The position numbers and the translations under genes were made by a program. DNA of 64,000 nt. Origin: Pseudomonas nicosulfuronedens (lineage in GTDB: Bacteria > Pseudomonadota > Gammaproteobacteria > Pseudomonadales > Pseudomonadaceae). The DNA is taken from positions 62,001 through 126,000 of the forward strand of contig NZ_SWDV01000022.1 in the NCBI RefSeq assembly GCF_005877905.1. Reading direction: 5' to 3'. Below the pieces are notes generated by a model. It made no database searches and was not told the origin of the DNA. It worked only from the letters and a program-made list of their open reading frames with translations. Positions 1 to 64,000 of the stretch are shown here, piece after piece; within the stretch, counting starts at the first letter, position 1, and each line of letters starts with the position of its first letter.

Positions 1-605
1 GCGACCACAGCTGGGGCGAATGGCTCTGCCAGAAGGGGCTGGTGGATGCCGGCGAGTACCAGGCGCGCAACGATGCCTTCTACGCCGACTACGTCGCCGG
101 CACGCTAGACGTGTTCGCCTACCAGGCCTTCACCCAGGCCATTCTCGGCCGCACCGACCTGGCCCAGCTGGCCACCTGGCACCGCCAGTTCATGGACGAG
201 GTCATCGAACCCATCATCCTGGCCAAGGGCGAAGCCCTGCTGGCCGAGCACCGCGCCGCGGGCGACAAGTTGGTGATCATCACCGCCACCAACCGCTTCA
301 TCACTGCGCCCATCGTCGAGCGCCTGGGCGTGGAAACCCTGATCGCCACCGAGTGCGAGATGCAGGACGGCCTCTATACCGGCCAGACCTGCGGCGTACC
401 CTGCTTCCAGGGCGGCAAGGTGACCCGCCTGAACCGCTGGCTGGAAGAAACCGGTCTGACGCTGGACGACGCCTACTTCTACAGCGACTCGCGCAACGAC
501 CTGCCGCTGCTGGAACAGGTCGCCAATCCGGTGGCCGTCGACCCCGACGACACCCTCCGCGCCACCGCTATCGAGCGCGGCTGGCCGGTGATCAGCCTGC
601 GCTGA
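1..605 (+). CDS. HAD-IB family phosphatase (5' end outside window)
   Basis: This is the C-terminal part of a haloacid-dehalogenase-type phosphohydrolase of the SerB-like IB subfamily. The frame is open from base 3, reading DHSWGEWL, which in this family follows the catalytic DxD loop; the loop itself lies left of the window, so the GTG at 42 is not taken as the start. Visible family motifs are the motif II Thr region (IITATNRF, about bases 274-297) and the motif III acidic loop ([13 protein letters not shown], about 475-513). The helical cap typical of the IB class lies between. Family members dephosphorylate small phosphorylated metabolites; the substrate cannot be told from this part. A lipoprotein gene follows 29 bases downstream on the same strand. 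Confidence 0.85.
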
Positions 606-634
606 CTCGCCGCCGCCAGATAAGGGACCAAGAG

Positions 635-1168
635 ATGAAGCGGATACTGGTTCTTCTACTTGGCATGCTGGCGCTGCCTGCTTGTAGTACCGGCCCCTAC
701 CTGCACCCCGAATCGGAGTCGGGCCAGCTCCGCAGTATCGACAGAACGTGCCCTGGCGCCCAGCAGGCGCTGCAGTATTTCAATGCGGATCGCTCGGAAA
801 GCTTGCTCGTCTATGTGGCCTTGCCCATCGCGGGCCAGTCCGAAGGCACCGAGTTGAGACTCTTCACCTGGCGCTACGGCAAATCTGACGCGAAACCTGC
901 AAGGATCAGTGCCGACTCTCCCGATGTCGAGTGGGTGCTGCCCTCAGGAGAGCGCCGGACCGTTCGCGCGTCTTTGCTGGAAGGCGGTTTCCAGAGCAAC
1001 GATCCACGGATCAACAATCGCTCCCGCGGTACCAAGCTCTACGAAGGTGATCTGGAGGAGTTCATCCTGTTCTTGCCAGTCATCAGGGTGAACGGCGAAG
1101 CCCTCGATATCCGCCCCATCCACTTTCACAAGACACAGTCGCGCTACGCGCCCGTATTCAATTGCTGA
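635..1168 (+). CDS. Small predicted outer-membrane lipoprotein, unknown function
   Basis: A 177-residue protein with a classic lipoprotein signal: basic MKR start, hydrophobic stretch and the lipobox LPAC at residues about 14-17, giving Cys17 as the lipidated residue. The ATG at 635 was chosen because it starts the signal peptide and follows a purine-rich AAGAG; the longer open frame to the left overlaps the phosphatase gene and is spurious. The mature part has no family I recognise. It has few cysteines and a mixed beta-like composition. Position after the phosphatase may mean co-transcription, but no functional link is evident. Confidence 0.75.
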   Translation: MKRILVLLLGMLALPACSTGPYLHPESESGQLRSIDRTCPGAQQALQYFNADRSESLLVYVALPIAGQSEGTELRLFTWRYGKSDAKPARISADSPDVEWVLPSGERRTVRASLLEGGFQSNDPRINNRSRGTKLYEGDLEEFILFLPVIRVNGEALDIRPIHFHKTQSRYAPVFNC

Positions 1169-1190
1169 TAGGCGACCGGGCCAGCCTGTC

Positions 1191-1658
1191 CTATGGTGAC
1201 TTGTTGACCATCAGGTAGAAGATCGCCAGGAAGGCCAGGAACGCCGGCCAACCCAGGGCGAACCACCAGCGCATATAGAGGAAGGCTCGCGGCGGCAACG
1301 CGGCGCCTTCCCGGTGCGCAGTCTCAGCCATGTCCCGCATGCGGATCTGCAGCCAGACCACCGGCAGCCAGCAGGCGCCCGCGAACACATAAAGCCCCAG
1401 ACTCCACAGCAACCAGCCCGAATCCAGCGGCCAGCCGGCCATGTGCGCCATGGCGATGCCGCTCAACGGCTGGAACACCGCCGTGGTAGCGATGAACAGC
1501 CAGTCGGCGGTAACCAGGTGGCGGAAGGTGATGCGGATCGCTTCCAGGTTGCCGCTGCGCCAGGCGCGCCAGCTGTAGTAGGCCGAACCCAGCCCGGTAC
1601 CGAACAGCAGCGTGGAAGACAGGATGTGCAGGGTCTTGAGCAGCAGGTAGAGGTTCAC
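1191..1658 (-). CDS. DUF2269-family integral membrane protein
   Basis: A 155-residue protein with four predicted membrane segments (about residues 5-25, 48-70, 80-102 and 128-150) and the family's N-terminal pattern LKTLHILSSTLLFGTGLGSA. DUF2269 proteins are small four-helix inner-membrane proteins of unknown function. The start is a GTG at 1658 just after the stop of the upstream paralogue; an ATG at 1669 is in another frame and is closed at once. The two DUF2269 genes are about 10 bases apart and probably co-transcribed and translationally linked. The family call is firm; a role cannot be given. Confidence 0.8.
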   Translation of the reverse strand: MNLYLLLKTLHILSSTLLFGTGLGSAYYSWRAWRSGNLEAIRITFRHLVTADWLFIATTAVFQPLSGIAMAHMAGWPLDSGWLLWSLGLYVFAGACWLPVVWLQIRMRDMAETAHREGAALPPRAFLYMRWWFALGWPAFLAFLAIFYLMVNKSP

Positions 1659-1668
1659 GCGGCGGGCA

Positions 1669-2136
1669 TCACACCGGCTTGCTGATCATCAGCACCAGGA
1701 TGGCAATCACGCACAGCAGCGCCAGTGCGAAGAAGGCCAGGCCGAACTTCCACTGCCGTGCCGCGCCGGCGGCGATTGGCTCGCCACTGCCCTGTGCCGC
1801 CAGTGCCAGATTGCGGATCCGCCACAGGCGGGTGGTGAACAAAAGCCAGAAGATCGTCGCGACGATCAGCAGACAGGCGCTCCCCAGCAGCCAGGTCTGC
1901 CCCAGCGGCCAGCCGATGGTCTGCACCATGCGATAGCCGGTGACCGGCAGGCTGGCGACGCTGCCGGCGACCAGCACCCAGCCGATCAGGCCGATGCGCT
2001 GCAGCGCCTTGGCGATCACCCCGGCGTCGCCACCGCGCCAGCTGCGCCAGCCGTACCAGGCCAGGCCGATGATGGCCAGGAATGGCAGCACGGCGGCGAT
2101 GCCGTGGAGGATGCGCAAGGTCTGCAGGCTTTCCAT
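1669..2136 (-). CDS. DUF2269-family integral membrane protein (tandem paralogue)
   Basis: A 155-residue four-helix membrane protein, the same length and topology as its neighbour downstream, with the corresponding LRILHGIAAVLPF start and the GYRM-GWPLGQTWLL region matching GIAM-GWPLDSGWLL of the other copy. The pair is best explained as an old tandem duplication whose products may form a heteromer, which is inference. It is the first gene of the two-gene unit; the region to ilvA on the right is only about 70 bases, so read-through from ilvA is possible. Confidence 0.8.
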   Translation of the reverse strand: MESLQTLRILHGIAAVLPFLAIIGLAWYGWRSWRGGDAGVIAKALQRIGLIGWVLVAGSVASLPVTGYRMVQTIGWPLGQTWLLGSACLLIVATIFWLLFTTRLWRIRNLALAAQGSGEPIAAGAARQWKFGLAFFALALLCVIAILVLMISKPV

Positions 2137-2205
2137 TTCAAGTCCCTGTGAAGAAGGCGGCGTTCCGACAAGCCTAGCAGCAGTCGCGCCGCCTCGGCCT
2201 GATCC

Positions 2206-3720
2206 TCAGCCGAGGAACAGGCGATAGGCCGGGTTGTCCGTCTCGTCCCAGTAGGGATAGCCGATCTCTTCCAGCGCAGCCGCCACCAGGTGACGCTCGT
2301 CTTCCGGAACCTGCAGGCCCGCCACCACGCGACCATCGGCCGCGCCGTGGTTGCGGTAGTGGAACAGGGTGATGTTCCAGCGGCCGCCCAGGCGGTTGAG
2401 GAAGTTGAACAGCGCGCCGGGGCGCTCAGGGAACTCGAAGCGGAACACCTGCTCGCCGGAAACGCGCGGCGAATGGCCGCCAACCATGTGGCGGATGTGC
2501 AGCTTGGCCAACTCGTTGTCGGTCAGGTCGAGCACCGGGAAGCCCTGCTCCTGCAGCTGCTGCACCAGCGCCGCGCGCGGGTCGTTCTCCGGGTGCGTCT
2601 GCACGCCGACAAAGATGTGCGCTTCGCTGTCGGTGTTGTAGCGGTAGTTGAACTCGGTGATCTGGCGCTTGCCGATGGCCTCGCAGAAAGCCTTGAAGCT
2701 GCCCGGACGCTCCGGGATGGTCACCGCGATGATCGCCTCGCGCTTCTCACCCAGCTCCGCGCGCTCGGCCACGTGACGCAGGCGGTCGAAGTTGATGTTG
2801 GCGCCCGAGTCGATGGCCACCAGAGTCTCGCCCTTCACGCCTTCGCGCTCGACGTACCGTTTGATCCCGGCCACCGCCAGCGCGCCGGCCGGCTCGGTGA
2901 TCGAACGGGTGTCGTCGTAGATGTCCTTGATCGCCGCGCAGATCTCGTCGGTGCTGACGGTGATCACCTCATCGACGTAGTCCTTGCACAGCTCGAAGTT
3001 GTGCTTGCCGATCTGCGCCACGGCCACGCCGTCGGCGAACAGCCCGACCTGGCTGAGCACGACGCGCTCGCCGGCGGCCTTGGCGGCCTGCAGGCAGTTG
3101 GAGTCGTCCGGCTCGACACCGATGACCTTGATCTCCGGGCGCAGGTATTTGACGTACGCGGCGATGCCGGCGATCAGGCCGCCGCCGCCGACGGGCACGA
3201 AGATCGCGTCGATGCGGCCGGGATTCTGGCGGAGGATTTCCATGGCCACGGTGCCCTGACCGGCGATCACGTCCGGATCGTCGTAGGGGTGGATGTAGAC
3301 GTAGCCCTTCTCTTCCACCAGCTTCAGCGAGTGCGCCAGGGCGTCGGGGAAGGCATCACCGTGCAGCACGGCCTTGCCGCCACGGGCGCGTACGCCCTGG
3401 ACTTTCAGCTCCGGCGTGGTGCGCGGCATCACGATGGTGGCCTTGATGCCCAGCTCGCGGGCGGCCAGCGCCACGCCCTGGGCATGGTTGCCGGCGGAGG
3501 CGGTGACGACGCCACGGGCGAGTTCTTCCGGGCTCAGCTGCGCCAGCTTGTTGTAGGCGCCGCGAATCTTGAAGGAGAACACCGGCTGCAGGTCTTCGCG
3601 TTTCAGCAGAATCTGGTTGCCCAGGCGCTCGGAGAGCTGGCGGGCGGGCTGCAGGGGCGTTTCCACGGCAACGTCGTAGACACGCGAGGTGAGGATCTTC
3701 TTGACGTAGTGTTCGAGCAT
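2206..3720 (-). CDS. ilvA: Biosynthetic threonine ammonia-lyase (threonine dehydratase)
   Basis: This PLP enzyme deaminates L-threonine to 2-oxobutanoate, the first committed step to isoleucine. The 504-residue length matches the long, isoleucine-regulated form with two C-terminal ACT-like domains. Visible features are the PLP lysine in [11 protein letters not shown] (about residues 53-63), SAGNHAQG at about 84-91, the phosphate-binding glycine loop PVGGGGL at about 185-191, and two ACT-like repeats beginning [13 protein letters not shown] and [13 protein letters not shown]. The ATG at 3720 ([10 protein letters not shown]) was chosen because conservation starts there; the open frame runs 25 codons further but reads into the ilvA-rpiA promoter region. 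It is divergent from rpiA. Confidence 0.95.
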
Positions 3721-3922
3721 CGGAAGGGCTATATCGGCGGCTTTTCGAGGAACCGCGAGTCTACTCCAGCGGGCGCGGCGCGGGCCACCGAACAATCCGC
3801 GCGCAGATGACCGTAACAGTTGCCCGGCGGCGCAACACCGGCACGCCCCGGGCCGCTATAATCCGCCCTCTCGACTATTCCCCGGCGCTTTTGCGCCCAG
3901 CCAGGTAAGAAGACCCTTCGCC

Positions 3923-4594
3923 ATGAACCAGGATCAGCTCAAGCAGGCAGTGGCCCAGGCCGCCGTCGACCACATCCTTCCGCACCTCGACAGCAAGAGC
4001 ATCGTCGGCGTGGGCACCGGCTCCACCGCCAACTTCTTCATCGACCTGCTGGCCAAGCACAAGGCCGAGTTCGACGGCGCCGTGGCCAGCTCCGAAGCCA
4101 CTGCCCAGCGCCTGAAGGGTCACGGCATCCCGGTCTACGACCTGAACACCGTCAGCGAGCTGGAGTTCTACGTCGATGGCGCCGACGAGACCAACGAGCG
4201 CCTGGAGCTGATCAAGGGCGGCGGCGCTGCGCTGACCCGCGAGAAGATCGTCGCGGCGGTCGCCAAGCAGTTCATCTGCATCGCCGACGCCAGCAAACTG
4301 GTGCCGATCCTCGGCGGCTTCCCGCTGCCGGTGGAAGTCATCCCCATGGCCCGCAGCCACGTGGCGCGCCAGTTGGTGAAGCTGGGCGGCGACCCGGTGT
4401 ACCGCGAGGGCGTGCTGACCGACAACGGCAACATCATCCTCGACGTGTACAACCTGCGCATCGACAGCCCGGTGCAGCTGGAAGAGGCGATCAACAATAT
4501 CGTCGGCGTGGTCACCAACGGCCTGTTCGCCGCGCGCCCCGCCGACCTGCTGCTGCTGGGCACCGCTGAAGGCGTGAAGACGCTCAAGGTCTGA
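3923..4594 (+). CDS. rpiA: Ribose-5-phosphate isomerase A
   Basis: The enzyme interconverts ribose 5-phosphate and ribulose 5-phosphate in the non-oxidative pentose phosphate pathway. The 223-residue length is normal for RpiA. Motifs include the phosphate loop [14 protein letters not shown] (about residues 28-41), DGADE at about 82-86, and the catalytic region [12 protein letters not shown] at about 95-106. It is divergent from ilvA with about 200 bases between the two starts; this rpiA/ilvA head-to-head arrangement is conserved in Pseudomonas. Confidence 0.97.
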
Positions 4595-4596
4595 GC

Positions 4597-4632
4597 CCGC
4601 GAGGCGCCTTCCGCCGGATGGCGCCTTCCAGA
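4597..4632 (+). terminator. Possible weak terminator after rpiA
   Basis: An inverted repeat (AGGCGCC ... GGCGCCT) lies directly after the rpiA stop, but it lacks a clear T-run. It may be an attenuating hairpin rather than a true intrinsic terminator. Confidence 0.3.
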
Positions 4633-4685
4633 GCCACTGCTGCGGTCTACGCTGGGATGACCTCAATCCCCAAGGGAGATGCAGC

Positions 4686-5018
4686 ATGGCCGCCAAATAC
4701 CATCTGAAGAAGGCCAGTGATGGCCAGTTCCACTTCAACCTGCACGCCAGCAACGGCGAGATCGTCCTGACCAGCGAGCTGTACAAGGCCAAGACCTCGG
4801 CCGTGGACGGCATCGAGTCGGTGCGCAAGAACTCCCAGCGCGAAGGCGCCTTCGAGGTCAAGGTCGCAGCCAACGGCAAGCACTACTTCGTGCTCAAGGC
4901 CACCAATGGCCAGGTTGTCGGGCAAAGCCAGATGTACGCCAGCAAGGCCACTGCCGAAGCCGGCGTGGCGGCGGTCAAGCGCTACGCGCCAGACGCACCT
5001 ATCAGCGACGACACCTGA
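4686..5018 (+). CDS. YegP/DUF1508-family protein
   Basis: A 110-residue cytoplasmic protein made of two tandem copies of the short DUF1508 alpha-beta unit: FHFNLHASNGEIVLTSELY in the first half and HYFVLKATNGQVVGQSQMY in the second. Each is followed by a helix with the pattern SKATAEAGVAAV. Two-unit YegP proteins are common in proteobacteria and have no established biochemical role. A strong AAGGGAGA ribosome site lies 8-10 bases before the ATG. It is a single-gene unit between rpiA and the autotransporter. Confidence 0.9.
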   Translation: MAAKYHLKKASDGQFHFNLHASNGEIVLTSELYKAKTSAVDGIESVRKNSQREGAFEVKVAANGKHYFVLKATNGQVVGQSQMYASKATAEAGVAAVKRYAPDAPISDDT

Positions 5019-5231
5019 TAACGCACCGTTTCGGTGAGCGCTTCGGCGCACCCGCTGCGCACGGCCGACCTTGTCGCCGGCCGTGTATCACCGCTGTTAC
5101 AGTGACGCGACACCCTCGGTCACTGACGCGTCAAATTCCGTCCATCTCCGGCGAACCGGCCTGCATCCTGCTTTCCTCCGGCGCACGTATCGAAGACCGA
5201 TGCGATTCCAATCGACACAGAGGAAAGTGCC

Positions 5232-7175
5232 GTGTTCAAACCTTTAGCCGTTGCGGTCAGCCTGGGCTGCGCTGCGCTGGCGACCGACGCCAACGCTTAT
5301 GAATACGGGGAGTATGCCGGGGACACCCTCGACACCCTGATCAACGATTACCCCGGCCGTTACCGTGGCACCGCCAGCTTCGCCGGCGCCACAACACTGA
5401 TGCAGTCACGCCTGGCCTTCGGCTACCAGACACAGCTCCAGGACTTCACCTGGGCCGGTAACCGCAGCTCGCAGAACGTCATCGCCAGCGCTCCGGGCAG
5501 CAGCGGTCAGTACGTGGTCCTCGGCGCACACTACGACACCTACTACGGTCGTCCGACCCTGCAGGGCCTGGACGACAACGGCTCGGGTGCCGCCGTGCTC
5601 ACCGAGATCGCCCGCAACCTGGGCGGCATCGAACTGGAGAACGGCCTGGAAGTGGTCGGCTTCGGCGCCGAGGAAGAGGGCCTGCGCGGCTCCCGCGCCT
5701 ATGTCGCCTCACTCAGCGACGAGCAGCGCAGCAACCTGCTGGGCATGATCAACCTCGACAGCCTGATCACCGGCGACAAGATGTACGCCCACGCCGGCTT
5801 CAACAGCGTCGACAACCCCGCACTGGGCGCCTACCGCGACCAGCTGCTGCGCATCGCACAGGAGCTGAAGATCCCGCTGTTCACCAACCCCGGCCTGAAC
5901 GAGGAATACCCCGCCGGCACCGGTTGCTGCAGCGACGGAGAAAGCTTCGAAGGCCTGAACGTCCCGGTGCTGTTCATCGAGGCCACCAACTGGGAGCTGG
6001 GCGACCTGGATGGCTACGAGCAGACCGACAATCCCGCCATTCCCGGGGGCGCCACCTGGCACAACCCGACCCTGGACAACGAACAGGTGCTCACCAACGC
6101 TTTCGGTCAGGAGCGCATCGACCAACGCCTGCGCGACTTCTCCCGCCTGCTCACGCGACTGGTGCTGGAACTGACCAATGCCGACCTGCTCGCCTCTACG
6201 GCTTCGGGCGGTGCCATGGCCCGGCAGATGGAAGACCAGCTGCAACGCCAGCACCTGGCCCTGACCCGCCTGCACGACCGCCGCTGGCTGACCCTGCTGG
6301 GCAGCTCGCGCCCCGTCGGCAGCTTTGACGGCGCCGTCGGCGTCGAAGGCGAAACCACCCCCGAGAGCGGCTTCGATATGCCCGGCGACCCGCGCTCGCA
6401 CCGCGCCGGCGTGAATCTGCTGGGTGACTACCGCGCGAGCGAAGCTGTGACGGTCGGCGGCAGCCTGAGCTTCCAGCGCAGCCGCGACAACCTGGACCAC
6501 AGTGCCCGCCTGGAAGCGGAAACCTGGCAGCTGGGTCTCTACGGCCTGTTCAACGATGGCGGCCCGGCCTGGCTGGGCGGCGAGCTGAGCGCCGGCTATG
6601 CCGACCTCGACAGCAAGCGCTCGGTTTACCTGAAAGCGAACAATGGTCCGGTGCTGCTCGACCAGCGCATCGACGGCGACACCAACGCCTGGTTCTGGGG
6701 CGCACGGGTCGACGGCGGCTACGATTTCGACATCGCCGGCATCAGGACCGGGCCGCAGGGTGGGCTCGACTTTGTGCACTACAAAATCGACGACTTCAAC
6801 GAAGACGACGACCTGCGCACTGCACTGGGCTATGAGAAGCAGGACTACGATTCGGTAGAAGCCAGCCTCGGCTGGGGCCTGCGCGGCGAGCTACCGCTGG
6901 GTAACCGCATGGCCGTGCAGCCCTATGCCAGCGTGCGCTGGGTGAAGGAACTGGCCGACGGCCGCCTGGACGATATCGCGCTGACCGCCCTGGGTGATGG
7001 TCGCACCCGCAACGCCGGCCTGGGCGACGTGGACAAGGACTTCGGCCGCGCCCAGGCCGGCGCCCTGCTGGCCGTCACCGAGCAGTTGGGCGTGTTCGCC
7101 GAGGCCAATTCGCGCTTCGCTCACAGCGAAGGCAGCCAGGCGTCCTACTCCCTTGGCGTGCAGTGGCAATTCTGA
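5232..7175 (+). CDS. aaaA: M28-type aminopeptidase autotransporter (AaaA-like)
   Basis: A 647-residue type Va autotransporter. Residues 1-22 form a signal peptide ending ANA. The passenger is an M28 zinc aminopeptidase: metal His/Asp in GAHYDTYYG (about residues 98-106), a bridging Asp in GLDDNGSG, catalytic EE in GFGAEEEGLRGS, and Asp in INLDSL. From about residue 370 to the C-terminal Phe is a beta-barrel translocator ending in the aromatic pattern YSLGVQWQF. P. aeruginosa AaaA is a surface aminopeptidase that frees N-terminal arginine from peptides. The start is GTG at 5232, preceded by GAGGAAAG. Its place beside polyamine genes, which draw on arginine, fits that role; the arginine specificity itself is inferred by homology. 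Confidence 0.88.
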   Translation: MFKPLAVAVSLGCAALATDANAYEYGEYAGDTLDTLINDYPGRYRGTASFAGATTLMQSRLAFGYQTQLQDFTWAGNRSSQNVIASAPGSSGQYVVLGAHYDTYYGRPTLQGLDDNGSGAAVLTEIARNLGGIELENGLEVVGFGAEEEGLRGSRAYVASLSDEQRSNLLGMINLDSLITGDKMYAHAGFNSVDNPALGAYRDQLLRIAQELKIPLFTNPGLNEEYPAGTGCCSDGESFEGLNVPVLFIEATNWELGDLDGYEQTDNPAIPGGATWHNPTLDNEQVLTNAFGQERIDQRLRDFSRLLTRLVLELTNADLLASTASGGAMARQMEDQLQRQHLALTRLHDRRWLTLLGSSRPVGSFDGAVGVEGETTPESGFDMPGDPRSHRAGVNLLGDYRASEAVTVGGSLSFQRSRDNLDHSARLEAETWQLGLYGLFNDGGPAWLGGELSAGYADLDSKRSVYLKANNGPVLLDQRIDGDTNAWFWGARVDGGYDFDIAGIRTGPQGGLDFVHYKIDDFNEDDDLRTALGYEKQDYDSVEASLGWGLRGELPLGNRMAVQPYASVRWVKELADGRLDDIALTALGDGRTRNAGLGDVDKDFGRAQAGALLAVTEQLGVFAEANSRFAHSEGSQASYSLGVQWQF

Positions 7176-7183
7176 TCGAAGGA

Positions 7184-7216
7184 AAGCGAGGCGCCCTCAG
7201 GGTGCCTCGCGCTTCT
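7184..7216. terminator. Convergent hairpin between aaaA and the CarP-type gene
   Basis: The inverted repeat AGCGAGGCGCCC-TCAG-GGTGCCTCGCGCT overlaps the last codons of the minus-strand gene. It could act for both converging genes. T-runs are short, so strength is uncertain. Confidence 0.45.
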
Positions 7217-8120
7217 TGAACACATAGAAGAGATTGGGCTCGCTGACCAGGTACAGCGTGCCCTGATCGTCCATGGCGATACCCTCGGCCTGCGGCACGC
7301 TGCGCCGCAGGCCCTGCATGCCGCGCAGCAGGGACAGCGAGCTGATCGGCTCGCCATTGGCACTCAGCTCCAGCACCAGCCGGGACTCGTCGGACAGCGC
7401 CAGCAGGTGCCCGCTGCGCTCGTCGTACTGCAGGCTGGACAGGTCGCGGACGAACAGGTTGCGATTGTGCTCGAGGTCTTCCACCACATGCACCGCGGTC
7501 GGCTGCGCCGACTGCTCGTAGGGGAAGCCACGCACCTCATAGATATGCACCGGGTTACGTTCCTTGGCGACGAACAAACGCTTGCCCAACGAGTCGTAGG
7601 CCAGCCCCTCGAAGCCGCTGTTGCCGCCGCGCCCCAGGGCCAGGGCGAGCTGCTGAGCGTCCTCGGCGTGCAACTCCTTCGTGTCATCGTGCAGTTCCAC
7701 ACGCAGCAGGCGCTGGTGGGTCTCGTCGGTGATCACATAGACGTTGCGGCTGATGTATTCGATGGCCTCGGTATCGCCGAAGCCGTGCAGCGCGATCCTG
7801 CGCAGCACCTTGCCTTCCAGCGATAGCTCGACCAATTCGTTCTGCTTGTTGGTGACGGTGAACAGGGTCTGCCGGTCCGGATCGTAGGTCAGTGCCGAGA
7901 CGTTGTCCTCCAGCCCCTCGATCGGCTGCGCCTCCAGCACCACGCGGTAGTCGGGCAGCCAGATTGACTGTTCCTGCCACTGCGCGGCATGGCGCCACTC
8001 GTTGAACTTGAACCAGACGCGCTCGTAGACCCGGAAGCTCTGGCCCAGCGCAAGCAATGCAGCCAGGGCCAGCAGCGCCAGCAGCGAAAACAGGCGGCGG
8101 GGTTTGAGCAGACGGCGCAT
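7197..8120 (-). CDS. carP: SdiA-regulated-domain (YjiK/CarP-type) beta-propeller protein
   Basis: A 307-residue protein with an N-terminal membrane anchor or signal (LLALLALAALLALG, about residues 10-25) and then the SdiA-regulated/YjiK propeller domain. Characteristic blades include VSALTYDPDRQTLFTVTNKQNELVEL, GFGDTEAIEYI and FEGLAYDSLGKRLFVAKERNP. In PAO1 the gene at this place (PA0327 as I recall) is carP, a calcium-regulated propeller protein downstream of CarSR that helps tolerate high calcium. The ATG at 8120 was preferred to a TTG at 8174 because the signal sequence starts there. It is divergent from the AraC regulator. A paralogue of the same length lies at 17047-17967. Confidence 0.8.
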   Translation of the reverse strand: MRRLLKPRRLFSLLALLALAALLALGQSFRVYERVWFKFNEWRHAAQWQEQSIWLPDYRVVLEAQPIEGLEDNVSALTYDPDRQTLFTVTNKQNELVELSLEGKVLRRIALHGFGDTEAIEYISRNVYVITDETHQRLLRVELHDDTKELHAEDAQQLALALGRGGNSGFEGLAYDSLGKRLFVAKERNPVHIYEVRGFPYEQSAQPTAVHVVEDLEHNRNLFVRDLSSLQYDERSGHLLALSDESRLVLELSANGEPISSLSLLRGMQGLRRSVPQAEGIAMDDQGTLYLVSEPNLFYVFKKREAP

Positions 8121-8255
8121 GGAGGACTCGGGCTGGGGATGGCGTGGCAGAGTGACAGCAGCGCCTGAAGCCAAACTTAAAGGCCACCAGGCACTGCGGG
8201 CAGGCTAGAGTCAGCTTAGCGCAAGCCCGTCCGATCCCTCGCAAGAGACGCACCG

Positions 8256-9272
8256 ATGGCCCAGCATCTGCTTCCCGAACAACGCCAGCAGGCGACCCTG
8301 CACACCGTGGTGCTGGCAACCGAAGTGCTGCACCACGCTGGCGTGCCGCGCCCGAAGCTGCTGGAGGGCAGCGGCATCGGCGAGGCGGACCTGCTGACGC
8401 CGGAGAAGCTGATCACCCATGCACAGGAACTGCGGGTCTTCGCCAACGCCCTGAATTGCCACCACGATCCAGCGCTGGGCCTCTACCTCGGCCTGCGCAT
8501 GCATGTCTCGGCGTACGGCATCCTCGGCTACAGCATGCTCGCCAGCCGCACCCTGCGTGATGCTCTGCAACTGGCACTGTCGTTTCCCGAGCTGCTCGGC
8601 ACCTACTTCCGCCTGGCGCTGACGCCGCAGGGCGACGAAGTCCACCTGACCGCCGACGGCTACCGCTACGCGCCGGAGCTGACAGTGTTCAACACCGAGC
8701 TGTGCCTGACCTCACTGCTGACGGTGATCCGCGACCTGCTCGGCGAGTCTGTCCGCCCCCGGCGGCTACTGCTGGCCTATCGACCGCCGCTGCACGCGGA
8801 AACCTACACCGAGCGCCTGGGCTGCCCGGTGGATTTCGGCGCCCCCACCAGCGCGCTGTGCTTCAGCCCGGCGCTGCTGGACCGGCCACTGCCGCTGGCC
8901 GACCCGGTCAGTTGCCACAACGGCGTACAACAGTGCCTGCGCATGAGCGGGCTACTCAGCGCCCGTGGCGATGTGATCGACCAGTTGCGCCAGCACTTGG
9001 CCAGCCACCTGCAGGACACCGCCAGCCTGGACAACGTGGCGCGCCACCTGCACCGCTCCACCCGCACCCTGCGGCGCCACCTGCAGCAGCAGAACACCAG
9101 TTATCAACAGGTCCTCGACGAGGTGCGCTTCGACCGCGCGCGGCAACTGCTCAAGGACACCGACCTGCCGATCTACCTGATTGCCGAGCAGCTGGGCTAC
9201 AGCGAGACGGCCAGTTTCCGGCATGCCTTCCAGCGCTGGAGCGGGGCGAGTCCGAGCTTGTACCGAGGCTGA
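8256..9272 (+). CDS. AraC-family regulator with arabinose-binding-like N-domain
   Basis: A 338-residue regulator. The N-terminal part (about residues 15-210) resembles the Arabinose_bd ligand domain (PF12625) seen in OruR-type regulators. The C-terminal 95 residues hold the two helix-turn-helix motifs: DNVARHLHRSTRTLRRHL followed by IYLIAEQLGYSETASFRHAF. It sits directly upstream of the polyamine ABC operon on the same strand, with 267 bases between, and that interval carries a 20-base-spaced direct repeat suited to an AraC dimer. It is the most likely activator of that operon; this is inference from position. Confidence 0.88.
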   Translation: MAQHLLPEQRQQATLHTVVLATEVLHHAGVPRPKLLEGSGIGEADLLTPEKLITHAQELRVFANALNCHHDPALGLYLGLRMHVSAYGILGYSMLASRTLRDALQLALSFPELLGTYFRLALTPQGDEVHLTADGYRYAPELTVFNTELCLTSLLTVIRDLLGESVRPRRLLLAYRPPLHAETYTERLGCPVDFGAPTSALCFSPALLDRPLPLADPVSCHNGVQQCLRMSGLLSARGDVIDQLRQHLASHLQDTASLDNVARHLHRSTRTLRRHLQQQNTSYQQVLDEVRFDRARQLLKDTDLPIYLIAEQLGYSETASFRHAFQRWSGASPSLYRG

Positions 9273-9396
9273 TGCCCAGACGCCCATCCTACAACCTGCC
9301 ACGCCCATTGTTTCTCACCACCTCCACGCCCCCAGACCGTCCAGCACAGCAATCCGCTGACGCCCGAAATCCAGCATGTCAGAGTGCATTTTCAAC

Positions 9397-9431
9397 TTGG
9401 CCTGATTTATCCCTTATTGGCCTGATCTATC
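9397..9431 (+). promoter_or_regulatory. Direct repeat, candidate AraC-type operator
   Basis: Two near-identical 15-base copies TTGGCCTGAT(T/C)TATC start at 9397 and 9417, exactly 20 bases apart, so both face the same side of the helix. This is the usual arrangement for AraC-family activators. It lies about 110-145 bases before the ABC ATPase start and downstream of the AraC gene. Binding by that regulator is inferred. Confidence 0.6.
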
Positions 9432-9539
9432 GTTCTGCGTATCCCGGCGCTTGGTCATTATCAATCCGCAGCTAGGTGAAACGGTCCTAGAAACCGTAAA
9501 ACCTCAACAATAACAACTGCTTAACTGCATGGTACGAGC

Positions 9540-10589
9540 ATGACCAGCGCGATCACCATCGAGCGGATATGCATGGAGTTCGGTACACCCGGACAAGGCC
9601 TCAAGGCCCTGGACGACGTGTCACTGGAAATCCGCGCCAACGAATTCTTCACCCTCCTCGGCCCATCCGGCTGCGGCAAGACCACCTTGCTGCGACTGAT
9701 CGCCGGCTTCGAACAACCCTCCTCCGGCAGCATTCGCCTGTATGGCGACGCGATGGAAGGCCTTCCGCCCTTCAAGCGCCCGGTCAATACCGTCTTCCAG
9801 AGCTACGCCCTGTTCCCCCACATGACCGTGGCGGAGAACATCGCCTTCGGCCTGGAAATGCAGGGCAAGCAGCGCAGCGACATCGACGCCACCGTGCAGA
9901 AGATGCTCGACCTGGTGCGCCTGCCCGACGTCGGCAAGCGCCGCGCCGACCAGCTCTCCGGCGGACAGCAACAGCGCATCGCCCTGGCCCGTGCCCTGGC
10001 CAGCCGGCCCAAGGTGCTGCTGCTCGACGAATCGCTTTCCGCGCTGGACCTGAAGCTGCGCAAGGAAATGCAGATCGAGCTCAAGCGCCTGCAGCACGAG
10101 ACCGGCATCACCTTCATCTTCGTCACCCATGACCAGGAAGAAGCGCTGACCATGTCCGACCGCATCGCGGTGATGAGTCGCGGCAAGGTCATGCAGATCG
10201 GCACACCCACCGAGATCTACGAGGCGCCGGTCAACCGCCTGGTGGCCGACTTCATCGGCGAGACCAACTTCCTCGAAGGCGAATCCAGCGGCGACAGCGT
10301 GCGCCTGGCTGACGGCCAACTGCTCCCGGCCGCCACCACCCTGCCGGGCAAGGTGACCCTGGCGATTCGCCCGGAGCGCACCGAGCTGGCGCAGGACGGC
10401 CAGCTCGAAGGCGTGGTCGAGAACATCGTCTACGTTGGCACCGACACCGTGTACCACCTCAATGTCGCCGGTCAGGGCGGCTTCCGGGTCCGTCAGCAGA
10501 ACCGCGACGGCGCCCTTTCCACCCACGCGCCCGGCGCGCGGGTGCGGGTCCGCGTTCCCGCCACCGCCATCCGGGTGCTGGCCGAATGA
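9540..10589 (+). CDS. Polyamine-type ABC transporter ATP-binding protein (PotA-like)
   Basis: The 349-residue ATPase subunit of a spermidine/putrescine-family importer. Walker [10 protein letters not shown] is at about residues 41-49, the signature LSGGQQQR at 139-146, Walker B with D-loop LLLDES...SALD at about 160-170, and the H-loop THDQEEAL at about 196. A C-terminal TOBE domain covers about 240-349. Walker B is followed by Ser where almost all relatives, including SpuF in this window, have Pro (DEP). The catalytic Glu is kept, so activity is expected. It is the first gene of a four-gene operon and its stop overlaps the next start (ATGA). Confidence 0.93.
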
Positions 10590-11503
10590 GTACAACACTA
10601 CGCGCACAAGCGGAACGCAAATCGCTGTTCAACCGCCTGGCCCTGACCAGCCCGGCGATGATCATGCTGATCGTATTCCTGGTCCTGCCGCTGGGCATCA
10701 TGTTCGCCGTGTCGATCCAGGCACCGGGGGACTACGGCGGCGTGAAGTGGGGCCAGCACACCGTCGAGGCCTACATCAACTTCCTCTGGGAACGCGACCT
10801 GGACGACAGCCTGTCGTTCAACGCCGACTACCTGGGCATCTTCCAGCGCTCGTTCTGGCTGTCGATCCTGACTACCCTGGGATGCGTGCTGATCGGTTTC
10901 CCCACTGCGCTGTACCTGGCGCTGCAGGACGAACGCCGGCGCAACCTGCTGCTGTTCCTGGTCACGGTGCCGTTCTGGACCAACCTGCTGGTGCGGGTCT
11001 ATGCCTGGATGCTGCTGCTGCGCAATGGCGGGCTGATCGACGAAGGCCTGCACGGGCTGGGCTTCTCCGACGCCTCCCTGGGCATCCTCTACACCGACAA
11101 CGCGGTGATCATCGGCCTGCTCTACACCTACCTGCCGTTCATGGTCCTGCCCATCTACACCAGTCTGGAGAAGATGGACTGGCGCCTGGTGGAGGCGGCC
11201 TTCGACCTGGGGGCCAACCGCTGGAAGGCGCTGAAGCGAATCATCATCCCGCTGGCCATGCCCGGCATCGTCGCCGGTTGCATTCTGGTGTTCATTCCCT
11301 CGCTGGGCAGCTACATCATTCCCGAGTTGCTGGGAGGCGGTAAGTCGCTGATGATCGGCAACCTGATCCAACTGCAGTTCGGCACGGCACACAACTGGCC
11401 GTTCGGCGCAGCGCTGTCCTTCGCCCTGCTGGCCTTCGTGCTGCTGGCGATGATGATCTACAGCATGCGGTTCAAACAGGGCGCGTCGGGAGGTCATCCA
11501 TGA
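10586..11503 (+). CDS. Polyamine-type ABC transporter permease (PotB-like)
   Basis: A 305-residue inner-membrane permease with six predicted helices and the binding-protein-dependent transport signature near residue 215 ([26 protein letters not shown]), the EAA loop that contacts the ATPase. It belongs to the PotB/SpuG side of the heterodimer. Its start overlaps the ATPase stop by four bases and its stop overlaps the next permease start, so the three are translationally coupled. Confidence 0.92.
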
Positions 11504-12288
11504 AGTCGGCCAACCCGCTCTGGCGCTTCACCGGGGTCCGGCCCGCCGCCTGGCTGTTCTTCGCCTTCCTCTACATCCCGATCTTCGTGCTGGTGGTGCT
11601 GAGCTTCAACAGCGGCCAGTCAGCCACGCTGTGGGAAAGCTTCAGCCTGAAGTGGTACTCGGTCGTCGCGGACGACCCGGAGATCCTTCGCGCGGCGAAG
11701 AACTCGCTGATCGTCGCCACCCTGGCCACCGTCGTCGCCACCACCCTGGCCACGCTCGCCGCACTGGGGATGCGCGGTCGCTCGTTCCGCGGGCAGACGC
11801 TGATGAGCGGCGTACTGGGCCTGCCATTGCTGGTGCCGGAGATCGTCACCGCCGTGGCGACCCTGATGTTCTTCGCCTTCATCGGCCTGAAGCTGTCGCT
11901 GTTCACCATCCTGCTGGCGCACATCGTCTTCTGCATTCCCTTCGCCTACCTGCCGATCCGCGCCCGCCTCGAAGGCATGGACCCACGGCTGGCGGAAGCG
12001 GCGGCGGATCTCTATGCCTCGCCGTGGAAGACCTTCTGGAAGGTGACCTTCCCCCTGCTGACGCCGGGGATCGTGTCGGGGGCGATGCTGGCGTTCATCA
12101 TCTCGATGGATGACTTCGTCATCACCTACTTCGTCGCCGGCGCCGGGGCCACCACCCTGCCGGTGTACATCTTCAGCTCCATTCGAATGGGGATTTCCCC
12201 GAAGATCAACGCCATATCTTCAATAATACTGTTGATTTCCATCGCGTTCGTTGCGTTGTCGTACTACGTCGGCCAGCGTCGCCGCTGA
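11500..12288 (+). CDS. Polyamine-type ABC transporter permease (PotC-like)
   Basis: A 262-residue permease with six predicted helices and the EAA loop EAAADLYASPWKTFWKVTFPLLTPGI at about residues 165-190, typical of the PotC/SpuH partner. MDDFVITYF near residue 205 is also typical. It is the third gene of the operon; the binding protein follows after 43 bases with its own strong ribosome site. Confidence 0.92.
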   Translation: MKSANPLWRFTGVRPAAWLFFAFLYIPIFVLVVLSFNSGQSATLWESFSLKWYSVVADDPEILRAAKNSLIVATLATVVATTLATLAALGMRGRSFRGQTLMSGVLGLPLLVPEIVTAVATLMFFAFIGLKLSLFTILLAHIVFCIPFAYLPIRARLEGMDPRLAEAAADLYASPWKTFWKVTFPLLTPGIVSGAMLAFIISMDDFVITYFVAGAGATTLPVYIFSSIRMGISPKINAISSIILLISIAFVALSYYVGQRRR

Positions 12289-12331
12289 CCTCCTGCCGCC
12301 AAACAAAACAACATTGCAAGGAGCTTCACCG

Positions 12332-13381
12332 ATGAAATTCCGCCGTACCCCCATCGCCCGCGCGCTCGTCGCCGCCAGCCTGCTGCTGGCCGGCAGCGCC
12401 CACGCCGAAGGCACCCTGCACTTCGCCAACTGGTCCGACTATTTCCCGCCGGAGCTGCTGAAGAAGTTCGAGAAGGACACCGGCATCCACGCCACCCTGG
12501 ACTCCTACGACAGCAACGAAACCCTGCTGGCCAAGCTCAAGGCCGGCGGCGGCGCCTACGACGTGGTCGTGCCGTCGGACAGTTTCATCGAGATCTTCGT
12601 CAAGGAAGGCCTGCTGCAGAAGCTCGACAAGTCGCAGCTGCCGAACCTGGCCAACCTGAAGGACAAGTTCAAGACCCTGACCTACGACCCGGGCCACGAC
12701 TACTCCGTGCCCTATCTGTGGGGCACCACCGGCTACAGCTACGACAGCGCCAAGGTCCCCGGCGGCAAGCTGGATGAGAGCTGGAAGCCGTTCTTCGAGC
12801 CGCCGGCCGAGCTGAAAGGCAAGGTCGTCGCGCTCAACTCCATCGAAGAGCTCTACGCCCCGGCATCCTATTACCTGGGCGTCGACGAGTGCACCGAGGA
12901 CCCGAAAGAGGCGGCGAAGATCCAGGACCTGCTGCTCAAGCAGAAACCGATGCTGGCCATGTACAACAGCGACGGCACCATCGAGCGCATGGCCGCCGGC
13001 GAGGTCTCCATGCACCAGCAATGGAACGGCGCCTTCCACCGCGCCCACGCCCAGCGCGCCAGCCTGGTCTACGTCTATCCCAAGGAAGGCGTGCGCCTGT
13101 TCATCGACAACCTGACCATTCCCAAGGACGCCACCAACATCAAGGAGGCCCATGCCTTCCTGAACTGGATGATGCAGCCTGAGAACATCGCCCTGGCCTC
13201 CAACTTCGCCAAGTACAACAACGCGATCGAAGGCTCGGACAAGTTCATGGACAAGGAGCTGTTCGACGACCCGGCGATCAACACCCCGGCGGACAAGCTG
13301 GATCGCCTGAAGCCCTTCAAGCTCTGCTCGCCCAAGGCCCTGCAACTGCGCTCCAAGGTCTGGACCAAGCTGAAGAAATGA
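12332..13381 (+). CDS. Periplasmic polyamine-binding protein (PotD/PotF family)
   Basis: A 349-residue solute-binding protein. Residues 1-23 form a signal peptide ending AHA. The family start of the mature domain, LHFANWSDYFPPELLKKFEKDTGI, is clear, as is the DSNETLLAKL pattern. The ATG at 12332 was chosen because it begins the signal peptide and follows AAGGAG by nine bases; the longer frame overlaps the permease. The ligand is likely a di- or polyamine or an acetylated form, given the deacetylase two genes downstream; it cannot be settled from sequence. It is the last gene of the importer operon, followed by a hairpin. Confidence 0.9.
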   Translation: MKFRRTPIARALVAASLLLAGSAHAEGTLHFANWSDYFPPELLKKFEKDTGIHATLDSYDSNETLLAKLKAGGGAYDVVVPSDSFIEIFVKEGLLQKLDKSQLPNLANLKDKFKTLTYDPGHDYSVPYLWGTTGYSYDSAKVPGGKLDESWKPFFEPPAELKGKVVALNSIEELYAPASYYLGVDECTEDPKEAAKIQDLLLKQKPMLAMYNSDGTIERMAAGEVSMHQQWNGAFHRAHAQRASLVYVYPKEGVRLFIDNLTIPKDATNIKEAHAFLNWMMQPENIALASNFAKYNNAIEGSDKFMDKELFDDPAINTPADKLDRLKPFKLCSPKALQLRSKVWTKLKK

Positions 13382-13388
13382 CCCACAG

Positions 13389-13425
13389 GTCACCCGGCGC
13401 GGCGGTGCGCGCCGGGTGATTCTGA
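13389..13425 (+). terminator. Terminator after the ABC operon
   Basis: GC-rich inverted repeat CACCCGGCGCG ... CGCGCCGGGTG directly after the binding-protein stop, followed by ATTCT. It is a plausible intrinsic terminator with a weak T-tract. Confidence 0.6.
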
Positions 13426-13766
13426 CAGCCATTTTGGCCATTTCGATCCCTTTTTGACCCTTTGCAGGGTTCTGCCCGACACCCTCGGTTGCTAGAGTCG
13501 GGCGGCTCGCGCAGGGAGCGGCTGGAAAGGCGGCCAGCCCTTGCACCATCACAGATGGCGCAGGGATTTCCCGAGGGAACGCGAGCGCGTTATCCACAAG
13601 AACAAATGCCCCGAGAACGCCCATGACCAGCTTTTGCGTCAACCTGCAGCACACACCCTCATTCCTCGCGCGTCGTCAGCACTGCGGCTGAGCCGTAAGC
13701 CGACGACATCAGGACGGCCACCGAACGCCGCCCGCAAGCCATCATAAAAATCGCGAGGATTCCCCC
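13426..13766 (+). other. Intergenic leader of the permease gene
   Basis: Non-coding stretch before the APC permease. It probably holds that gene's promoter. A short repeat GCCATTTTGGCCATTT begins it and the start has an AGGA site at about 13758. I see no conserved ORF or RNA gene here. Confidence 0.4.
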
Positions 13767-15188
13767 ATGGCCAGCCAACACAGCGCCAGCACTGCACCTA
13801 CTCCAAAGACCGCTCCAAAGAGCGCTCCACAGAACACCCAACAGGGCACCCCGGCCAGCGCCGACGCCCGCCTGAAACGCGTCCTGGGCCTGCCCGCCCT
13901 GGTCTTCTTCGGCCTGGTCTACATGGTCCCACTGACCATGTTCACCACCTACGGCGTGGTCACCGAGATGACCGGCGGCCGTACCGCCACCGCCTACCTG
14001 ATCACCCTGCTGGCGATGCTGTTCACTGCAGCCTCCTACAGCTTCATGGTGCGCAAGTACCCGATCTCCGGCTCCGCATACTCCTACACCAGCCTGAGCT
14101 TCGGCCCGGTGGTCGGCTTCCTGTCCGGCTGGTCGCTGCTGCTCGATTACCTGTTCCTGCCGATGATCAACTACCTGCTCATCGGCCTGTTCATGAACAT
14201 CGCCTTCCCGGAAATCCCGGCCTGGATGTTCGTGGTCGCCTCCATCGCCCTGGTGACCGTGCTCAACGTGGTCGGCATCAGCCAGGTCGCCGGCATGAGC
14301 AACGTGATCGTCGGCGCGCAACTGGTGTTCATCGTGGTGTTCGTGGTCATGTCGATCAAGACACTGTCCGGCGGCGCGGCGATCGACTTCAGCCTGCCCT
14401 TCGTCGGTGATGGCAGCCAGCCTGGCTTCGCCCCGCTGATGGCCGGCGCCGCGGTGCTGTGCCTGTCGTTCCTGGGTTTCGACGCGGTATCGACCATGGC
14501 CGAGGAAACCCGCGACGCCCGCCGCGACATTCCCCGCGCGATCATCATCACCACCGTCATCGCCGGCCTGATGTTCACCCTGCTGGCGATCATCAGCCAA
14601 CTGGTGTTCCCCGGCAGCGTGTTCCAGAACGCCGACTCGGCGGCCAACGAGGTGATGCTCAAGGCCGGTGGCCAGTTCCTCGGCAACTTCTTCACCTCCG
14701 CCTACATCGCCGGCTGCATCGGCTCGGCGCTGGCGTCCCAGGCTTCGGTGTCGCGCATCATCTTCACCATGGGCCGTGACGGCATCCTGCCGCGTAGCCT
14801 GTTCGGCGTCCTGCACGCACGTTTCCAGACCCCGGTGGTGGCGATCCTGGTGGTCTCGGCGGTTTCCCTGCTGGCCATCGTGCTGGACCTGACCACCCTT
14901 GCCTCGATGATCAGCTTCGGCGCGCTGGTGGCCTTCTCCGTGGTCAACCTGGCAGTGATCCGTACCTACCTGGGGGTCGAGCGCCGCCGCGGCGCGAAGA
15001 ACGTCCTGCTGTACGGGGCGATTCCGTTCATCGGCCTGTGCCTGACCCTGTGGCTGTGGACCAGCCTCTCGCAGCTGACGCTGGTCGTCGGCCTGAGCTG
15101 GTTCGCGGTCGGCTTCGCTTACCTGGCGGTGCATACCGGCGGCTTCCGTCGCAAGGCACCGAGTGTGAATTTCGAGGAAAACGCCTGA
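13767..15188 (+). CDS. APC-superfamily amino acid/polyamine permease
   Basis: A 473-residue secondary transporter with about twelve predicted membrane helices after a 30-residue Ser/Thr/Ala/Pro-rich cytoplasmic tail. Family landmarks are the GxxY region in helix 1 (FFGLVYMVPLTMF), SGSAYSYTS in helix 3, and SFLGFDAVSTMAEETRDARRDIPRAI around helices 6-7. This is typical of putrescine/amino acid importers such as PuuP. The next gene, 46 bases on, is an acetylpolyamine amidohydrolase, so it may import acetylpolyamines or diamines; this is inference. Confidence 0.88.
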   Translation: MASQHSASTAPTPKTAPKSAPQNTQQGTPASADARLKRVLGLPALVFFGLVYMVPLTMFTTYGVVTEMTGGRTATAYLITLLAMLFTAASYSFMVRKYPISGSAYSYTSLSFGPVVGFLSGWSLLLDYLFLPMINYLLIGLFMNIAFPEIPAWMFVVASIALVTVLNVVGISQVAGMSNVIVGAQLVFIVVFVVMSIKTLSGGAAIDFSLPFVGDGSQPGFAPLMAGAAVLCLSFLGFDAVSTMAEETRDARRDIPRAIIITTVIAGLMFTLLAIISQLVFPGSVFQNADSAANEVMLKAGGQFLGNFFTSAYIAGCIGSALASQASVSRIIFTMGRDGILPRSLFGVLHARFQTPVVAILVVSAVSLLAIVLDLTTLASMISFGALVAFSVVNLAVIRTYLGVERRRGAKNVLLYGAIPFIGLCLTLWLWTSLSQLTLVVGLSWFAVGFAYLAVHTGGFRRKAPSVNFEENA

Positions 15189-15234
15189 CAACCAGAACCC
15201 AACGGGCGCCCGGAGGCGCCCTCAGGAGCGCGTG

Positions 15235-16266
<1,032 letters not shown>

Positions 16267-16307
16267 AGTGCTGTGGGATTGAACGCCTGAGCCTTCGGCG
16301 CGGGCCG

Positions 16308-16450
16308 GAGAGCCCCTCTCCCTAACCCTGGCTACGCGCCCCGCTCCGAAGGGAGAGGGGACTGAGCGGCATCAAGCGAAACTCCACACTTTCCGGCAAC
16401 GCCGAACGACTCCCTCGCCCTTCAGGGAGAGGGCCGGGGAGAGGGAGCCA
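16308..16450. repeat. Palindromic intergenic repeat (two hairpins)
   Basis: Two inverted repeats in a row: CCCCTCTCCCTA ... GAAGGGAGAGGGG (about 16314-16361) and CCCTCGCCCTTCAGGGAGAGGG with a further GGGGAGAGGGA (about 16411-16448). This CTCTCCCT/AGGGAGAG element is a common dispersed intergenic repeat in pseudomonads, found between or after operons. Here it follows the amidohydrolase stop. Confidence 0.6.
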
Positions 16451-16488
16451 AAGAGTCTTCCAGCGCGACCACCAAGGGCAAGGAATGC

Positions 16489-16535
16489 AAAAAAAGCCGC
16501 GCCGGGGATGGGGTTCCCGGCGCGGCTTTTTATCG
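16489..16535. terminator. Bidirectional terminator
   Basis: AAAAAAGCCGCGCCGGGGA ... TTCCCGGCGCGGCTTTTT is a strong hairpin flanked by A-run and T-run, so it can stop both the amidohydrolase operon and the convergent carO gene. Confidence 0.9.
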
Positions 16536-16543
16536 AGAGTGGG

Positions 16544-16927
16544 TTACTGGAGGATTTCCACGCGGTCCACATCGATGTCCGTGGGCTTCTGCTTGTGGTG
16601 ATCGACTTCACCGGTCAGACGCACCTTGGTGTTCTCGGAAACCGAGGTACCGGCCGGCCAATCGTCGTGGTCGATCTCGACCTGGATGCTGCCGGTGGCG
16701 TCCTTGAACTCGTAGTGCTCGCTGCTGATGCGCTTGGTGATGGTGCCTTCGAGTACGACCTTGGTGTCATCGGCGGCGGCCTGGGCCTGTTTCACCGTGG
16801 TGATCTGGCCGGCGGCAGCGGCCGCGGGCTGGGCATCGCTGCCCGGGCCGGTGTAGCCGCCAGCGGCGAAGGTGACGGTGGAGAACAGGCCAACGGCGGC
16901 GATCAGCGGGAGGTGAGTCAGTTTCAT
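16544..16927 (-). CDS. carO: CarO-type periplasmic OB-fold (YgiW/BOF) protein
   Basis: A 127-residue protein with a signal peptide (residues 1-22, ending TFAAG) and a BOF/YgiW OB-fold domain: TTVKQAQAAADDTKVVLEG, then ITKRISSEHYEFKDATG and VEIDHDDWPAG, with VRLTGEVDHH as the last strand. PAO1 CarO is a calcium-induced OB-fold protein of this family, regulated by CarSR, helping to keep cytosolic calcium low. Its neighbour, the CarP-type gene at 17047, runs the same way, with about 120 bases between. Confidence 0.87.
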   Translation of the reverse strand: MKLTHLPLIAAVGLFSTVTFAAGGYTGPGSDAQPAAAAAGQITTVKQAQAAADDTKVVLEGTITKRISSEHYEFKDATGSIQVEIDHDDWPAGTSVSENTKVRLTGEVDHHKQKPTDIDVDRVEILQ

Positions 16928-17046
16928 GGAAGTGCCTCCTGGGGCGTTTTTGATGGGTTCAGCTTAGTGCCGACGGCTGAAACCATCCTGAATCGGGACT
17001 TAATCCAAGCTTAAGACCGCAAACGCCCGCATTGCTCCGATCTGGA

Positions 17047-17967
17047 TCAGTTCCCCTCGCCGGACTGCGCCTCGCGCTTGAACACGTAGAACAGGTCCGG
17101 CTCGCTGACCATGTAGATGGTGCCCTGCTCGTCGATGGCCACGCCCTCGGCACGCGGGATGCGGTCGTCCAGGCCGTTGAGCCCGCCGAGCAGGCTGATG
17201 AAGCTGATCGGTTCGCCCTTCTCGTCCAGCTCCAGCAGCAGGTGTGACTCCGCCGACAACACCAGGGTATGGCCGGTCCGCGGGTCGATGCTCAGCGCCG
17301 AGACGTTGGTCATCAGCAGATCGCTGGGCATGGGCTGGAGCGCACCGCTCAGGCTGGCCCCGCCGTCACTGGCGAGGCTGAACAGCGCCAGTGGGTCACG
17401 CTCCTGGCCCAGCACCAGGCGATGCTGGCGGGGGTCCCAGGCGATGCCCTCGATGCCCTTGTTCTTCTTGCCGCGCGGACCGAGGTCGAAACTGGACAGC
17501 TTTGCGGTGCTCAGTTCGCGTGTCTGCGGGTCGACGTGGAAGATGGTCAGGGAATTCTGGCGCTCGTCGGTCACGGCGATATTGCCGTTCTCCAGCACCG
17601 CCACGCCTTCGGGGTTGGACATGCCCAGCAGGGGGATCACCCGCAGAACGTCACCGGTGAGCGACAGCTCGGCCAGCAGCGGTTTCTTGCCGGTCACGGT
17701 GAACAGGGTGCGGGTCACCGGATTGTAGGCCAGGTCGGAGGTCTCCTGCCCTTCGATGCCACCCCGGAGCGGTTTGGCCTGGATCACCGCCCGGTAACCG
17801 GGCAGCCAGATGCTTTCCGAGCGCGCCTGGGTACTGGTGTCCTGTTCGCGCAACCAGAGACGCGCGCGGTCATCCCAGTGGAAGCGGGACGTCAGGTAGC
17901 CGAGCACCACCAGGATGAACAGCAGGGCCAGCAGCAGCCAGCGAGGACGAAGGATGGACATGGTCAT
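17047..17967 (-). CDS. SdiA-regulated-domain beta-propeller protein (second CarP-type paralogue)
   Basis: A 306-residue paralogue of the protein at 7197-8120, with an N-terminal membrane helix (LLLALLFILVVLGYL) and the same propeller blades: TSDLAYNPVTRTLFTVTGKKP, MSNPEGVAVLENGNIAVTD, IEGIAWDPRQHRLVLGQERDP, and the closing VAIDEQGTIYMVSEPDLFYVFKRE. That last motif is nearly the same as in the first copy (MDDQGTLYLVSEPNLFYVFKKRE). Start alternatives are Met1 and Met3. The two copies bracket the polyamine importer and deacetylase region. The role in calcium response is inferred by family. Confidence 0.8.
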   Translation of the reverse strand: MTMSILRPRWLLLALLFILVVLGYLTSRFHWDDRARLWLREQDTSTQARSESIWLPGYRAVIQAKPLRGGIEGQETSDLAYNPVTRTLFTVTGKKPLLAELSLTGDVLRVIPLLGMSNPEGVAVLENGNIAVTDERQNSLTIFHVDPQTRELSTAKLSSFDLGPRGKKNKGIEGIAWDPRQHRLVLGQERDPLALFSLASDGGASLSGALQPMPSDLLMTNVSALSIDPRTGHTLVLSAESHLLLELDEKGEPISFISLLGGLNGLDDRIPRAEGVAIDEQGTIYMVSEPDLFYVFKREAQSGEGN

Positions 17968-18010
17968 GAAGACTCTTGTTGGTCAGCACGGCGAGGTGCC
18001 CCGCAACAAG

Positions 18011-18037
18011 CGAAGGCCGCACAAACGGCGGCCTTCG
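18011..18037 (-). terminator. Hairpin after the FAH-family gene
   Basis: Perfect nine-base arms GAAGGCCGC / GCGGCCTTC around a seven-base loop, placed just past the stop of the minus-strand FAH gene and before the CarP paralogue. The T-tract on the minus strand is weak. Confidence 0.5.
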
Positions 18038-18051
18038 GCGGGACAACGGAG

Positions 18052-18717
18052 TTAAAGCACGCGGCTTTCGAATCGGCTGGCACCGGGAAGTTCCAGCACC
18101 ACGTCACTGCCGCTCTTGAGCGGGCCGACGCCGACCGGGGTGCCGGTGGAGACCACGTCGCCGGGCTGCAGCGAGAAGTGCCCGCAGATGTGCTGGATCA
18201 GCGGCACGATGGGGTTGAGCATGTCGCGGCTGTTGCCGTCCTGGCGGACTTCGCCGTCGATCACCAGGCGGATGCCGATGTCGGTCGGGTCAGGGAAATG
18301 ATCAGCACTGACGAAGGGCGCCAGCACGAAGGCGCCGTCGAAGGACTTGGCCAGCTCCCAGGGCAGGCCCTTTTCCTTCAGCTTGGCCTGTACGTCGCGC
18401 AGGGTCAGATCCAGCGCCGGGGCATAACCGGAAATGGCATCCAGCACTTCCTCGGCGCTCGGCTTGCGCGACAGCGGCTTGCCGATCAGCACGGCGATTT
18501 CCGCCTCATAGTGCACCGAGCCACGATCTTCCGGAATGGCGAAGCCACCCGCCTGGGAGACGGTGCAGGAACCCGGCTTGATGAACAGCAGCGGCTCGGT
18601 CGGTACCGGGTTGTTCAGCTCCTTGGCGTGCTCCGCGTAGTTGCGGCCGACGCAGACCACCTTGCCCAGGGTGAAATGGATCGGGGTGCCATCGACATAC
18701 TGGTGCTGGTAACTCAT
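18052..18717 (-). CDS. Fumarylacetoacetate hydrolase-family protein
   Basis: A 221-residue FAH-fold enzyme of the short class (YcgM/FAHD1-like). Typical elements are KVVCVGRNYAEHAKEL at the N-terminus, the metal-binding HYEAEIAVLIG acidic pair, the third ligand in YAPALDLTLRD, and the C-terminal GDVVSTGTPVGVGPL loop. Family members hydrolyse or decarboxylate acylpyruvates such as oxaloacetate. The ATG at 18717 was chosen: AGGAG sits nine bases before it and FAH homology begins directly after; the earlier Met at 18798 adds 27 unrelated residues. It probably lies downstream of D-2-hydroxyglutarate dehydrogenase transcription, though a hairpin separates them. Confidence 0.88.
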   Translation of the reverse strand: MSYQHQYVDGTPIHFTLGKVVCVGRNYAEHAKELNNPVPTEPLLFIKPGSCTVSQAGGFAIPEDRGSVHYEAEIAVLIGKPLSRKPSAEEVLDAISGYAPALDLTLRDVQAKLKEKGLPWELAKSFDGAFVLAPFVSADHFPDPTDIGIRLVIDGEVRQDGNSRDMLNPIVPLIQHICGHFSLQPGDVVSTGTPVGVGPLKSGSDVVLELPGASRFESRVL

Positions 18718-18825
18718 GACCGACTCCTGAACGCATGGAAGAGATGATCCGCGCGGGCCTCGTGATCCCAGGCGGTTGCCCGCATCCTGCCGGCGCACGC
18801 GCCACTTCCCGTGACGCTGACGTAC

Positions 18826-18863
18826 GAAGGGCCGGCCCCTCTATTCCAAAGAGCCGGCCCTTC
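18826..18863 (-). terminator. Terminator after D-2-hydroxyglutarate dehydrogenase gene
   Basis: Inverted repeat GAAGGGCCGGC ... GCCGGCCCTTC immediately beyond the minus-strand stop at 18877. Long perfect arms; modest T-tract. Confidence 0.6.
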
Positions 18864-18876
18864 TGGATACCGCAGC

Positions 18877-20295
18877 TTATTCGGCGAAGATCTTGCCCGG
18901 GTTCATGATCCCGTTGGGATCGAACACCGCCTTGACTGCCTTCATGTAGCCGATTTCAGCCTCGGAGCGAGAGTAACCCAGGTAGTCGCGCTTGGTCATG
19001 CCCACACCGTGCTCGGCCGAGATGGAGCCGTTGTACTTTTGTACCGTCTCGAACACCCACTTGTTGACGGTCGCGCACTTGGCGAAGAACTCGTCCTTGG
19101 TCAGGTTCTCGGGCTTGAGGATGTTCAGGTGCAGGTTGCCGTCGCCGATGTGGCCGAACCAGACCACTTCGAAGTCGGGGTAGTTGGCCGCGACGATATC
19201 GTCGATGTCCTTGAGGAAGGCCGGGACCTTGCCGACGGTGACGGAGATGTCGTTCTTGTACGGCGTCCAGTGGGAGATGGTCTCGGAGATGTACTCGCGC
19301 AGCTTCCACAGGTTCTGCAGCTGCTGCTCGCTCTGGCTCATCACGCCATCGAGGACCCAGCCCTGCTCTACACAATGTTCGAAAGTGGCCAGTGCCTCGT
19401 TGGCCACTTCCTCGGTGCTCGCCTCGAACTCCAGCAGGGCATAGAACGGGCAGTCGGTCTCGAAGGCCGGCGGCACGTCACCACGGGCCATGATCTTGGC
19501 CAGGGCCTTGTCGGAGAAGAACTCGAACGCGGTCAGGTCCAGCTTGTTCTGGAAAGCGTGCAGCACCGGCATGATCGAATCGAAGTCCGGGGTGCCCAGG
19601 ACCATCGCGGTGAGGTTCTTCGGCTGGCGTTCCAGGCGCATGGTGGCCTCGACCACGAAGCCCAGGGTGCCTTCGGCGCCGATGAACAACTGGCGCAGGT
19701 CGTAGCCGGTGGCGTTCTTGATCAGGTCCTTGTTCAGCTCCAGCAGGTCGCCCTTGCCGGTGACGACCTTCATGCCAGCGACCCAGTTGCGGGTCATACC
19801 GTAGCGAATGACCTTGATCCCGCCAGCATTGGTGCCGATGTTGCCGCCGATCTGGCTGGAACCCGACGAAGCGAAGTCCACCGGGTAGTACAGGCCGTGC
19901 TCTTCGGCGAAGGTCTGCAGCTGCTTGGTGATCACGCCCGGCTGGCAGACCACGGTGCGATCGAACTCGTTGAATTCCAGCACCTTGTTCATGTAGTCGA
20001 AAGCCACGACCACTTCGCCGTTGGCCGCGACAGCAGCGGCGGACAGGCCGGTACGACCACCGGAGGGAACCAGCGCGACCTTGTGCTCATTGGCCCAGCG
20101 GACGATGGCCTGGACCTGCTCGGTGCTCTTGGGGAAGGCGATCGCCAGGGGCGCCGGGGCGAAATGCTTGGTCCAATCCTTGCCGTAGGTGTCGAGGGAA
20201 TCGGCGTCTGTCAGCAGCTTCCCGGCATCCAGCAGGGGCTTGAGCGATTCGATCAGGGCGTCGCGGGTCATTGGAGGAACTCTCAAATGGTTCAT
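18877..20295 (-). CDS. D-2-hydroxyglutarate dehydrogenase (FAD-linked, GlcD-like)
   Basis: A 472-residue flavoenzyme of the FAD-binding PCMH/GlcD family. The FAD-binding part includes VPSGGRTGLSAAAVAANGE (about residues 80-98) and SSGSSQIGGNIGTNAGGIKVIRYG; the C-terminal cap has the metal-site HIGDGNLHLNI and SAEHGVGMTKRDYLG. D-2-hydroxyglutarate dehydrogenases of pseudomonads recycle the D-2-hydroxyglutarate made as a side product by SerA. Its head-to-head position with serA strongly supports this substrate over other D-2-hydroxy acids. The start at 20295 has AGGA upstream; Met9 (20271) is an alternative without a clear ribosome site. Confidence 0.9.
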   Translation of the reverse strand: MNHLRVPPMTRDALIESLKPLLDAGKLLTDADSLDTYGKDWTKHFAPAPLAIAFPKSTEQVQAIVRWANEHKVALVPSGGRTGLSAAAVAANGEVVVAFDYMNKVLEFNEFDRTVVCQPGVITKQLQTFAEEHGLYYPVDFASSGSSQIGGNIGTNAGGIKVIRYGMTRNWVAGMKVVTGKGDLLELNKDLIKNATGYDLRQLFIGAEGTLGFVVEATMRLERQPKNLTAMVLGTPDFDSIMPVLHAFQNKLDLTAFEFFSDKALAKIMARGDVPPAFETDCPFYALLEFEASTEEVANEALATFEHCVEQGWVLDGVMSQSEQQLQNLWKLREYISETISHWTPYKNDISVTVGKVPAFLKDIDDIVAANYPDFEVVWFGHIGDGNLHLNILKPENLTKDEFFAKCATVNKWVFETVQKYNGSISAEHGVGMTKRDYLGYSRSEAEIGYMKAVKAVFDPNGIMNPGKIFAE

Positions 20296-20461
20296 GGTCG
20301 TCCTGAGAACAGCTCAGGTCGCAACCGGGCAAGGAAAAGGGAGAACATGCTAGCATACGCACCCCACGCAGATCGCCACCTGGCGCCAAGCTTGGCACCG
20401 GCCGGTCCGGCCTGAGCTGTTCAATTTCTCGCCACATCCCGGGACTACAGGTTCAAAGCAG

Positions 20462-21691
20462 ATGAGCAAGACTTCTCTCGACAAGAGCAAGATCAAATTC
20501 CTTCTCCTTGAAGGCGTGCACCAGAACGCCGTCGACACCCTCAAGGCAGCCGGCTACTCCAACATCGAGTACCTCAAGACCGCTCTGTCCGGTGACGAGC
20601 TGAAGGAAAAGATTGCCGATGCCCACTTCATCGGTATCCGCTCCCGCACCCAGCTGACCGAAGAAGTCTTCGACGCTGCCAAGAAGCTGATCGCCGTTGG
20701 CTGCTTCTGCATCGGCACCAACCAGGTCGACCTGAACGCGGCCCGCGAGCGCGGCATCGCCGTGTTCAACGCGCCCTACTCCAACACCCGTTCGGTGGCC
20801 GAACTGGTGCTGGCCGAGGCCATCCTGCTGCTGCGCGGCATTCCGGAGAAGAACGCTTCCTGCCACCGTGGTGGCTGGATCAAGTCCGCCGCCAACTCCT
20901 TCGAGATCCGCGGCAAGAAGCTGGGCATCGTCGGCTATGGCTCGATCGGCACCCAGCTCTCGGTCCTGGCCGAGGCCCTGGGTATGCAGGTGTTCTTCTA
21001 CGACACCGTGACCAAGCTGCCGCTGGGTAACGCCCAGCAGGTCGGCAACCTGCACGAGCTGCTCGGCATGTCCGACATCGTCTCGCTGCACGTGCCGGAG
21101 CTGCCGTCCACCCAGTGGATGATCGGCGAGAAGGAAATCCGCGCCATCAAGAAAGGCGGCATCCTGATCAACGCCGCCCGTGGCACCGTGGTCGAGCTGG
21201 ACCACCTGGCCGCCGCAATCAAGGACGAGCACCTGATCGGCGCCGCCATCGACGTGTTCCCGGTCGAGCCCAAGTCCAACGACGACGAGTTCGAAAGCCC
21301 GCTGCGCGGCCTGGATCGCGTGATCCTGACCCCGCACATCGGCGGCTCCACCGCCGAAGCCCAGGCCAACATCGGCCTGGAAGTGGCCGAAAAGCTGGTC
21401 AAGTACAGCGACAACGGCACCTCGGTGTCCTCGGTCAACTTCCCCGAAGTGGCCCTGCCGTCACACCCGGGCAAACACCGCCTGCTGCACATCCACGAGA
21501 ACATCCCGGGTGTGATGAGCGAAATCAACAAGGTGTTCGCCGACAATGGCATCAACATCTCCGGCCAGTACCTGCAGACCAACGACAAGGTCGGCTACGT
21601 GGTGATCGACGTCGACGCCGAGTACTCGGACCTGGCGCTGGAGAAGCTGCAGCACGTGAACGGCACCATCCGCAGCCGCGTGCTGTTCTAA
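20462..21691 (+). CDS. serA: D-3-phosphoglycerate dehydrogenase
   Basis: The first enzyme of serine biosynthesis, oxidising 3-phosphoglycerate and also able to reduce 2-oxoglutarate to D-2-hydroxyglutarate. The 409-residue length is that of the E. coli-type enzyme with one ACT domain. Visible are the NAD loop GYGSIGTQLSVLAEALG (about residues 159-175), catalytic Arg in INAARGTVVE, catalytic His in LTPHIGGSTAEAQ, and the C-terminal ACT domain ending GTIRSRVLF, which binds serine. It is divergent from D-2-hydroxyglutarate dehydrogenase across 166 bases. Confidence 0.97.
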   Translation: MSKTSLDKSKIKFLLLEGVHQNAVDTLKAAGYSNIEYLKTALSGDELKEKIADAHFIGIRSRTQLTEEVFDAAKKLIAVGCFCIGTNQVDLNAARERGIAVFNAPYSNTRSVAELVLAEAILLLRGIPEKNASCHRGGWIKSAANSFEIRGKKLGIVGYGSIGTQLSVLAEALGMQVFFYDTVTKLPLGNAQQVGNLHELLGMSDIVSLHVPELPSTQWMIGEKEIRAIKKGGILINAARGTVVELDHLAAAIKDEHLIGAAIDVFPVEPKSNDDEFESPLRGLDRVILTPHIGGSTAEAQANIGLEVAEKLVKYSDNGTSVSSVNFPEVALPSHPGKHRLLHIHENIPGVMSEINKVFADNGINISGQYLQTNDKVGYVVIDVDAEYSDLALEKLQHVNGTIRSRVLF

Positions 21692-21708
21692 GCGCGGTTA
21701 GCAGCAAA

Positions 21709-21738
21709 GAAAAAGGAGGCCCTTGGGCCTCCTTTTTT
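21709..21738. terminator. Terminator after serA
   Basis: GAAAAAGGAGGCCC-TTG-GGCCTCCTTTTTT: strong hairpin with runs on both sides, able to serve serA and the convergent DUF4399 gene. Confidence 0.92.
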
Positions 21739-21754
21739 CATGCCTGGAAAACGA

Positions 21755-22186
21755 TCACTTCACGTTGACGGTGATCTGCTGCGACTCCACCGGCGGGTCG
21801 AAGGGCACGTGGTTCTTGTCGCCCACCAGCAGCTGCAGGGTGTGCTTGCCTGGCGGCAGGGTCACCTGGGTCTCGGTCTGGCCCTTGCCGAAGTGCTTGA
21901 TCTGGTCGGTCATCGGCAGCGGCAGGTTCATCGCCGGCTGCTCCTTGAGGTCGATCAGCAGGTGGTGGTGGCCGGTGGCTGGCGAGTCCACGCCCGCCGG
22001 CGCGACGCCCATGCCCTTGAGGCCGAATTTGACGGTGAAGGTCTTGTCCACCGTGGCACCGTCGGCCGGCTCGATGAAGTACACCTTCGCGCCTTCCGGA
22101 GCCGGGGTACGCGGGATATCGGCGGCAACGGCAGAGGTGCCGGCGAGCAGCGCGGCAAGGCCCAGGCAAGGCAGCAGGGTTCTCAT
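21755..22186 (-). CDS. DUF4399-family periplasmic protein
   Basis: A 143-residue exported protein with a signal peptide (residues 1-21, ending AVAA) and one DUF4399 domain. The family pattern is clear: VYFIEPADGATVDKTFTVKFGLKGMGVAPAG, the His-rich TGHHHLLID, and KHTLQLLVGDKNHVPFDPPVES. The His cluster suggests metal binding but no function is established. A single-gene unit convergent with serA. Confidence 0.85.
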   Translation of the reverse strand: MRTLLPCLGLAALLAGTSAVAADIPRTPAPEGAKVYFIEPADGATVDKTFTVKFGLKGMGVAPAGVDSPATGHHHLLIDLKEQPAMNLPLPMTDQIKHFGKGQTETQVTLPPGKHTLQLLVGDKNHVPFDPPVESQQITVNVK

Positions 22187-22326
22187 GTTCTTCTCCTTCT
22201 ACATGGAAATCGAAAGGCGAAGGACCCGCTCAGGCCGGCCTCGCCTCACGCATGGAACGCACAAGCATAGGCGCCACGGCGCGAGGCTCAAGCAAAATAG
22301 TGCATCTTCGAGTGACGGCGAGCGCT

Positions 22327-22821
22327 CTAGCCTCCGGCTTCCAGCCCGGCCAGACAGACGGCGGCGGCATCCAGCTCTTCCTCACTGAACACCAGCACGC
22401 CCATGCGCTTGAGCGCGGCGGCAGTGACGCCTTCACCGGCAACCTTCTGGCCGCTGAAGCTGCCGTCGTAGTTCTCGCGGTTGCCGCAGGACGGGCTGCG
22501 CGCCTTGAGCACCGCCAGGCGAATGTCGTGGCGACGCACCAGCGCCATCGCCTCCTCGGCGCCGAGCAGGAAAGCGTCGCTGACGTCCTCGCCCTCCACC
22601 GTCATCACCGGGCGCGCCCGCTCCAGCACCGCCATGCCCTGGCCGCCAGGGATCTCCGCCGGGGCGCGGGGCGTCGGCAGACCACCGGCCACCTCCGGAC
22701 ACAGTGCCACCACCCGCCCCTGGTCCAGCCAGCGCGATAGCAGGTCGAATGGCCCGTGCGCGCCGCCGTCGTAGCGGACGCGATGGCCAAGCAGGCAGCG
22801 GCTGACGAGAACCTTCTGCAT
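22327..22821 (-). CDS. DUF523-family protein
   Basis: A 164-residue cytoplasmic protein of the DUF523 family. The N-terminus VLVSRCLLGHRVRYDGG with a conserved Cys, the CPEVAGGLPTPR motif, and LKARSPSCG fit the family, whose conserved cysteines suggest a metal or sulfur centre; no function is proven. It stands alone between the DUF4399 gene and the divergent exported protein gene. Confidence 0.88.
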   Translation of the reverse strand: MQKVLVSRCLLGHRVRYDGGAHGPFDLLSRWLDQGRVVALCPEVAGGLPTPRAPAEIPGGQGMAVLERARPVMTVEGEDVSDAFLLGAEEAMALVRRHDIRLAVLKARSPSCGNRENYDGSFSGQKVAGEGVTAAALKRMGVLVFSEEELDAAAVCLAGLEAGG

Positions 22822-23077
22822 GGGCGAATCACTCCCTTTTGGAAGGGGACAGACTAGCCGCTCGCCGTTTGCCGGTCACGCCGGGTAACTCAACTTTCAT
22901 CGGTGCGTCTGTCGCAACAGGTTTCCGCCCCGCCGAAAGTCGGGTCCTTGAGCGGCTCGCCGGCCGTCGGCACAGCGCTGAAACACAACCTTCGACGGGA
23001 ACAGCCGTCCGGCACTGGCCGCCAGGCAGGCCGCCACCCAGACTCGCGCATCGGCCAATCGCCATGGAGCCTCCGTC

Positions 23078-23626
23078 ATGCCTCGCCTCTTGCTCTGCAC
23101 CGCCACCTTCGCCGCGCTGTCCTACCTGCCCTTTGCCTTCGCCGAGCTCCAGGCCCTGGATAACGAGCGCCTGGGCGCCATCAGTGGCCAGGACGGCATC
23201 AGCATCCGCGCCGACGTGCTGGCGCGCATGGACAGCGTGGCGTGGAAGGATGACGGCGGCAGTGTCTCACTGCGCAACGTGTTCATCGACAACGGCTGCG
23301 TGAGCGCCGGGGACTGCCCCGACGGCCGTGGCGGCAGCCTGCCTTATGGGCCCGCGCAACTGGGCCTGAGCCTGCCGATCTTCGGCATCGAGCAACCGAC
23401 CCTGCAGGTGGACGTGGTGCAGGGTGCCGGCGGCCAGCAGCAACTGGCGCTGACCCTGCCCGACCTGACCACCATCAACCAGCAACTCAATGCCAGCGGG
23501 CTACCGTCACAGACTATCCGCCTGCGCGTAGCCGGCGATCTCTACGTGGGCGGCGGAAAGCTGGGAAGCATCGAAGTACGCGACATCCAGGACATCAGCG
23601 GCACCCTGAAGATCTGGGGCCACTGA
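23078..23626 (+). CDS. Exported DUF6160-like protein, unknown function
   Basis: A 182-residue protein with a signal peptide (residues about 1-22, ending AFA) followed at once by LDNERLGAISGQDGISI, the short motif (D..L..ISGQ.G) seen at the mature start of a group of Pseudomonas surface or periplasmic proteins (DUF6160/FilA-like). The remainder is beta-rich with an amphipathic pattern (LGLSLPIFGIEQPTLQVDVV, IRLRVAGDLYVGGG). The function is unknown. Ribosome site and start agree at 23078 (GGAG upstream). Confidence 0.7.
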   Translation: MPRLLLCTATFAALSYLPFAFAELQALDNERLGAISGQDGISIRADVLARMDSVAWKDDGGSVSLRNVFIDNGCVSAGDCPDGRGGSLPYGPAQLGLSLPIFGIEQPTLQVDVVQGAGGQQQLALTLPDLTTINQQLNASGLPSQTIRLRVAGDLYVGGGKLGSIEVRDIQDISGTLKIWGH

Positions 23627-23649
23627 CGCCTCGGGGTTCGGAGCGAGGC

Positions 23650-24276
23650 TTAGCCGCGGCGGCGGAACCAGCCGGTGAGCGACAGACGCTCGTGGCTGGC
23701 CGGCAACACCTCGTGGGGGAACTCGCCAGAGAGGAACACCACCAGCCGGCCGGCCAGCGGCGACAGGTCCAGTGTCCGTTCGTCGGAGAGGTACATCCGC
23801 AGTTCGCCGCCCTGCGCCACCGGCCAGTCGCGATTGAGGTAGAACACGGCGGAGAGGGCGCGGCGGTCATCGTCGCGGAAACGGTCCAGGTGCTTCTGGT
23901 AGAACGCCCCCGGCGGATAGAGCGCGAAGTGCCCTTCGAAGTCTTCCAGGCCTAGGTACAGCGAGCGATTGATTTGCTGGCGCAGCGCGTCCAGCGCGCC
24001 CAGGTAGAGGTCACAGGCCTCGGACTGGCCGGGCTCCAGCCACTGGATACGGTCGCCGCGAATGCCTTCGCGCACGGCCTGCCCCTCACCCCTTCCGATG
24101 GCCGCGGAGGCCAGCTTGCCGGCCGCGTCGCGGGCACGGCATTCCGTCGCCAGCTGCGCGATCAGGGCATCGGGAAGGAAGGCGTCCTGCTGCGACCAGC
24201 CCTTCTCGGCGAGGTCGTCAACGATGCTTTGCAGGAGGGGGCCTTGCACGAATGGAGAAGGGGCGTCGAAATGCAT
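23650..24276 (-). CDS. 2OG-Fe(II) oxygenase (prolyl 4-hydroxylase-like)
   Basis: A 208-residue member of the 2-oxoglutarate/Fe(II) dioxygenase superfamily, P4Hc type. Iron ligands are visible as HxD in QKHLDRFRDDDRR and the distal His in EFPHEVLPASHERLSLTGWF, with the 2-oxoglutarate-binding Arg just after. The ATG at 24276 was chosen because homology starts at HFDAPSPF; the longer frame would run into the divergent DUF2059 gene. E. coli-type relatives of this size hydroxylate proteins or small molecules; the substrate is unknown. Confidence 0.85.
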   Translation of the reverse strand: MHFDAPSPFVQGPLLQSIVDDLAEKGWSQQDAFLPDALIAQLATECRARDAAGKLASAAIGRGEGQAVREGIRGDRIQWLEPGQSEACDLYLGALDALRQQINRSLYLGLEDFEGHFALYPPGAFYQKHLDRFRDDDRRALSAVFYLNRDWPVAQGGELRMYLSDERTLDLSPLAGRLVVFLSGEFPHEVLPASHERLSLTGWFRRRG

Positions 24277-24376
24277 GGCGTATTGTAACGTCCGGCGCCA
24301 GTGTCTCGACAAGCGGGGCAAGCCTTGCCGACAATAGCCTCCGGCGAGCGAACCCTGCCGCCCAAAAGGAGTTGCA

Positions 24377-25117
24377 ATGCGCGTACTGCTGGCCCTCACC
24401 CTTCTTGTACTGGGCATGCCTGCCCTGGCCGACAACTACCAGCGCCTGTACCAGGCCGCCGGCTGGCCGGAACAGCGAGCGCACTTCAATGACGCCCTGC
24501 ATGCCGCGCAGAAGCGCTACCAGGGCAACCTGCCGCCGGCGCTGTACCAGACGCTGGTGGACAACAGCAACCAGCGCTTCGCCCCCGCCGACATCGACCA
24601 GCGCGCCCTCAACGGCCTGCGCCAGAGCCTGCCGGACAGCACGGCGGCGGTGAATTTCTTCGAATCCCCGCTGGGCCGCAAGGTTGCCGGCGCCGAGACC
24701 CTGGCCACCCGCAGCGACCAGTTGCAGAAGTACGCCAACGGCCTGCCACGCCAGCAGGCCAGCGATGCGCGCAAGCAGGTCGTCCATCGCCTGAGCCAGG
24801 TGCTCCCTGCCCGCGAAGCCGGCGCCGAAGTCAGCCTGGCGTTGGCCAGCGTGGCCGCCGACAGCCTCAGCCAGATGCTTCCCGGTCTGCTTGGCGGCGG
24901 CACCACCCAGGGCATGCTCGAAGGCCAGCGGCAGAAGCTGATGAGCCAGATCGGCGCCGATCTCGACAACACCCTGCTGTACGTCTATCGCGGCCTGAGC
25001 GATGCCGAGCTGGGGCAGTTCGCCGACTTCAGCGAGTCGCCGGCCGGCCGCGACTACTACCGCGCCGCCCTGGCCGCCCTCAAGGCTGGATTATCGGTTT
25101 CCTCCGACGGACAGTGA
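24377..25117 (+). CDS. DUF2059-family periplasmic protein
   Basis: A 246-residue exported protein with a signal peptide (residues 1-18, ending ALA). The rest is mostly alpha-helical, with a DUF2059-type repeat: QFADFSESPAGRDYYRAALAALK at the C-terminus mirrors NFFESPLGRKVAGAETLATR in the first half. The family is widespread in the periplasm without known activity. Divergent from the oxygenase gene. Confidence 0.78.
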   Translation: MRVLLALTLLVLGMPALADNYQRLYQAAGWPEQRAHFNDALHAAQKRYQGNLPPALYQTLVDNSNQRFAPADIDQRALNGLRQSLPDSTAAVNFFESPLGRKVAGAETLATRSDQLQKYANGLPRQQASDARKQVVHRLSQVLPAREAGAEVSLALASVAADSLSQMLPGLLGGGTTQGMLEGQRQKLMSQIGADLDNTLLYVYRGLSDAELGQFADFSESPAGRDYYRAALAALKAGLSVSSDGQ

Positions 25118-25270
25118 TCGGAAAAGACCGACACCGCTAGAGGACCACTCCGAGGAACGCTCCTCCTAGAATGGCACCCGCTGTACAGAGGGTGGCGCCT
25201 GAGGATCATGGCGCAAGGAGTGAAGGACACACCCTCGACTACAGCGAATCCCTCCCCCGCATCTGCCTCG

Positions 25271-26209
25271 CTATGCCATCCGCTCACTGAGAAAATCGAA
25301 GTAGCGCCTGCGTAACGTCTCGCTTTCGTTTGCAAGGTGGTGCCGTGCACCAGTAAGCAGCAGGCATTCGATCTTCTCGAACTTCTCTTCCAGCACCTTC
25401 AGGTTATAACGCCAGTCCACCGTCTCGTCGGCGTCGCCCTGCACCACCAGCAGGCTCTGCGCGCCATGGCCGGCCGCCTCGATGCGGGGAATCCAGCGCG
25501 CCAGCGCGCCGACCCAGGCCGTGGGCAGGGTCTTGGGTTGCAGCGGGTCGCGGTCGCGCAGGAAGGCGAGGAATTCGGCGTCGTTGGAATTATCGCTGAA
25601 GCGCCGCGGGATCGAGTCCACGAAGGGCCGCAGCAACTGATAGCTGAACTTCGACCAGCCCCAGGCCCGCGGTCGAACCAACGGCGCCAACAGGATGGTA
25701 CGGCCCAGCTCGGGGCGCGGTGCACCGGTAAGCAGGTAGTCCAGCAGGATCGCCCCACCGGTGCTCTGCCCGCAGAGGTGCCAGGGTTGCGGCAGCTCCA
25801 GCGTCTGGGCTTGGTCGAGCAGGGCGCCCAGCACCACCTGGTACTCGGCGAAATCGCCAATGCTGGCGACAGCACCGCCGGAAAGCCCATGCCCCGGCAG
25901 GTCGCAGGCCAGCACGGCAAAGCCCATGTCCAGCGCCCAGTCGATCACGTGGCGGTAAAGCCCCATATGGTCGTAGTAGCCGTGCAGCAGTACGACGGTT
26001 CCCCGCGCCAGCACCGGTCGCCAGTACTGCGCGGCAATCTGGTAACCGCCGGCCTCGAAGATGCCCAGCCGGCTCTGCAGGCCCGGGTGACGGGCGTGCA
26101 GGTCAAGGCCGTAGAAATGCTGGTACAGCGCGATGCCCACCTCGTTCGCCTCTGCGGTCAGAGGTCGCAGCAGGGAGCGCAGCAGATCGGGCTGGAAGGC
26201 TTCAGGCAT
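25271..26209 (-). CDS. Alpha/beta hydrolase (monoacylglycerol lipase / lysophospholipase type)
   Basis: A 312-residue serine hydrolase. The oxyanion region LLHGYYDHMGLYRHVIDWALDMG, DLPGHGLSGG, and the nucleophile elbow CGQSTGGA (Ser about residue 145) are plain. A late Asp in VVQGDADETVDW and His in GARHHLANES complete the triad. This pattern resembles the Hydrolase_4 lysophospholipase/monoglyceride lipase group. No signal peptide is seen, so it acts in the cytoplasm. It is divergent from the thioredoxin-like gene. Confidence 0.87.
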   Translation of the reverse strand: MPEAFQPDLLRSLLRPLTAEANEVGIALYQHFYGLDLHARHPGLQSRLGIFEAGGYQIAAQYWRPVLARGTVVLLHGYYDHMGLYRHVIDWALDMGFAVLACDLPGHGLSGGAVASIGDFAEYQVVLGALLDQAQTLELPQPWHLCGQSTGGAILLDYLLTGAPRPELGRTILLAPLVRPRAWGWSKFSYQLLRPFVDSIPRRFSDNSNDAEFLAFLRDRDPLQPKTLPTAWVGALARWIPRIEAAGHGAQSLLVVQGDADETVDWRYNLKVLEEKFEKIECLLLTGARHHLANESETLRRRYFDFLSERMA

Positions 26210-26332
26210 GGGCTTTTCGCTTCTGGCAGGCGGGTGACGAAAGGAGCGCGGGCAGCAGCGGGATATTCTGCCGCGCTCGCCCCCGTGGCAAGCTTGTCGG
26301 CTATCTTACCGACTCTGTCACTGGTCGCCGCC

Positions 26333-26908
26333 ATGTCCTCACGCCGAAAATCGCTGCTCACCTGGCTGATCGCCGCGCTCTGCCTGGGCGCACTGCTCGC
26401 CACTTACTGGTGGTACGAGAACCGTTTCATCCGCCCGTTCAGCCACCAGCCGCAGCTGTTTTCCGGCGACCACCTGATGCTGCCCGCACAACTGGCCGGC
26501 CCCGGCAAGATTCGCCTGGTGCACTTCTGGGACCCGGCCTGCCCGTGCAACGTCGGCAACCAGCAGCACCTCGCCGAGCTGATCCAGCGCTTCGGTCCGC
26601 AGGGCGTGGAGTTCTTCGCCGTGCAGAAGCCCGGCAGCCGAGGACATCTCCCCGACACACTGAAATCGATGCGTGCGCTGGACTCCCTGCCCGGGGCCGA
26701 ACAGTTGCCGGCGAGCCCCGCCGTGGCCATCTGGGACGCGCAGGGCAAGCTGGCCTACTTCGGCCCCTACAGCGAAGGCGCGGTGTGTACCTCAGGCAAC
26801 AGCTTCATCGAACCGATCCTTGACGCGCTGGTGCAGGGGCGCCAGGTCAACGCGACCCACACCCTGGCGGTGGGCTGCTATTGCCCCTGGGATGGCGCGA
26901 AGCACTGA
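26333..26908 (+). CDS. Membrane-anchored thioredoxin-fold protein (DUF6436 type)
   Basis: A 191-residue protein with an N-terminal membrane helix (about residues 8-27) and a thioredoxin-like domain facing the periplasm. The active-site motif is CPCN in HFWDPACPCNVGNQQHL instead of the usual CxxC of thioredoxin, followed by a cis-Pro region SPAVAIWD. A second cysteine pair (CYC) sits near the C-terminus. It may act in disulfide or metal handling; this is not shown. The ATG at 26333 begins the membrane anchor; the 25 kb open frame upstream is a shadow of the hydrolase gene. Confidence 0.8.
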   Translation: MSSRRKSLLTWLIAALCLGALLATYWWYENRFIRPFSHQPQLFSGDHLMLPAQLAGPGKIRLVHFWDPACPCNVGNQQHLAELIQRFGPQGVEFFAVQKPGSRGHLPDTLKSMRALDSLPGAEQLPASPAVAIWDAQGKLAYFGPYSEGAVCTSGNSFIEPILDALVQGRQVNATHTLAVGCYCPWDGAKH

Positions 26909-26996
26909 GCCGCATCAACGAAGACGATGGCCAATCCGTGACTACACTTGGATCGCCGGCCCATGAAGGGCCGATCGCTACCAAGGAGCTTTCCGC

Positions 26997-27509
26997 ATGC
27001 GTCTTCCTTCCGCCCTCGCCTTCTGCGCCATTCTCTCCACCGGGTTTGTCCTGCCCCTGGCCGCCCACGCCGAAGATGCCCCCAACAGCAAACAGGTGAT
27101 GGAGCAGCACAAGCAGGCCATCAACAACCGCATCGCCGACATCGACTACAAGCGCAAGCGCATCGTCGAAGCCAACATGAAGCTCACCCCCCAGGAAACC
27201 GAGAAGTTCTGGCCGATCTACAACAGCTACCGTACCGAGGCGGACAAGCTGAGCAAGCAGACCCTGGCAATCATCATCGATTACGCCAACAGCTATAACA
27301 CCGGCTCGGTGAGCAACGACGACGCGGCAAAACTGCAAAAGCAGGTGCTGGAGCTGCAAGACGACAAGCAGGACCTCAAGGAGAAGTACCTCAAGCGCAT
27401 CGCCAAGGAAGTCTCGCCGCAACGCGCGCTGCGCTTCCTGCAGATCGAGGACCAGCTCGACGCCATGGCGCTGCTGGAAGTCAGCCGCGAAATCCCGCTG
27501 GCCGAGTAA
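26997..27509 (+). CDS. Helical periplasmic protein, unknown function
   Basis: A 170-residue protein with a signal peptide (residues 1-26, ending AHA). The mature part is highly charged and almost wholly helical (QVMEQHKQAINNRIADIDYKRKR, LTPQETEKFWPIYNSYRTEADKL, LQKQVLELQDDKQDLKEKYLKRI). The LTPQETEKFWPIY element resembles Spy/CpxP-like helical chaperones and a Pseudomonas transcriptional-regulator-annotated family; I do not make a firm family call. AAGGAG at 26982 supports the start. Convergent with the AraC gene. Confidence 0.7.
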   Translation: MRLPSALAFCAILSTGFVLPLAAHAEDAPNSKQVMEQHKQAINNRIADIDYKRKRIVEANMKLTPQETEKFWPIYNSYRTEADKLSKQTLAIIIDYANSYNTGSVSNDDAAKLQKQVLELQDDKQDLKEKYLKRIAKEVSPQRALRFLQIEDQLDAMALLEVSREIPLAE

Positions 27510-27512
27510 TCC

Positions 27513-28562
27513 TCAACCTTCGGTGCCGCCCTGCAGGCGCTGGCGATAGCGTTCGGGCGGCATCGCATACCAGCGTTTGAACGCGCGATAGAACGGCGAC
27601 AACTCGGCGAACCCACAGGCCCGCGCCACTTCGCGGATCGCCTCGCCCTGCTCCAGCAATTGCGCCGCACGCTGCCGGCGCACCTCCTCCCGCACTTCCC
27701 TGAAGGTCTGCGCGCGGCTCGCCAGGTTGCGCTGCAGCAATCCAGGGCGCACGCCCAGCTCGCGGGCGCAGCTTTGCAGCGTGCATTCCTCCTCCCCCAG
27801 GCGAATGCCGAGCAGGTAGCGCAGGCGGTTGAGCAGGTCGTTCTCGTCCAGCGTCCCCAACTGTTCCCGCGCATGCTCGGTGAGCAAACGGTGCAGCACC
27901 GGGTTGCCGGTGCGCGAAGGCCGGGCCATTTGGGCACGGTCGAACAGCAGTGCGTCATTAGGCTTGCCGAAGCTCGGCGTCAGGCCGAACAGCCGCCGGT
28001 GCTCACTCAGCCGACGCGGCTGCGGATGGCGGAACTCAATGGCCTGGACGCGGAATTCATCGTCGGTGATCAGCGCCAGCAGCTTGAGGAACAGCAGCAT
28101 CAGGCACTCCATCTGCTGCCGCAGGTTGCTGGTGCCCAGGTAGTTGAGGTCGAGGATCAGCCGAATCTGCTCACCCTCCTCGCGCATCTGCGCGGCAAAG
28201 CCACCGGAGAGGATGTGCTGGAAGCGCAGGAAGCTGTGCAGCGCCTCGCGCAGGTCGCTGCTGGCCATCAGCAGGTAGCCGACCACGTCGAGTAACCGCG
28301 GCTTCATCGCCTCGCCCAGGTGCAGGCCGATATCGGCGTCGCCGGTAATCTCGTCCAGCGTCGTCCAGAACAAGGGGGCGTCGTCGTGCACCAGACGACC
28401 GCTCTGCGCCGGCGGCGGCAAGCGCACCTTCTGCAGGGCCTGGCGGTAGATGTCGGTGGGGTCGAAGCCCAGCACCGAAAGCGCCTCATACAGCTGGCGG
28501 CGCAGGGTAGCGGACTGGGTCAGCGCCGGGGTGGCGGGAAAGTTCAACTTGGGGGCGGCCAT
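27513..28562 (-). CDS. AraC-family regulator (Arabinose_bd type)
   Basis: A 349-residue regulator with an Arabinose_bd-type N-terminal domain (about residues 20-210) and a C-terminal AraC DNA-binding domain: ARELGVRPGLLQRNLASRAQTF and IREVARACGFAELSPFYRAFKRWYAMPPERYR. The ATG at 28562 was chosen for its AGGAG; the open frame to 28658 would overlap the divergent acylase leader. It is divergent from the acylase gene with 107 bases between starts, so it is the obvious candidate regulator of that gene. Confidence 0.88.
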   Translation of the reverse strand: MAAPKLNFPATPALTQSATLRRQLYEALSVLGFDPTDIYRQALQKVRLPPPAQSGRLVHDDAPLFWTTLDEITGDADIGLHLGEAMKPRLLDVVGYLLMASSDLREALHSFLRFQHILSGGFAAQMREEGEQIRLILDLNYLGTSNLRQQMECLMLLFLKLLALITDDEFRVQAIEFRHPQPRRLSEHRRLFGLTPSFGKPNDALLFDRAQMARPSRTGNPVLHRLLTEHAREQLGTLDENDLLNRLRYLLGIRLGEEECTLQSCARELGVRPGLLQRNLASRAQTFREVREEVRRQRAAQLLEQGEAIREVARACGFAELSPFYRAFKRWYAMPPERYRQRLQGGTEG

Positions 28563-28669
28563 GGTCACTCCTGGAATTGACCGGAGAATTCCAGCCACGA
28601 GACATTTGGTCAATGAGCGACGAGCGGCATCCACTGCAAAATCGCCGCATAACAACAAGGAGTTGCCGC

Positions 28670-31057
28670 ATGAAACGCACTTTGACTGTCCTCGCTGTCG
28701 TCATCGCCGCTGCAACGGCCGGTGCCGGCTGGTACCTGCACGGCAAGCAGCCGGTACGCGATGGACAACTGCCCCTGGCCGGCCTCGCCAGCGAAGTCAC
28801 GGTCCGCTACGACGAGCGTGGCGTGCCGCACATCAAGGCCGGCAGTGAGGAGGACATGTACCGGGCGATTGGTTATGTCCACGCCCAGGACCGCCTGTTC
28901 CAGATGGAAATCCTGCGGCGTCTGTCCCGTGGCGAGCTGGCCGAGGTGCTCGGGCCCAAGCTGGTGGACACCGACCGCATGTTCCGCAGCCTGCGCATTC
29001 GCGACCACGCGGCGGAGTACGTGAAGACCCAGGACAAGAATTCCCCCGCGTGGAAGGCGCTGGTCGCCTACCTCGATGGCGTCAACCAGTTCCAGGACAG
29101 TCACCCGCGCCCGGTGGAGTTCGACATCCTCGGCATTCCCAAGCGCGCCTTCACGCCCGAAGACACCGTCAGCGTTGCCGGCTACATGGCCTACAGCTTC
29201 GCCGCCGCCTTCCGTACCGAGCCGGTGCTGACCTACGTGCGCGACGAGCTGGGCGCGGACTACCTGAAGGTCTTCGACTTGGACTGGCACCCCGAAGGCG
29301 TGATGACTCCCAAGGCGCTGGCCGCCGCCGACTGGCAGGACCTCAGCGCCATCGCCCGGCTGAGCCACGCGGCGCTGGAGAAGGCCGGCCTGCCGCAGTT
29401 CGAGGGTAGCAACGCCTGGGCCGTTTCCGGTAGCCGCACCAAGAGCGGCAAGCCGCTGCTGGCGGGCGACCCGCACATCCGCTTCGCCGTGCCGGCGGTG
29501 TGGTACGAGATGCAGGCCAGCGCACCGGGCTTCGAACTGTATGGCCACTACCAGGCGCTCAACCCCTTCGCCTCGCTCGGCCACAACCTGCAGTTCGGCT
29601 GGAGCCTGACCATGTTCCAGAACGACGACGTCGATCTGGTCGCCGAGAAGGTCAACCCCGACAACCCCAACCAGGTCTGGTACCACGGCCAGTGGGTGGA
29701 CCTGAAGAGCGAGGAGCAGAGCATCGCAGTGAAGGGCGAGGCGCCGGTGAAGATTACCCTGCGCAGCTCGCCCCACGGCCCGCTGGTCAACGACGCGCTG
29801 GGTACCGCCTCGGGCAAGACCCCAGTGGCGATGTGGTGGGCCTTCCTGGAAACCCAGAACCCGATCCTCGACGCCTTCTACGAACTGAACCGCGCCGACA
29901 CCCTCACCAAGGCGCGCACGGCGGCGTCGAAAATTCAGTCGCCGGGACTCAACGTGGTCTATGCCAATGCCCACGGCGACATCGGCTGGTGGGCCTCGGC
30001 GCAGTTGCCGGTACGTCCGGACGGGGTCAACCCGAACTTCCTGCTCGACGGCGCCAGCAGCCAGGCCGACAAGACCGGTTTCTACCCCTTCAGCGAGAAC
30101 CCGCAGGAAGAGAACCCGGCGCGCGGCTACATCGTCTCCGCCAACTTCCAGCCGGTGCCGGCCAACGGCCGACCGGTGCCCGGTTACTACAACCTGCCCG
30201 ATCGAGGCCAGCAGCTGAACAAGCGCCTGTCCGACAACTCGGTGAAGTGGGACCTGCAGAACAGCCAGGCGCTGCAACTGGACACCGCCACCGGCTATGG
30301 CCCGCGCTTCCTCAAGCCGCTGCTGCCAATCCTGCGTGAGGCCGCTGCGACCGACGAAGAAAAGGCGCTGGTGGAGAACCTGGCCAACTGGCAGGGCGAC
30401 CATCCGCTGGATTCCGTCACCGCGACAGTTTTCAACCAGCTGCTCTACCAGGTGGCCGATGGCGCCATGCGCGACGAAATGGGCGACGCCTTCTTCGACA
30501 ACCTGCTGTCCACCCGCGTGCTCGACGTGGCCCTGCCGCGTCTGGCCGCCGACGAGCAGTCGCCCTGGTGGGACAACCGCAAGACGCCGCAGCGGGAAAC
30601 CCGCGCCGATATCGTCAAGGCCGCCTGGAAGGACAGCCTGGCGCACCTGCGCGCAAAACTCGGCCAGGACTCGGAGCAGTGGCAGTGGGGCAAGGCGCAC
30701 ACCCTCACTCACGGCCACCCGCTGGGCCAGCAGAAGCCGCTGGACCGACTCTTCAATGTCGGCCCGTTCGCCGCGCCGGGCGGCCACGAGGTGCCGAACA
30801 ACCTCTCCGCCCGTGTCGGCCCGGCGCCCTGGCAAGTGGTCTACGGCCCGTCCACTCGTCGCCTGATCGACTTCGCCGACCCGGCCCATAGCCTGGGCAT
30901 CAATCCGGTCGGCCAGAGCGGCGTGCCGTTCGACAAGCACTACGACGACCAGGCCGAGGCCTATATCGAAGGCCAGTATCTGCCACAGCACTATGACGAC
31001 AACGAAGTGAAGGCCAATACCCACGGCATCCTGCGACTGATCCCCGTCCGTCGCTGA
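28670..31057 (+). CDS. hacB: Acyl-homoserine lactone acylase / penicillin acylase family (HacB-like)
   Basis: A 795-residue Ntn-hydrolase precursor. Residues 1-22 act as signal or membrane anchor. The alpha chain has the family motif YVHAQDRLFQMEILRRLSRGELAEVLG (about residues 71-97). The autoproteolysis site is at EGSNAWAVSG, giving Ser as the N-terminal nucleophile of the beta chain (about residue 247); the oxyanion and substrate part LLAGDPHIRFAVPAVWYEM follows. HacB of P. aeruginosa, found next to the spu genes, cleaves long-chain acyl-homoserine lactones and can quench quorum signals. A physiological role in signal turnover is not proven. AAGGAG eight bases before the ATG at 28670 decides the start. 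Confidence 0.88.
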   Translation: MKRTLTVLAVVIAAATAGAGWYLHGKQPVRDGQLPLAGLASEVTVRYDERGVPHIKAGSEEDMYRAIGYVHAQDRLFQMEILRRLSRGELAEVLGPKLVDTDRMFRSLRIRDHAAEYVKTQDKNSPAWKALVAYLDGVNQFQDSHPRPVEFDILGIPKRAFTPEDTVSVAGYMAYSFAAAFRTEPVLTYVRDELGADYLKVFDLDWHPEGVMTPKALAAADWQDLSAIARLSHAALEKAGLPQFEGSNAWAVSGSRTKSGKPLLAGDPHIRFAVPAVWYEMQASAPGFELYGHYQALNPFASLGHNLQFGWSLTMFQNDDVDLVAEKVNPDNPNQVWYHGQWVDLKSEEQSIAVKGEAPVKITLRSSPHGPLVNDALGTASGKTPVAMWWAFLETQNPILDAFYELNRADTLTKARTAASKIQSPGLNVVYANAHGDIGWWASAQLPVRPDGVNPNFLLDGASSQADKTGFYPFSENPQEENPARGYIVSANFQPVPANGRPVPGYYNLPDRGQQLNKRLSDNSVKWDLQNSQALQLDTATGYGPRFLKPLLPILREAAATDEEKALVENLANWQGDHPLDSVTATVFNQLLYQVADGAMRDEMGDAFFDNLLSTRVLDVALPRLAADEQSPWWDNRKTPQRETRADIVKAAWKDSLAHLRAKLGQDSEQWQWGKAHTLTHGHPLGQQKPLDRLFNVGPFAAPGGHEVPNNLSARVGPAPWQVVYGPSTRRLIDFADPAHSLGINPVGQSGVPFDKHYDDQAEAYIEGQYLPQHYDDNEVKANTHGILRLIPVRR

Positions 31058-31076
31058 TTCGTTCTGTTAGAAATGA

Positions 31077-31102
31077 AAAACCCCGCTTCGGCGGGGTTTT
31101 TC
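31077..31102 (+). terminator. Terminator after the acylase gene
   Basis: AAAACCCCGC-TTC-GGCGGGGTTTTT is a short strong hairpin with T-run, 20 bases after the acylase stop. Confidence 0.93.
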
Positions 31103-31393
31103 ATGGGTGGATGTAGAGAGTGCTGCGGGAGATGCCAGAGGCTCCCTGGCGCGGTATTTCCCCTGGGATAACGATCGGGGTGTTGTATTGGGCGCCGTCT
31201 CCCGCACGGAGTGCCAAAAGGCGTCACTGGAAGTTTGCCGGCTGCGCGGCCCGGCCCTGGTTCGGGGGGTGACCGGACAACGCATCCGAACACTTCAAGC
31301 GTAGTTGGCAATCGGCCGGGAGCGAGACTTTGCGACCCACGGATTTTTCCGATAAGTCCCGATTTTCCAAGCACTTCGGAATAACGTGTGAGC
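31103..31393. other. Unassigned intergenic stretch between two terminators
   Basis: About 290 bases between the acylase terminator and the spuH terminator. I find no convincing ORF. It holds nine-base inverted repeats TGCGGGAGA (31124-31132) and TCTCCCGCA (31198-31206) that could fold as a long stem. No known RNA family is recognised. Confidence 0.35.
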
Positions 31394-31426
31394 AAAAAAC
31401 ACGGGCCACCCGAAGGTGGCCCGTGG
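31394..31426 (-). terminator. Terminator of the spu operon
   Basis: On the minus strand CCACGGGCCACC-TTCG-GGTGGCCCGTG is followed by TTTTTTG; placed 40 bases beyond the spuH stop. Confidence 0.93.
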
Positions 31427-31465
31427 TTCGACAATCGCCGGATACAACCGGCCGACAAGACGGCG

Positions 31466-32338
31466 TCAGGCGGTGGCTGTCGAACCCTTCTGCCAATCGG
31501 TCGCGTTGGACTCCATGGCTTCCTGGATCGCACGCTTGCGACGTTCCTCGGCCTGACGGGTGAAGTACCAGGCGAAGAAGGTGAACAGCGAGACAGTCAG
31601 CAGGATCAGGCTGGCGACGGCGTTGATCTCCGGCTTCACGCCCAGACGCACGGCGGAGAACACTTCCATCGGCAGGGTGGTGGAGCCAGGGCCGGACACG
31701 AAGCTGGCCAGCACCAGGTCATCCAGCGACAGCGCGAAGGACATCATGCCGCCCGCCGCCAGCGACGGGGCGATCATCGGGATGGTGATCAGCATGAACA
31801 CTTTCCAGGGCTTGGCGCCCAGATCCATGGCCGCTTCCTCGATGGACAGGTCCAGCTCACGCAGACGCGCCGACACCACCACTGCCACGTAGGACGAGCA
31901 GAAGCTGGTGTGGGCGATCCAGATGGTCACGATGCCGCGTTCCTGCGGCCAGCCAATCAGCTGGGCCATGGCAACGAACAGCAGCAGCAGCGACAGGCCG
32001 GTGATCACCTCGGGCATGACCAGCGGCGCGGTCACCATGCCGCCGAACAGCGTACGGCCACGGAAGCGCGGGATGCGGGTCAGCACGAAGGCAGCCAGGG
32101 TACCCAGGGCCACCGAGGAGATCGCGGTGTAGCAGGCGATCTCCAGCGAGCGGAACACCGAACCGACCAGCTGCTGGTTGTCCAGCAGGCCGACGTACCA
32201 TTTCACCGACCAGCCGCCCCACACGGTCACCAGTTTGGAGCCGTTGAAGGAGTAGATGACCAGGATGATCATCGGCACGTAGATGAAGAGCAGGCCCAAC
32301 ACCAGCATGATGTTGGAGAACGACCAACGCTTGTTCAT
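31466..32338 (-). CDS. spuH: Spermidine/putrescine ABC transporter permease SpuH
   Basis: A 290-residue PotC-type inner-membrane permease with six predicted helices and the EAA loop EEAAMDLGAKPWKVFMLITIPMIAP. It pairs with SpuG and is energised by SpuF for import of spermidine and putrescine delivered by SpuE and SpuD. It is the last gene of spuABCDEFGH; its start overlaps the spuG stop by four bases. The C-terminal 30 residues are polar and charged, as in relatives. Confidence 0.95.
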   Translation of the reverse strand: MNKRWSFSNIMLVLGLLFIYVPMIILVIYSFNGSKLVTVWGGWSVKWYVGLLDNQQLVGSVFRSLEIACYTAISSVALGTLAAFVLTRIPRFRGRTLFGGMVTAPLVMPEVITGLSLLLLFVAMAQLIGWPQERGIVTIWIAHTSFCSSYVAVVVSARLRELDLSIEEAAMDLGAKPWKVFMLITIPMIAPSLAAGGMMSFALSLDDLVLASFVSGPGSTTLPMEVFSAVRLGVKPEINAVASLILLTVSLFTFFAWYFTRQAEERRKRAIQEAMESNATDWQKGSTATA

Positions 32339-33246
32339 ACCTTGCCCTCCAGCTCTTTAGCCTGGTTCTTGTTGAACAGGATGATGGGGATGATCAGGAT
32401 CGCCAGCATCACGACAGCAAGGGCAGATGCCACCGGCCAGTCACGGTTGTTGAAGAACTCCTGCCACAGCACCTTGCCGATCATCAGCGTCTCGGGGCCA
32501 CCCAGCAGTTCCGGGATCACGAACTCGCCCACCGCCGGGATGAACACCAGCATGCAGCCGGCGATGATGCCGTTCTTGGACAGCGGGACGGTGATCTTCC
32601 AGAAGCTGGTGAAGCTGCGCGCACCGAGGTCGGACGCGGCTTCCAGCAGGCTCATGTCGTGCTTCACCAGGTTGGCGTAGAGCGGCATGACCATGAAGGG
32701 CAGGTACGAGTAGACGATGCCGATGTACACCGCGAAGTTGGTGTTCAGGATCGTCAGCGGCTCGTTGATGATGCCCAGCCACATCAGGAAGCTGTTGAGC
32801 AGGCCGTTGTTGGACAGAATGCCCATCCAGGCGTACACGCGGATCAGGATCGCCGTCCAGGTCGGCATCATGATCAGCAGCAGCAGGACGGTCTGCATTT
32901 CCTTGCTGGCGCGGGCGATGGCGTAGGCCATCGGGTAACCGATAACAAGGCAGAGGAAAGTGCTGATCGCCGCCATCTTCAGCGAGCCCAGGTAGGCATC
33001 GATGTAGAGCGGGTCGTCCGTCAGCATCAGGTAGTTGCCCAGGTTCATCACGACCTGGAGCGTCTGGTCGGCGTACTGGAACACTTCGGTGTACGGCGGA
33101 ATGGCCACGTCTGCGGCTGCCAGACTGATCTTCAGCACGATGGCGAAGGGCAGCAGGAAGAACAGGAACAGCCAGAAGAACGGCACACCGATCACGGCAT
33201 GCCGGCCCGTAGGCAGGCGCTTCATGAGCGATTTGCTGATGTTCAT
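32335..33246 (-). CDS. spuG: Spermidine/putrescine ABC transporter permease SpuG
   Basis: A 303-residue PotB-type permease. Six helices are predicted, with the EAA loop EAASDLGARSFTSFWKITVPLSKNGI at about residues 202-227. It forms the channel heterodimer with SpuH. ATGA overlaps at both ends (with spuF stop and spuH start) indicate coupled translation of the three membrane-complex genes. Confidence 0.95.
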   Translation of the reverse strand: MNISKSLMKRLPTGRHAVIGVPFFWLFLFFLLPFAIVLKISLAAADVAIPPYTEVFQYADQTLQVVMNLGNYLMLTDDPLYIDAYLGSLKMAAISTFLCLVIGYPMAYAIARASKEMQTVLLLLIMMPTWTAILIRVYAWMGILSNNGLLNSFLMWLGIINEPLTILNTNFAVYIGIVYSYLPFMVMPLYANLVKHDMSLLEAASDLGARSFTSFWKITVPLSKNGIIAGCMLVFIPAVGEFVIPELLGGPETLMIGKVLWQEFFNNRDWPVASALAVVMLAILIIPIILFNKNQAKELEGKV

Positions 33247-34397
33247 GATTGCAGTACCACACCGCTGTCGTCGTACCAGCTGATGTAAACCGGCTGGTCC
33301 CAGGTCGGACGCGCCACGTGGCGCTCGGCGTTGGCCATGAAGGCCTGGACGATGAAGCCGGAGGCCAGCTTGATGTAGTACACCGAGTGGCCACCCAGGT
33401 AGGCGATGTCGTGGACGGTGCCCTGGGCGACGTTGAAGCCTTCGTGCTCGAGGTTTTCCGGCTTCTGCGCGCTGACCATGACCTTTTCAGGACGCAGCGC
33501 GTAGGTCATGCGCTTGTTCTCGGCACGGGTGCTGATGCCGTGGCCGATGTAGATCGGGTTTTCCAGCTGCGGGCAGGCAATGACCGCGTGATCCTGCAGG
33601 TCCTCGACGATCTCGCCATCGAACAGGTTGACGTTGCCGATGAACTCGCAGATCAGGCGGCTGGCCGGCGTCTCGTAGATGTCCATCGGGCTGCCGATCT
33701 GCTCGATGCAACCCAGGTGCATGATGGCAATGCGCTGGGCCATGGTCATGGCCTCTTCCTGGTCGTGGGTCACCATCACGCAGGTCACACCTACGCGCTC
33801 GATGATCTCTACCAGTTCCAGCTGCATCTGCGAACGCAGTTTCTTGTCCAGGGCGCCCATGGGCTCGTCGAGCAGCAGCAGCTTCGGGCGCTTGGCCAGG
33901 GAGCGGGCCAGGGCGACACGCTGACGCTGGCCACCGGAGAGCTGGTGCGGCTTGCGCTTGGCGTACTGGGTCATCTGCACGAGCTTGAGCATCTCGTCGA
34001 CGATCTTGTCGATCTCCGCCTTGGGCAGGCCGTCCTGCTTCAGGCCGAAGGCGATGTTCTGCGCCACGCTCATGTGGGGGAACAGGGCGTACGACTGGAA
34101 CATCATGTTGATCGGCCGCTCATAGGGCGGCAGGTCGGTAATGTCCTGGCCATCGAGGAAGATGCGACCTTCAGTGGGACGCTCGAAACCAGCCAGCATG
34201 CGAAGCAGGGTCGACTTGCCCGAACCCGAACCACCCAGCAGGGCGAAGATCTCGCCCTTCTTGATGTCCAGGGACACGCTGTCCACAGCCAGCGTTTCGT
34301 CGAACTGCTTGCTGACCCGGTCGATTTTTACCAGAACCTCTTTAGGCTTCTGGTCGCCACTCAAGGCTTTCTTGTAGGCACCGGAGGCTATTGCCAT
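33243..34397 (-). CDS. spuF: Spermidine/putrescine ABC transporter ATPase SpuF
   Basis: A 384-residue PotA-type ATPase. Walker A GGSGSGKSTLLRML, signature LSGGQRQRVAL, Walker B LLLLDEPMGALD, H-loop [15 protein letters not shown] and a C-terminal TOBE region (about residues 290-384) are all present. The ATG at 34397 (MAIASGAYKKAL) follows GGGAG; the frame can extend five codons to a TTG, which is less likely. Fourth from the end of the operon. Confidence 0.95.
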   Translation of the reverse strand: MAIASGAYKKALSGDQKPKEVLVKIDRVSKQFDETLAVDSVSLDIKKGEIFALLGGSGSGKSTLLRMLAGFERPTEGRIFLDGQDITDLPPYERPINMMFQSYALFPHMSVAQNIAFGLKQDGLPKAEIDKIVDEMLKLVQMTQYAKRKPHQLSGGQRQRVALARSLAKRPKLLLLDEPMGALDKKLRSQMQLELVEIIERVGVTCVMVTHDQEEAMTMAQRIAIMHLGCIEQIGSPMDIYETPASRLICEFIGNVNLFDGEIVEDLQDHAVIACPQLENPIYIGHGISTRAENKRMTYALRPEKVMVSAQKPENLEHEGFNVAQGTVHDIAYLGGHSVYYIKLASGFIVQAFMANAERHVARPTWDQPVYISWYDDSGVVLQS

Positions 34398-34546
34398 TAC
34401 CACAACTCCCAAATCATAGAGGCCCGGCCCCCGCGGCCGGGCATGCTTGGTATTACAGGGCTGGCGCAGTTTACGTGCGCCGGAAAACCTTTCGAGAGGC
34501 TCTCCGACGCTCCGTGCCCGCGCGGACGGATTTGGGGAAAACCGTC

Positions 34547-35662
<1,116 letters not shown>

Positions 35663-35869
35663 TTAACTACTTCAGTCGGTTGCTGCCGGGGTTTCGACGG
35701 CCGGTCCGTGGATAGCGCCGAACCCATCATCAGCACGAGAGCGCCGGGGCTTGCGCAGCCATTCCACCGATGGAAGCTGTTTGTTGCTACCGGTAGCGAG
35801 CGAGGGAGCGCACTCCCCCGCCGCTGTCCCGGTACATCCGCTGCCACACAGGCGACAGCGACTACCCAA

Positions 35870-36970
35870 TTACTTGCCGGACTTGATGGTGGTCCAGCTG
35901 CGGGTCATCAGACGCTGGGTCTTCGCCGGCAGGTCCGGGAAGGCGTACAGCTTCTTCATGGTTTCCGGAGTCGGGTAGATGCCCGGGTCGTTGCGGATCG
36001 CGTCGTTCACCAGCGGGGTGGCGGCGGCGTTGCCGTTCGGGAACTGCACGACGTTGGTGATCTCGGACATGACCGCCGGCTCGAGCAGGAAGTTGATCCA
36101 CTTCAGCGCGGCTTCCTGGTTCTCGGCATCCTTCGGAATGGCAACGGTGTCGAAGAACGCGCCGGCACCTTCCTTCGGAATGTTGTACTTCACAGTGACC
36201 TTGTTCTTGGCTTCTTCAGCGCGGGACTTGGCCTGGTACACGTCACCCGAGTAACCGATAGCCACGCAGATGTTGCCGTTGGCGATGTCGGAGATGTACT
36301 TGGAGGAGTGGAAGTAGGAGACGTACGGACGAATCTTCAGGAACAGCGCTTCGGCTTCCTTCAGCTCTTTCGGGTCCTGGCTATCAGGCTTGTAGCCCAG
36401 GTAGTGCAGGGCGGCCGGAAGCATTTCGGTCGGCGAGTCGAGGAAGCTCACACCGCAGGCCTTCAGCTTCTGGATGTTTTCCGGCTTGAACACCAGGTCC
36501 CAGGAATCCACCGGGGCGTTGTCGCCCAGCGCGGCCTTGACCTTGTCCGGGTTGTAGCCGATGCCGATGGTGCCCCACATGTAGGGGATCGCGTACTGGT
36601 TGCCCGGGTCGCTGATCTCCAGCGTCTTCATGATGTCCGGGTTCAGGTTCTTCCAGTTCGGCAGCTTGGACTTGTCCAGCGGCTGATAGACGCCAGCCTT
36701 GATCTGCTTGGCCAGGAAGGAGTTGGACGGCACCACGATGTCGTAGCCCGACTTGCCGGCCAGCAGCTTGGCCTCCAGCACTTCGTTGCTGTCGTAGACG
36801 TCGTAGACGACCTTGATTCCGGTTTCCTTGGTGAACTTGTCGACCGTGTCCGGCGCGATGTAGTCCGACCAGTTGTAGACGTGCAGCACCTTGTCATCTG
36901 CCTGCGCCATACCAGCCACAGCGCCCGCCAGCGTTACAGCGAGCAGGGATTTGCCGAAGGTCTTGAACAT
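35870..36970 (-). CDS. spuD: Putrescine-binding periplasmic protein SpuD
   Basis: A 366-residue binding protein with signal peptide (residues 1-25, ending AQA). It shares the fold and motifs of SpuE ([59 protein letters not shown]). In PAO1 the first of the pair prefers putrescine; that specificity is carried over by position. The ATG at 36970 with GGAG upstream was chosen over a start 16 codons earlier. The spuD-spuE spacer is 228 bases, long enough for an internal promoter or processing site. Confidence 0.92.
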
Positions 36971-37088
36971 GCGGGTAGCTCCAGTTGTTTTTCTTGATGT
37001 TCCGGGTGGCGTGGACATCTCCTTCCGTCACCACCCGGTGAGCCTGGCCAACGCACAGGCGCAGTCTGTCAAAGGTCCGGTGAAAGAC

Positions 37089-38456
37089 TCAAGACAGAAC
37101 GGCTGCGGCGGTTTGATCGAGGCACTTGCGCGCCAGGGTGATCAGGTCATCGATCTGCGATTTCTCGATCACCAGCGGCGGCGAGATAATCATAGTGTCT
37201 CCCACCGCGCGCATGATCAGACCGTTGCGGAAGCAGTGCTCGCGGCACAGCATCCCGACACCCTTGCCTTCGAAGCGCTCGCGGGTCTTCTTGTTCTTCA
37301 CCAGCTCCAGTGCTGCCACCAGGCCTACCCCGCGGGCTTCGCCTACCAGGGGATGGTCGGCCAGCTCTTGCCAGCGCTGCTGCAAATACGGTGCCGTTTC
37401 GTTCTTCACGCGCTCGACGATTTTCTCTTCGCGCAGGATACGGATGTTCTCCAGCGCCACCGCAGCGGCTACCGGGTGACCAGAGTAAGTGAAGCCGTGA
37501 TAGAACTCCCCACCCTCATTCAGGGTATGGACGATCTCGTCGCGAACGATCACGCCACCCATGGGGATGTAGCCGGAAGTCAGGCCCTTGGCGATCGGCA
37601 TCAGGTCCGGGGCGTTGCCGAAGTACTGGCTGCCGAACCATTCGCCGGTACGGCCGAAGCCGCAGATGACTTCGTCGGCGATGAACAGGATGTCGTACTT
37701 GGCGAGGATCTCGCGGATCTTCGGCCAGTAGGATTTCGGCGGAATGATCACGCCGCCCGCGCCCTGCAGGGGCTCGGCGATGAAGGCGGCAACCTTGTCT
37801 TCGCCGACTTCGAGGATCTTCTTCTCCAGTTGCTCGGCCGCCCAGACGCCGAACTCTTCCGGGTCCATGTCGCCGCCTTCGCCGAACCAGTACGGTTGGG
37901 CGATGTGCTCGATGCCGGGGATCGGCAGGTCACCCTGCTCGTGCAGAGCCTTCATGCCGCCCAGGCTGACGCCGGCGACGGTGGAACCGTGGTAGCCGTT
38001 CCAGCGGCCGATGACCACTTTCTTCTGCGGCTGGCCCTTGATGCTCCAGTAGTGGCGGACCATGCGCAGCACGGTGTCGTTGGACTCCGACCCCGAGCCG
38101 GTGAAGAACACGTGGTTCATGCCTTCGGGGGCGATGTCGGCGATGGCCTTGGACAGCTCCAGTACCGGCGGGTGGGCAGTCTGGAAGAACAGGTTGTAGT
38201 AGGGCAGTTCCTGCATCTGCTTGTAGGCGACTTCAGCCAGCTCCTTGCGACCGTAGCCGACGTTCACGCACCACAGGCCAGCCATGCCGTCGAGGATCTT
38301 GTTGCCCTCGCTGTCCCACAGGTACACGCCTTCGGCCTTGGTGATGATGCGCGCACCCTTCTCGTTCAGCTGCTTGTAGTCGGTGAACGGAGCCAGGTGG
38401 TGATCACGGCTGAGCGCCTGCCAGTGTTGGGTGTTGGCGCTGGTCTGGTTAGTCAT
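37089..38456 (-). CDS. spuC: Polyamine:pyruvate transaminase SpuC
   Basis: A 455-residue class III PLP transaminase. Cofactor motifs: GSGSESNDTVLRM (phosphate binding), DEVICGFGRTGEWFGSQYF (Asp contacting PLP N1), and the Schiff-base Lys in PIAKGLTSGYIPMGG at about residue 288. SpuC transfers the amino group of putrescine, cadaverine and related amines to pyruvate, giving aminoaldehydes and alanine. It is the third gene of the operon; 61 bases separate its start from the spuB stop. Confidence 0.95.
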   Translation of the reverse strand: MTNQTSANTQHWQALSRDHHLAPFTDYKQLNEKGARIITKAEGVYLWDSEGNKILDGMAGLWCVNVGYGRKELAEVAYKQMQELPYYNLFFQTAHPPVLELSKAIADIAPEGMNHVFFTGSGSESNDTVLRMVRHYWSIKGQPQKKVVIGRWNGYHGSTVAGVSLGGMKALHEQGDLPIPGIEHIAQPYWFGEGGDMDPEEFGVWAAEQLEKKILEVGEDKVAAFIAEPLQGAGGVIIPPKSYWPKIREILAKYDILFIADEVICGFGRTGEWFGSQYFGNAPDLMPIAKGLTSGYIPMGGVIVRDEIVHTLNEGGEFYHGFTYSGHPVAAAVALENIRILREEKIVERVKNETAPYLQQRWQELADHPLVGEARGVGLVAALELVKNKKTRERFEGKGVGMLCREHCFRNGLIMRAVGDTMIISPPLVIEKSQIDDLITLARKCLDQTAAAVLS

Positions 38457-38517
38457 CTTGATAAAACCTCTTTTCTAAGAAACACGGGGCCCGGCCACGC
38501 GCCGGACCCCACGCCGA

Positions 38518-39876
38518 TCAGACAGAAAGCAGGAGGAACTCGCGCTCCCAGGAACTGATTACTCGCTTGAAGTTCTCGTGCTCGGCGCGCTTCACCGCGA
38601 CGTAGCCTCGAATGAACTTGTCACCCAGGTATTTCTCCAGGGTCTTGCTGCCTTCCATGCACTCCAGTGCGGCCTCGATGGTCAGCGGCAGGCGCAGGTT
38701 ACGCCGTTCATAGCCGCGGCCCTTGACCTGGGCACTGGGTTTGAAGCCTTCGACCATGCCGATGTAGCCACACAGCAGGCTGGCGGCGAGGGCCAGATAG
38801 GGGTTGGCGTCGGCGCCGGCCAGGCGGTTCTCCACGCGGCGGTTGTCCGGGGTGGAATCCGGTACGCGCAGGCCCACGGTACGGTTCTCCTCGCCCCACT
38901 CCACGTTCACCGGCGCCGAAGTATCGGGCAGGAAGCGGCGGAACGAGTTGACGTTCGGGGCGAACAACGGCAGCGCCTCGGGGATCAGCTTCTGCAGGCC
39001 GCCGATGTGGTGCAGGAACAGCTCGCTCATGCTGCCGTCGGCGTTGGAGAAGATGTTCTTGCCGGTCTTGAGGTCGACGATGCTCTGGTGCAGGTGCATG
39101 GCACTGCCCGGCTCGCCGGTCATTGGCTTGGCCATGAAGGTCGCGGCCACGTTGTGCTTGAGGGCGGCCTCGCGCATGGTGCGCTTGAACACCACGATCT
39201 GGTCGGCCAGGTCCAGGGCATCGCCGTGACGGAAGTTGATCTCCATCTGCGCGGTGCCTTCTTCATGGATCAGGGTGTCCAGGTCCAGGCCCTGCAGCTC
39301 GCACCAGTCGTACATGTCCTCGAACAACGGGTCGAACTCGTTCGCCGCGTCGATGGAGAAGGACTGGCGACCAGTCTCCTGGCGGCCGGAACGGCCGATC
39401 GGAGCCTGCAGCGGGTAGTCGGGGTCATCGCTGCGCTTGGTCAGGTAGAACTCCATCTCCGGCGCCACGATCGGCTTCCAGCCCTTGTCGGCGTAAAGCT
39501 GGAGCACGCGCTTGAGCACGTTGCGCGGCGACAGCTCGATGGGGTTGCCCAGCTTGTCGTAGGTGTCGTGGATGACCATCGCGGTCGGCTCGATGGCCCA
39601 GGGGACGAGGAACACGGCATTCTCGTCCGGGCGGCAGACCATATCGATGTCGGCCGGGTCCAGCAGGTCGTAATAGATGTCGTCTTCGACGTAATCACCG
39701 GTCACGGTCTGCAGGAGAACGCTCTCCGGCAGGCGCATGCCCTTCTCGTTGAGGAATTTCGCGGTCGGCGCGATCTTGCCCCGGGCAATCCCGGTCAGGT
39801 CGGCGATCATGCATTCCACTTCGGTGATCTTGCGTTCCTTCAACCAGCCACTGAGCTGGTCTAACTTGCTAGTCAT
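38518..39876 (-). CDS. spuB: Gamma-glutamyl-polyamine synthetase SpuB
   Basis: A 452-residue glutamine-synthetase-family ligase that joins glutamate to spermidine or putrescine in the gamma-glutamylation route. Family motifs: MEINFRHGDALDLADQ, the ATP/metal segment GSAMHLHQSIVDLKTGKNIF, the Arg loop NSFRRFLPDTSAPVN, and RVENRLAGADANPYLALAASL. The ATG at 39876 (MTSKLDQLSGWL) with GAGG upstream was chosen; the frame runs 61 codons more into spuA. Paralogous to SpuI at 40945. Confidence 0.95.
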   Translation of the reverse strand: MTSKLDQLSGWLKERKITEVECMIADLTGIARGKIAPTAKFLNEKGMRLPESVLLQTVTGDYVEDDIYYDLLDPADIDMVCRPDENAVFLVPWAIEPTAMVIHDTYDKLGNPIELSPRNVLKRVLQLYADKGWKPIVAPEMEFYLTKRSDDPDYPLQAPIGRSGRQETGRQSFSIDAANEFDPLFEDMYDWCELQGLDLDTLIHEEGTAQMEINFRHGDALDLADQIVVFKRTMREAALKHNVAATFMAKPMTGEPGSAMHLHQSIVDLKTGKNIFSNADGSMSELFLHHIGGLQKLIPEALPLFAPNVNSFRRFLPDTSAPVNVEWGEENRTVGLRVPDSTPDNRRVENRLAGADANPYLALAASLLCGYIGMVEGFKPSAQVKGRGYERRNLRLPLTIEAALECMEGSKTLEKYLGDKFIRGYVAVKRAEHENFKRVISSWEREFLLLSV

Positions 39877-39916
39877 AAAGACCTCAGGGTTTGAGAGCCC
39901 GGCCCCAACGCCGGAC

Positions 39917-40666
39917 TCAGCGGTTCCCCGCCCTCTTGCTGCAGGCTTTGCCGAATGCCTGGAAGATAGCGAGATAGTTGGGGTTCGTTTCGACCTGCCA
40001 TTCCGGGTGCCACTGCACCCCGACGGCGAAGGCCACACCTTCGACGGAGAAGGCTTCAACCAACCCGTCAGGCGCCAGAGCTTCTACACGAAGGCCGGGC
40101 GCCAGACGATCAACGCCCTGGCCGTGAATAGAGTTGACCTGGAACTGCGAGGGTAGCCCGATACCGGCGAAAACGCCGCCCGGCTGCACATCGACGACGT
40201 GCCGCAGACCATATTGGATTTCGATCGGCTCACCCGCGGGTTCGCGGTGGTCCATGAAACCTTCGACTTCGTGCACCTTCTGGTGCAACGAACCGCCGAA
40301 GGCGACGTTCATTTCCTGGAAGCCACGGCAGATGCCCAGCACCGGAATCCCGGCCGCGACGGCGCGGCGAATCAGCGGCAGCGTCGTGCTGTCGCGCTCG
40401 GGATCATGAGGAGTGCCTGCAATGCTGGCGGAGCCACTATAATGATGGGGTTCGACGTTCGACGCCGAGCCCGTGAAGAGCAGGCCGTCGAACGCGGCCA
40501 ACATGTCTTCCTGGTCGATGGCATCGCCCAGGGAGGGAATGATCAAAGGAATGCCCGAGGCCCCGGAGATCAGCGCTCTGAGGTATTTGTCGCCAGCAAC
40601 ATGGTAGGGTTTGGAACCGATCTGCTTGATGCAGGCGGACACGCCGATTAACGGCAGGCGAGACAT
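39917..40666 (-). CDS. spuA: Gamma-glutamyl-GABA-type hydrolase SpuA (class I amidotransferase)
   Basis: A 249-residue PuuD-like glutaminase-fold hydrolase that removes the gamma-glutamyl group from intermediates of polyamine breakdown. The nucleophile Cys is in VLGICRGFQEMNVAFGG (about residue 113) and the His-x-Glu pair in VGVQWHPEWQ near residue 222. It is the first gene of spuABCDEFGH and divergent from spuI across 278 bases. Confidence 0.94.
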   Translation of the reverse strand: MSRLPLIGVSACIKQIGSKPYHVAGDKYLRALISGASGIPLIIPSLGDAIDQEDMLAAFDGLLFTGSASNVEPHHYSGSASIAGTPHDPERDSTTLPLIRRAVAAGIPVLGICRGFQEMNVAFGGSLHQKVHEVEGFMDHREPAGEPIEIQYGLRHVVDVQPGGVFAGIGLPSQFQVNSIHGQGVDRLAPGLRVEALAPDGLVEAFSVEGVAFAVGVQWHPEWQVETNPNYLAIFQAFGKACSKRAGNR

Positions 40667-40722
40667 GGGACACCCGTGTTTGTAAGTGTTATGGGCTTGA
40701 GGCCGAGCTTAGCCTTGTTCAT

Positions 40723-40749
40723 TTTTTTACACAATAGCCATGTAAAAAA
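40723..40749. promoter_or_regulatory. Inverted repeat in the spuA-spuI intergenic region
   Basis: Perfect nine-base arms TTTTTTACA and TGTAAAAAA separated by nine bases, in an AT-rich patch between the divergent spuA and spuI starts. The symmetry and position suit an operator for a dimeric regulator controlling both directions; the A/T runs could also be promoter elements. Which protein binds is unknown. Confidence 0.5.
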
Positions 40750-40944
40750 TCAAACACGCCCCACTGAACAGCCCGCCAGCAAAGGCTCTCCGCTCATCAA
40801 AAGCGGCTCGAAACGCCCCAAAAACGGCCCATCACGACCGATGCGCCCCACTTTGGTGCGACATTGACAACCCTTGCCAATTCGGATTGACTCACACCTC
40901 AGCTTTCGAATGATTGAAATTTTTAACAATAAAGGTGTTACATC

Positions 40945-42324
40945 ATGTCGGTACCCCAGAGTGCCGTGTCGCTCGAAGAAGCGAGTGAGTTCCTGAAGGA
41001 ACACCCCGAGGTCCAATTCGTCGACCTCCTTATTGCAGACATGAATGGTGTGGTCCGCGGCAAGCGCATCGAACGCACCAACCTGCCCAAAGTCTATGAG
41101 AAGGGCATCAACCTCCCCGCCTCTCTCTTCGCTCTCGACATTACCGGCTCCACCGTAGAAAGCACCGGCCTCGGCCTGGACATTGGCGACGCGGATCGCG
41201 TCTGTTTCCCCATCCCCAACACCCTCTCCATGGAGCCCTGGCAGAAGCGCCCGACCGCGCAGCTGCTGATGACCATGCACGAGATGGAAGAACGCACACC
41301 GTTCTTCGCCGACCCGCGTGAAGTACTGCGTCAAGTGGTGCAGAAGTTCACCGACATCGGCCTGACCATCGTCGCGGCCTTCGAGCTCGAGTTCTACCTG
41401 ATCGACCAGGAGAACGTGAACGGCCGTCCGCAGCCGCCGCGCTCGCCGATCTCCGGCAAGCGTCCGCAATCGGTCCAGGTCTACTCCATCGACGACCTCG
41501 ACGAGTACGCCGACTGCCTGCAGGACATCATCGACGGCGCCCGCGCCCAGGGCATCCCGGCCGACGCCATCGTCAAGGAAAGCGCCCCGGCCCAGTTCGA
41601 AGTCAACATGCACCACGTTGACGACGCCCTGAAGGCCTGCGACTACGCAGTCCTGCTCAAGCGCCTGATCAAGAACGTCGCCTACGACCACGAGATGGAC
41701 TCGACCTTCATGGCCAAGCCCTACCCGGGCCAGGCAGGCAACGGTCTGCACGTCCACGTCTCGCTGCTCGACAAGGACGGCAAGAACATCTTCACCAGCG
41801 AGGATCCCGAGCAGAACGCCGCGTTGCGCCACGCGATCGGCGGTGTGCTCGAGACCCTGCCGGCGTCGATGGCGTTCCTTTGCCCGAACGTCAACTCGTA
41901 CCGCCGTTTCGGTTCGGCCTTCTTCGTGCCGAACGCACCGAGCTGGGGCCTGGACAACCGCACCGTCGCCCTGCGCGTACCCACTGGAGCGCCGGAAGCG
42001 GTGCGCCTGGAACACCGCGTCGCCGGCGCCGATGCCAACCCGTACCTGCTGCTCTCGGCGGTACTGGCCGGCGTCCACCACGGCCTGACCAACAAGGTCG
42101 AGCCGGGCGCGCCGATCGAAGGCAACGCCTACGAGCAGCTGGAACAGAGCCTGCCGAACAACCTGCGCGATGCCCTGCGCGAGCTGGACGACAGCGACGT
42201 GATGAACAAGTACATCAGCCCCGAGTACATCGACATCTTCGTCGCGTGCAAGGAGCATGAGATGCAGGAGTTCGAATATTCGATCTCCGACCTCGAGTAC
42301 AACTGGTACTTGCACACCGTATAA
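40945..42324 (+). CDS. spuI: Glutamate-polyamine ligase SpuI (glutamine synthetase family)
   Basis: A 459-residue GS-fold ligase. Motifs: FELEFYLIDQ at the start of the catalytic domain, QFEVNMHHVDDALKACD, NGLHVHVSLLDKDGKN, NSYRRFGSAF, and RLEHRVAGADANPYLLLSAVLAG. In P. aeruginosa SpuI gamma-glutamylates putrescine as the entry step of diamine catabolism. An AAAGGTG ribosome site precedes the ATG. Monocistronic: a terminator follows directly. About as long as SpuB, to which it is paralogous. Confidence 0.94.
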   Translation: MSVPQSAVSLEEASEFLKEHPEVQFVDLLIADMNGVVRGKRIERTNLPKVYEKGINLPASLFALDITGSTVESTGLGLDIGDADRVCFPIPNTLSMEPWQKRPTAQLLMTMHEMEERTPFFADPREVLRQVVQKFTDIGLTIVAAFELEFYLIDQENVNGRPQPPRSPISGKRPQSVQVYSIDDLDEYADCLQDIIDGARAQGIPADAIVKESAPAQFEVNMHHVDDALKACDYAVLLKRLIKNVAYDHEMDSTFMAKPYPGQAGNGLHVHVSLLDKDGKNIFTSEDPEQNAALRHAIGGVLETLPASMAFLCPNVNSYRRFGSAFFVPNAPSWGLDNRTVALRVPTGAPEAVRLEHRVAGADANPYLLLSAVLAGVHHGLTNKVEPGAPIEGNAYEQLEQSLPNNLRDALRELDDSDVMNKYISPEYIDIFVACKEHEMQEFEYSISDLEYNWYLHTV

Positions 42325-42332
42325 GTGGTAAA

Positions 42333-42363
42333 CGAAACGCCGGCCCTCGTGCCGGCGTTTCCT
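42333..42363 (+). terminator. Terminator after spuI
   Basis: AAACGCCGGC-CCTCGT-GCCGGCGTTTCCTTG: hairpin directly after the spuI stop with a short T-rich tail. Confidence 0.85.
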
Positions 42364-42573
42364 TGTGCCTCTGGCACACCAAGGAGACTGCGATATCGCA
42401 ACGGCGAGGAGGGGCGCTGCGGCGAGCCACATCCGTATCTCCTTCCTGTCCGCGATGTCTCCATCCGCCTGCCCGGGCGTCCATCGCGTCTGTCGTGTCT
42501 TTGCTGTCGCGCTATCGAGCGGCGATTGATTGCCGCATCCGCTGATTACGTGGTTCATTCAGGGAGATCGCCA

Positions 42574-43635
42574 ATGCCACGCCTGTACGCTTTGATTCTG
42601 ATGCTGTTGTGCCCGCTGTCCGCCTGGGCCGACCAGGTCATCCGCGTCTACAACTGGAATGACTACATCGCTCCCGAAGTGCTCAAGGACTTCGAGAAGG
42701 ACACCGGCATCCGGGTCGAGTACACGACCTACAGCACCGCCGAAGAGGTCAAGAAGGCCCTGGAGAGCGGTGAGAAGATCGATGTCGCGGTACCTTCGCA
42801 CAACGACCTGCCGGCGCTGATCCGCGACAAGCGCATCCAGGCGCTGGACTTCAGCAAGCTGCCCAACCGCAGCCACCTCGACACCCAGTTGCTGAGCAAG
42901 CTGGCCGCCGTGGACCCCAACAACCAGCACGCCGTGCCCTACCTGTGGGGTGCCGTGGGCCTGGCAATCAACGAACCCGAAGCGGAGAAGGCCTACGGCG
43001 GCAAGCTGCCCGACAGCTGGAGCGTCATGTTCGACCCGCAGCAGAGCCAGCGCCTGAAGGCCTGCGGCATGAGCCTGCTGGACGCCCCGGACGAAGCCTT
43101 CTCGGTGCTGATGAACTACCAGGGCCGCAACTTCGCCCGCAGCGCCCCGTCGCAGATCCGCCGTGCCGGCGAAGTCCTCGCCGAGCTGCGCCCGAACCTG
43201 CGCTACATCGACAGCGAGCGCTACATCCAGGACCTCAATGCCGGCAAGCTGTGCGTCGCCATGGCCTGGGTCGGCGACGCCCTGGGCGCCGCCAACGCCG
43301 GCCAGCCGGTGCGCTTCGTGGTGCCGCAGGAAGGCTCGGTGCTGTTCATCGACAACCTGGTGGTCCCCACCGCCGCCGAACACCCGGACCTGGCGCTCAA
43401 ATTCATCGACTACCTGATGCAGCCCAAGGTCGCCGCGCAGATCACCGCCGCCACCCTCTACCCCAACGGCAACAAGGATTCCGCGCAGTTCCTCGACGCT
43501 GCCCTGCGCGACCAGCCGGGCCTGTACCCGGACCAGGAGACCAAGCGCCGTCTGTTCGCCCTGGAAACCGCGCCGGAGAAGACCGCCCCGGTGATCAACG
43601 AAGTCTGGGACAAGCTGCGCGCCGGCGGCAGCTGA
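42574..43635 (+). CDS. Orphan periplasmic polyamine-binding protein (PotD/PotF family)
   Basis: A 353-residue binding protein with signal peptide (residues 1-18, ending AWA) and the family start VIRVYNWNDYIAPEVLKDFEKDTGI. Binding-site segments resemble SpuD/E (VPYLWGAVGLAIN; YIDSERYIQDLNAGKLCVAMAWVGDALGA). No transporter genes adjoin it, so it must share SpuFGH or the 9.5 kb transporter, or act as a sensor partner. PAO1 has an equivalent orphan here (PA0295 in my recollection). The ATG at 42574 follows AGGGAG and starts the signal peptide. Confidence 0.88.
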   Translation: MPRLYALILMLLCPLSAWADQVIRVYNWNDYIAPEVLKDFEKDTGIRVEYTTYSTAEEVKKALESGEKIDVAVPSHNDLPALIRDKRIQALDFSKLPNRSHLDTQLLSKLAAVDPNNQHAVPYLWGAVGLAINEPEAEKAYGGKLPDSWSVMFDPQQSQRLKACGMSLLDAPDEAFSVLMNYQGRNFARSAPSQIRRAGEVLAELRPNLRYIDSERYIQDLNAGKLCVAMAWVGDALGAANAGQPVRFVVPQEGSVLFIDNLVVPTAAEHPDLALKFIDYLMQPKVAAQITAATLYPNGNKDSAQFLDAALRDQPGLYPDQETKRRLFALETAPEKTAPVINEVWDKLRAGGS

Positions 43636-43690
43636 CTTGCCGAGTACCCCGGAGCTGGCGTCCAATAGCCGCCCAGCTCCGGAGGTCGTC

Positions 43691-44332
43691 ATGCCCGCAC
43701 CCTCGCCCACTCGCAAGCCCCGCGCCAGCAGCCAGGCACGCATCGCCGTGATCCTCGAGGCTGCCCGCGCCCTGCTGGCCGAGAGCGGCGCAGCGAGCCT
43801 GTCGATCTACGCCGTAGCCGAGCGCGCGGACATCCCGCCCTCCTCCGTCTACCACTTCTTCCCCAGCGTGCCGGCCCTGCTGCAGGGGCTGACCAGCGAC
43901 GTCCACGCCGCCTTCCGCGCCTGCCTGGACGAGCCCGTAGAGCACGCCGCCCTGCGCGACTGGCGCGACCTCGCACGGCTGGTCGAACAACGCACGCTGG
44001 CCGTGTACGCCGAGGACGCCGCTGCGCGCCAGCTGATCCTCGCCAGCCACGGTCTCGCCGAAGTCACCCAGGCTGACAGCCAGCACGACGTGCAACTCGG
44101 TCACGCCATGCGCGAACTCTTTGAACGCCACTTCGAGCTGCCGCCACTGCCGCAGGACATCGAGGTCTTCAGCCTGGCCATCGAGCTGGGCGACCGCGTA
44201 TACGCCCTCTCCGTGCAGCGCCACGGGCAGATCACCGAACGCCTGGCCGAAGAAGGCATGCGGGTGATTGACGCTTACCTGTCGCTGTACCTGCCGCCCT
44301 GCCTGCCAAAACGGCCGTCGCCCCTTAAATAA
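43691..44332 (+). CDS. aguR: TetR-family regulator of agmatine catabolism (AguR-like)
   Basis: A 213-residue TetR regulator. The HTH is in the N-terminal 65 residues (ILEAARALLAESGAASLSIYAVAERADIPPSSVYHFFPS). The C-terminal ligand domain is divergent. In P. aeruginosa AguR represses the agu genes and is relieved by agmatine or N-carbamoylputrescine. A perfect palindrome starts three bases after its stop, in front of aguA, and fits a TetR operator. GGAGG precedes the ATG at 43691. Confidence 0.85.
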   Translation: MPAPSPTRKPRASSQARIAVILEAARALLAESGAASLSIYAVAERADIPPSSVYHFFPSVPALLQGLTSDVHAAFRACLDEPVEHAALRDWRDLARLVEQRTLAVYAEDAAARQLILASHGLAEVTQADSQHDVQLGHAMRELFERHFELPPLPQDIEVFSLAIELGDRVYALSVQRHGQITERLAEEGMRVIDAYLSLYLPPCLPKRPSPLK

Positions 44333-44334
44333 TC

Positions 44335-44418
44335 GATTTTTATCCGATAAAAATCCGGATATTCGGGCGATATATTTCAAAATCACGCTTCATAAATCGA
44401 TTTTTATCGGCTATAAAT
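44335..44418 (+). promoter_or_regulatory. Candidate AguR operator region
   Basis: A perfect ten-base palindrome GATTTTTATC-C-GATAAAAATC occupies 44335-44355. A second GATTTTTATC half-site, with a degenerate partner, begins at 44399. The region is AT-rich and lies between aguR and aguA. A tight palindrome with one-base centre fits TetR-type binding; assignment to AguR is inference. Confidence 0.6.
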
Positions 44419-44521
44419 TCTCCCACCTGGAGACGTGTCGCCGCGGAGCTTTGCCGAGCGACCTATACTGGCCCCTCGCGGCACTCGACGGCGACGCCTC
44501 CTCGAATGACACAGCCCATTG

Positions 44522-44583
44522 CGTAGGATGGGTGGAGCGCAGCGATACCCATCGATAAGTATCCGCGTGCGCCCATCCTGCGA
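44522..44583. repeat. Dispersed GTAGGATGGGTGGAGC-type palindromic element
   Basis: CGTAGGATGGGTGG at the left and CGCCCATCCTGCG at the right form an imperfect inverted repeat enclosing CGCAGCGATACCCATC. This element recurs in intergenic regions of many proteobacteria, including pseudomonads, and behaves like a small non-autonomous mobile repeat. Here it ends 22 bases before the aguA start. Confidence 0.65.
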
Positions 44584-44605
44584 AGCAACCCTCAAGGACC
44601 GCCCC

Positions 44606-45715
44606 ATGACCACGCTGACCAGCACTCCCCGCGCCGATGGCTTCCGCATGCCGGCGGAATGGGAACCCCAGACCCAGACCTGGATGGTCTGGCCCGAACG
44701 CCCGGACAACTGGCGCCTGGGCGGCAAGCCCGCGCAGGCCGCCTTCAGCGCCGTGGCCCGCGCCATCGCCCGCTTCGAGCCGGTGACCATCGGCGTTTCC
44801 GCTGGCCAGTACGAGAACGCCCGCGCGCAGCTGGCTGACGCGGCCAACATCCGCGTGGTGGAAATCAGCAACGACGACGCCTGGGTGCGCGACACCGGCC
44901 CGACCTTCGTCACCAACGACCAGGGCGACGTGCGCGGCGTGGACTGGACCTTCAACGCCTGGGGCGGCCTGGAAGGCGGCCTGTACTTCCCCTGGCACCG
45001 TGACGACCAGGTGGCGAGCAAGATCCTCGGCATCGAGCGCTGCGACGGCTATCGCACCGAAGGCTTCGTGCTGGAAGGCGGCTCCATCCACGTGGACGGC
45101 GAAGGCACCCTGATCACGACCGAGGAATGCCTGCTCAACCACAACCGCAACCCGCACATGAGCCGCGAAGAAATCGAAGCCGTGCTGCGCGAGCACTTGG
45201 CCATCGACACCGTGATCTGGCTGCCGGACGGCCTGTTCAACGACGAGACCGACGGCCACGTCGACAACTTCTGCTGCTACGTACGCCCGGGCGAAGTGCT
45301 GCTGGCCTGGACCGACGACGTGAACGACCCGAACTACGAGCGCTGCCAGGCCGCCATGCGCGTGTTGGAAAGCGCCCGTGACGCCAAGGGCCGCCAGCTG
45401 ACCGTACACAAGATCGTCATCCCCGGCCCGATCCACGCGACCGAAGCCGAATGCGAAGGCATCGACCTGGTGATCGGCACCCAGCCGCGTGATCCGTCGA
45501 TCCGCCTGGCCGGCTCCTACGTCAACTTCCTGATCGTCAACGGCGGCATCATCGCTCCGCGCTTCGACGACCCGGCGGACGCCGAGGCCGAAGCCACCCT
45601 CAAGCGTATCTTCCCCGAGCACGAGATCGTCATGGTGCCGGGCCGCGAGATACTCCTGGGCGGCGGCAACATCCACTGCATCACCCAGCAGCAGCCGGCG
45701 CCGCAAAAGCGCTGA
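44606..45715 (+). CDS. aguA: Agmatine deiminase
   Basis: A 369-residue enzyme of the PPAD/agmatine deiminase family converting agmatine to N-carbamoylputrescine and ammonia. Signature segments: [23 protein letters not shown] at the N-terminus, [45 protein letters not shown], and the catalytic Cys near the C-terminus in [16 protein letters not shown]. The ATG at 44606 was chosen from this conserved start. The usual partner aguB is not adjacent here, so the product must be processed by an enzyme encoded elsewhere. Confidence 0.95.
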
Positions 45716-45728
45716 TTCGCTGAAGCAA

Positions 45729-45769
45729 GAAAAAAGGCCGTCGCCCCGGAAGGAGCGACGGCCTTTTCA
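45729..45769. terminator. Bidirectional terminator between aguA and the first porin
   Basis: GAAAAAAGGCCGTCGC ... GCGACGGCCTTTTC: strong stem with A-run and T-run between the converging genes. Confidence 0.92.
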
Positions 45770-45794
45770 TTTTGCAGAGGGAAATTCTGCAGGA

Positions 45795-47171
45795 TTACAG
45801 CAGCGGAATGCTGTAGCTGACGATCAGGCGGTTCTCGTCCTGGTCGCGCTGGGTGGCGGAGCCCGGCGTGGTCGACGCCGGCAGGCCACTGCGCAAGGAA
45901 GCGTTCTTCCAGGCGACGCCCAGGTTCTTCAGCGGACCGTCCTGGATGGTGTAACCCAGGCTGATATCGCGCTCCCACTCGGTCTTGTCACCGTAGGCCG
46001 TGTCGATGTTGTCGCCGCGCAGGTAGAGGGTCTGGAAGTTCAGGCCCGGCAGGCCCAGCGCCGCGAAGTCATAGCCATATCGAACCTGCCAGGTGCGCTC
46101 GCCGGCATGCTGGAACTTGCCGATCTGCACATCGGTACTCAGGTAGGAAGAAGCCCCGTCGCCGTCGTTGATGAACGGGAAGTCACTGTCGCCCTTGAGC
46201 ACCTGGTGCCCGGCACTGATGCTGTGGCCCTTGATGGTGTAGGTAAACAGGCCGCTGAACGCCTGGTTGTCGACCTTGCCGCGGGTCAGGCCGTTACCGT
46301 AGTAGCCGGTGGTGTAGTAGGACGGGTCATGGCTGCCGTTCTTGCCGTCACTGCTGCTGTGGAAGTAGCGCAGGTCGCTCTTGAGCACGCCCTCGCCAAT
46401 CTCCCAGTTGTGCTGGAGGCCGAGGAAGTGCTGTTTGTAGAAGTCCTTCAGGTTGCCGTAGTAGTACTGCAGCGTGGTGTCCTTGCCCAGCTTGTAGTCG
46501 GCACCACCGTAGTAGAACTTGTTGGTGTACTGGGCGTACTGCGACTTGCCGCCGGCGTTCGCCCCGGCGATCGACAGGCCCTGGTCGGAGTTGCTCGAGT
46601 TGCGCCCCTTCATGTGCTCCAGTTGGCCGGCGACGAAGGTCAGGTCCTTGAACTCATTGGAGGTGACCTGGCCACCACTGAAGGTCTGCGGCAGCAGGCG
46701 GCCGTCGTTGTACGTCACCACCGGCAGCTTGGGCTGCAACGTGCCATAGCGCAGCTCGGTCTGCGAGACCTTGGCCTTGCCGGTCAGCCCAAGGCTGGCG
46801 AAGTCGTCCACCGCGCGGCCATGGCTGTCCGTGGGGAAGACGATGCCACCCAGGCTGCTGCTGTCCGGGTTGTAGTGCTTGCCCTTGCCGCTGTCGAGCT
46901 TGACGCCCAGCAGACCCAGCGCATCGATACCGAAACCGACCGTACCCTGGGTGAAGCCGGACGCGTAGTTGAGCAGGAAGCCCTGCCCCCACTCCTCTTG
47001 TTTGCTCGGCGCCGCCGAGCCGTTGCGGTTGTCCTGGTTGATGTAGAAGTTGCGCAGGCCGAGGCTGGCCTTGCTGTCTTCGATGAAGCCATCGGCGAGT
47101 GCGACCTGGGCCATTCCGGCTGCGGCAATGGCCACGGCCAGGCTCGAATGCTTGAGATTGCGGTAATGCAT
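45795..47171 (-). CDS. OprD-family outer-membrane porin (OprE-like, copy 1)
   Basis: A 458-residue OprD-family porin. After a signal peptide (ending ALA) comes the family start GFIEDSKASLGLRNFYINQDNRNG, then the GQGFLLNYASGFTQGTVGFGIDALGLLGVKLDSGKG segment and regular beta-strands to the terminal NRLIVSYSIPLL. OprD-type porins give selective passage to small substrates such as amino acids and carboxylates. In PAO1 oprE lies next to aguA, so this is the positional match. GGGGAAAG before Met5 of the frame (47171) supports the start used. Very similar to the next gene. Confidence 0.9.
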   Translation of the reverse strand: MHYRNLKHSSLAVAIAAAGMAQVALADGFIEDSKASLGLRNFYINQDNRNGSAAPSKQEEWGQGFLLNYASGFTQGTVGFGIDALGLLGVKLDSGKGKHYNPDSSSLGGIVFPTDSHGRAVDDFASLGLTGKAKVSQTELRYGTLQPKLPVVTYNDGRLLPQTFSGGQVTSNEFKDLTFVAGQLEHMKGRNSSNSDQGLSIAGANAGGKSQYAQYTNKFYYGGADYKLGKDTTLQYYYGNLKDFYKQHFLGLQHNWEIGEGVLKSDLRYFHSSSDGKNGSHDPSYYTTGYYGNGLTRGKVDNQAFSGLFTYTIKGHSISAGHQVLKGDSDFPFINDGDGASSYLSTDVQIGKFQHAGERTWQVRYGYDFAALGLPGLNFQTLYLRGDNIDTAYGDKTEWERDISLGYTIQDGPLKNLGVAWKNASLRSGLPASTTPGSATQRDQDENRLIVSYSIPLL

Positions 47172-47645
47172 AGCTTTCCCCATGACAGGATCGTGAGCGC
47201 GTCATCGGGCTTCGGGCACGATGCGCCCGGCAGGGATGACGACAGTGTCGATCACGACGGCCATGGGGAGGAGTGAGAGAGACGAGCCAGACGGGGCGAT
47301 CTGCGCCGCCTTGTCACTGCAGCGCCGGCCGGGCGCTCGTTCAGCGAGGTACTCCCGAGCGACGCACGCTCCATAAACCCCTACCGGAAGGCCTGCTCGA
47401 TGCCTCTCCCGCCGGTCCGCGCGACCGGCGCCACGATAAGAGCAAGGCCGGCTGCCGCGCGGCGGATAGCCCCGTTACAGGAGGCCTGTTGCACAATCTT
47501 TGACCAGGCTCACGCTTGGATTTCCAGGCAGGCACGGACCACCTCGGAAATGAAGGAGAAGCCTCCGAACACTACCGGAAGAACACCGAATGCGGACAGG
47601 AAAATTCGGCCCCATTAGCGAGCGCACTACTCTCCCGCGCACCAC
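47172..47645 (-). other. Intergenic region upstream of porin copy 1
   Basis: About 470 non-coding bases between the two porin genes. It must hold the promoter and leader of the downstream porin. Open frames here have no coding signs. A GC-rich inverted repeat around CGGGCTTCGGGCACGATGCGCCCG (near 47210) may shape the leader. Otherwise nothing recognised. Confidence 0.4.
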
Positions 47646-47688
47646 GAAAAAAGCCGCCGCCTCTGACGAGGACGGCGGCTTCTTTTCA
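47646..47688 (-). terminator. Terminator after porin copy 2
   Basis: On the minus strand GCCGCCGTCC...GGCGGCGGC is followed by TTTTTTCG; 12 bases past the stop of the upstream porin. Confidence 0.9.
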
Positions 47689-47699
47689 GCCCGCAGAAA

Positions 47700-49067
47700 T
47701 TACAGCAGCGGGATGGTGTAGCTGACGATCAGGCGGTTCTCGTCCTGGTCGCGCTGGGTCGGAGTACCCGGGTTGCCAGCGGAAGCGGCCGGCAGGCCAC
47801 TACGCAGCGCCGCGTTCTTCCAGGTGAAGCCCAGGCCCTTGAAGGTGCCGTCCGGGATCACGTAGGCCAGGGAAATGTCGCGCTCCCACTCGCTCTTGTC
47901 GCCCTGGGCGGTGTCGATGTTGTCGCCGCGCAGGTAGAGGGTCTGGAAGGTCAGGCCCGGCAGACCGGCCTGGGCGAAGTCGTAAGCGTAGCGAACCTGC
48001 CAGGTGCGCTCGCCAGCGCGCAGGAACTTGCCGATCTGCACGTCGGTGATCAGGTAGGCCGTGGCGCCGTCGCCGTTGTTGATGAACGGGAAGTCGCTGT
48101 TGCCGCTGAGCTGCTGGTAGCCGGCGCCGAAGCTGTGGCCGCTGACGGTGTAGGTGAACAGGCCGCTCCAGGCGCGGTTGTCGACTTCACCCTTGAGGGT
48201 GTTGCCGCCGTAGTAACCGCTGGTGTAGTAGCTCGAATCGTGGCCGTTCTTGCCATCGTCGCTGCTGTGGAAGTAGCGCAGGTCGCTCTTCAGCACGCCC
48301 GGGCCGATGGCCCAGTTGTGTTGCAGGCCGAGGAAGTGCTGTTTGTAGAAGTCCTGCAGGTTGCCGTAGTAGTACTGCAGCGTCAGGTCCTTGGTCAGCT
48401 TGTAGTCGGCGCCGCCGTAGTAGAACTTGTTGACGAACTTGCCGGTCTGGGCGTTGTTGGCGCCGGCGATCGACAGGCCTTCGTTGTTGCTCGAGTTACG
48501 GCCCTTGGCGTGCTCCAGCTGGCCGCCGAGCAGGGTCAGGTCCTTGAACTCGTTGGAGGTGACCTGGCCGCCCTCGAAGGTCTGCGGCAGCAGGCGACCG
48601 TCGTTGTAGGTCACCACCGGCAGCTTGGGCAGCAGGGTGCCGTATTGCAGCACGGTATTGGAAACCTTCACCTTGCCGGTGGCGCCCAGGTGGGCGAAGT
48701 CATCCACCGCGCGGCCATCGCCATCGGTGGGGAACACGGTGCCGGCATAGGCAGAACTTGTCGGGTTGTAGTGAGTGCCCTTGCCACTGTCCAGGCGCAC
48801 GCCCAGCAGGCCCAGGGCATCGACGCCGAAACCGACGGTGCCTTCGGTGAAGCCGGAGGTGTAGTTGAGCAGGAAGCCCTGCCCCCACTCTTCCTGCTTG
48901 CTCGGCTCGGCGGGGCCGTTGCGGTTGTCGGAGTTGATGTAGAAATTGCGCAGGGTCAGGTTGGCCTTGCTGTCTTCGATGAACCCACCGGCGACGGCGG
49001 ATTGAGCGAGGCCTGCGGCAGCGATGGCGAGCGCGAGGCTCGATTGCGTGAGAGTGCGGCGTTTCAT
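47700..49067 (-). CDS. OprD-family outer-membrane porin (OprE-like, copy 2)
   Basis: A 455-residue OprD-family porin, collinear with copy 1 over the full length: GGFIEDSKANLTLRNFYINSDNRNG, GQGFLLNYTSGFTEGTVGFG and the same closing NRLIVSYTIPLL. Differences cluster in short loop segments, as expected for duplicates with shifted substrate selectivity. Signal peptide residues 1-26. Own terminator and a long upstream region show it is a separate transcription unit from copy 1. Confidence 0.9.
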   Translation of the reverse strand: MKRRTLTQSSLALAIAAAGLAQSAVAGGFIEDSKANLTLRNFYINSDNRNGPAEPSKQEEWGQGFLLNYTSGFTEGTVGFGVDALGLLGVRLDSGKGTHYNPTSSAYAGTVFPTDGDGRAVDDFAHLGATGKVKVSNTVLQYGTLLPKLPVVTYNDGRLLPQTFEGGQVTSNEFKDLTLLGGQLEHAKGRNSSNNEGLSIAGANNAQTGKFVNKFYYGGADYKLTKDLTLQYYYGNLQDFYKQHFLGLQHNWAIGPGVLKSDLRYFHSSDDGKNGHDSSYYTSGYYGGNTLKGEVDNRAWSGLFTYTVSGHSFGAGYQQLSGNSDFPFINNGDGATAYLITDVQIGKFLRAGERTWQVRYAYDFAQAGLPGLTFQTLYLRGDNIDTAQGDKSEWERDISLAYVIPDGTFKGLGFTWKNAALRSGLPAASAGNPGTPTQRDQDENRLIVSYTIPLL

Positions 49068-49709
49068 TGGAATTTCCCCATTTTATTGATCTTGGAAAGC
49101 AGGCCATTCAAGACGACGACTGGCTCCAGCGGAGCCCGACCGAACGGCAAGCAGCGGCCATGGCGTGCCAGGCACGCTCGGCATGCGGTAATTCGGCGGT
49201 GTACGGCGCTCCCCTAGACGGGGCTCAAGCGCAGGCAAGCAGGCGGGAGGGCGGCAGAAGAATGGAATGGCATGGATCGGATCTCGTGTCTTGTTGTTGT
49301 GGCAATGCGCTGGGCATGCGTCAGTGGCTAGGCAATCCCCAGGCCAACCGGCCTTTCCCGCCTGACACCCCGTCATTTCCGACACTCGGAACGATCTGCA
49401 AGCAAATTCCTTCAGAAAAATCAGCGGAAAACCGCCACGAGCCCCCTTCGCCTTGGCGGATAACCGCCATCCCCTTTTCGCTGTCACGGCAACGCTGGGG
49501 AGCAAGATAAAAGAAGCTCTATAAATCAAAAAAGAATTAATTATTACTATGTAATTTCTTTTAGGAATATATGATAGCACGCTGCTCGACTGGCGACGCC
49601 TCCCGGACGGGGTACCCAGTTCGTATGATTTGGATGACTACTAGGAAGAAGACGAAGGATTTAGCCCACAGAGTCCAAGAAGGCCCTCCGGCAAGCCCGG
49701 ACGATGGAC
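49068..49709. other. Long intergenic region between porin copy 2 and the polysaccharide operon
   Basis: No convincing gene. The left part is the leader of the minus-strand porin. An AT-rich patch at about 49505-49575 contrasts with the GC-rich surroundings. Small open frames at 49561-49848 and 49571-49966 lack ribosome sites and family resemblance. Confidence 0.5.
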
Positions 49710-49746
49710 AAAAAAAACCCGCCAGCGCTGCAACGCGGGCGGGTTC
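49710..49746 (-). terminator. Terminator of the exopolysaccharide operon
   Basis: On the minus strand AACCCGCC ... GGCGGGTT is followed by TTTTTTTGTCC. It lies about 185 bases past the wza stop and is preceded by two further hairpins (49746-49771 and 49819-49855), giving a structured 3' region. Confidence 0.85.
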
Positions 49747-49818
49747 GGGACCCTGTGCTAGGGGAAGGTCCCAAAGGAGAGCGGCGGAATGGAGCCCGCC
49801 TAGGAGTGGTGCGTCCCT

Positions 49819-49855
49819 GCACCCGATGGCGGCGATGATGGCCAGCATCGGGTGC
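49819..49855 (-). other. Perfect hairpin in the 3' region of the exopolysaccharide operon
   Basis: Ten-base arms GCACCCGATG / CATCGGGTGC around a 17-base loop, 75 bases after the wza stop. No T-run follows, so it is not a simple terminator; it may protect or process the transcript end. Confidence 0.55.
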
Positions 49856-49931
49856 GGAGTCGATTCCAGCGGTACGCTCGACGCTGTAGGAATTACCCGT
49901 ACCCTGACGCCTTGCGCCGGGCACCGCCGGG

Positions 49932-51053
49932 TCAGTTGTTGCCAACCGCGGCGCTGGTGCCGATGAAGGCAGCCGACGGCAGCAGCTGACTGATGAAGCG
50001 GTTCCAGCGGGTGATGTTGGCCGGGCCGATGAACACGACATCCTGCGGCTGCATGGCAAACTCCTTGGCCAGGGCATAGGCGGTCGGACGCTTCGCTTCC
50101 AGGTGGAAGACCTGGGCCTGGAAGGCGCCCGGTGCAGTACCGGCGACCGACTCCGGGTTACCGCGGATCACGTAGACCGAGTCGCCATCGGAGGTTTCCG
50201 GGCTCAGGCCCCCGGCGTTGCCGAGTACTTCCAGCAGCGACAGGCCGGTGGTGCGGTAGGTAACCACCTGCGGACGCTCGACCTCACCCACCACGTAGAC
50301 TTTCTTGCGGTCGTTGTAGGGCAGGTGGATCTGGTCGCCGTTCTTCAGGTAGATGCCGGTCAGAGTCGAACCGGAGCGGTTCAGTGCGTCAACGTCGAGC
50401 ACATACTCGCGGCCATCACGCTTGAGCGTCAGCCCGGAAAGATCGGCTTCACCGGTGATCACACCAGCCTTGCTGACCGCCTGCACCAGGGTGGTCGGCG
50501 TATTGTTCAGCTCGACCTGCCCACCGTTCTGGAAAGCCCCGGAGAGCACCACGTGCTGGCTGGCATACCGCAGCACGGTGACATCCACCTGCGGGTCGAC
50601 AATACCCTTCTTCGCCAACTGGCTGGACAGGCGCTTGCGCAACTGCGCTGGAGTCTGCCCTTCGGCGCGTACGACACCGGCATAGGGGAAGAAGATATTG
50701 CCATCGGCACCGACCACGCGACCGTTGGCTTCCATCTGCTGGGTCGAGCCGGGACTGGTCAGTTCAGGGTGGTCCCAGACGGTGACCAGCAGCACGTCGC
50801 CGCCACCGATCAGGTAGTCCTCCTGCGGCGGGCGATAGTTCAGCAGCTCTGCGGGCACGCCGGGTTTGGCGGCGAAGTCGGCCTCCTGGCGTTGCAGCAC
50901 CTGGGGCGTGATGGGCACGAGGGTGATGTTCATCCCCTCCTTCTGGGCCTCGCGCTGGATATCGGAATCCGTCATGTGCTGACCGGGAGAGAACACGCAG
51001 CCTTGTAGCGCCAGACTGCCGACTACAAAGCTGAAAGCGAGCAGGTTTTTCAT
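49932..51053 (-). CDS. Outer-membrane polysaccharide export lipoprotein (Wza-like)
   Basis: A 373-residue lipoprotein: signal with lipobox LQGC (Cys about residue 18), a Poly_export domain (YLIGGGDVLLVTVWDHPELTSPG, about residues 80-102; FFPYAGVVRAEGQTPAQLRKRLS) and two SLBB-like domains (VVLSGAFQNGGQVELNNTP; VYVVGEVERPQVVTYR). Wza octamers form the outer-membrane pore for capsule or exopolysaccharide. The ATG at 51053 with AAGGA upstream starts the lipoprotein signal. Last gene of the operon, which is unusual, since wza often comes first. Confidence 0.92.
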   Translation of the reverse strand: MKNLLAFSFVVGSLALQGCVFSPGQHMTDSDIQREAQKEGMNITLVPITPQVLQRQEADFAAKPGVPAELLNYRPPQEDYLIGGGDVLLVTVWDHPELTSPGSTQQMEANGRVVGADGNIFFPYAGVVRAEGQTPAQLRKRLSSQLAKKGIVDPQVDVTVLRYASQHVVLSGAFQNGGQVELNNTPTTLVQAVSKAGVITGEADLSGLTLKRDGREYVLDVDALNRSGSTLTGIYLKNGDQIHLPYNDRKKVYVVGEVERPQVVTYRTTGLSLLEVLGNAGGLSPETSDGDSVYVIRGNPESVAGTAPGAFQAQVFHLEAKRPTAYALAKEFAMQPQDVVFIGPANITRWNRFISQLLPSAAFIGTSAAVGNN

Positions 51054-51084
51054 GGCAATCCTTCCTTGAAGCTTGTGTGGAAAC

Positions 51085-52485
51085 TCAATAGGCATTGCGG
51101 TGTACGAAACCCTTGAACAGGGTCAGCAAGACGATCTTCAGGTCCCACCAGACGGACCAGTTCTCGATGTAGTCCAGATCGAACTCGATGCGTTTCTGCA
51201 TCTTCTCCAGGGTGTCTGTTTCGCCACGCCAGCCGTTCACCTGGGCCCAGCCGGTAATGCCTGGCTTGACCTTGTGACGCAGCATGTAACGGCTGACCTG
51301 ACGCCGGTATTGCTCGTTGTGCGCCACGGCGTGGGGGCGTGGACCGACCACGGACATGTCGCCGAGCAAGACATTGAAGAACTGTGGCAACTCATCCAGC
51401 GAGGTGCGCCGCAGGAAGGCGCCCAGCGGGGTGATGCGGCAATCGTTGCGCGAGGCCTGGGTGACAGCGGCACCGTCCTCCATGACCGTCATGCTGCGGA
51501 ATTTCCAGACGCGGATGGGCCGGCCATCCATGCCGTAGCGGGTCTGGCGGAACAGCACCGGGCCGCGCGAAGTGAGCTTCACGGCCACGGCGATGAACAG
51601 CATGGGCACGGCGATCAGCAGCAGGATCAGCGAGGCCAGCACCACGTCCTCGATACGCTTGAGCACGGCGTTGGGGCCGTCCATGGGCGTGTCGAAGATG
51701 CTGATGGTGGCCAGCCCGTTGATGCTCTCGCTGCGCGCGTGCAGCAGGTCGAACATGAACAGGTCGGGGATCAGGTAGACCGACACCGTGGTGTCGGACA
51801 GCTCGCGGATCAGTTCGTTGAGCAGCGGCTCGCGGGACAGCGGCAGGGTCAGGTAGACCTTGTCGATCTGCCCCGAGCGCGCCGCCTCGATCAGCGCCAG
51901 GCGGTCGCCCTTTACCGGCACGCGCTCACCCAGTTCCATCTGCTGCGGGCGATCGTCATAGAAGCCGATCAGGCGCAGGCCCATCCAGGGCGCCGCGAGG
52001 ATGGTCTCGGCCAGTCGCGCACCCACTTCGCCGGTACCGTAGATGGCCACATTGCGGCTGTTGAAGCCGTGGCGGCGGGCGACGCGCAGCAGCATGCGGA
52101 TAGCCAGGCGGTAGCCGCACATGATCAGCAGCGCCGCGGCAAACCAGCCCAGGCGTCGGGGCTCTTCCAGTTCTACGTGGCGCAGGGAGATGTCCAGCAG
52201 CAGCACGGCGAAGAACGCCAGCGACCAGTACAGGGTGACGCTCAACGACTCACGCAGCAGCGACTCGCCACGCCAGGAGCCGTAGAGCTGGTTCAGCTCG
52301 CCGAGCCAGTGGAACAGCATCACGCAGAGCAGCACCGAGACCCAGATCTGTGCATCCAGCACGCCGTTGCCAGCGCTGAGCAGCACGACCCCGGTGAGCA
52401 CGATCACCAGGATGTCGCTCAGGCGGTGCGCCAGTGAGATCAGCGACTGGTGCGCGCGCAAGATTCCTTTCGTCTTGTTGGGCAT
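51085..52485 (-). CDS. wcaJ: Undecaprenyl-phosphate glucose phosphotransferase (WcaJ-like)
   Basis: A 466-residue polyisoprenyl-phosphate hexose-1-phosphate transferase that starts each repeat unit by putting a sugar phosphate, typically glucose-1-phosphate, on undecaprenyl phosphate. The N-terminus has four to five membrane helices (about residues 15-135), then a nucleotide-fold-like middle domain (NVAIYGTGEVGARLAETI) and the C-terminal catalytic domain SRGPVLFRQTRYGMDGRPIRVWKFRSM ... RRTSLDELPQFFNVLLGDMSVVGPRP. GAGG precedes the start. Next to wza at the end of the operon. Confidence 0.93.
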   Translation of the reverse strand: MPNKTKGILRAHQSLISLAHRLSDILVIVLTGVVLLSAGNGVLDAQIWVSVLLCVMLFHWLGELNQLYGSWRGESLLRESLSVTLYWSLAFFAVLLLDISLRHVELEEPRRLGWFAAALLIMCGYRLAIRMLLRVARRHGFNSRNVAIYGTGEVGARLAETILAAPWMGLRLIGFYDDRPQQMELGERVPVKGDRLALIEAARSGQIDKVYLTLPLSREPLLNELIRELSDTTVSVYLIPDLFMFDLLHARSESINGLATISIFDTPMDGPNAVLKRIEDVVLASLILLLIAVPMLFIAVAVKLTSRGPVLFRQTRYGMDGRPIRVWKFRSMTVMEDGAAVTQASRNDCRITPLGAFLRRTSLDELPQFFNVLLGDMSVVGPRPHAVAHNEQYRRQVSRYMLRHKVKPGITGWAQVNGWRGETDTLEKMQKRIEFDLDYIENWSVWWDLKIVLLTLFKGFVHRNAY

Positions 52486-52604
52486 GATGACCTCACGATT
52501 GCCGGCGTCGCTCCTGACGCCGCTGCATCGCTATCGCAGTCCGTGGTTGAACGCATGGCCGGCAAGTCCGCTGCGCAATGCCTGCGGGTTCGCCGGGTGC
52601 GGGT

Positions 52605-53480
52605 TCACTGTCGCTTGTCCAGCAGCAGTTGCTGCAGGTAGCGGCCATAGCCGGTCTTGCTCAGGCGCTCGGCCTGGAGGGCCAGCAGGCTCTCGCTGAG
52701 CCAGCCCTGCTGGTAGGCGATTTCCTCCAGGCAGGCGACCTTCAGCCCCTGGCGCTCCTCGATGGTCTGCACGAAGTGGCCGGCTTCCATCAGCGACTCG
52801 TGGGTGCCGGTGTCCAGCCAGGCGAACCCACGACCGAGCAGGCTGACGCGCAGTTCGCCCAGTTCCAGGTAAAGGTTGTTGATATCGGTGATTTCCAGCT
52901 CGCCACGGGCCGAAGGGCGGATCTGACGAGCCATCTCGACGACGCGGTTGTCGTAGAAGTACAGGCCGGTGACGGCGTAGTTCGAGCGCGGTACGCGGGG
53001 TTTTTCCTCGATGGAAAGCACCCGCCCTGCGTCGTCGAACTCGACCACGCCGAAGCGCGCCGGGTCCGCTACCTGGTAGCCGAAGACGGTGGCGCCCTGG
53101 GTGCGCGCGGCGGCTTCGCGCAGGGTTTCGGTGAAGCCCTGGCCGTAGAAGATGTTGTCGCCCAGCACCAGGCACACCGAGTCGTCGCCGATGAATGGCG
53201 CGCCGATCAGGAAAGCCTGCGCCAGGCCATCGGGCGAGGGCTGCACGGCATACTGCAGGCGCACCCCGAACTGCTCGCCATCCCCCAGCAGGGCGCGGAA
53301 ATTCGGCAGGTCGGCAGGGGTGCAGATCAGCAGGATGTCGTCGATGCCGGCGAGCATCAGCACCGACAGCGGGTAATACACCATCGGCTTGTCGTAGATC
53401 GGCAGCAGTTGCTTGGATACGCCCAGGGTAATGGGATGCAGGCGCGTGCCGGAGCCACCGGCGAGGATGATGCCCTTCAT
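52605..53480 (-). CDS. rmlA: Glucose-1-phosphate thymidylyltransferase
   Basis: A 291-residue nucleotidyltransferase making dTDP-glucose. The signature [44 protein letters not shown] and [15 protein letters not shown] are plain. AAGGAGG nine bases upstream decides the ATG at 53480; the long upstream frame is a shadow of the glycosyltransferase. rmlB, rmlC and rmlD are not in the window, so the dTDP-sugar made (for example dTDP-rhamnose) depends on genes elsewhere. Its start overlaps the preceding gene's stop by four bases. Confidence 0.95.
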
Positions 53481-54595
53481 GATCTGCCTCCTTGCTTGGC
53501 GATCTGTTTGGCGTCGAAGCGCGCCGGATAGTCCGAGCGCTCGGTCAGAAAGGTGTCGATCAGGCTGGAAAGTCGCAGCGCTGAAATGTCCCAGGAGTAG
53601 CGCAGGACGTTCTCCTGCCCCAGGCGGCGCAAGTCGGCGCGCAGCTTGTGGTCGAGCAGCACCCGACGCAGGGCGGCCGCAATGCCGGGCGGATCGAGGG
53701 GGTCGAAGTACAGCACCGAGTTGCCCAGCACTTCGGGGATCGATGCACTGCTGGCGGCCACCACCGGGCAACCGCAGGCCTGGGCCTCCAGCGGCGGGAT
53801 GCCGAAGCCTTCGTACAGCGACGGGAAGGCGAAGACGGCGGCGTTGCGGTACTGCTCGATCAGTTGGTCGTCGTCCAGCCGCCCCAGCCAGCGCACCCGA
53901 TCACCCTGCCCGCTCTGCTGCAGTTGCGCATCGACGAAGCTGCGGTTGGCGGCGCCGACGATGCGCAGCTCCACGTCCAGCTCGCCGAGCAGACGGAACG
54001 CTTCGATCAGCCGGGAGAAGTTCTTGTGCGCCGCCGGCGAGGACACCGCCAGTACATAGGGGCGTTCGAGCTGCGTCGGTTCGAGGCCGGTACAGAACTC
54101 GGCGGACACCGCATTGGCGATCACGTGGATGCCTTTGGGGTCGACGCCATAGTGCGAGGCGATCTCCTCGCGGGAGAACTCGCTGACCGTGACCTGCGCC
54201 AGCGAACGGCGCAGCATCAGCGGGATCATCAGGCGGTACAGCGTGCGAAACTTCCAGGAGAAGCTTTCCGGGTGGCGCACGTAGGTGATGTCGTGGTGCG
54301 TGACGACCTGCTTTGAATAGGCCAGCGGTGCCGTGCTGCACAGCGAGACCAGCAGCGGCCGGCCGTGACGGGCCAGCCACAGCGGCAGGTCAACCTGTTC
54401 CCAGAGGTGCCCGCTGCGGTGGCCGATCTGTTCGACGCGGAGCTGGCTGGCGATTTCCGGGCGGAGGATTTCGCCGGGCGGTGCAACGAAGTGCAGGTCG
54501 CTGCGCAGCCGCGCCAGCGACAGCGAAATCTGCTCGGCGAAGCGCTGCACGCCGCTCACTTGCTGGGTCAGGAAACGCGCGTTGATCACGATCAT
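53477..54595 (-). CDS. Glycosyltransferase family 4
   Basis: A 372-residue GT-B glycosyltransferase. N-terminal [30 protein letters not shown] suggests the mannosyl/rhamnosyl-transferase-like GT4 group. The C-terminal donor site has the EX7E motif in [25 protein letters not shown], with [23 protein letters not shown] before it. Donor and acceptor unknown. Translationally coupled to rmlA (ATGA). Confidence 0.9.
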
Positions 54596-54615
54596 GAGGG
54601 TTCTCCGCGATGGAG

Positions 54616-57231
54616 TCAGCGCAACGACAGTTGCGGGGCCGACGCGCTGCGCACCAGGGTGGGCGAGGCGTCGATGCGGATGCTGGCCTGGCAGTCGCCA
54701 CCCGCCTTGGGGCACTGCCAGGGCACCGGCCGGCCCTCGCGGCGGGCAATCCCTTCGACGGCGTCCAGACGCCAGAGGGTGTCGCTGCTGCCGGGCTTGC
54801 TGGTGATGTTCAGGGTCTGTTCGTGTCCCAGGGTCCAGGCCACCAGGATTTCCTCGCTGGCCTTGGCGAAGCGCAGCAGGTAGACGTTCGGGTCCTCATT
54901 CGGTACGCGGCCGACGAAGCGGTAGCGGCCGATGATGTCGGCAATGCTGGCCATCGCGTGGTAGGCCGGTTTCGGCTGGCCACCGGCGGTGAGCAGGCCG
55001 AAGTTGTGCTCCATGTCCGTGCGGTCGATGCCGTCGTCCACCAGGTCATACCACCAGGCACCCTTCACGTTCGGCAGGCTGCGCACCAGCACATAGGCGC
55101 GAGCCAGGTAGGCGGCCTGGCGTTCGCGGCTGATACCGCAATCGCCTTCGTGGGCCGGCCAGCTGAACTCGGTGAAGTACAGCGGGACCGGTTTGCCGGC
55201 GGCGTTTTCCAGCTTCTGGTTCACGCCCTGGAACCAGTTCAGCCAGGCTTCGGGAGTGGACATCTCGCCCTCGCAGTACACCGAGGGGTGCAGCGAAATA
55301 CCGTCGACGACATCCAGCGCGCCACCGGCGACGACGCGCTCGGCGAAGCCCTGGCGAATGCCCTTGAGGGTGACGGCTCCAGCGAGCACCTTGGCCTGCG
55401 GGTCTTCCTCGCGGATCACCTTGGCGGCCGCGCGCACCAGGGTCAGGTAGTCGTCGCTGAAGTCCTTGTCGGTGGCATTTTCCGAGTCCCATTCGTTCCA
55501 CACTTCGTAGTAGGCGACCTGCCCCTTGAAGCTGCGCACCACATAACGCACATAGCGCAGATAGCCCTCGCGGGCCACGTCGTCGCGCGGCTTGGCGTTT
55601 CCGTAGAACTGGTTCTCGTTGCCCAGGATCAGCAGTGTGCTGATACCCAGGCTGCGAGTGCTGCGCAGCTGCGCACGCCAGGCCGCATCGATGGACAGCA
55701 CGCCGCGCTCGCGTTCGACGCTGGACCAGTAGGCGTCGTCGCGGAACGACAGGATGCCGGCCTCGCGCGCCAGGCGATTGATGCCGTCGCGATTGCCCGC
55801 GCGGATGTTCTGGTGGGTACTGGCGCCGACGATGAATTCAGGCGCGCCGAGGTTTTCCACCGGCGCCTCGTTGGCCAGGGTGCGCGGTGATTGCAGCAGC
55901 CCGCCAATCAACAACGTGCAGGCCAGCAGGCTGAGCATGCCGCCCTGCAGGCGCAGGGTGCGCGGCGCCGGTTGCGGCGCGGCTTCGCCTGGCAAGCTCA
56001 GGGCGCGGCCGATGGCCAGGCCGAGGAACAGGCTGGGGATCGGCGACTCGAGCACGTCGCTGGTCCAGGCGATGAGCAGGATGCAGTAGGCGATGCCGAG
56101 CAGCGCGCGGGCTTCGCGGCCAGGCTGGCGCTGCAGGCGCATCAGCATCGGCACCGCCAGCAGGTAGAGGGCGACACCGGCCACGCCGAACAGGCACCAG
56201 AGGTAGAGCAGCGAATTGTCCGCCACCGCCAGCTGCTCGACGCCGAAGATCGGGAAGGCCGCGTAGGCGCTGCCGGTCATGCCCAGGCCGGCTCCGGTAT
56301 AGATCCAGCCGTTGTAGTCCATCACCTTGATCAGGTTCGGCCAGGTGTTGACCAGGCGATCCACCATCGACCCCATCAGGTTGTCGCCGGTGGCGCTGGC
56401 CAGGTACGGGTCGACCTGCGCGTACAGCCCATACAGCGGCAGCAGCAGCGCACCCAGCACCACTACCAGCGCGGCACACAGGAACAGCAGGCGCTGACGG
56501 GCGAAACCCATCACCAGCAGGGCGACGAAGAAGGCGCCGGCGGAGGACTTGTTGGTGGTCAGGACGATGCCCACCAGCGCCACCAGGTAGATCAACCCAC
56601 GTACCGGCAGCGCCAGGCGGAAAGAGCCCAGGTACAGGCTGAACACCGCCAGCATCATCGCCAGGCTCGAGGACATCCGCGAAAAGCCGGCGATGCGGTC
56701 CAGACCATAGGCGCTCCAGGAGCGGTTGCCGCTGATCTCGACGCCGCCCATGGAGTAGGTGTAACCCTTCCACGGCACGTTGATGGTGAGATCCAGGGCA
56801 ATGCCGAGCAGCGAAGCGAGCAGGCAGAAGAAGATGATCCAGCCCATCGCCTTGCGATGCATTTCCAGGTAGGGGCCGCAGAGCAGGCCGAACAGCAGCG
56901 GCGCGTAGATGAACACCGAGAAGAGGCCGCTCTTGAACTCGGCCCCATGCAGCCGGCCGAGCAGTAGCGAAGCTGCTGCGAGGATCAGCAGCAACCAGAG
57001 GCCACGCTGCTGCGGGCGGGTGAAAAGCTCCCAGCCCACCGCGACGATGCAGGCCACCTTGGGCAGGTAAACGATGGCCGACAGACCCGCCTGGTCGGTG
57101 TAGAAGCGCAGCGCACCGTTGAAGGTCTCCACCAGCAGCAAGGCCACCAGCACCCCGAGCGCCAGCAACGAGCGGTCGAAGGTCACGCGGCGGTCGACCT
57201 CAAAGCGTGGATACGGGGATTGCAGTTCCAT
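54616..57231 (-). CDS. Fusion protein: Wzy/O-antigen-ligase-like polymerase + clan GH-A glycoside hydrolase
   Basis: An 871-residue two-part protein. Residues about 20-450 carry some ten to twelve membrane helices; the central YTGAGLGMTGSAYAAFP and DNSLLYLWCLFGVAG loops resemble Wzy polymerases and WaaL-type ligases. After the last helix (about 431-447) a soluble domain (about 465-785) has the clan GH-A TIM-barrel pattern: acid/base Glu in YYEVWNEWD (Glu580), HPSVY, and nucleophile Glu in LYFTEFSWP (Glu688), like PslG/GH39 hydrolases. A beta-rich tail ends the protein. Topology puts the hydrolase in the periplasm beside its own polymerase. The ATG at 57231 has GGAG and overlaps the upstream gene by 32 bases. 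Both halves are in one uninterrupted frame. Confidence 0.85.
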   Translation of the reverse strand: MELQSPYPRFEVDRRVTFDRSLLALGVLVALLLVETFNGALRFYTDQAGLSAIVYLPKVACIVAVGWELFTRPQQRGLWLLLILAAASLLLGRLHGAEFKSGLFSVFIYAPLLFGLLCGPYLEMHRKAMGWIIFFCLLASLLGIALDLTINVPWKGYTYSMGGVEISGNRSWSAYGLDRIAGFSRMSSSLAMMLAVFSLYLGSFRLALPVRGLIYLVALVGIVLTTNKSSAGAFFVALLVMGFARQRLLFLCAALVVVLGALLLPLYGLYAQVDPYLASATGDNLMGSMVDRLVNTWPNLIKVMDYNGWIYTGAGLGMTGSAYAAFPIFGVEQLAVADNSLLYLWCLFGVAGVALYLLAVPMLMRLQRQPGREARALLGIAYCILLIAWTSDVLESPIPSLFLGLAIGRALSLPGEAAPQPAPRTLRLQGGMLSLLACTLLIGGLLQSPRTLANEAPVENLGAPEFIVGASTHQNIRAGNRDGINRLAREAGILSFRDDAYWSSVERERGVLSIDAAWRAQLRSTRSLGISTLLILGNENQFYGNAKPRDDVAREGYLRYVRYVVRSFKGQVAYYEVWNEWDSENATDKDFSDDYLTLVRAAAKVIREEDPQAKVLAGAVTLKGIRQGFAERVVAGGALDVVDGISLHPSVYCEGEMSTPEAWLNWFQGVNQKLENAAGKPVPLYFTEFSWPAHEGDCGISRERQAAYLARAYVLVRSLPNVKGAWWYDLVDDGIDRTDMEHNFGLLTAGGQPKPAYHAMASIADIIGRYRFVGRVPNEDPNVYLLRFAKASEEILVAWTLGHEQTLNITSKPGSSDTLWRLDAVEGIARREGRPVPWQCPKAGGDCQASIRIDASPTLVRSASAPQLSLR

Positions 57232-58432
57232 GCTGGACTCCGCGGGTAAGCAGGGTGTGGCGCAGGATGGCTTCGTATTCGTCAAGCATCCGTTCCACGC
57301 TGAGCATTGGTGCCACGACCTCACGGGCGCGCGCGGCCAGGCGCTGGCGCAGCGCCGGCTCACGCACCAGGCGTTCGATCGCGTCGCCCAGCGAGTCGCT
57401 GCGCTCGGGCGAGCAGAGCAGGCCGTTGATTTCGTCCAGGACGATTTCCGTCAGGCCGCCCATGCGTGAGGCGATCACCGGCAGGTGATGGGCGCAGGCT
57501 TCCAGCGCCACCAGCCCGAAGGATTCCGGTGACAGGCTGGGCACCACGGCGACGTCGATTTCACCGAAGAATTCGGCCGCCTTGCGGTAGCCGACGAAGT
57601 GCACGCGCTGGGGATCGGCAAGGGACTTCAGCTGGTTCACGTAGGTGCTGTCGCCCCGTCCGGCGATCAGCAGCGAGGCATCGTCGCCGCGTGCCTGGAA
57701 CTGCTCGATCAGCCACTCCACGCCCTTGTTCGGGGTCAGCGCGCCGATGAAGCCGAAACGCAGCGGACGTCGCCCGCTTGCCGGCGGCGCGACGGGCACC
57801 TCCGCCATCGGCGAGCCGTTGTAGACCACATGGGTCTGGCTGCCGGCGAAGTACCCGGCATCGAGCAGCGCATTGAGCTGGTAGCGACTGACGCCGACCA
57901 CCGCATCGATTTCGCTCGAAGCCGATGCGTGGGAGCGCCGCAGCAGCGCACAGGATGCGCACTGCTGCTCACAGTGGCGACCCTTGTGGAAGCGCACGCC
58001 GCGCGGGCAGGTCAGGTACTGGTCATGAAGTATCTGTACGAGCGGCAGACCGGCGTCGCGGATTGCGTCCCAGGCGGAGATCGACCAGCCCGACAGGTTA
58101 TGGCAGACCACCACGTCCGGCTCGACCTCTTCCAGCACCTTCGCCAGCACGCTGCGCATGCTGCGGTTGTAGCGGTCCAGCCCGTGCCAGGCGAGGCGCT
58201 GCAGCGGGCCGTGGCGCTTCTCGTCGAACGGCCAGTAGAGATTGCGCAGGCCGGCGCGCAGCACCGCTACACCGTTGAACGTCTCGCGCTGCAGACCCGC
58301 ATCCGGCCCGGTGCAGAGCACCTGCACGTCATGCCCACGCCCGCGCAGGCCCTCGGCCATGAGCTGCAGCATGACCTCCGCCCCGCCACCGATGTGCGGG
58401 GCGTAGAGGGTGTTGAGCAGCAGCACTCTCAT
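57200..58432 (-). CDS. Glycosyltransferase family 4
   Basis: A 410-residue GT-B enzyme with N-terminal MRVLLLNTLYAPHIGGGAEVMLQLMAEGLRGRGHDV, a cysteine-rich insert (CPRGVRFHKGRHCEQQCASCALL, about residues 140-162) known in a subset of GT4 proteins, and the donor motif LSPESFGLVALEACAHHLPVIAS. The inserted cysteines may bind zinc. Start ATG overlaps the stop of the upstream GT2 gene (ATGA); its own stop lies within the next gene. Confidence 0.9.
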   Translation of the reverse strand: MRVLLLNTLYAPHIGGGAEVMLQLMAEGLRGRGHDVQVLCTGPDAGLQRETFNGVAVLRAGLRNLYWPFDEKRHGPLQRLAWHGLDRYNRSMRSVLAKVLEEVEPDVVVCHNLSGWSISAWDAIRDAGLPLVQILHDQYLTCPRGVRFHKGRHCEQQCASCALLRRSHASASSEIDAVVGVSRYQLNALLDAGYFAGSQTHVVYNGSPMAEVPVAPPASGRRPLRFGFIGALTPNKGVEWLIEQFQARGDDASLLIAGRGDSTYVNQLKSLADPQRVHFVGYRKAAEFFGEIDVAVVPSLSPESFGLVALEACAHHLPVIASRMGGLTEIVLDEINGLLCSPERSDSLGDAIERLVREPALRQRLAARAREVVAPMLSVERMLDEYEAILRHTLLTRGVQHGTAIPVSTL

Positions 58433-59427
58433 AGCGGGTAGGCCCGGTTCATGCCGAGTGCGCCGGCTTCGCCATCGCGGATCGCCTGCAGCAGCAGGGC
58501 CAGGCGGCTCTCGCGCTGGTGGCGGCGGGCGAAGAAGTGCAGCAGGCGGATGAACACCCAGCGGTTGAAGCGGTACATCAGCGGCGAGGTGACCCACAGG
58601 TTCTTGTCGAACCAGGCCTGGTTGCGCGCGGCGTAGTAGGCGCGCAGGTCGGAGCTGCCGAGCAGGTAGGTCTCGTAGATGTTGGAGGTGCGCTCCTTGA
58701 TGTTCCAGGAGTGCTCCAGGTCGTCCAGGCCAGCCTCGGGCACCAGGTAGAGATGCCCGCCGAGGGCGCCGATACGGAAGGTGTACTCGGTGTCGTCGGC
58801 GTAGAGCACCAGATCGCGGCGCGGCAGGCCGATGCGCCGGAACAGGTCGGCATGCCCGAGCAGGCCGCCGTAGTAGGCGAATGGCAGCTCCAGCAATGGC
58901 TGCGCGCGGCGCGGCTTAGGCTTGCCCCAGGGCGTGCGGCGCCAGAGCTTGTAGGGCAGTTGGCGGACATGGAAGCCGAAGTAGCTGGAGCGTGGCGGCG
59001 TGATGAAGCGGGTCGGCACGCCGGAGGCGACATCGGCCTGGTGGGTCGGGCGAAAGCCAAGTACGGCGGTATTGTCGGCACCATGGCGCAGTGCGCAGTC
59101 GATCAGACGTTGCTTGAGCAGAGGGAAGGAGCCCGGCGTCGGCGCGTTGTCGTCATCCATCAGCCAGATGAAGTCGCAGCCGGTCTTCAGTGCAGCCTCG
59201 ATGCCCACGGCGTAGCCATTGGCCGAACCGGTATTGCTGTCCAGCTCGATCACCTGCACGCGGTTGGGCCAGAGCATGAACAGCTGGTCCAGCTCCGCCA
59301 CCGAGGCATTGCTGACGACAATGGCGCGGGTGATGTCCTTCTCGCGGAAGGCACGAGCCAGAAGCTCTTCCAGATATTCCAGGCGATCGCCATAGGTCAG
59401 CGTCACCAACACGGTCGATCCATTCAT
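58429..59427 (-). CDS. Glycosyltransferase family 2
   Basis: A 332-residue GT-A enzyme. TVLVTLTYGDRLEYLEELLARAF opens the nucleotide-binding domain, with the DXD-type motif WLMDDDNAPTPG at about residue 90. The W-x-x-DDD form resembles GlfT/rhamnosyl-type GT2 proteins. AGGAG nine bases before the ATG at 59427 fixes the start; the frame continues 196 codons upstream only as a shadow of the antiterminator gene. Acceptor and donor unknown. Confidence 0.9.
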   Translation of the reverse strand: MNGSTVLVTLTYGDRLEYLEELLARAFREKDITRAIVVSNASVAELDQLFMLWPNRVQVIELDSNTGSANGYAVGIEAALKTGCDFIWLMDDDNAPTPGSFPLLKQRLIDCALRHGADNTAVLGFRPTHQADVASGVPTRFITPPRSSYFGFHVRQLPYKLWRRTPWGKPKPRRAQPLLELPFAYYGGLLGHADLFRRIGLPRRDLVLYADDTEYTFRIGALGGHLYLVPEAGLDDLEHSWNIKERTSNIYETYLLGSSDLRAYYAARNQAWFDKNLWVTSPLMYRFNRWVFIRLLHFFARRHQRESRLALLLQAIRDGEAGALGMNRAYPL

Positions 59428-59471
59428 CTCGCCACTCCTCCTTGTACCTGGCCTTGTCTGGGTTATGCGCC

Positions 59472-59999
59472 TCAGGCGCGCCAGCCGTCGTTGCCGCCCA
59501 CCGCCGAGAGCTGGCTGAGCGGGACCCGGATGCGTTGTTCGCGTTGCAGCAGGTTGAGCAGGATCAGGGCGCGCTCGGTGCCGTCGTCGCAGAGGAAGAT
59601 GGCCTCGACCTCGCATTCGCCTGCGCACTTCAGGCGCACCACCTGGCCTTCGTGGAAGCTGCTGGCAGGCCGCTCGGGCATGCTCGCCAGGCGCTGGCGG
59701 ATGCCTTCCACCAGGTCGTCGGCCACTGCCAGCGGCTGCGCGCCGAAGCTGACGATGCGCGCCACACCACGGGTGGAGCGGATCGGGAACCAGTTGTCGT
59801 GCTGCTGATCGAGGCGGATGAACAGGTAGCCGGGGAACAGCGGCTGGGTCCGGCTGCCCTGCTTCACCACCGGGCGATAGCAGGAAAAACCCTGGCGACC
59901 AAGGTTCTCCTCGGCGCGCAGTTCCTGGTGTGGTTTGGTCTGGATCAGGTACCAGCGGTACTGCGCGACATCCAGATCCACGCTGACGATGGAATTCAT
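59472..59999 (-). CDS. Transcription antiterminator of the NusG/RfaH family
   Basis: A 175-residue RfaH-type protein with an NGN domain (RWYLIQTKPHQELRAEENLGRQGFSCYRPVV ... LFPGYLFIRLD ... RGVARIVSFGAQPLAV) and a C-terminal KOW-like region (FHEGQVVRLKCAGECEVEAIFLCDDGTERALILLNLL). Such specialised paralogues help RNA polymerase through long, poorly translated surface-polysaccharide operons. Encoded within the operon it presumably controls. Four-base overlap with the wbqC-like gene upstream. An ops-like recruitment site would be expected near the operon start, right of the window. Confidence 0.92.
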   Translation of the reverse strand: MNSIVSVDLDVAQYRWYLIQTKPHQELRAEENLGRQGFSCYRPVVKQGSRTQPLFPGYLFIRLDQQHDNWFPIRSTRGVARIVSFGAQPLAVADDLVEGIRQRLASMPERPASSFHEGQVVRLKCAGECEVEAIFLCDDGTERALILLNLLQREQRIRVPLSQLSAVGGNDGWRA

Positions 60000-60745
60000 G
60001 ACTCGTACTCCCCAAGGATGTCGGACGAGGGAGCGGGCCGCTCCAGGGTGTAGCGGCCCAGCAACCGCTGCATCTCGTCCGGCGGGTTGAACATCAGCAC
60101 GTCGATGATCGACAGGCTGGGGACGAAATCAGGGCTGAACTGCGGGTAGCTCAACTCGTCCATGCGCAGGAATTGCAGCTCCAGGCCGTGGGCCTGGAAC
60201 ACCTCGGGCGAGTACAGGTGACGTCCGCCCTCCGGGTTGAGGTAGACGTCGCCACCGCTCTGTTTCACCGCTTCGATCAGGCGCTGGTCGCGGCCGATAT
60301 CGTCGGCCAGGTCCAGCTCGGAAACCCGTGCCATGGGTGTGTCGATGCCCATGTAATGGCAGATGCGGCGGATCGAGTGTTCGGCGAAGTGCGACAGGTT
60401 GCGCTCGGGGTGTTCGAGGATTTCCTCCAGCAGCGGCATCACCTGCGGGTAGCACGGTGCACGGTGGTAGGCATGGCGGATGGTGTGCAGCAGGCGCTGG
60501 TTGCTCAGGCGCATCTGCTCGCTCAGCCTTCTCTCATTGATCGCCTGGGTCTGCGAGCCCTGTTCCAGCGGGAAGCTGAACTGCCAGATCTTCCCGCCGA
60601 CCAGCAGGCGATTGCGATTGATCCAGCCGCGCCGGGTGTACTGCAGGCTGTCGCCGAGAATGAACAGGCTGCTCGCGGCGATCAGCTGGAAGTACCCCAG
60701 GTAGGGGAACAGGTACGGCTGCATGAGGCTGACGATATGGACCAT
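59996..60745 (-). CDS. WbqC-family protein
   Basis: A 249-residue protein of the WbqC family (PF08889). The N-terminal IVSLMQPYLFPYLGYFQLIAASSLFILGDSLQYTRRGWINRNRL and the SIRRICHYMGIDTPMARVSEL and DVYLNPEGGRHLYSPEVF segments are typical. Members occur in O-antigen and exopolysaccharide clusters, perhaps as amino- or acyl-modifying enzymes; the reaction is unproven. It lies between the Wzc gene and the antiterminator in the same operon. Confidence 0.9.
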   Translation of the reverse strand: MVHIVSLMQPYLFPYLGYFQLIAASSLFILGDSLQYTRRGWINRNRLLVGGKIWQFSFPLEQGSQTQAINERRLSEQMRLSNQRLLHTIRHAYHRAPCYPQVMPLLEEILEHPERNLSHFAEHSIRRICHYMGIDTPMARVSELDLADDIGRDQRLIEAVKQSGGDVYLNPEGGRHLYSPEVFQAHGLELQFLRMDELSYPQFSPDFVPSLSIIDVLMFNPPDEMQRLLGRYTLERPAPSSDILGEYES

Positions 60746-60771
60746 GGCTGCATCCCTTCCCTATTCCTGTT

Positions 60772-62985
60772 TCAGTCCTTGGCGTCGTAGCGGTAGGCGT
60801 AGGCGCCGTAGTCGTATGCCGCGGTCGAGGCCTTGCGTTTCACACCGTTGAGGATCGCGCCCTGCAGGTGGATGCCGCTCTGCCCCAGGCGCCGCCGTGC
60901 GGTGTCGATCTCGCTCGCCGGGCTCTGGCCGAAGCGCGTCACCAGCAGGCAGATGCCGCACAGCCGGCCGACCAGGGCGGCGTCGGTCACCGCCAGCACC
61001 GGCGGGGTGTCGACTATCACCAGGTCGTACATCGACGAGGCATCGCGCAGCAGCTGGGCAAAGTTCTCGTGCATCAGCAGCTCGGAGGGGTTGGGCGCGG
61101 CGAAGCCGCAGGAGATGAAGTCCAGCTCCGGCACCTCGGTGGGCAGGATCACTTCGCTCAGCGGACGGTGCGAACTCAGCGCGTCGGACAGGCCGTGGCG
61201 CGGGGTCAGGCCGAACACCCGGTGCAGGTAGCCCTTGCGCATGTCGGCGTCGATCAGCAGGGTGCGCAGGCCAGATTGCGCGACGATGGCCGCGAGGTTG
61301 CTGGAGACGAACGACTTGCCGGCGCCCGGCGCCGGGCTGGTGAGCATCACCACGTTGTTGCGCGCTTCGAGCAGGGCGAAATGCAGGTTGGTGCGCAGGC
61401 TGCGGATCGCCTCGTTGGCCAGGTCACCGGGGGCCGACGCGGCCAGCAGCTTGGGTGTATGGCCGAGGATGTCACCCTTGCGCTCCTTCTCCAGACGCTC
61501 CTGCTGCCGCGAGTAGGGGATCGCGGCGAGGACCGAGAGGCCGAGCTGTTCGATCGCCTCGGGGTTCTCCACGCCACGGTAGAAGGCCTGGCGCAGGAAC
61601 AGGATCGCGAGGGCGACGCAGAAGCCGAGCAGGGTGGCGAGCAGCACGATGACCTTGCGCATCGGCTTGGCCGGCTGCTCGACGTTGGCCTGGGCGGTGT
61701 CGATCACCCGCACGTTGCCGATGGTGCCGGCGCGGATGATGTCCTGCTCCTGGGCCTTGTTCAGCAGGTTGGTGTAGGTCTGACGGGTGACCTGCATGTC
61801 ACGGGACAGGCGCAGCAGTTCCTGCTGGGTAGCCGGCAGGGTCTGGATGCGTTTCTGCAGTTGTGCCTTGCGGTCTTCCAGACTGCCCATCTGCTTGAGC
61901 AGCGCCTGGTAGGTCGGATGCGTCGGGGTGTACAGGCGGTCGTACTCGGCGCGCTTGAGCTTGAGCTCGGAAAGCTGGTTGTCGATGCCCACCACCTGGT
62001 CCAGCACACCACGGGTCTCGACGCTGATGTCGGCGGATTTGGCAGTGGTCTGGTAGGCGTTGTAAGCGGCCTCGGCCTTCTCCAGGTCCAGGCGTACCAC
62101 CGGCAGTTGCGAGCGCAGGAACTGCAGGCGCTGGGACGCTTCGGCGGAACTGCGCTCGACGTTCTGCAGCACGTAGAGGTGGCTGATCTTGTCGAGGATG
62201 CGGTCGGCCTGCAGCGGGTTCGGATCTTCCAGGGTCATGTAGATGATCCCCGAGTCCTTGCCGGCCTCGGCCACCTTGAGCAGCTTCTGGTAGTTCAGGG
62301 TCGTGGTGAGCAGGCGGTTCTTCGCCACGATGAACTCGGTGCCGGGGCGCGCCACCAGCTCATCCACCTCGATGCTGAAGCCCTTCTCCATCACGGTTTT
62401 CTTCAGCTCGCCGCGCAGGATCAGCTGGTCGTCGGCGTTGAGCAGGTGATAGGCGTCGCCACCGTCGGCCACCAGGGTCAGCGGTTCGCCCAGGTACTCC
62501 TCCGGTACGTCGAGCGAGAACACCTTGATCTGCTCGCCGCCCCAGCCGTAGGCACCCATGCCCAGCCAGGGCGCAGCCAGCGTCTGCCCGGCCTCGGGAT
62601 GGTAGCGGCGTGCCAGGTAGTCACCGATCAGCGGCAGGCGCTTGGGCTTGGCGATGATGTCCAGCTTCAGCAGCTCGACCGCCTTGCCGAGTACCGCGCG
62701 CGATTTCAGCAGTTCGATTTCGGTGGAGGCGATCGACACCGAGTCGGGGCGATTGATCACCTCCGGCGTGCCGTTCAGGCCGTTCTTCTTCTGCTCGATC
62801 TGGATCATCGCGCCGGAAACGTAGATCGGCGTGGCGACCACTGCATAGAAGAGCCCGAGCACCGCGAACAGGCCGGTGACGGCGAGGATCATCTTCTTGT
62901 GATCGAACAGCAGGCGCAGCAGGCCGGCAACGTCGATGCGGGTGTCCTGGAGCGTTTCCAGGGACGAGCGGGGCATGACACTCAT
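60772..62985 (-). CDS. Polysaccharide co-polymerase and bacterial tyrosine kinase (Wzc-like)
   Basis: A 737-residue PCP-2a protein. TM1 about 33-52, a Wzz-type periplasmic domain with long coiled coil about 275-435, TM2 about 445-464, then a BY-kinase domain: Walker A in PAPGAGKSF (551-559), Walker A' LLIDADMRKGY, Walker B LVIVDTPP (655-662). The tail has five tyrosines (724, 726, 729, 731, 733) as autophosphorylation sites. It sets chain length and couples the polymerase to Wza. Second gene from the left edge of the operon as transcribed in this window. Confidence 0.95.
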   Translation of the reverse strand: MSVMPRSSLETLQDTRIDVAGLLRLLFDHKKMILAVTGLFAVLGLFYAVVATPIYVSGAMIQIEQKKNGLNGTPEVINRPDSVSIASTEIELLKSRAVLGKAVELLKLDIIAKPKRLPLIGDYLARRYHPEAGQTLAAPWLGMGAYGWGGEQIKVFSLDVPEEYLGEPLTLVADGGDAYHLLNADDQLILRGELKKTVMEKGFSIEVDELVARPGTEFIVAKNRLLTTTLNYQKLLKVAEAGKDSGIIYMTLEDPNPLQADRILDKISHLYVLQNVERSSAEASQRLQFLRSQLPVVRLDLEKAEAAYNAYQTTAKSADISVETRGVLDQVVGIDNQLSELKLKRAEYDRLYTPTHPTYQALLKQMGSLEDRKAQLQKRIQTLPATQQELLRLSRDMQVTRQTYTNLLNKAQEQDIIRAGTIGNVRVIDTAQANVEQPAKPMRKVIVLLATLLGFCVALAILFLRQAFYRGVENPEAIEQLGLSVLAAIPYSRQQERLEKERKGDILGHTPKLLAASAPGDLANEAIRSLRTNLHFALLEARNNVVMLTSPAPGAGKSFVSSNLAAIVAQSGLRTLLIDADMRKGYLHRVFGLTPRHGLSDALSSHRPLSEVILPTEVPELDFISCGFAAPNPSELLMHENFAQLLRDASSMYDLVIVDTPPVLAVTDAALVGRLCGICLLVTRFGQSPASEIDTARRRLGQSGIHLQGAILNGVKRKASTAAYDYGAYAYRYDAKD

Positions 62986-63016
62986 GGACTTCCATCCTCC
63001 ATTGAGGTGGCGCGGA

Positions 63017-63946
63017 TCAGCGCGCCTGAATCGGGTTCAGCCGCTTGAGCAGGTTGGCGCCGTGGTTGCCGATCAGCAGCAGGAAGGCCTGCACCTTGCG
63101 CATGGGCGAGACGGCGGCCATGGACATCCGGCAGACCTGCATCAGGAAGTACTCGTTGAGCTCCTGGCTTCCCACACGCTGGTAGTAGCGCGACAGGCAG
63201 TAGTAGGTGTGCAGGGTCATCTGCTGCTGCACGCGATCGGCCTGCATGGAGAAGATCCCACCCTGGTGCACGCGGTAGGCAGCCGGGCGGATTTCCTCGA
63301 TGAACTTGCCCTTGCCGAAGGCCCCCAGCAGCGACCACCAGCACAGGTCGACCATGCGCGTGGTGCGAAGCTCCTCGGGCATCTCGGTCAGGACGTTGCG
63401 GAAACAGGTGGTCAACGTCGAGATCGGCCGCGCCTGCTGCAGCTCCAGACGGCTGGCGTCGCGGCGGTACTTGCCGGTGAGTTGCCGGGGCTTGATCACG
63501 CCGTCTTCGTTGTAGGTGTAGGCGTCGTGGTAGGTGATCACGTAGTCCGGGTTCTGCTCCAGGAAGTCGACCTGGATCTGCAGCTTGCGCGGGTCGGTCC
63601 AGTAATCGTCGCCCTCGCAGTAGGCGATGTAGCGCCCGCGCGCCTTGCGGAACACCGGCAGGCCGTGGGAGACGCCCTTGGAGTACTGGTTTTCCTTGTG
63701 GAAGATCGGCTTGATGATGTGCGGGTAGCGCGCGGCGTAGTCGGCGATCAGCTCACTGGTGCCGTCGTTGGAGGCGTCGTCGTTGACCAGCACTTCGAAG
63801 CGGAAGTCGGTGACCTGCTCGAGGAAGCTGTCCAGCGTGCGGCCGATGTAGTTCACCTGGTTGTAGGCCAGGCAGACGATGCTCAGGAGGGGCTTCGGGT
63901 CTTCCGGCCAGTTGGAGAGGATCTGCAGCTCGGAGCGGATATCCAT
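63017..63946 (-). CDS. Glycosyltransferase family 2
   Basis: A 309-residue GT-A enzyme. LLSIVCLAYNQVNYIGRTLDSFLEQVTDFRFEVLVNDDASNDGTSELI opens the domain and YIAYCEGDDYWTDPRKLQIQVDFL carries the DXD-like GDDYW motif common in glycosyltransferases of O-antigen and exopolysaccharide clusters. Start at 63946. 31 bases separate it from the Wzc gene. Donor sugar unknown. Confidence 0.92.
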   Translation of the reverse strand: MDIRSELQILSNWPEDPKPLLSIVCLAYNQVNYIGRTLDSFLEQVTDFRFEVLVNDDASNDGTSELIADYAARYPHIIKPIFHKENQYSKGVSHGLPVFRKARGRYIAYCEGDDYWTDPRKLQIQVDFLEQNPDYVITYHDAYTYNEDGVIKPRQLTGKYRRDASRLELQQARPISTLTTCFRNVLTEMPEELRTTRMVDLCWWSLLGAFGKGKFIEEIRPAAYRVHQGGIFSMQADRVQQQMTLHTYYCLSRYYQRVGSQELNEYFLMQVCRMSMAAVSPMRKVQAFLLLIGNHGANLLKRLNPIQAR

Positions 63947-63948
63947 GT

Positions 63949-64000
63949 CTAGACACTCGGCTTTTGGGACGGTTTGAACAGGCGCAGCAAAGCCGGGGCA
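63949..64000 (-). CDS. C-terminal end of another operon gene (cut by window edge)
   Basis: On the minus strand the frame closing at 63949-63951 (TAG) is open to the right edge and reads ALLRLFKPSQKPSV at its end. Spacing of two bases to the next start fits this tightly packed operon. Too short to name; a flippase or glycosyltransferase would be expected here. Confidence 0.45.
   Translation of the reverse strand, partial: APALLRLFKPSQKPSV

Follow-up and report, generated by a model that had tools for sequence, protein, structure and literature searches.

PslG of Pseudomonas aeruginosa is a GH39-like endoglycosidase that is encoded in the Psl operon as a separate protein. In the sections of the two PslG papers considered here, E165 and E276 are given as key residues (PMC9075953), and both the activity of PslG and its association with the inner membrane are described as important for normal amounts of Psl (PMC6813494, PMC9075953). 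Other Psl proteins are proposed in the same sections to control or delay the release of PslG into the periplasm, and the existence of a tethered and a free pool of PslG in P. aeruginosa is proposed to rest on Psl proteins that keep PslG membrane-bound (PMC6813494, PMC9075953). The reason why exopolysaccharide operons carry a hydrolase is called elusive by the authors (PMC9075953). Here we describe a gene of Pseudomonas nicosulfuronedens in which a PslG-like hydrolase is the C-terminal half of the product of a predicted polymerase gene, in a different operon. The window, that is, the whole stretch of DNA that was analyzed, comprises 64,000 nucleotides.

Open reading frame prediction in the window and reading of the translation both give a fusion frame without an internal stop over 871 residues (Table 1), as the initial annotation, which gave no strand, had claimed; the gene lies on the minus strand.

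Table 1. The fusion gene, its predicted parts and the neighboring operon genes, with positions in the window
Feature	Position	Strand	Details
wzy-gh39 fusion gene	54616..57231	(-)	871 aa, stop included; ATG at 57231, stop at 54616
Wzy/O-antigen-ligase-like membrane module	55999..57231	(-)	residues 1-411; 12 membrane helices read from model
Cytoplasmic linker and basic n-region (predicted)	55939..55998	(-)	residues 412-431
Hydrophobic core of predicted internal signal peptide	55894..55938	(-)	residues 432-446; same place as N-terminal signal peptides of separate hydrolases
Candidate signal peptidase I site	55870..55887	(-)	residues 449-454; predicted cut Ala453/Asn454, between 55873 and 55872
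GH39 (clan GH-A) hydrolase with C-terminal beta domain	54643..55836	(-)	residues 466-863
Glu580, predicted acid/base	55492..55494	(-)	aligned with WNE glutamate of PslG
Glu688, predicted nucleophile	55168..55170	(-)	aligned with TE glutamate of PslG
Wza-like outer-membrane export protein	49932..51095	(-)	Pfam Poly_export, SLBB, Wza_C
Initiating phosphoglycosyl transferase	51085..52485	(-)	Pfam Bac_transf, CoA_binding_3
Nucleotidyl transferase	52605..53480	(-)	Pfam NTP_transferase
GT4-type glycosyltransferase	53477..54595	(-)	Pfam Glycos_transf_1, Glyco_transf_4
GT4-type glycosyltransferase	57200..58432	(-)	Pfam Glycos_transf_1, Glyco_transf_4; 3' end overlaps start of fusion gene
GT2-type glycosyltransferase	58429..59427	(-)	Pfam Glycos_transf_2
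NusG/RfaH-like antiterminator	59472..59999	(-)	Pfam NusG; RfaH-like judged from place
WbqC-like protein	59996..60745	(-)	Pfam WbqC
Wzc-like tyrosine autokinase/co-polymerase	60772..62985	(-)	Pfam WZC_N, GNVR, Wzz, AAA_31
GT2-type glycosyltransferase	63017..63946	(-)	Pfam

The gene row around the fusion continues beyond the window with a Wzx-type flippase (Polysacc_synt), a DegT-type aminotransferase and a protein without a Pfam match and, judged by its predicted gene products, is a full Wzx/Wzy-type exopolysaccharide set. The phosphoglycosyl transferase is presumably WbaP-like and the nucleotidyl transferase presumably RmlA-like. The operon does not look like Psl, from which it differs in gene content on inspection, and a locus of a genus member with only a weak PslG-like match (G011/L110) gave just weak GH and GT4 matches to it. 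The NusG/RfaH-like gene inside the operon is present at two loci with split genes (L108 and L027) as well. At the upstream end of the row, beyond the window (L105 17135-18544 (-)), a 469-residue protein is encoded for which Pfam gives nothing at E 0.001; its counterpart in G015 is 98.5% identical. Tandem OprD-family porin genes adjoin the operon (45795-47183 (-) and 47700-49067 (-)), and beside them, on the other strand, lie genes for a TetR-type regulator (43637-44332) and a PAD_porph deiminase (44519-45715).

In a Pfam scan of the full-length protein, the GH39 profile (PF01229) matches residues 533-799 with 37.8 bits against a cut-off of 26 (E 1.4e-9), and the fold of this half in an AlphaFold2 model resembles those of solved GH39 and GH-A enzymes in fold comparison, so that the GH-A fold, on which the initial annotation had staked its reading, stands. 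The two predicted catalytic residues, Glu580 in WNE and Glu688 in FTEFSW, had been numbered correctly and align with glutamates of solved PslG chains; in a 46-row alignment, counting the rows with a letter at the position, both are conserved (E in 29/29 at position 580 and in 30/31 at position 688). The assignment of this half as a PslG-like GH39 with its catalytic glutamates in place and predicted hydrolase activity is supported by these comparisons.

The N-terminal half, searched alone, matches Wzy_C over positions 3-149 of the 149-position profile with 22.2 bits and does not reach the curated cut-off of 31.7; in a whole-genome profile search the score is 25.9 bits, also below the cut-off, and the Pfam scan of the whole protein does not list Wzy_C, even with E values up to 1 allowed. 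Among the 21 members of alignment A3, seven match Wzy_C at E 0.01 or better. A profile search of PDB sequences with this half gave no relative, the best match being an unrelated peptide at E 0.32, and no Wzy or ligase structure is among the best 50 fold matches of the full-length model, which cover the hydrolase. Among the proteins of the Wzx/Wzy operon that were scanned with Pfam, the fusion gene product is the only polymerase candidate, no other Wzy-type match being obtained. In Wzy polymerases and ligases, some 10-14 helices cross the membrane and the periplasmic loops are large; the model has 12 helices, with predicted loops of this kind at residues 150-186 and 272-339. Thus, for the initial proposal of a Wzy-like module joined to a GH-A hydrolase in one protein, the GH39 half is firm, with a profile match above the cut-off, whereas the Wzy half has a weak match below it; that the N-terminal half is a Wzy-like module is supported, with polymerase activity as a prediction.

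Plain hydropathy finds nine segments before the signal, as opposed to the 12 helices of the model, missing those at 187-201, 228-242 and 397-411. Twelve helices before the signal, with the N-terminus assumed to be inside, would place the hydrolase in the periplasm, and an odd number of segments, such as the nine from hydropathy, would not result in the topology used here. With the hydrolase itself left out of the computation, the density of K and R is 0.138 per residue (8/58) in loops assigned to the cytoplasm versus 0.048 (7/147) in those assigned to the periplasm. The periplasmic location proposed in the initial annotation is therefore favored by the modeled helices and by the charge bias, with the N-terminus taken as inside.

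The survey of fused and split forms that the initial annotation had suggested covered the 25 genomes that the tool used assigns to the genus. Full-length, stop-free fusions with 74-100% identity were found in 16 of these, including the source genome itself, P. nitroreducens TX1 and 381H, and P. pseudonitroreducens; among the other nine, one has a weak match (residues 545-768, 28% identity) and eight have none. Seven loci (L020-L026) were left out of the count of fused genomes and of the trees as duplicates of genomes already counted. In the family survey, 162 of 398 genomes have some match, and among the matches listed (at least about 319 bits) the stop-free full-length ones are the same 16, with 18 further ones containing a stop. 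Three of the long frames from the class and phylum surveys (L044, L063 and L069) have no Wzy match and at most one membrane-like segment; these surveys sampled 369 and 398 genomes, respectively, and rarer fusions are possible.

The two halves were read as separate neighboring frames at 37 loci, and split pairs extend to another gammaproteobacterial family (L059) and to Burkholderia cenocepacia (L103). The same frame is shared by 18 of the 37 pairs (14 entered as single long matches and 4 picked from that list), a proportion that is not counted as evidence because these 18 loci were pre-selected as long matches. Because 18 full-length matches contain a stop, read-through of an in-frame TGA in the split relatives was considered; it was dropped, since at all 18 loci the hydrolase frame after the stop opens with an ATG and encodes a Sec-like signal peptide. 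No hydrolase half was detected beside the wzy half in stretches of 4.2 kb (L058) and of 8.5 and 19.5 kb (L102/L109); these are lone close relatives in two g6 genomes, G029 and G093, respectively. G187, G221, G249, G300 and G387 each carry, away from the wzy pair, an additional free-standing relative of the hydrolase half (residues about 464-868).

At one split locus (L027), 12 of the 15 operon proteins are matched in the order of the window, with wzy and GH39 separate and adjacent; WbqC, the nucleotidyl transferase and the 469-residue protein have no match there, and the stretch ends within DegT. At another (L108, 19.5 kb), 11 of the 15 are matched, ten of them in the order of the window and a GT2 moved downstream, and wzy and GH39 are likewise split and adjacent; the nucleotidyl transferase, the phosphoglycosyl transferase, Wza and the 469-residue protein are without a match in this stretch. 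A third locus (L111) matches only in the wzy-GH39 pair, and the pair may travel as a unit, because no other operon protein of the window is matched in its 19.5 kb. The pair is common to otherwise different gene rows, as seen in L108 (g15 genome) and L027 versus L111 (g14 genome).

Trees were built from 60 hydrolase halves and from 55 polymerase halves; in both, the 16 fused rows are on one side of a single branch (support 100, one change), these being quick trees with some long branches, outgroups among them. Given the split outgroups, this pattern is consistent with a single fusion of adjacent split genes among the ancestors of the group.

The separate hydrolases begin with a Sec-like signal peptide, for example MTKRSTPLNALLLGGLLGLAPFASA|QT in L032. 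At the fused junctions, the order is RLQG (residues 427-430, unchanged in all 16 fused sequences), hydrophobic core, Pro449, small-X-Ala, a variable stretch and the hydrolase core FIVG. Sites of signal peptidase I have a helix breaker at -5, a small residue at -3 and Ala at -1; in 16/16 fused sequences, Pro449 and Ala453 are constant and residue 451 is A, S, T or G only. The junction thus combines a basic n-region, a hydrophobic core and a small-X-Ala site, the features of an internal signal, at which cleavage is predicted.

Substitutions in the 16 fused sequences were counted on a tree built without the linker. Linker columns (406-463) change 1.89 times on average, compared with 0.86 for the membrane module (16-405) and 0.71 for the hydrolase (464-800). 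With 66 changes in 18 columns (mean 3.7), the stretch 447-464 ranks at the top of 854 segments of that length, the best such segment away from the junction having a mean of 2.2. Within this stretch, only Pro449 and Ala453 have zero changes; residue 451 has four, all within its four small residues, and positions 450, 452 and 454 change 7, 5 and 6 times. Substitutions of this kind are what a signal peptidase I site shows. When a conserved-site rule is applied to columns 20-871, three positions are returned, 231, 233 and 453, so the rule by itself is not unique to the junction, and the Ala453 codon is GCC in 16/16 fused sequences, so limited time for divergence may add to the invariance of this residue. 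A crude Sec-like signal rule, made for this analysis and uncalibrated, is passed by all 16 fused junctions (the preferred site falls at 451-453 in 5 of them and at a different small-X-small triplet in the other 11) and by 34 of the 37 split hydrolases, those failing it being L085, L095 and L103. Of the two lines of evidence, the substitution pattern is stronger than this rule.

The probable explanation of these observations, in our judgment, is that the gene encodes a composite precursor of the Wzx/Wzy operon, a 12-helix polymerase and a hydrolase that is exported through an internal signal. The first 12 helices would form the Wzy-type polymerase; the retained Sec-like signal peptide (about residues 424-453) would start the export of the GH39 domain across the inner membrane; and signal peptidase I would most likely cut after Ala453, yielding an inner-membrane polymerase of about 49 kDa and a periplasmic PslG-like hydrolase of about 46 kDa. 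Both products would be made 1:1 and the hydrolase released at the polymerase, where its part, as has been proposed for PslG, would be to trim, release or clear chains; the cutting, the polymerase activity, the substrate and the effect on the chains are what we infer. As for the coupling of synthesis and cutting put forward in the initial annotation, polymerase and hydrolase are genetically coupled, but the two halves may not stay together: an internal Sec-like signal peptide is retained at the junction, with a conserved site resembling that of signal peptidase I, and the mature hydrolase may be set free as it is in the split relatives; physical tethering and control of chain length may accompany the genetic coupling.

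It is possible, at less than even chances, and compatible with the composite precursor, that the fusion is neutral, the stop having been lost by chance, with the product cut as before and co-translation as the only function. The split relatives lie back to back, with overlapping stop and start codons in L057, L092 and L097, and some split pairs share a frame with a single stop between them, all of which is in line with such a loss; the retention of the fusion in 16/16 genus genomes with the locus argues the other way, although a neutral change, once fixed, would stay too. Somewhat unlikely is a permanent tether, the reading of the initial annotation, in which residues 432-453 would persist in the membrane as helix 13 and the hydrolase would stay covalently bound to the polymerase, so that chains would be trimmed or released where they are made. 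Such a tether agrees with the single open frame maintained in 16 of the 25 genomes, and the AlphaFold2 model, in which 432-453 is drawn at low confidence as one helix, would allow an uncut anchor. An unused cut site should decay, however, yet Pro449 and Ala453 alone are invariant in the fastest-changing stretch and the residue at -3 stays small, and the hydrophobic core is judged to be of signal-peptide length. We hold it to be improbable, on present evidence, that cutting is partial or regulated, such that the uncut form would trim or release chains on the polymerase, the cut form would clear periplasmic polymer, and one gene would set the ratio of tethered to free enzyme. Re-initiation near residue 432, which would give a separate secreted hydrolase beside or in place of the fusion, is very unlikely: this residue is an ATG in 9 of the 16 fused sequences, and in the window GGGCGG closely precedes it, but the start is not conserved, being TTG, CTG or GTG in the other fused sequences, and a product starting there would be devoid of the basic n-region, with the invariant R427 upstream of the start. 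An assembly or annotation artefact joining two genes, an error that the initial annotation had allowed for, has a negligible probability and was dropped, with no point found in its favor, because the open frames and diverged sequences of the fusion in 16 of the 25 genus genomes exclude a local sequencing error.

The composite precursor bears on the question of why a hydrolase accompanies exopolysaccharide synthesis, in that the occurrence of a natural fusion says that these two enzymes belong together, and the split and fused versions of one pair offer a ready comparison for the linkage of building and trimming. The internal signal peptide would make the protein a bacterial two-enzyme precursor, parted, if at all, by the ordinary signal peptidase. 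If the precursor is cut, the stoichiometry of polymerase to hydrolase would be fixed at 1:1, and the hydrolase would be delivered at the polymerase.

A precursor of comparable layout is FbcH of Bradyrhizobium, the cytochrome b/c1 precursor, a single chain that contains a polytopic membrane protein and a periplasmic protein and is split into the two at an internal signal peptide; it differs from the fusion protein in being part of a respiratory complex and in its unrelated families. Among the relatives are the adjacent but unfused wzy and GH39 genes found in other Pseudomonadaceae, a homologous pair in the same order and, in L108 and L027, in a largely syntenic operon; they differ in being two genes, the hydrolase having its own start codon and N-terminal signal peptide. 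The GH39 enzyme of Bacteroides cellulosilyticus (5jvk) is a solved chain without a membrane module. In the literature searched, with most subscription journals outside its scope, a fusion of a polymerase with a GH39 hydrolase was not found; the searches on internal signal peptides and signal peptidase found nothing, and those on P. nitroreducens exopolysaccharide clusters found nothing on this locus. Nor is a polymerase-hydrolase fusion reported in the sections considered of PMC7112194, PMC11340318 and PMC10920833. In the BcsZC fusion of Zymomonas cellulose operons, as described in the portion of the source used here, a periplasmic polysaccharide hydrolase is likewise joined to a part of the export machine, but the partner is an outer-membrane pore, not a polymerase, and the families are different (PMC7112194). 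WadA, a bimodular GT121-GT25 O-antigen ligase, likewise combines a membrane glycosyltransferase of the Wzy/ligase type with an appended globular enzyme; its added domain, however, is a glycosyltransferase, not a hydrolase, and an internal signal peptide is not mentioned in the sections considered (PMC10920833). BcsZC and WadA are known examples of fusions of this broad type.
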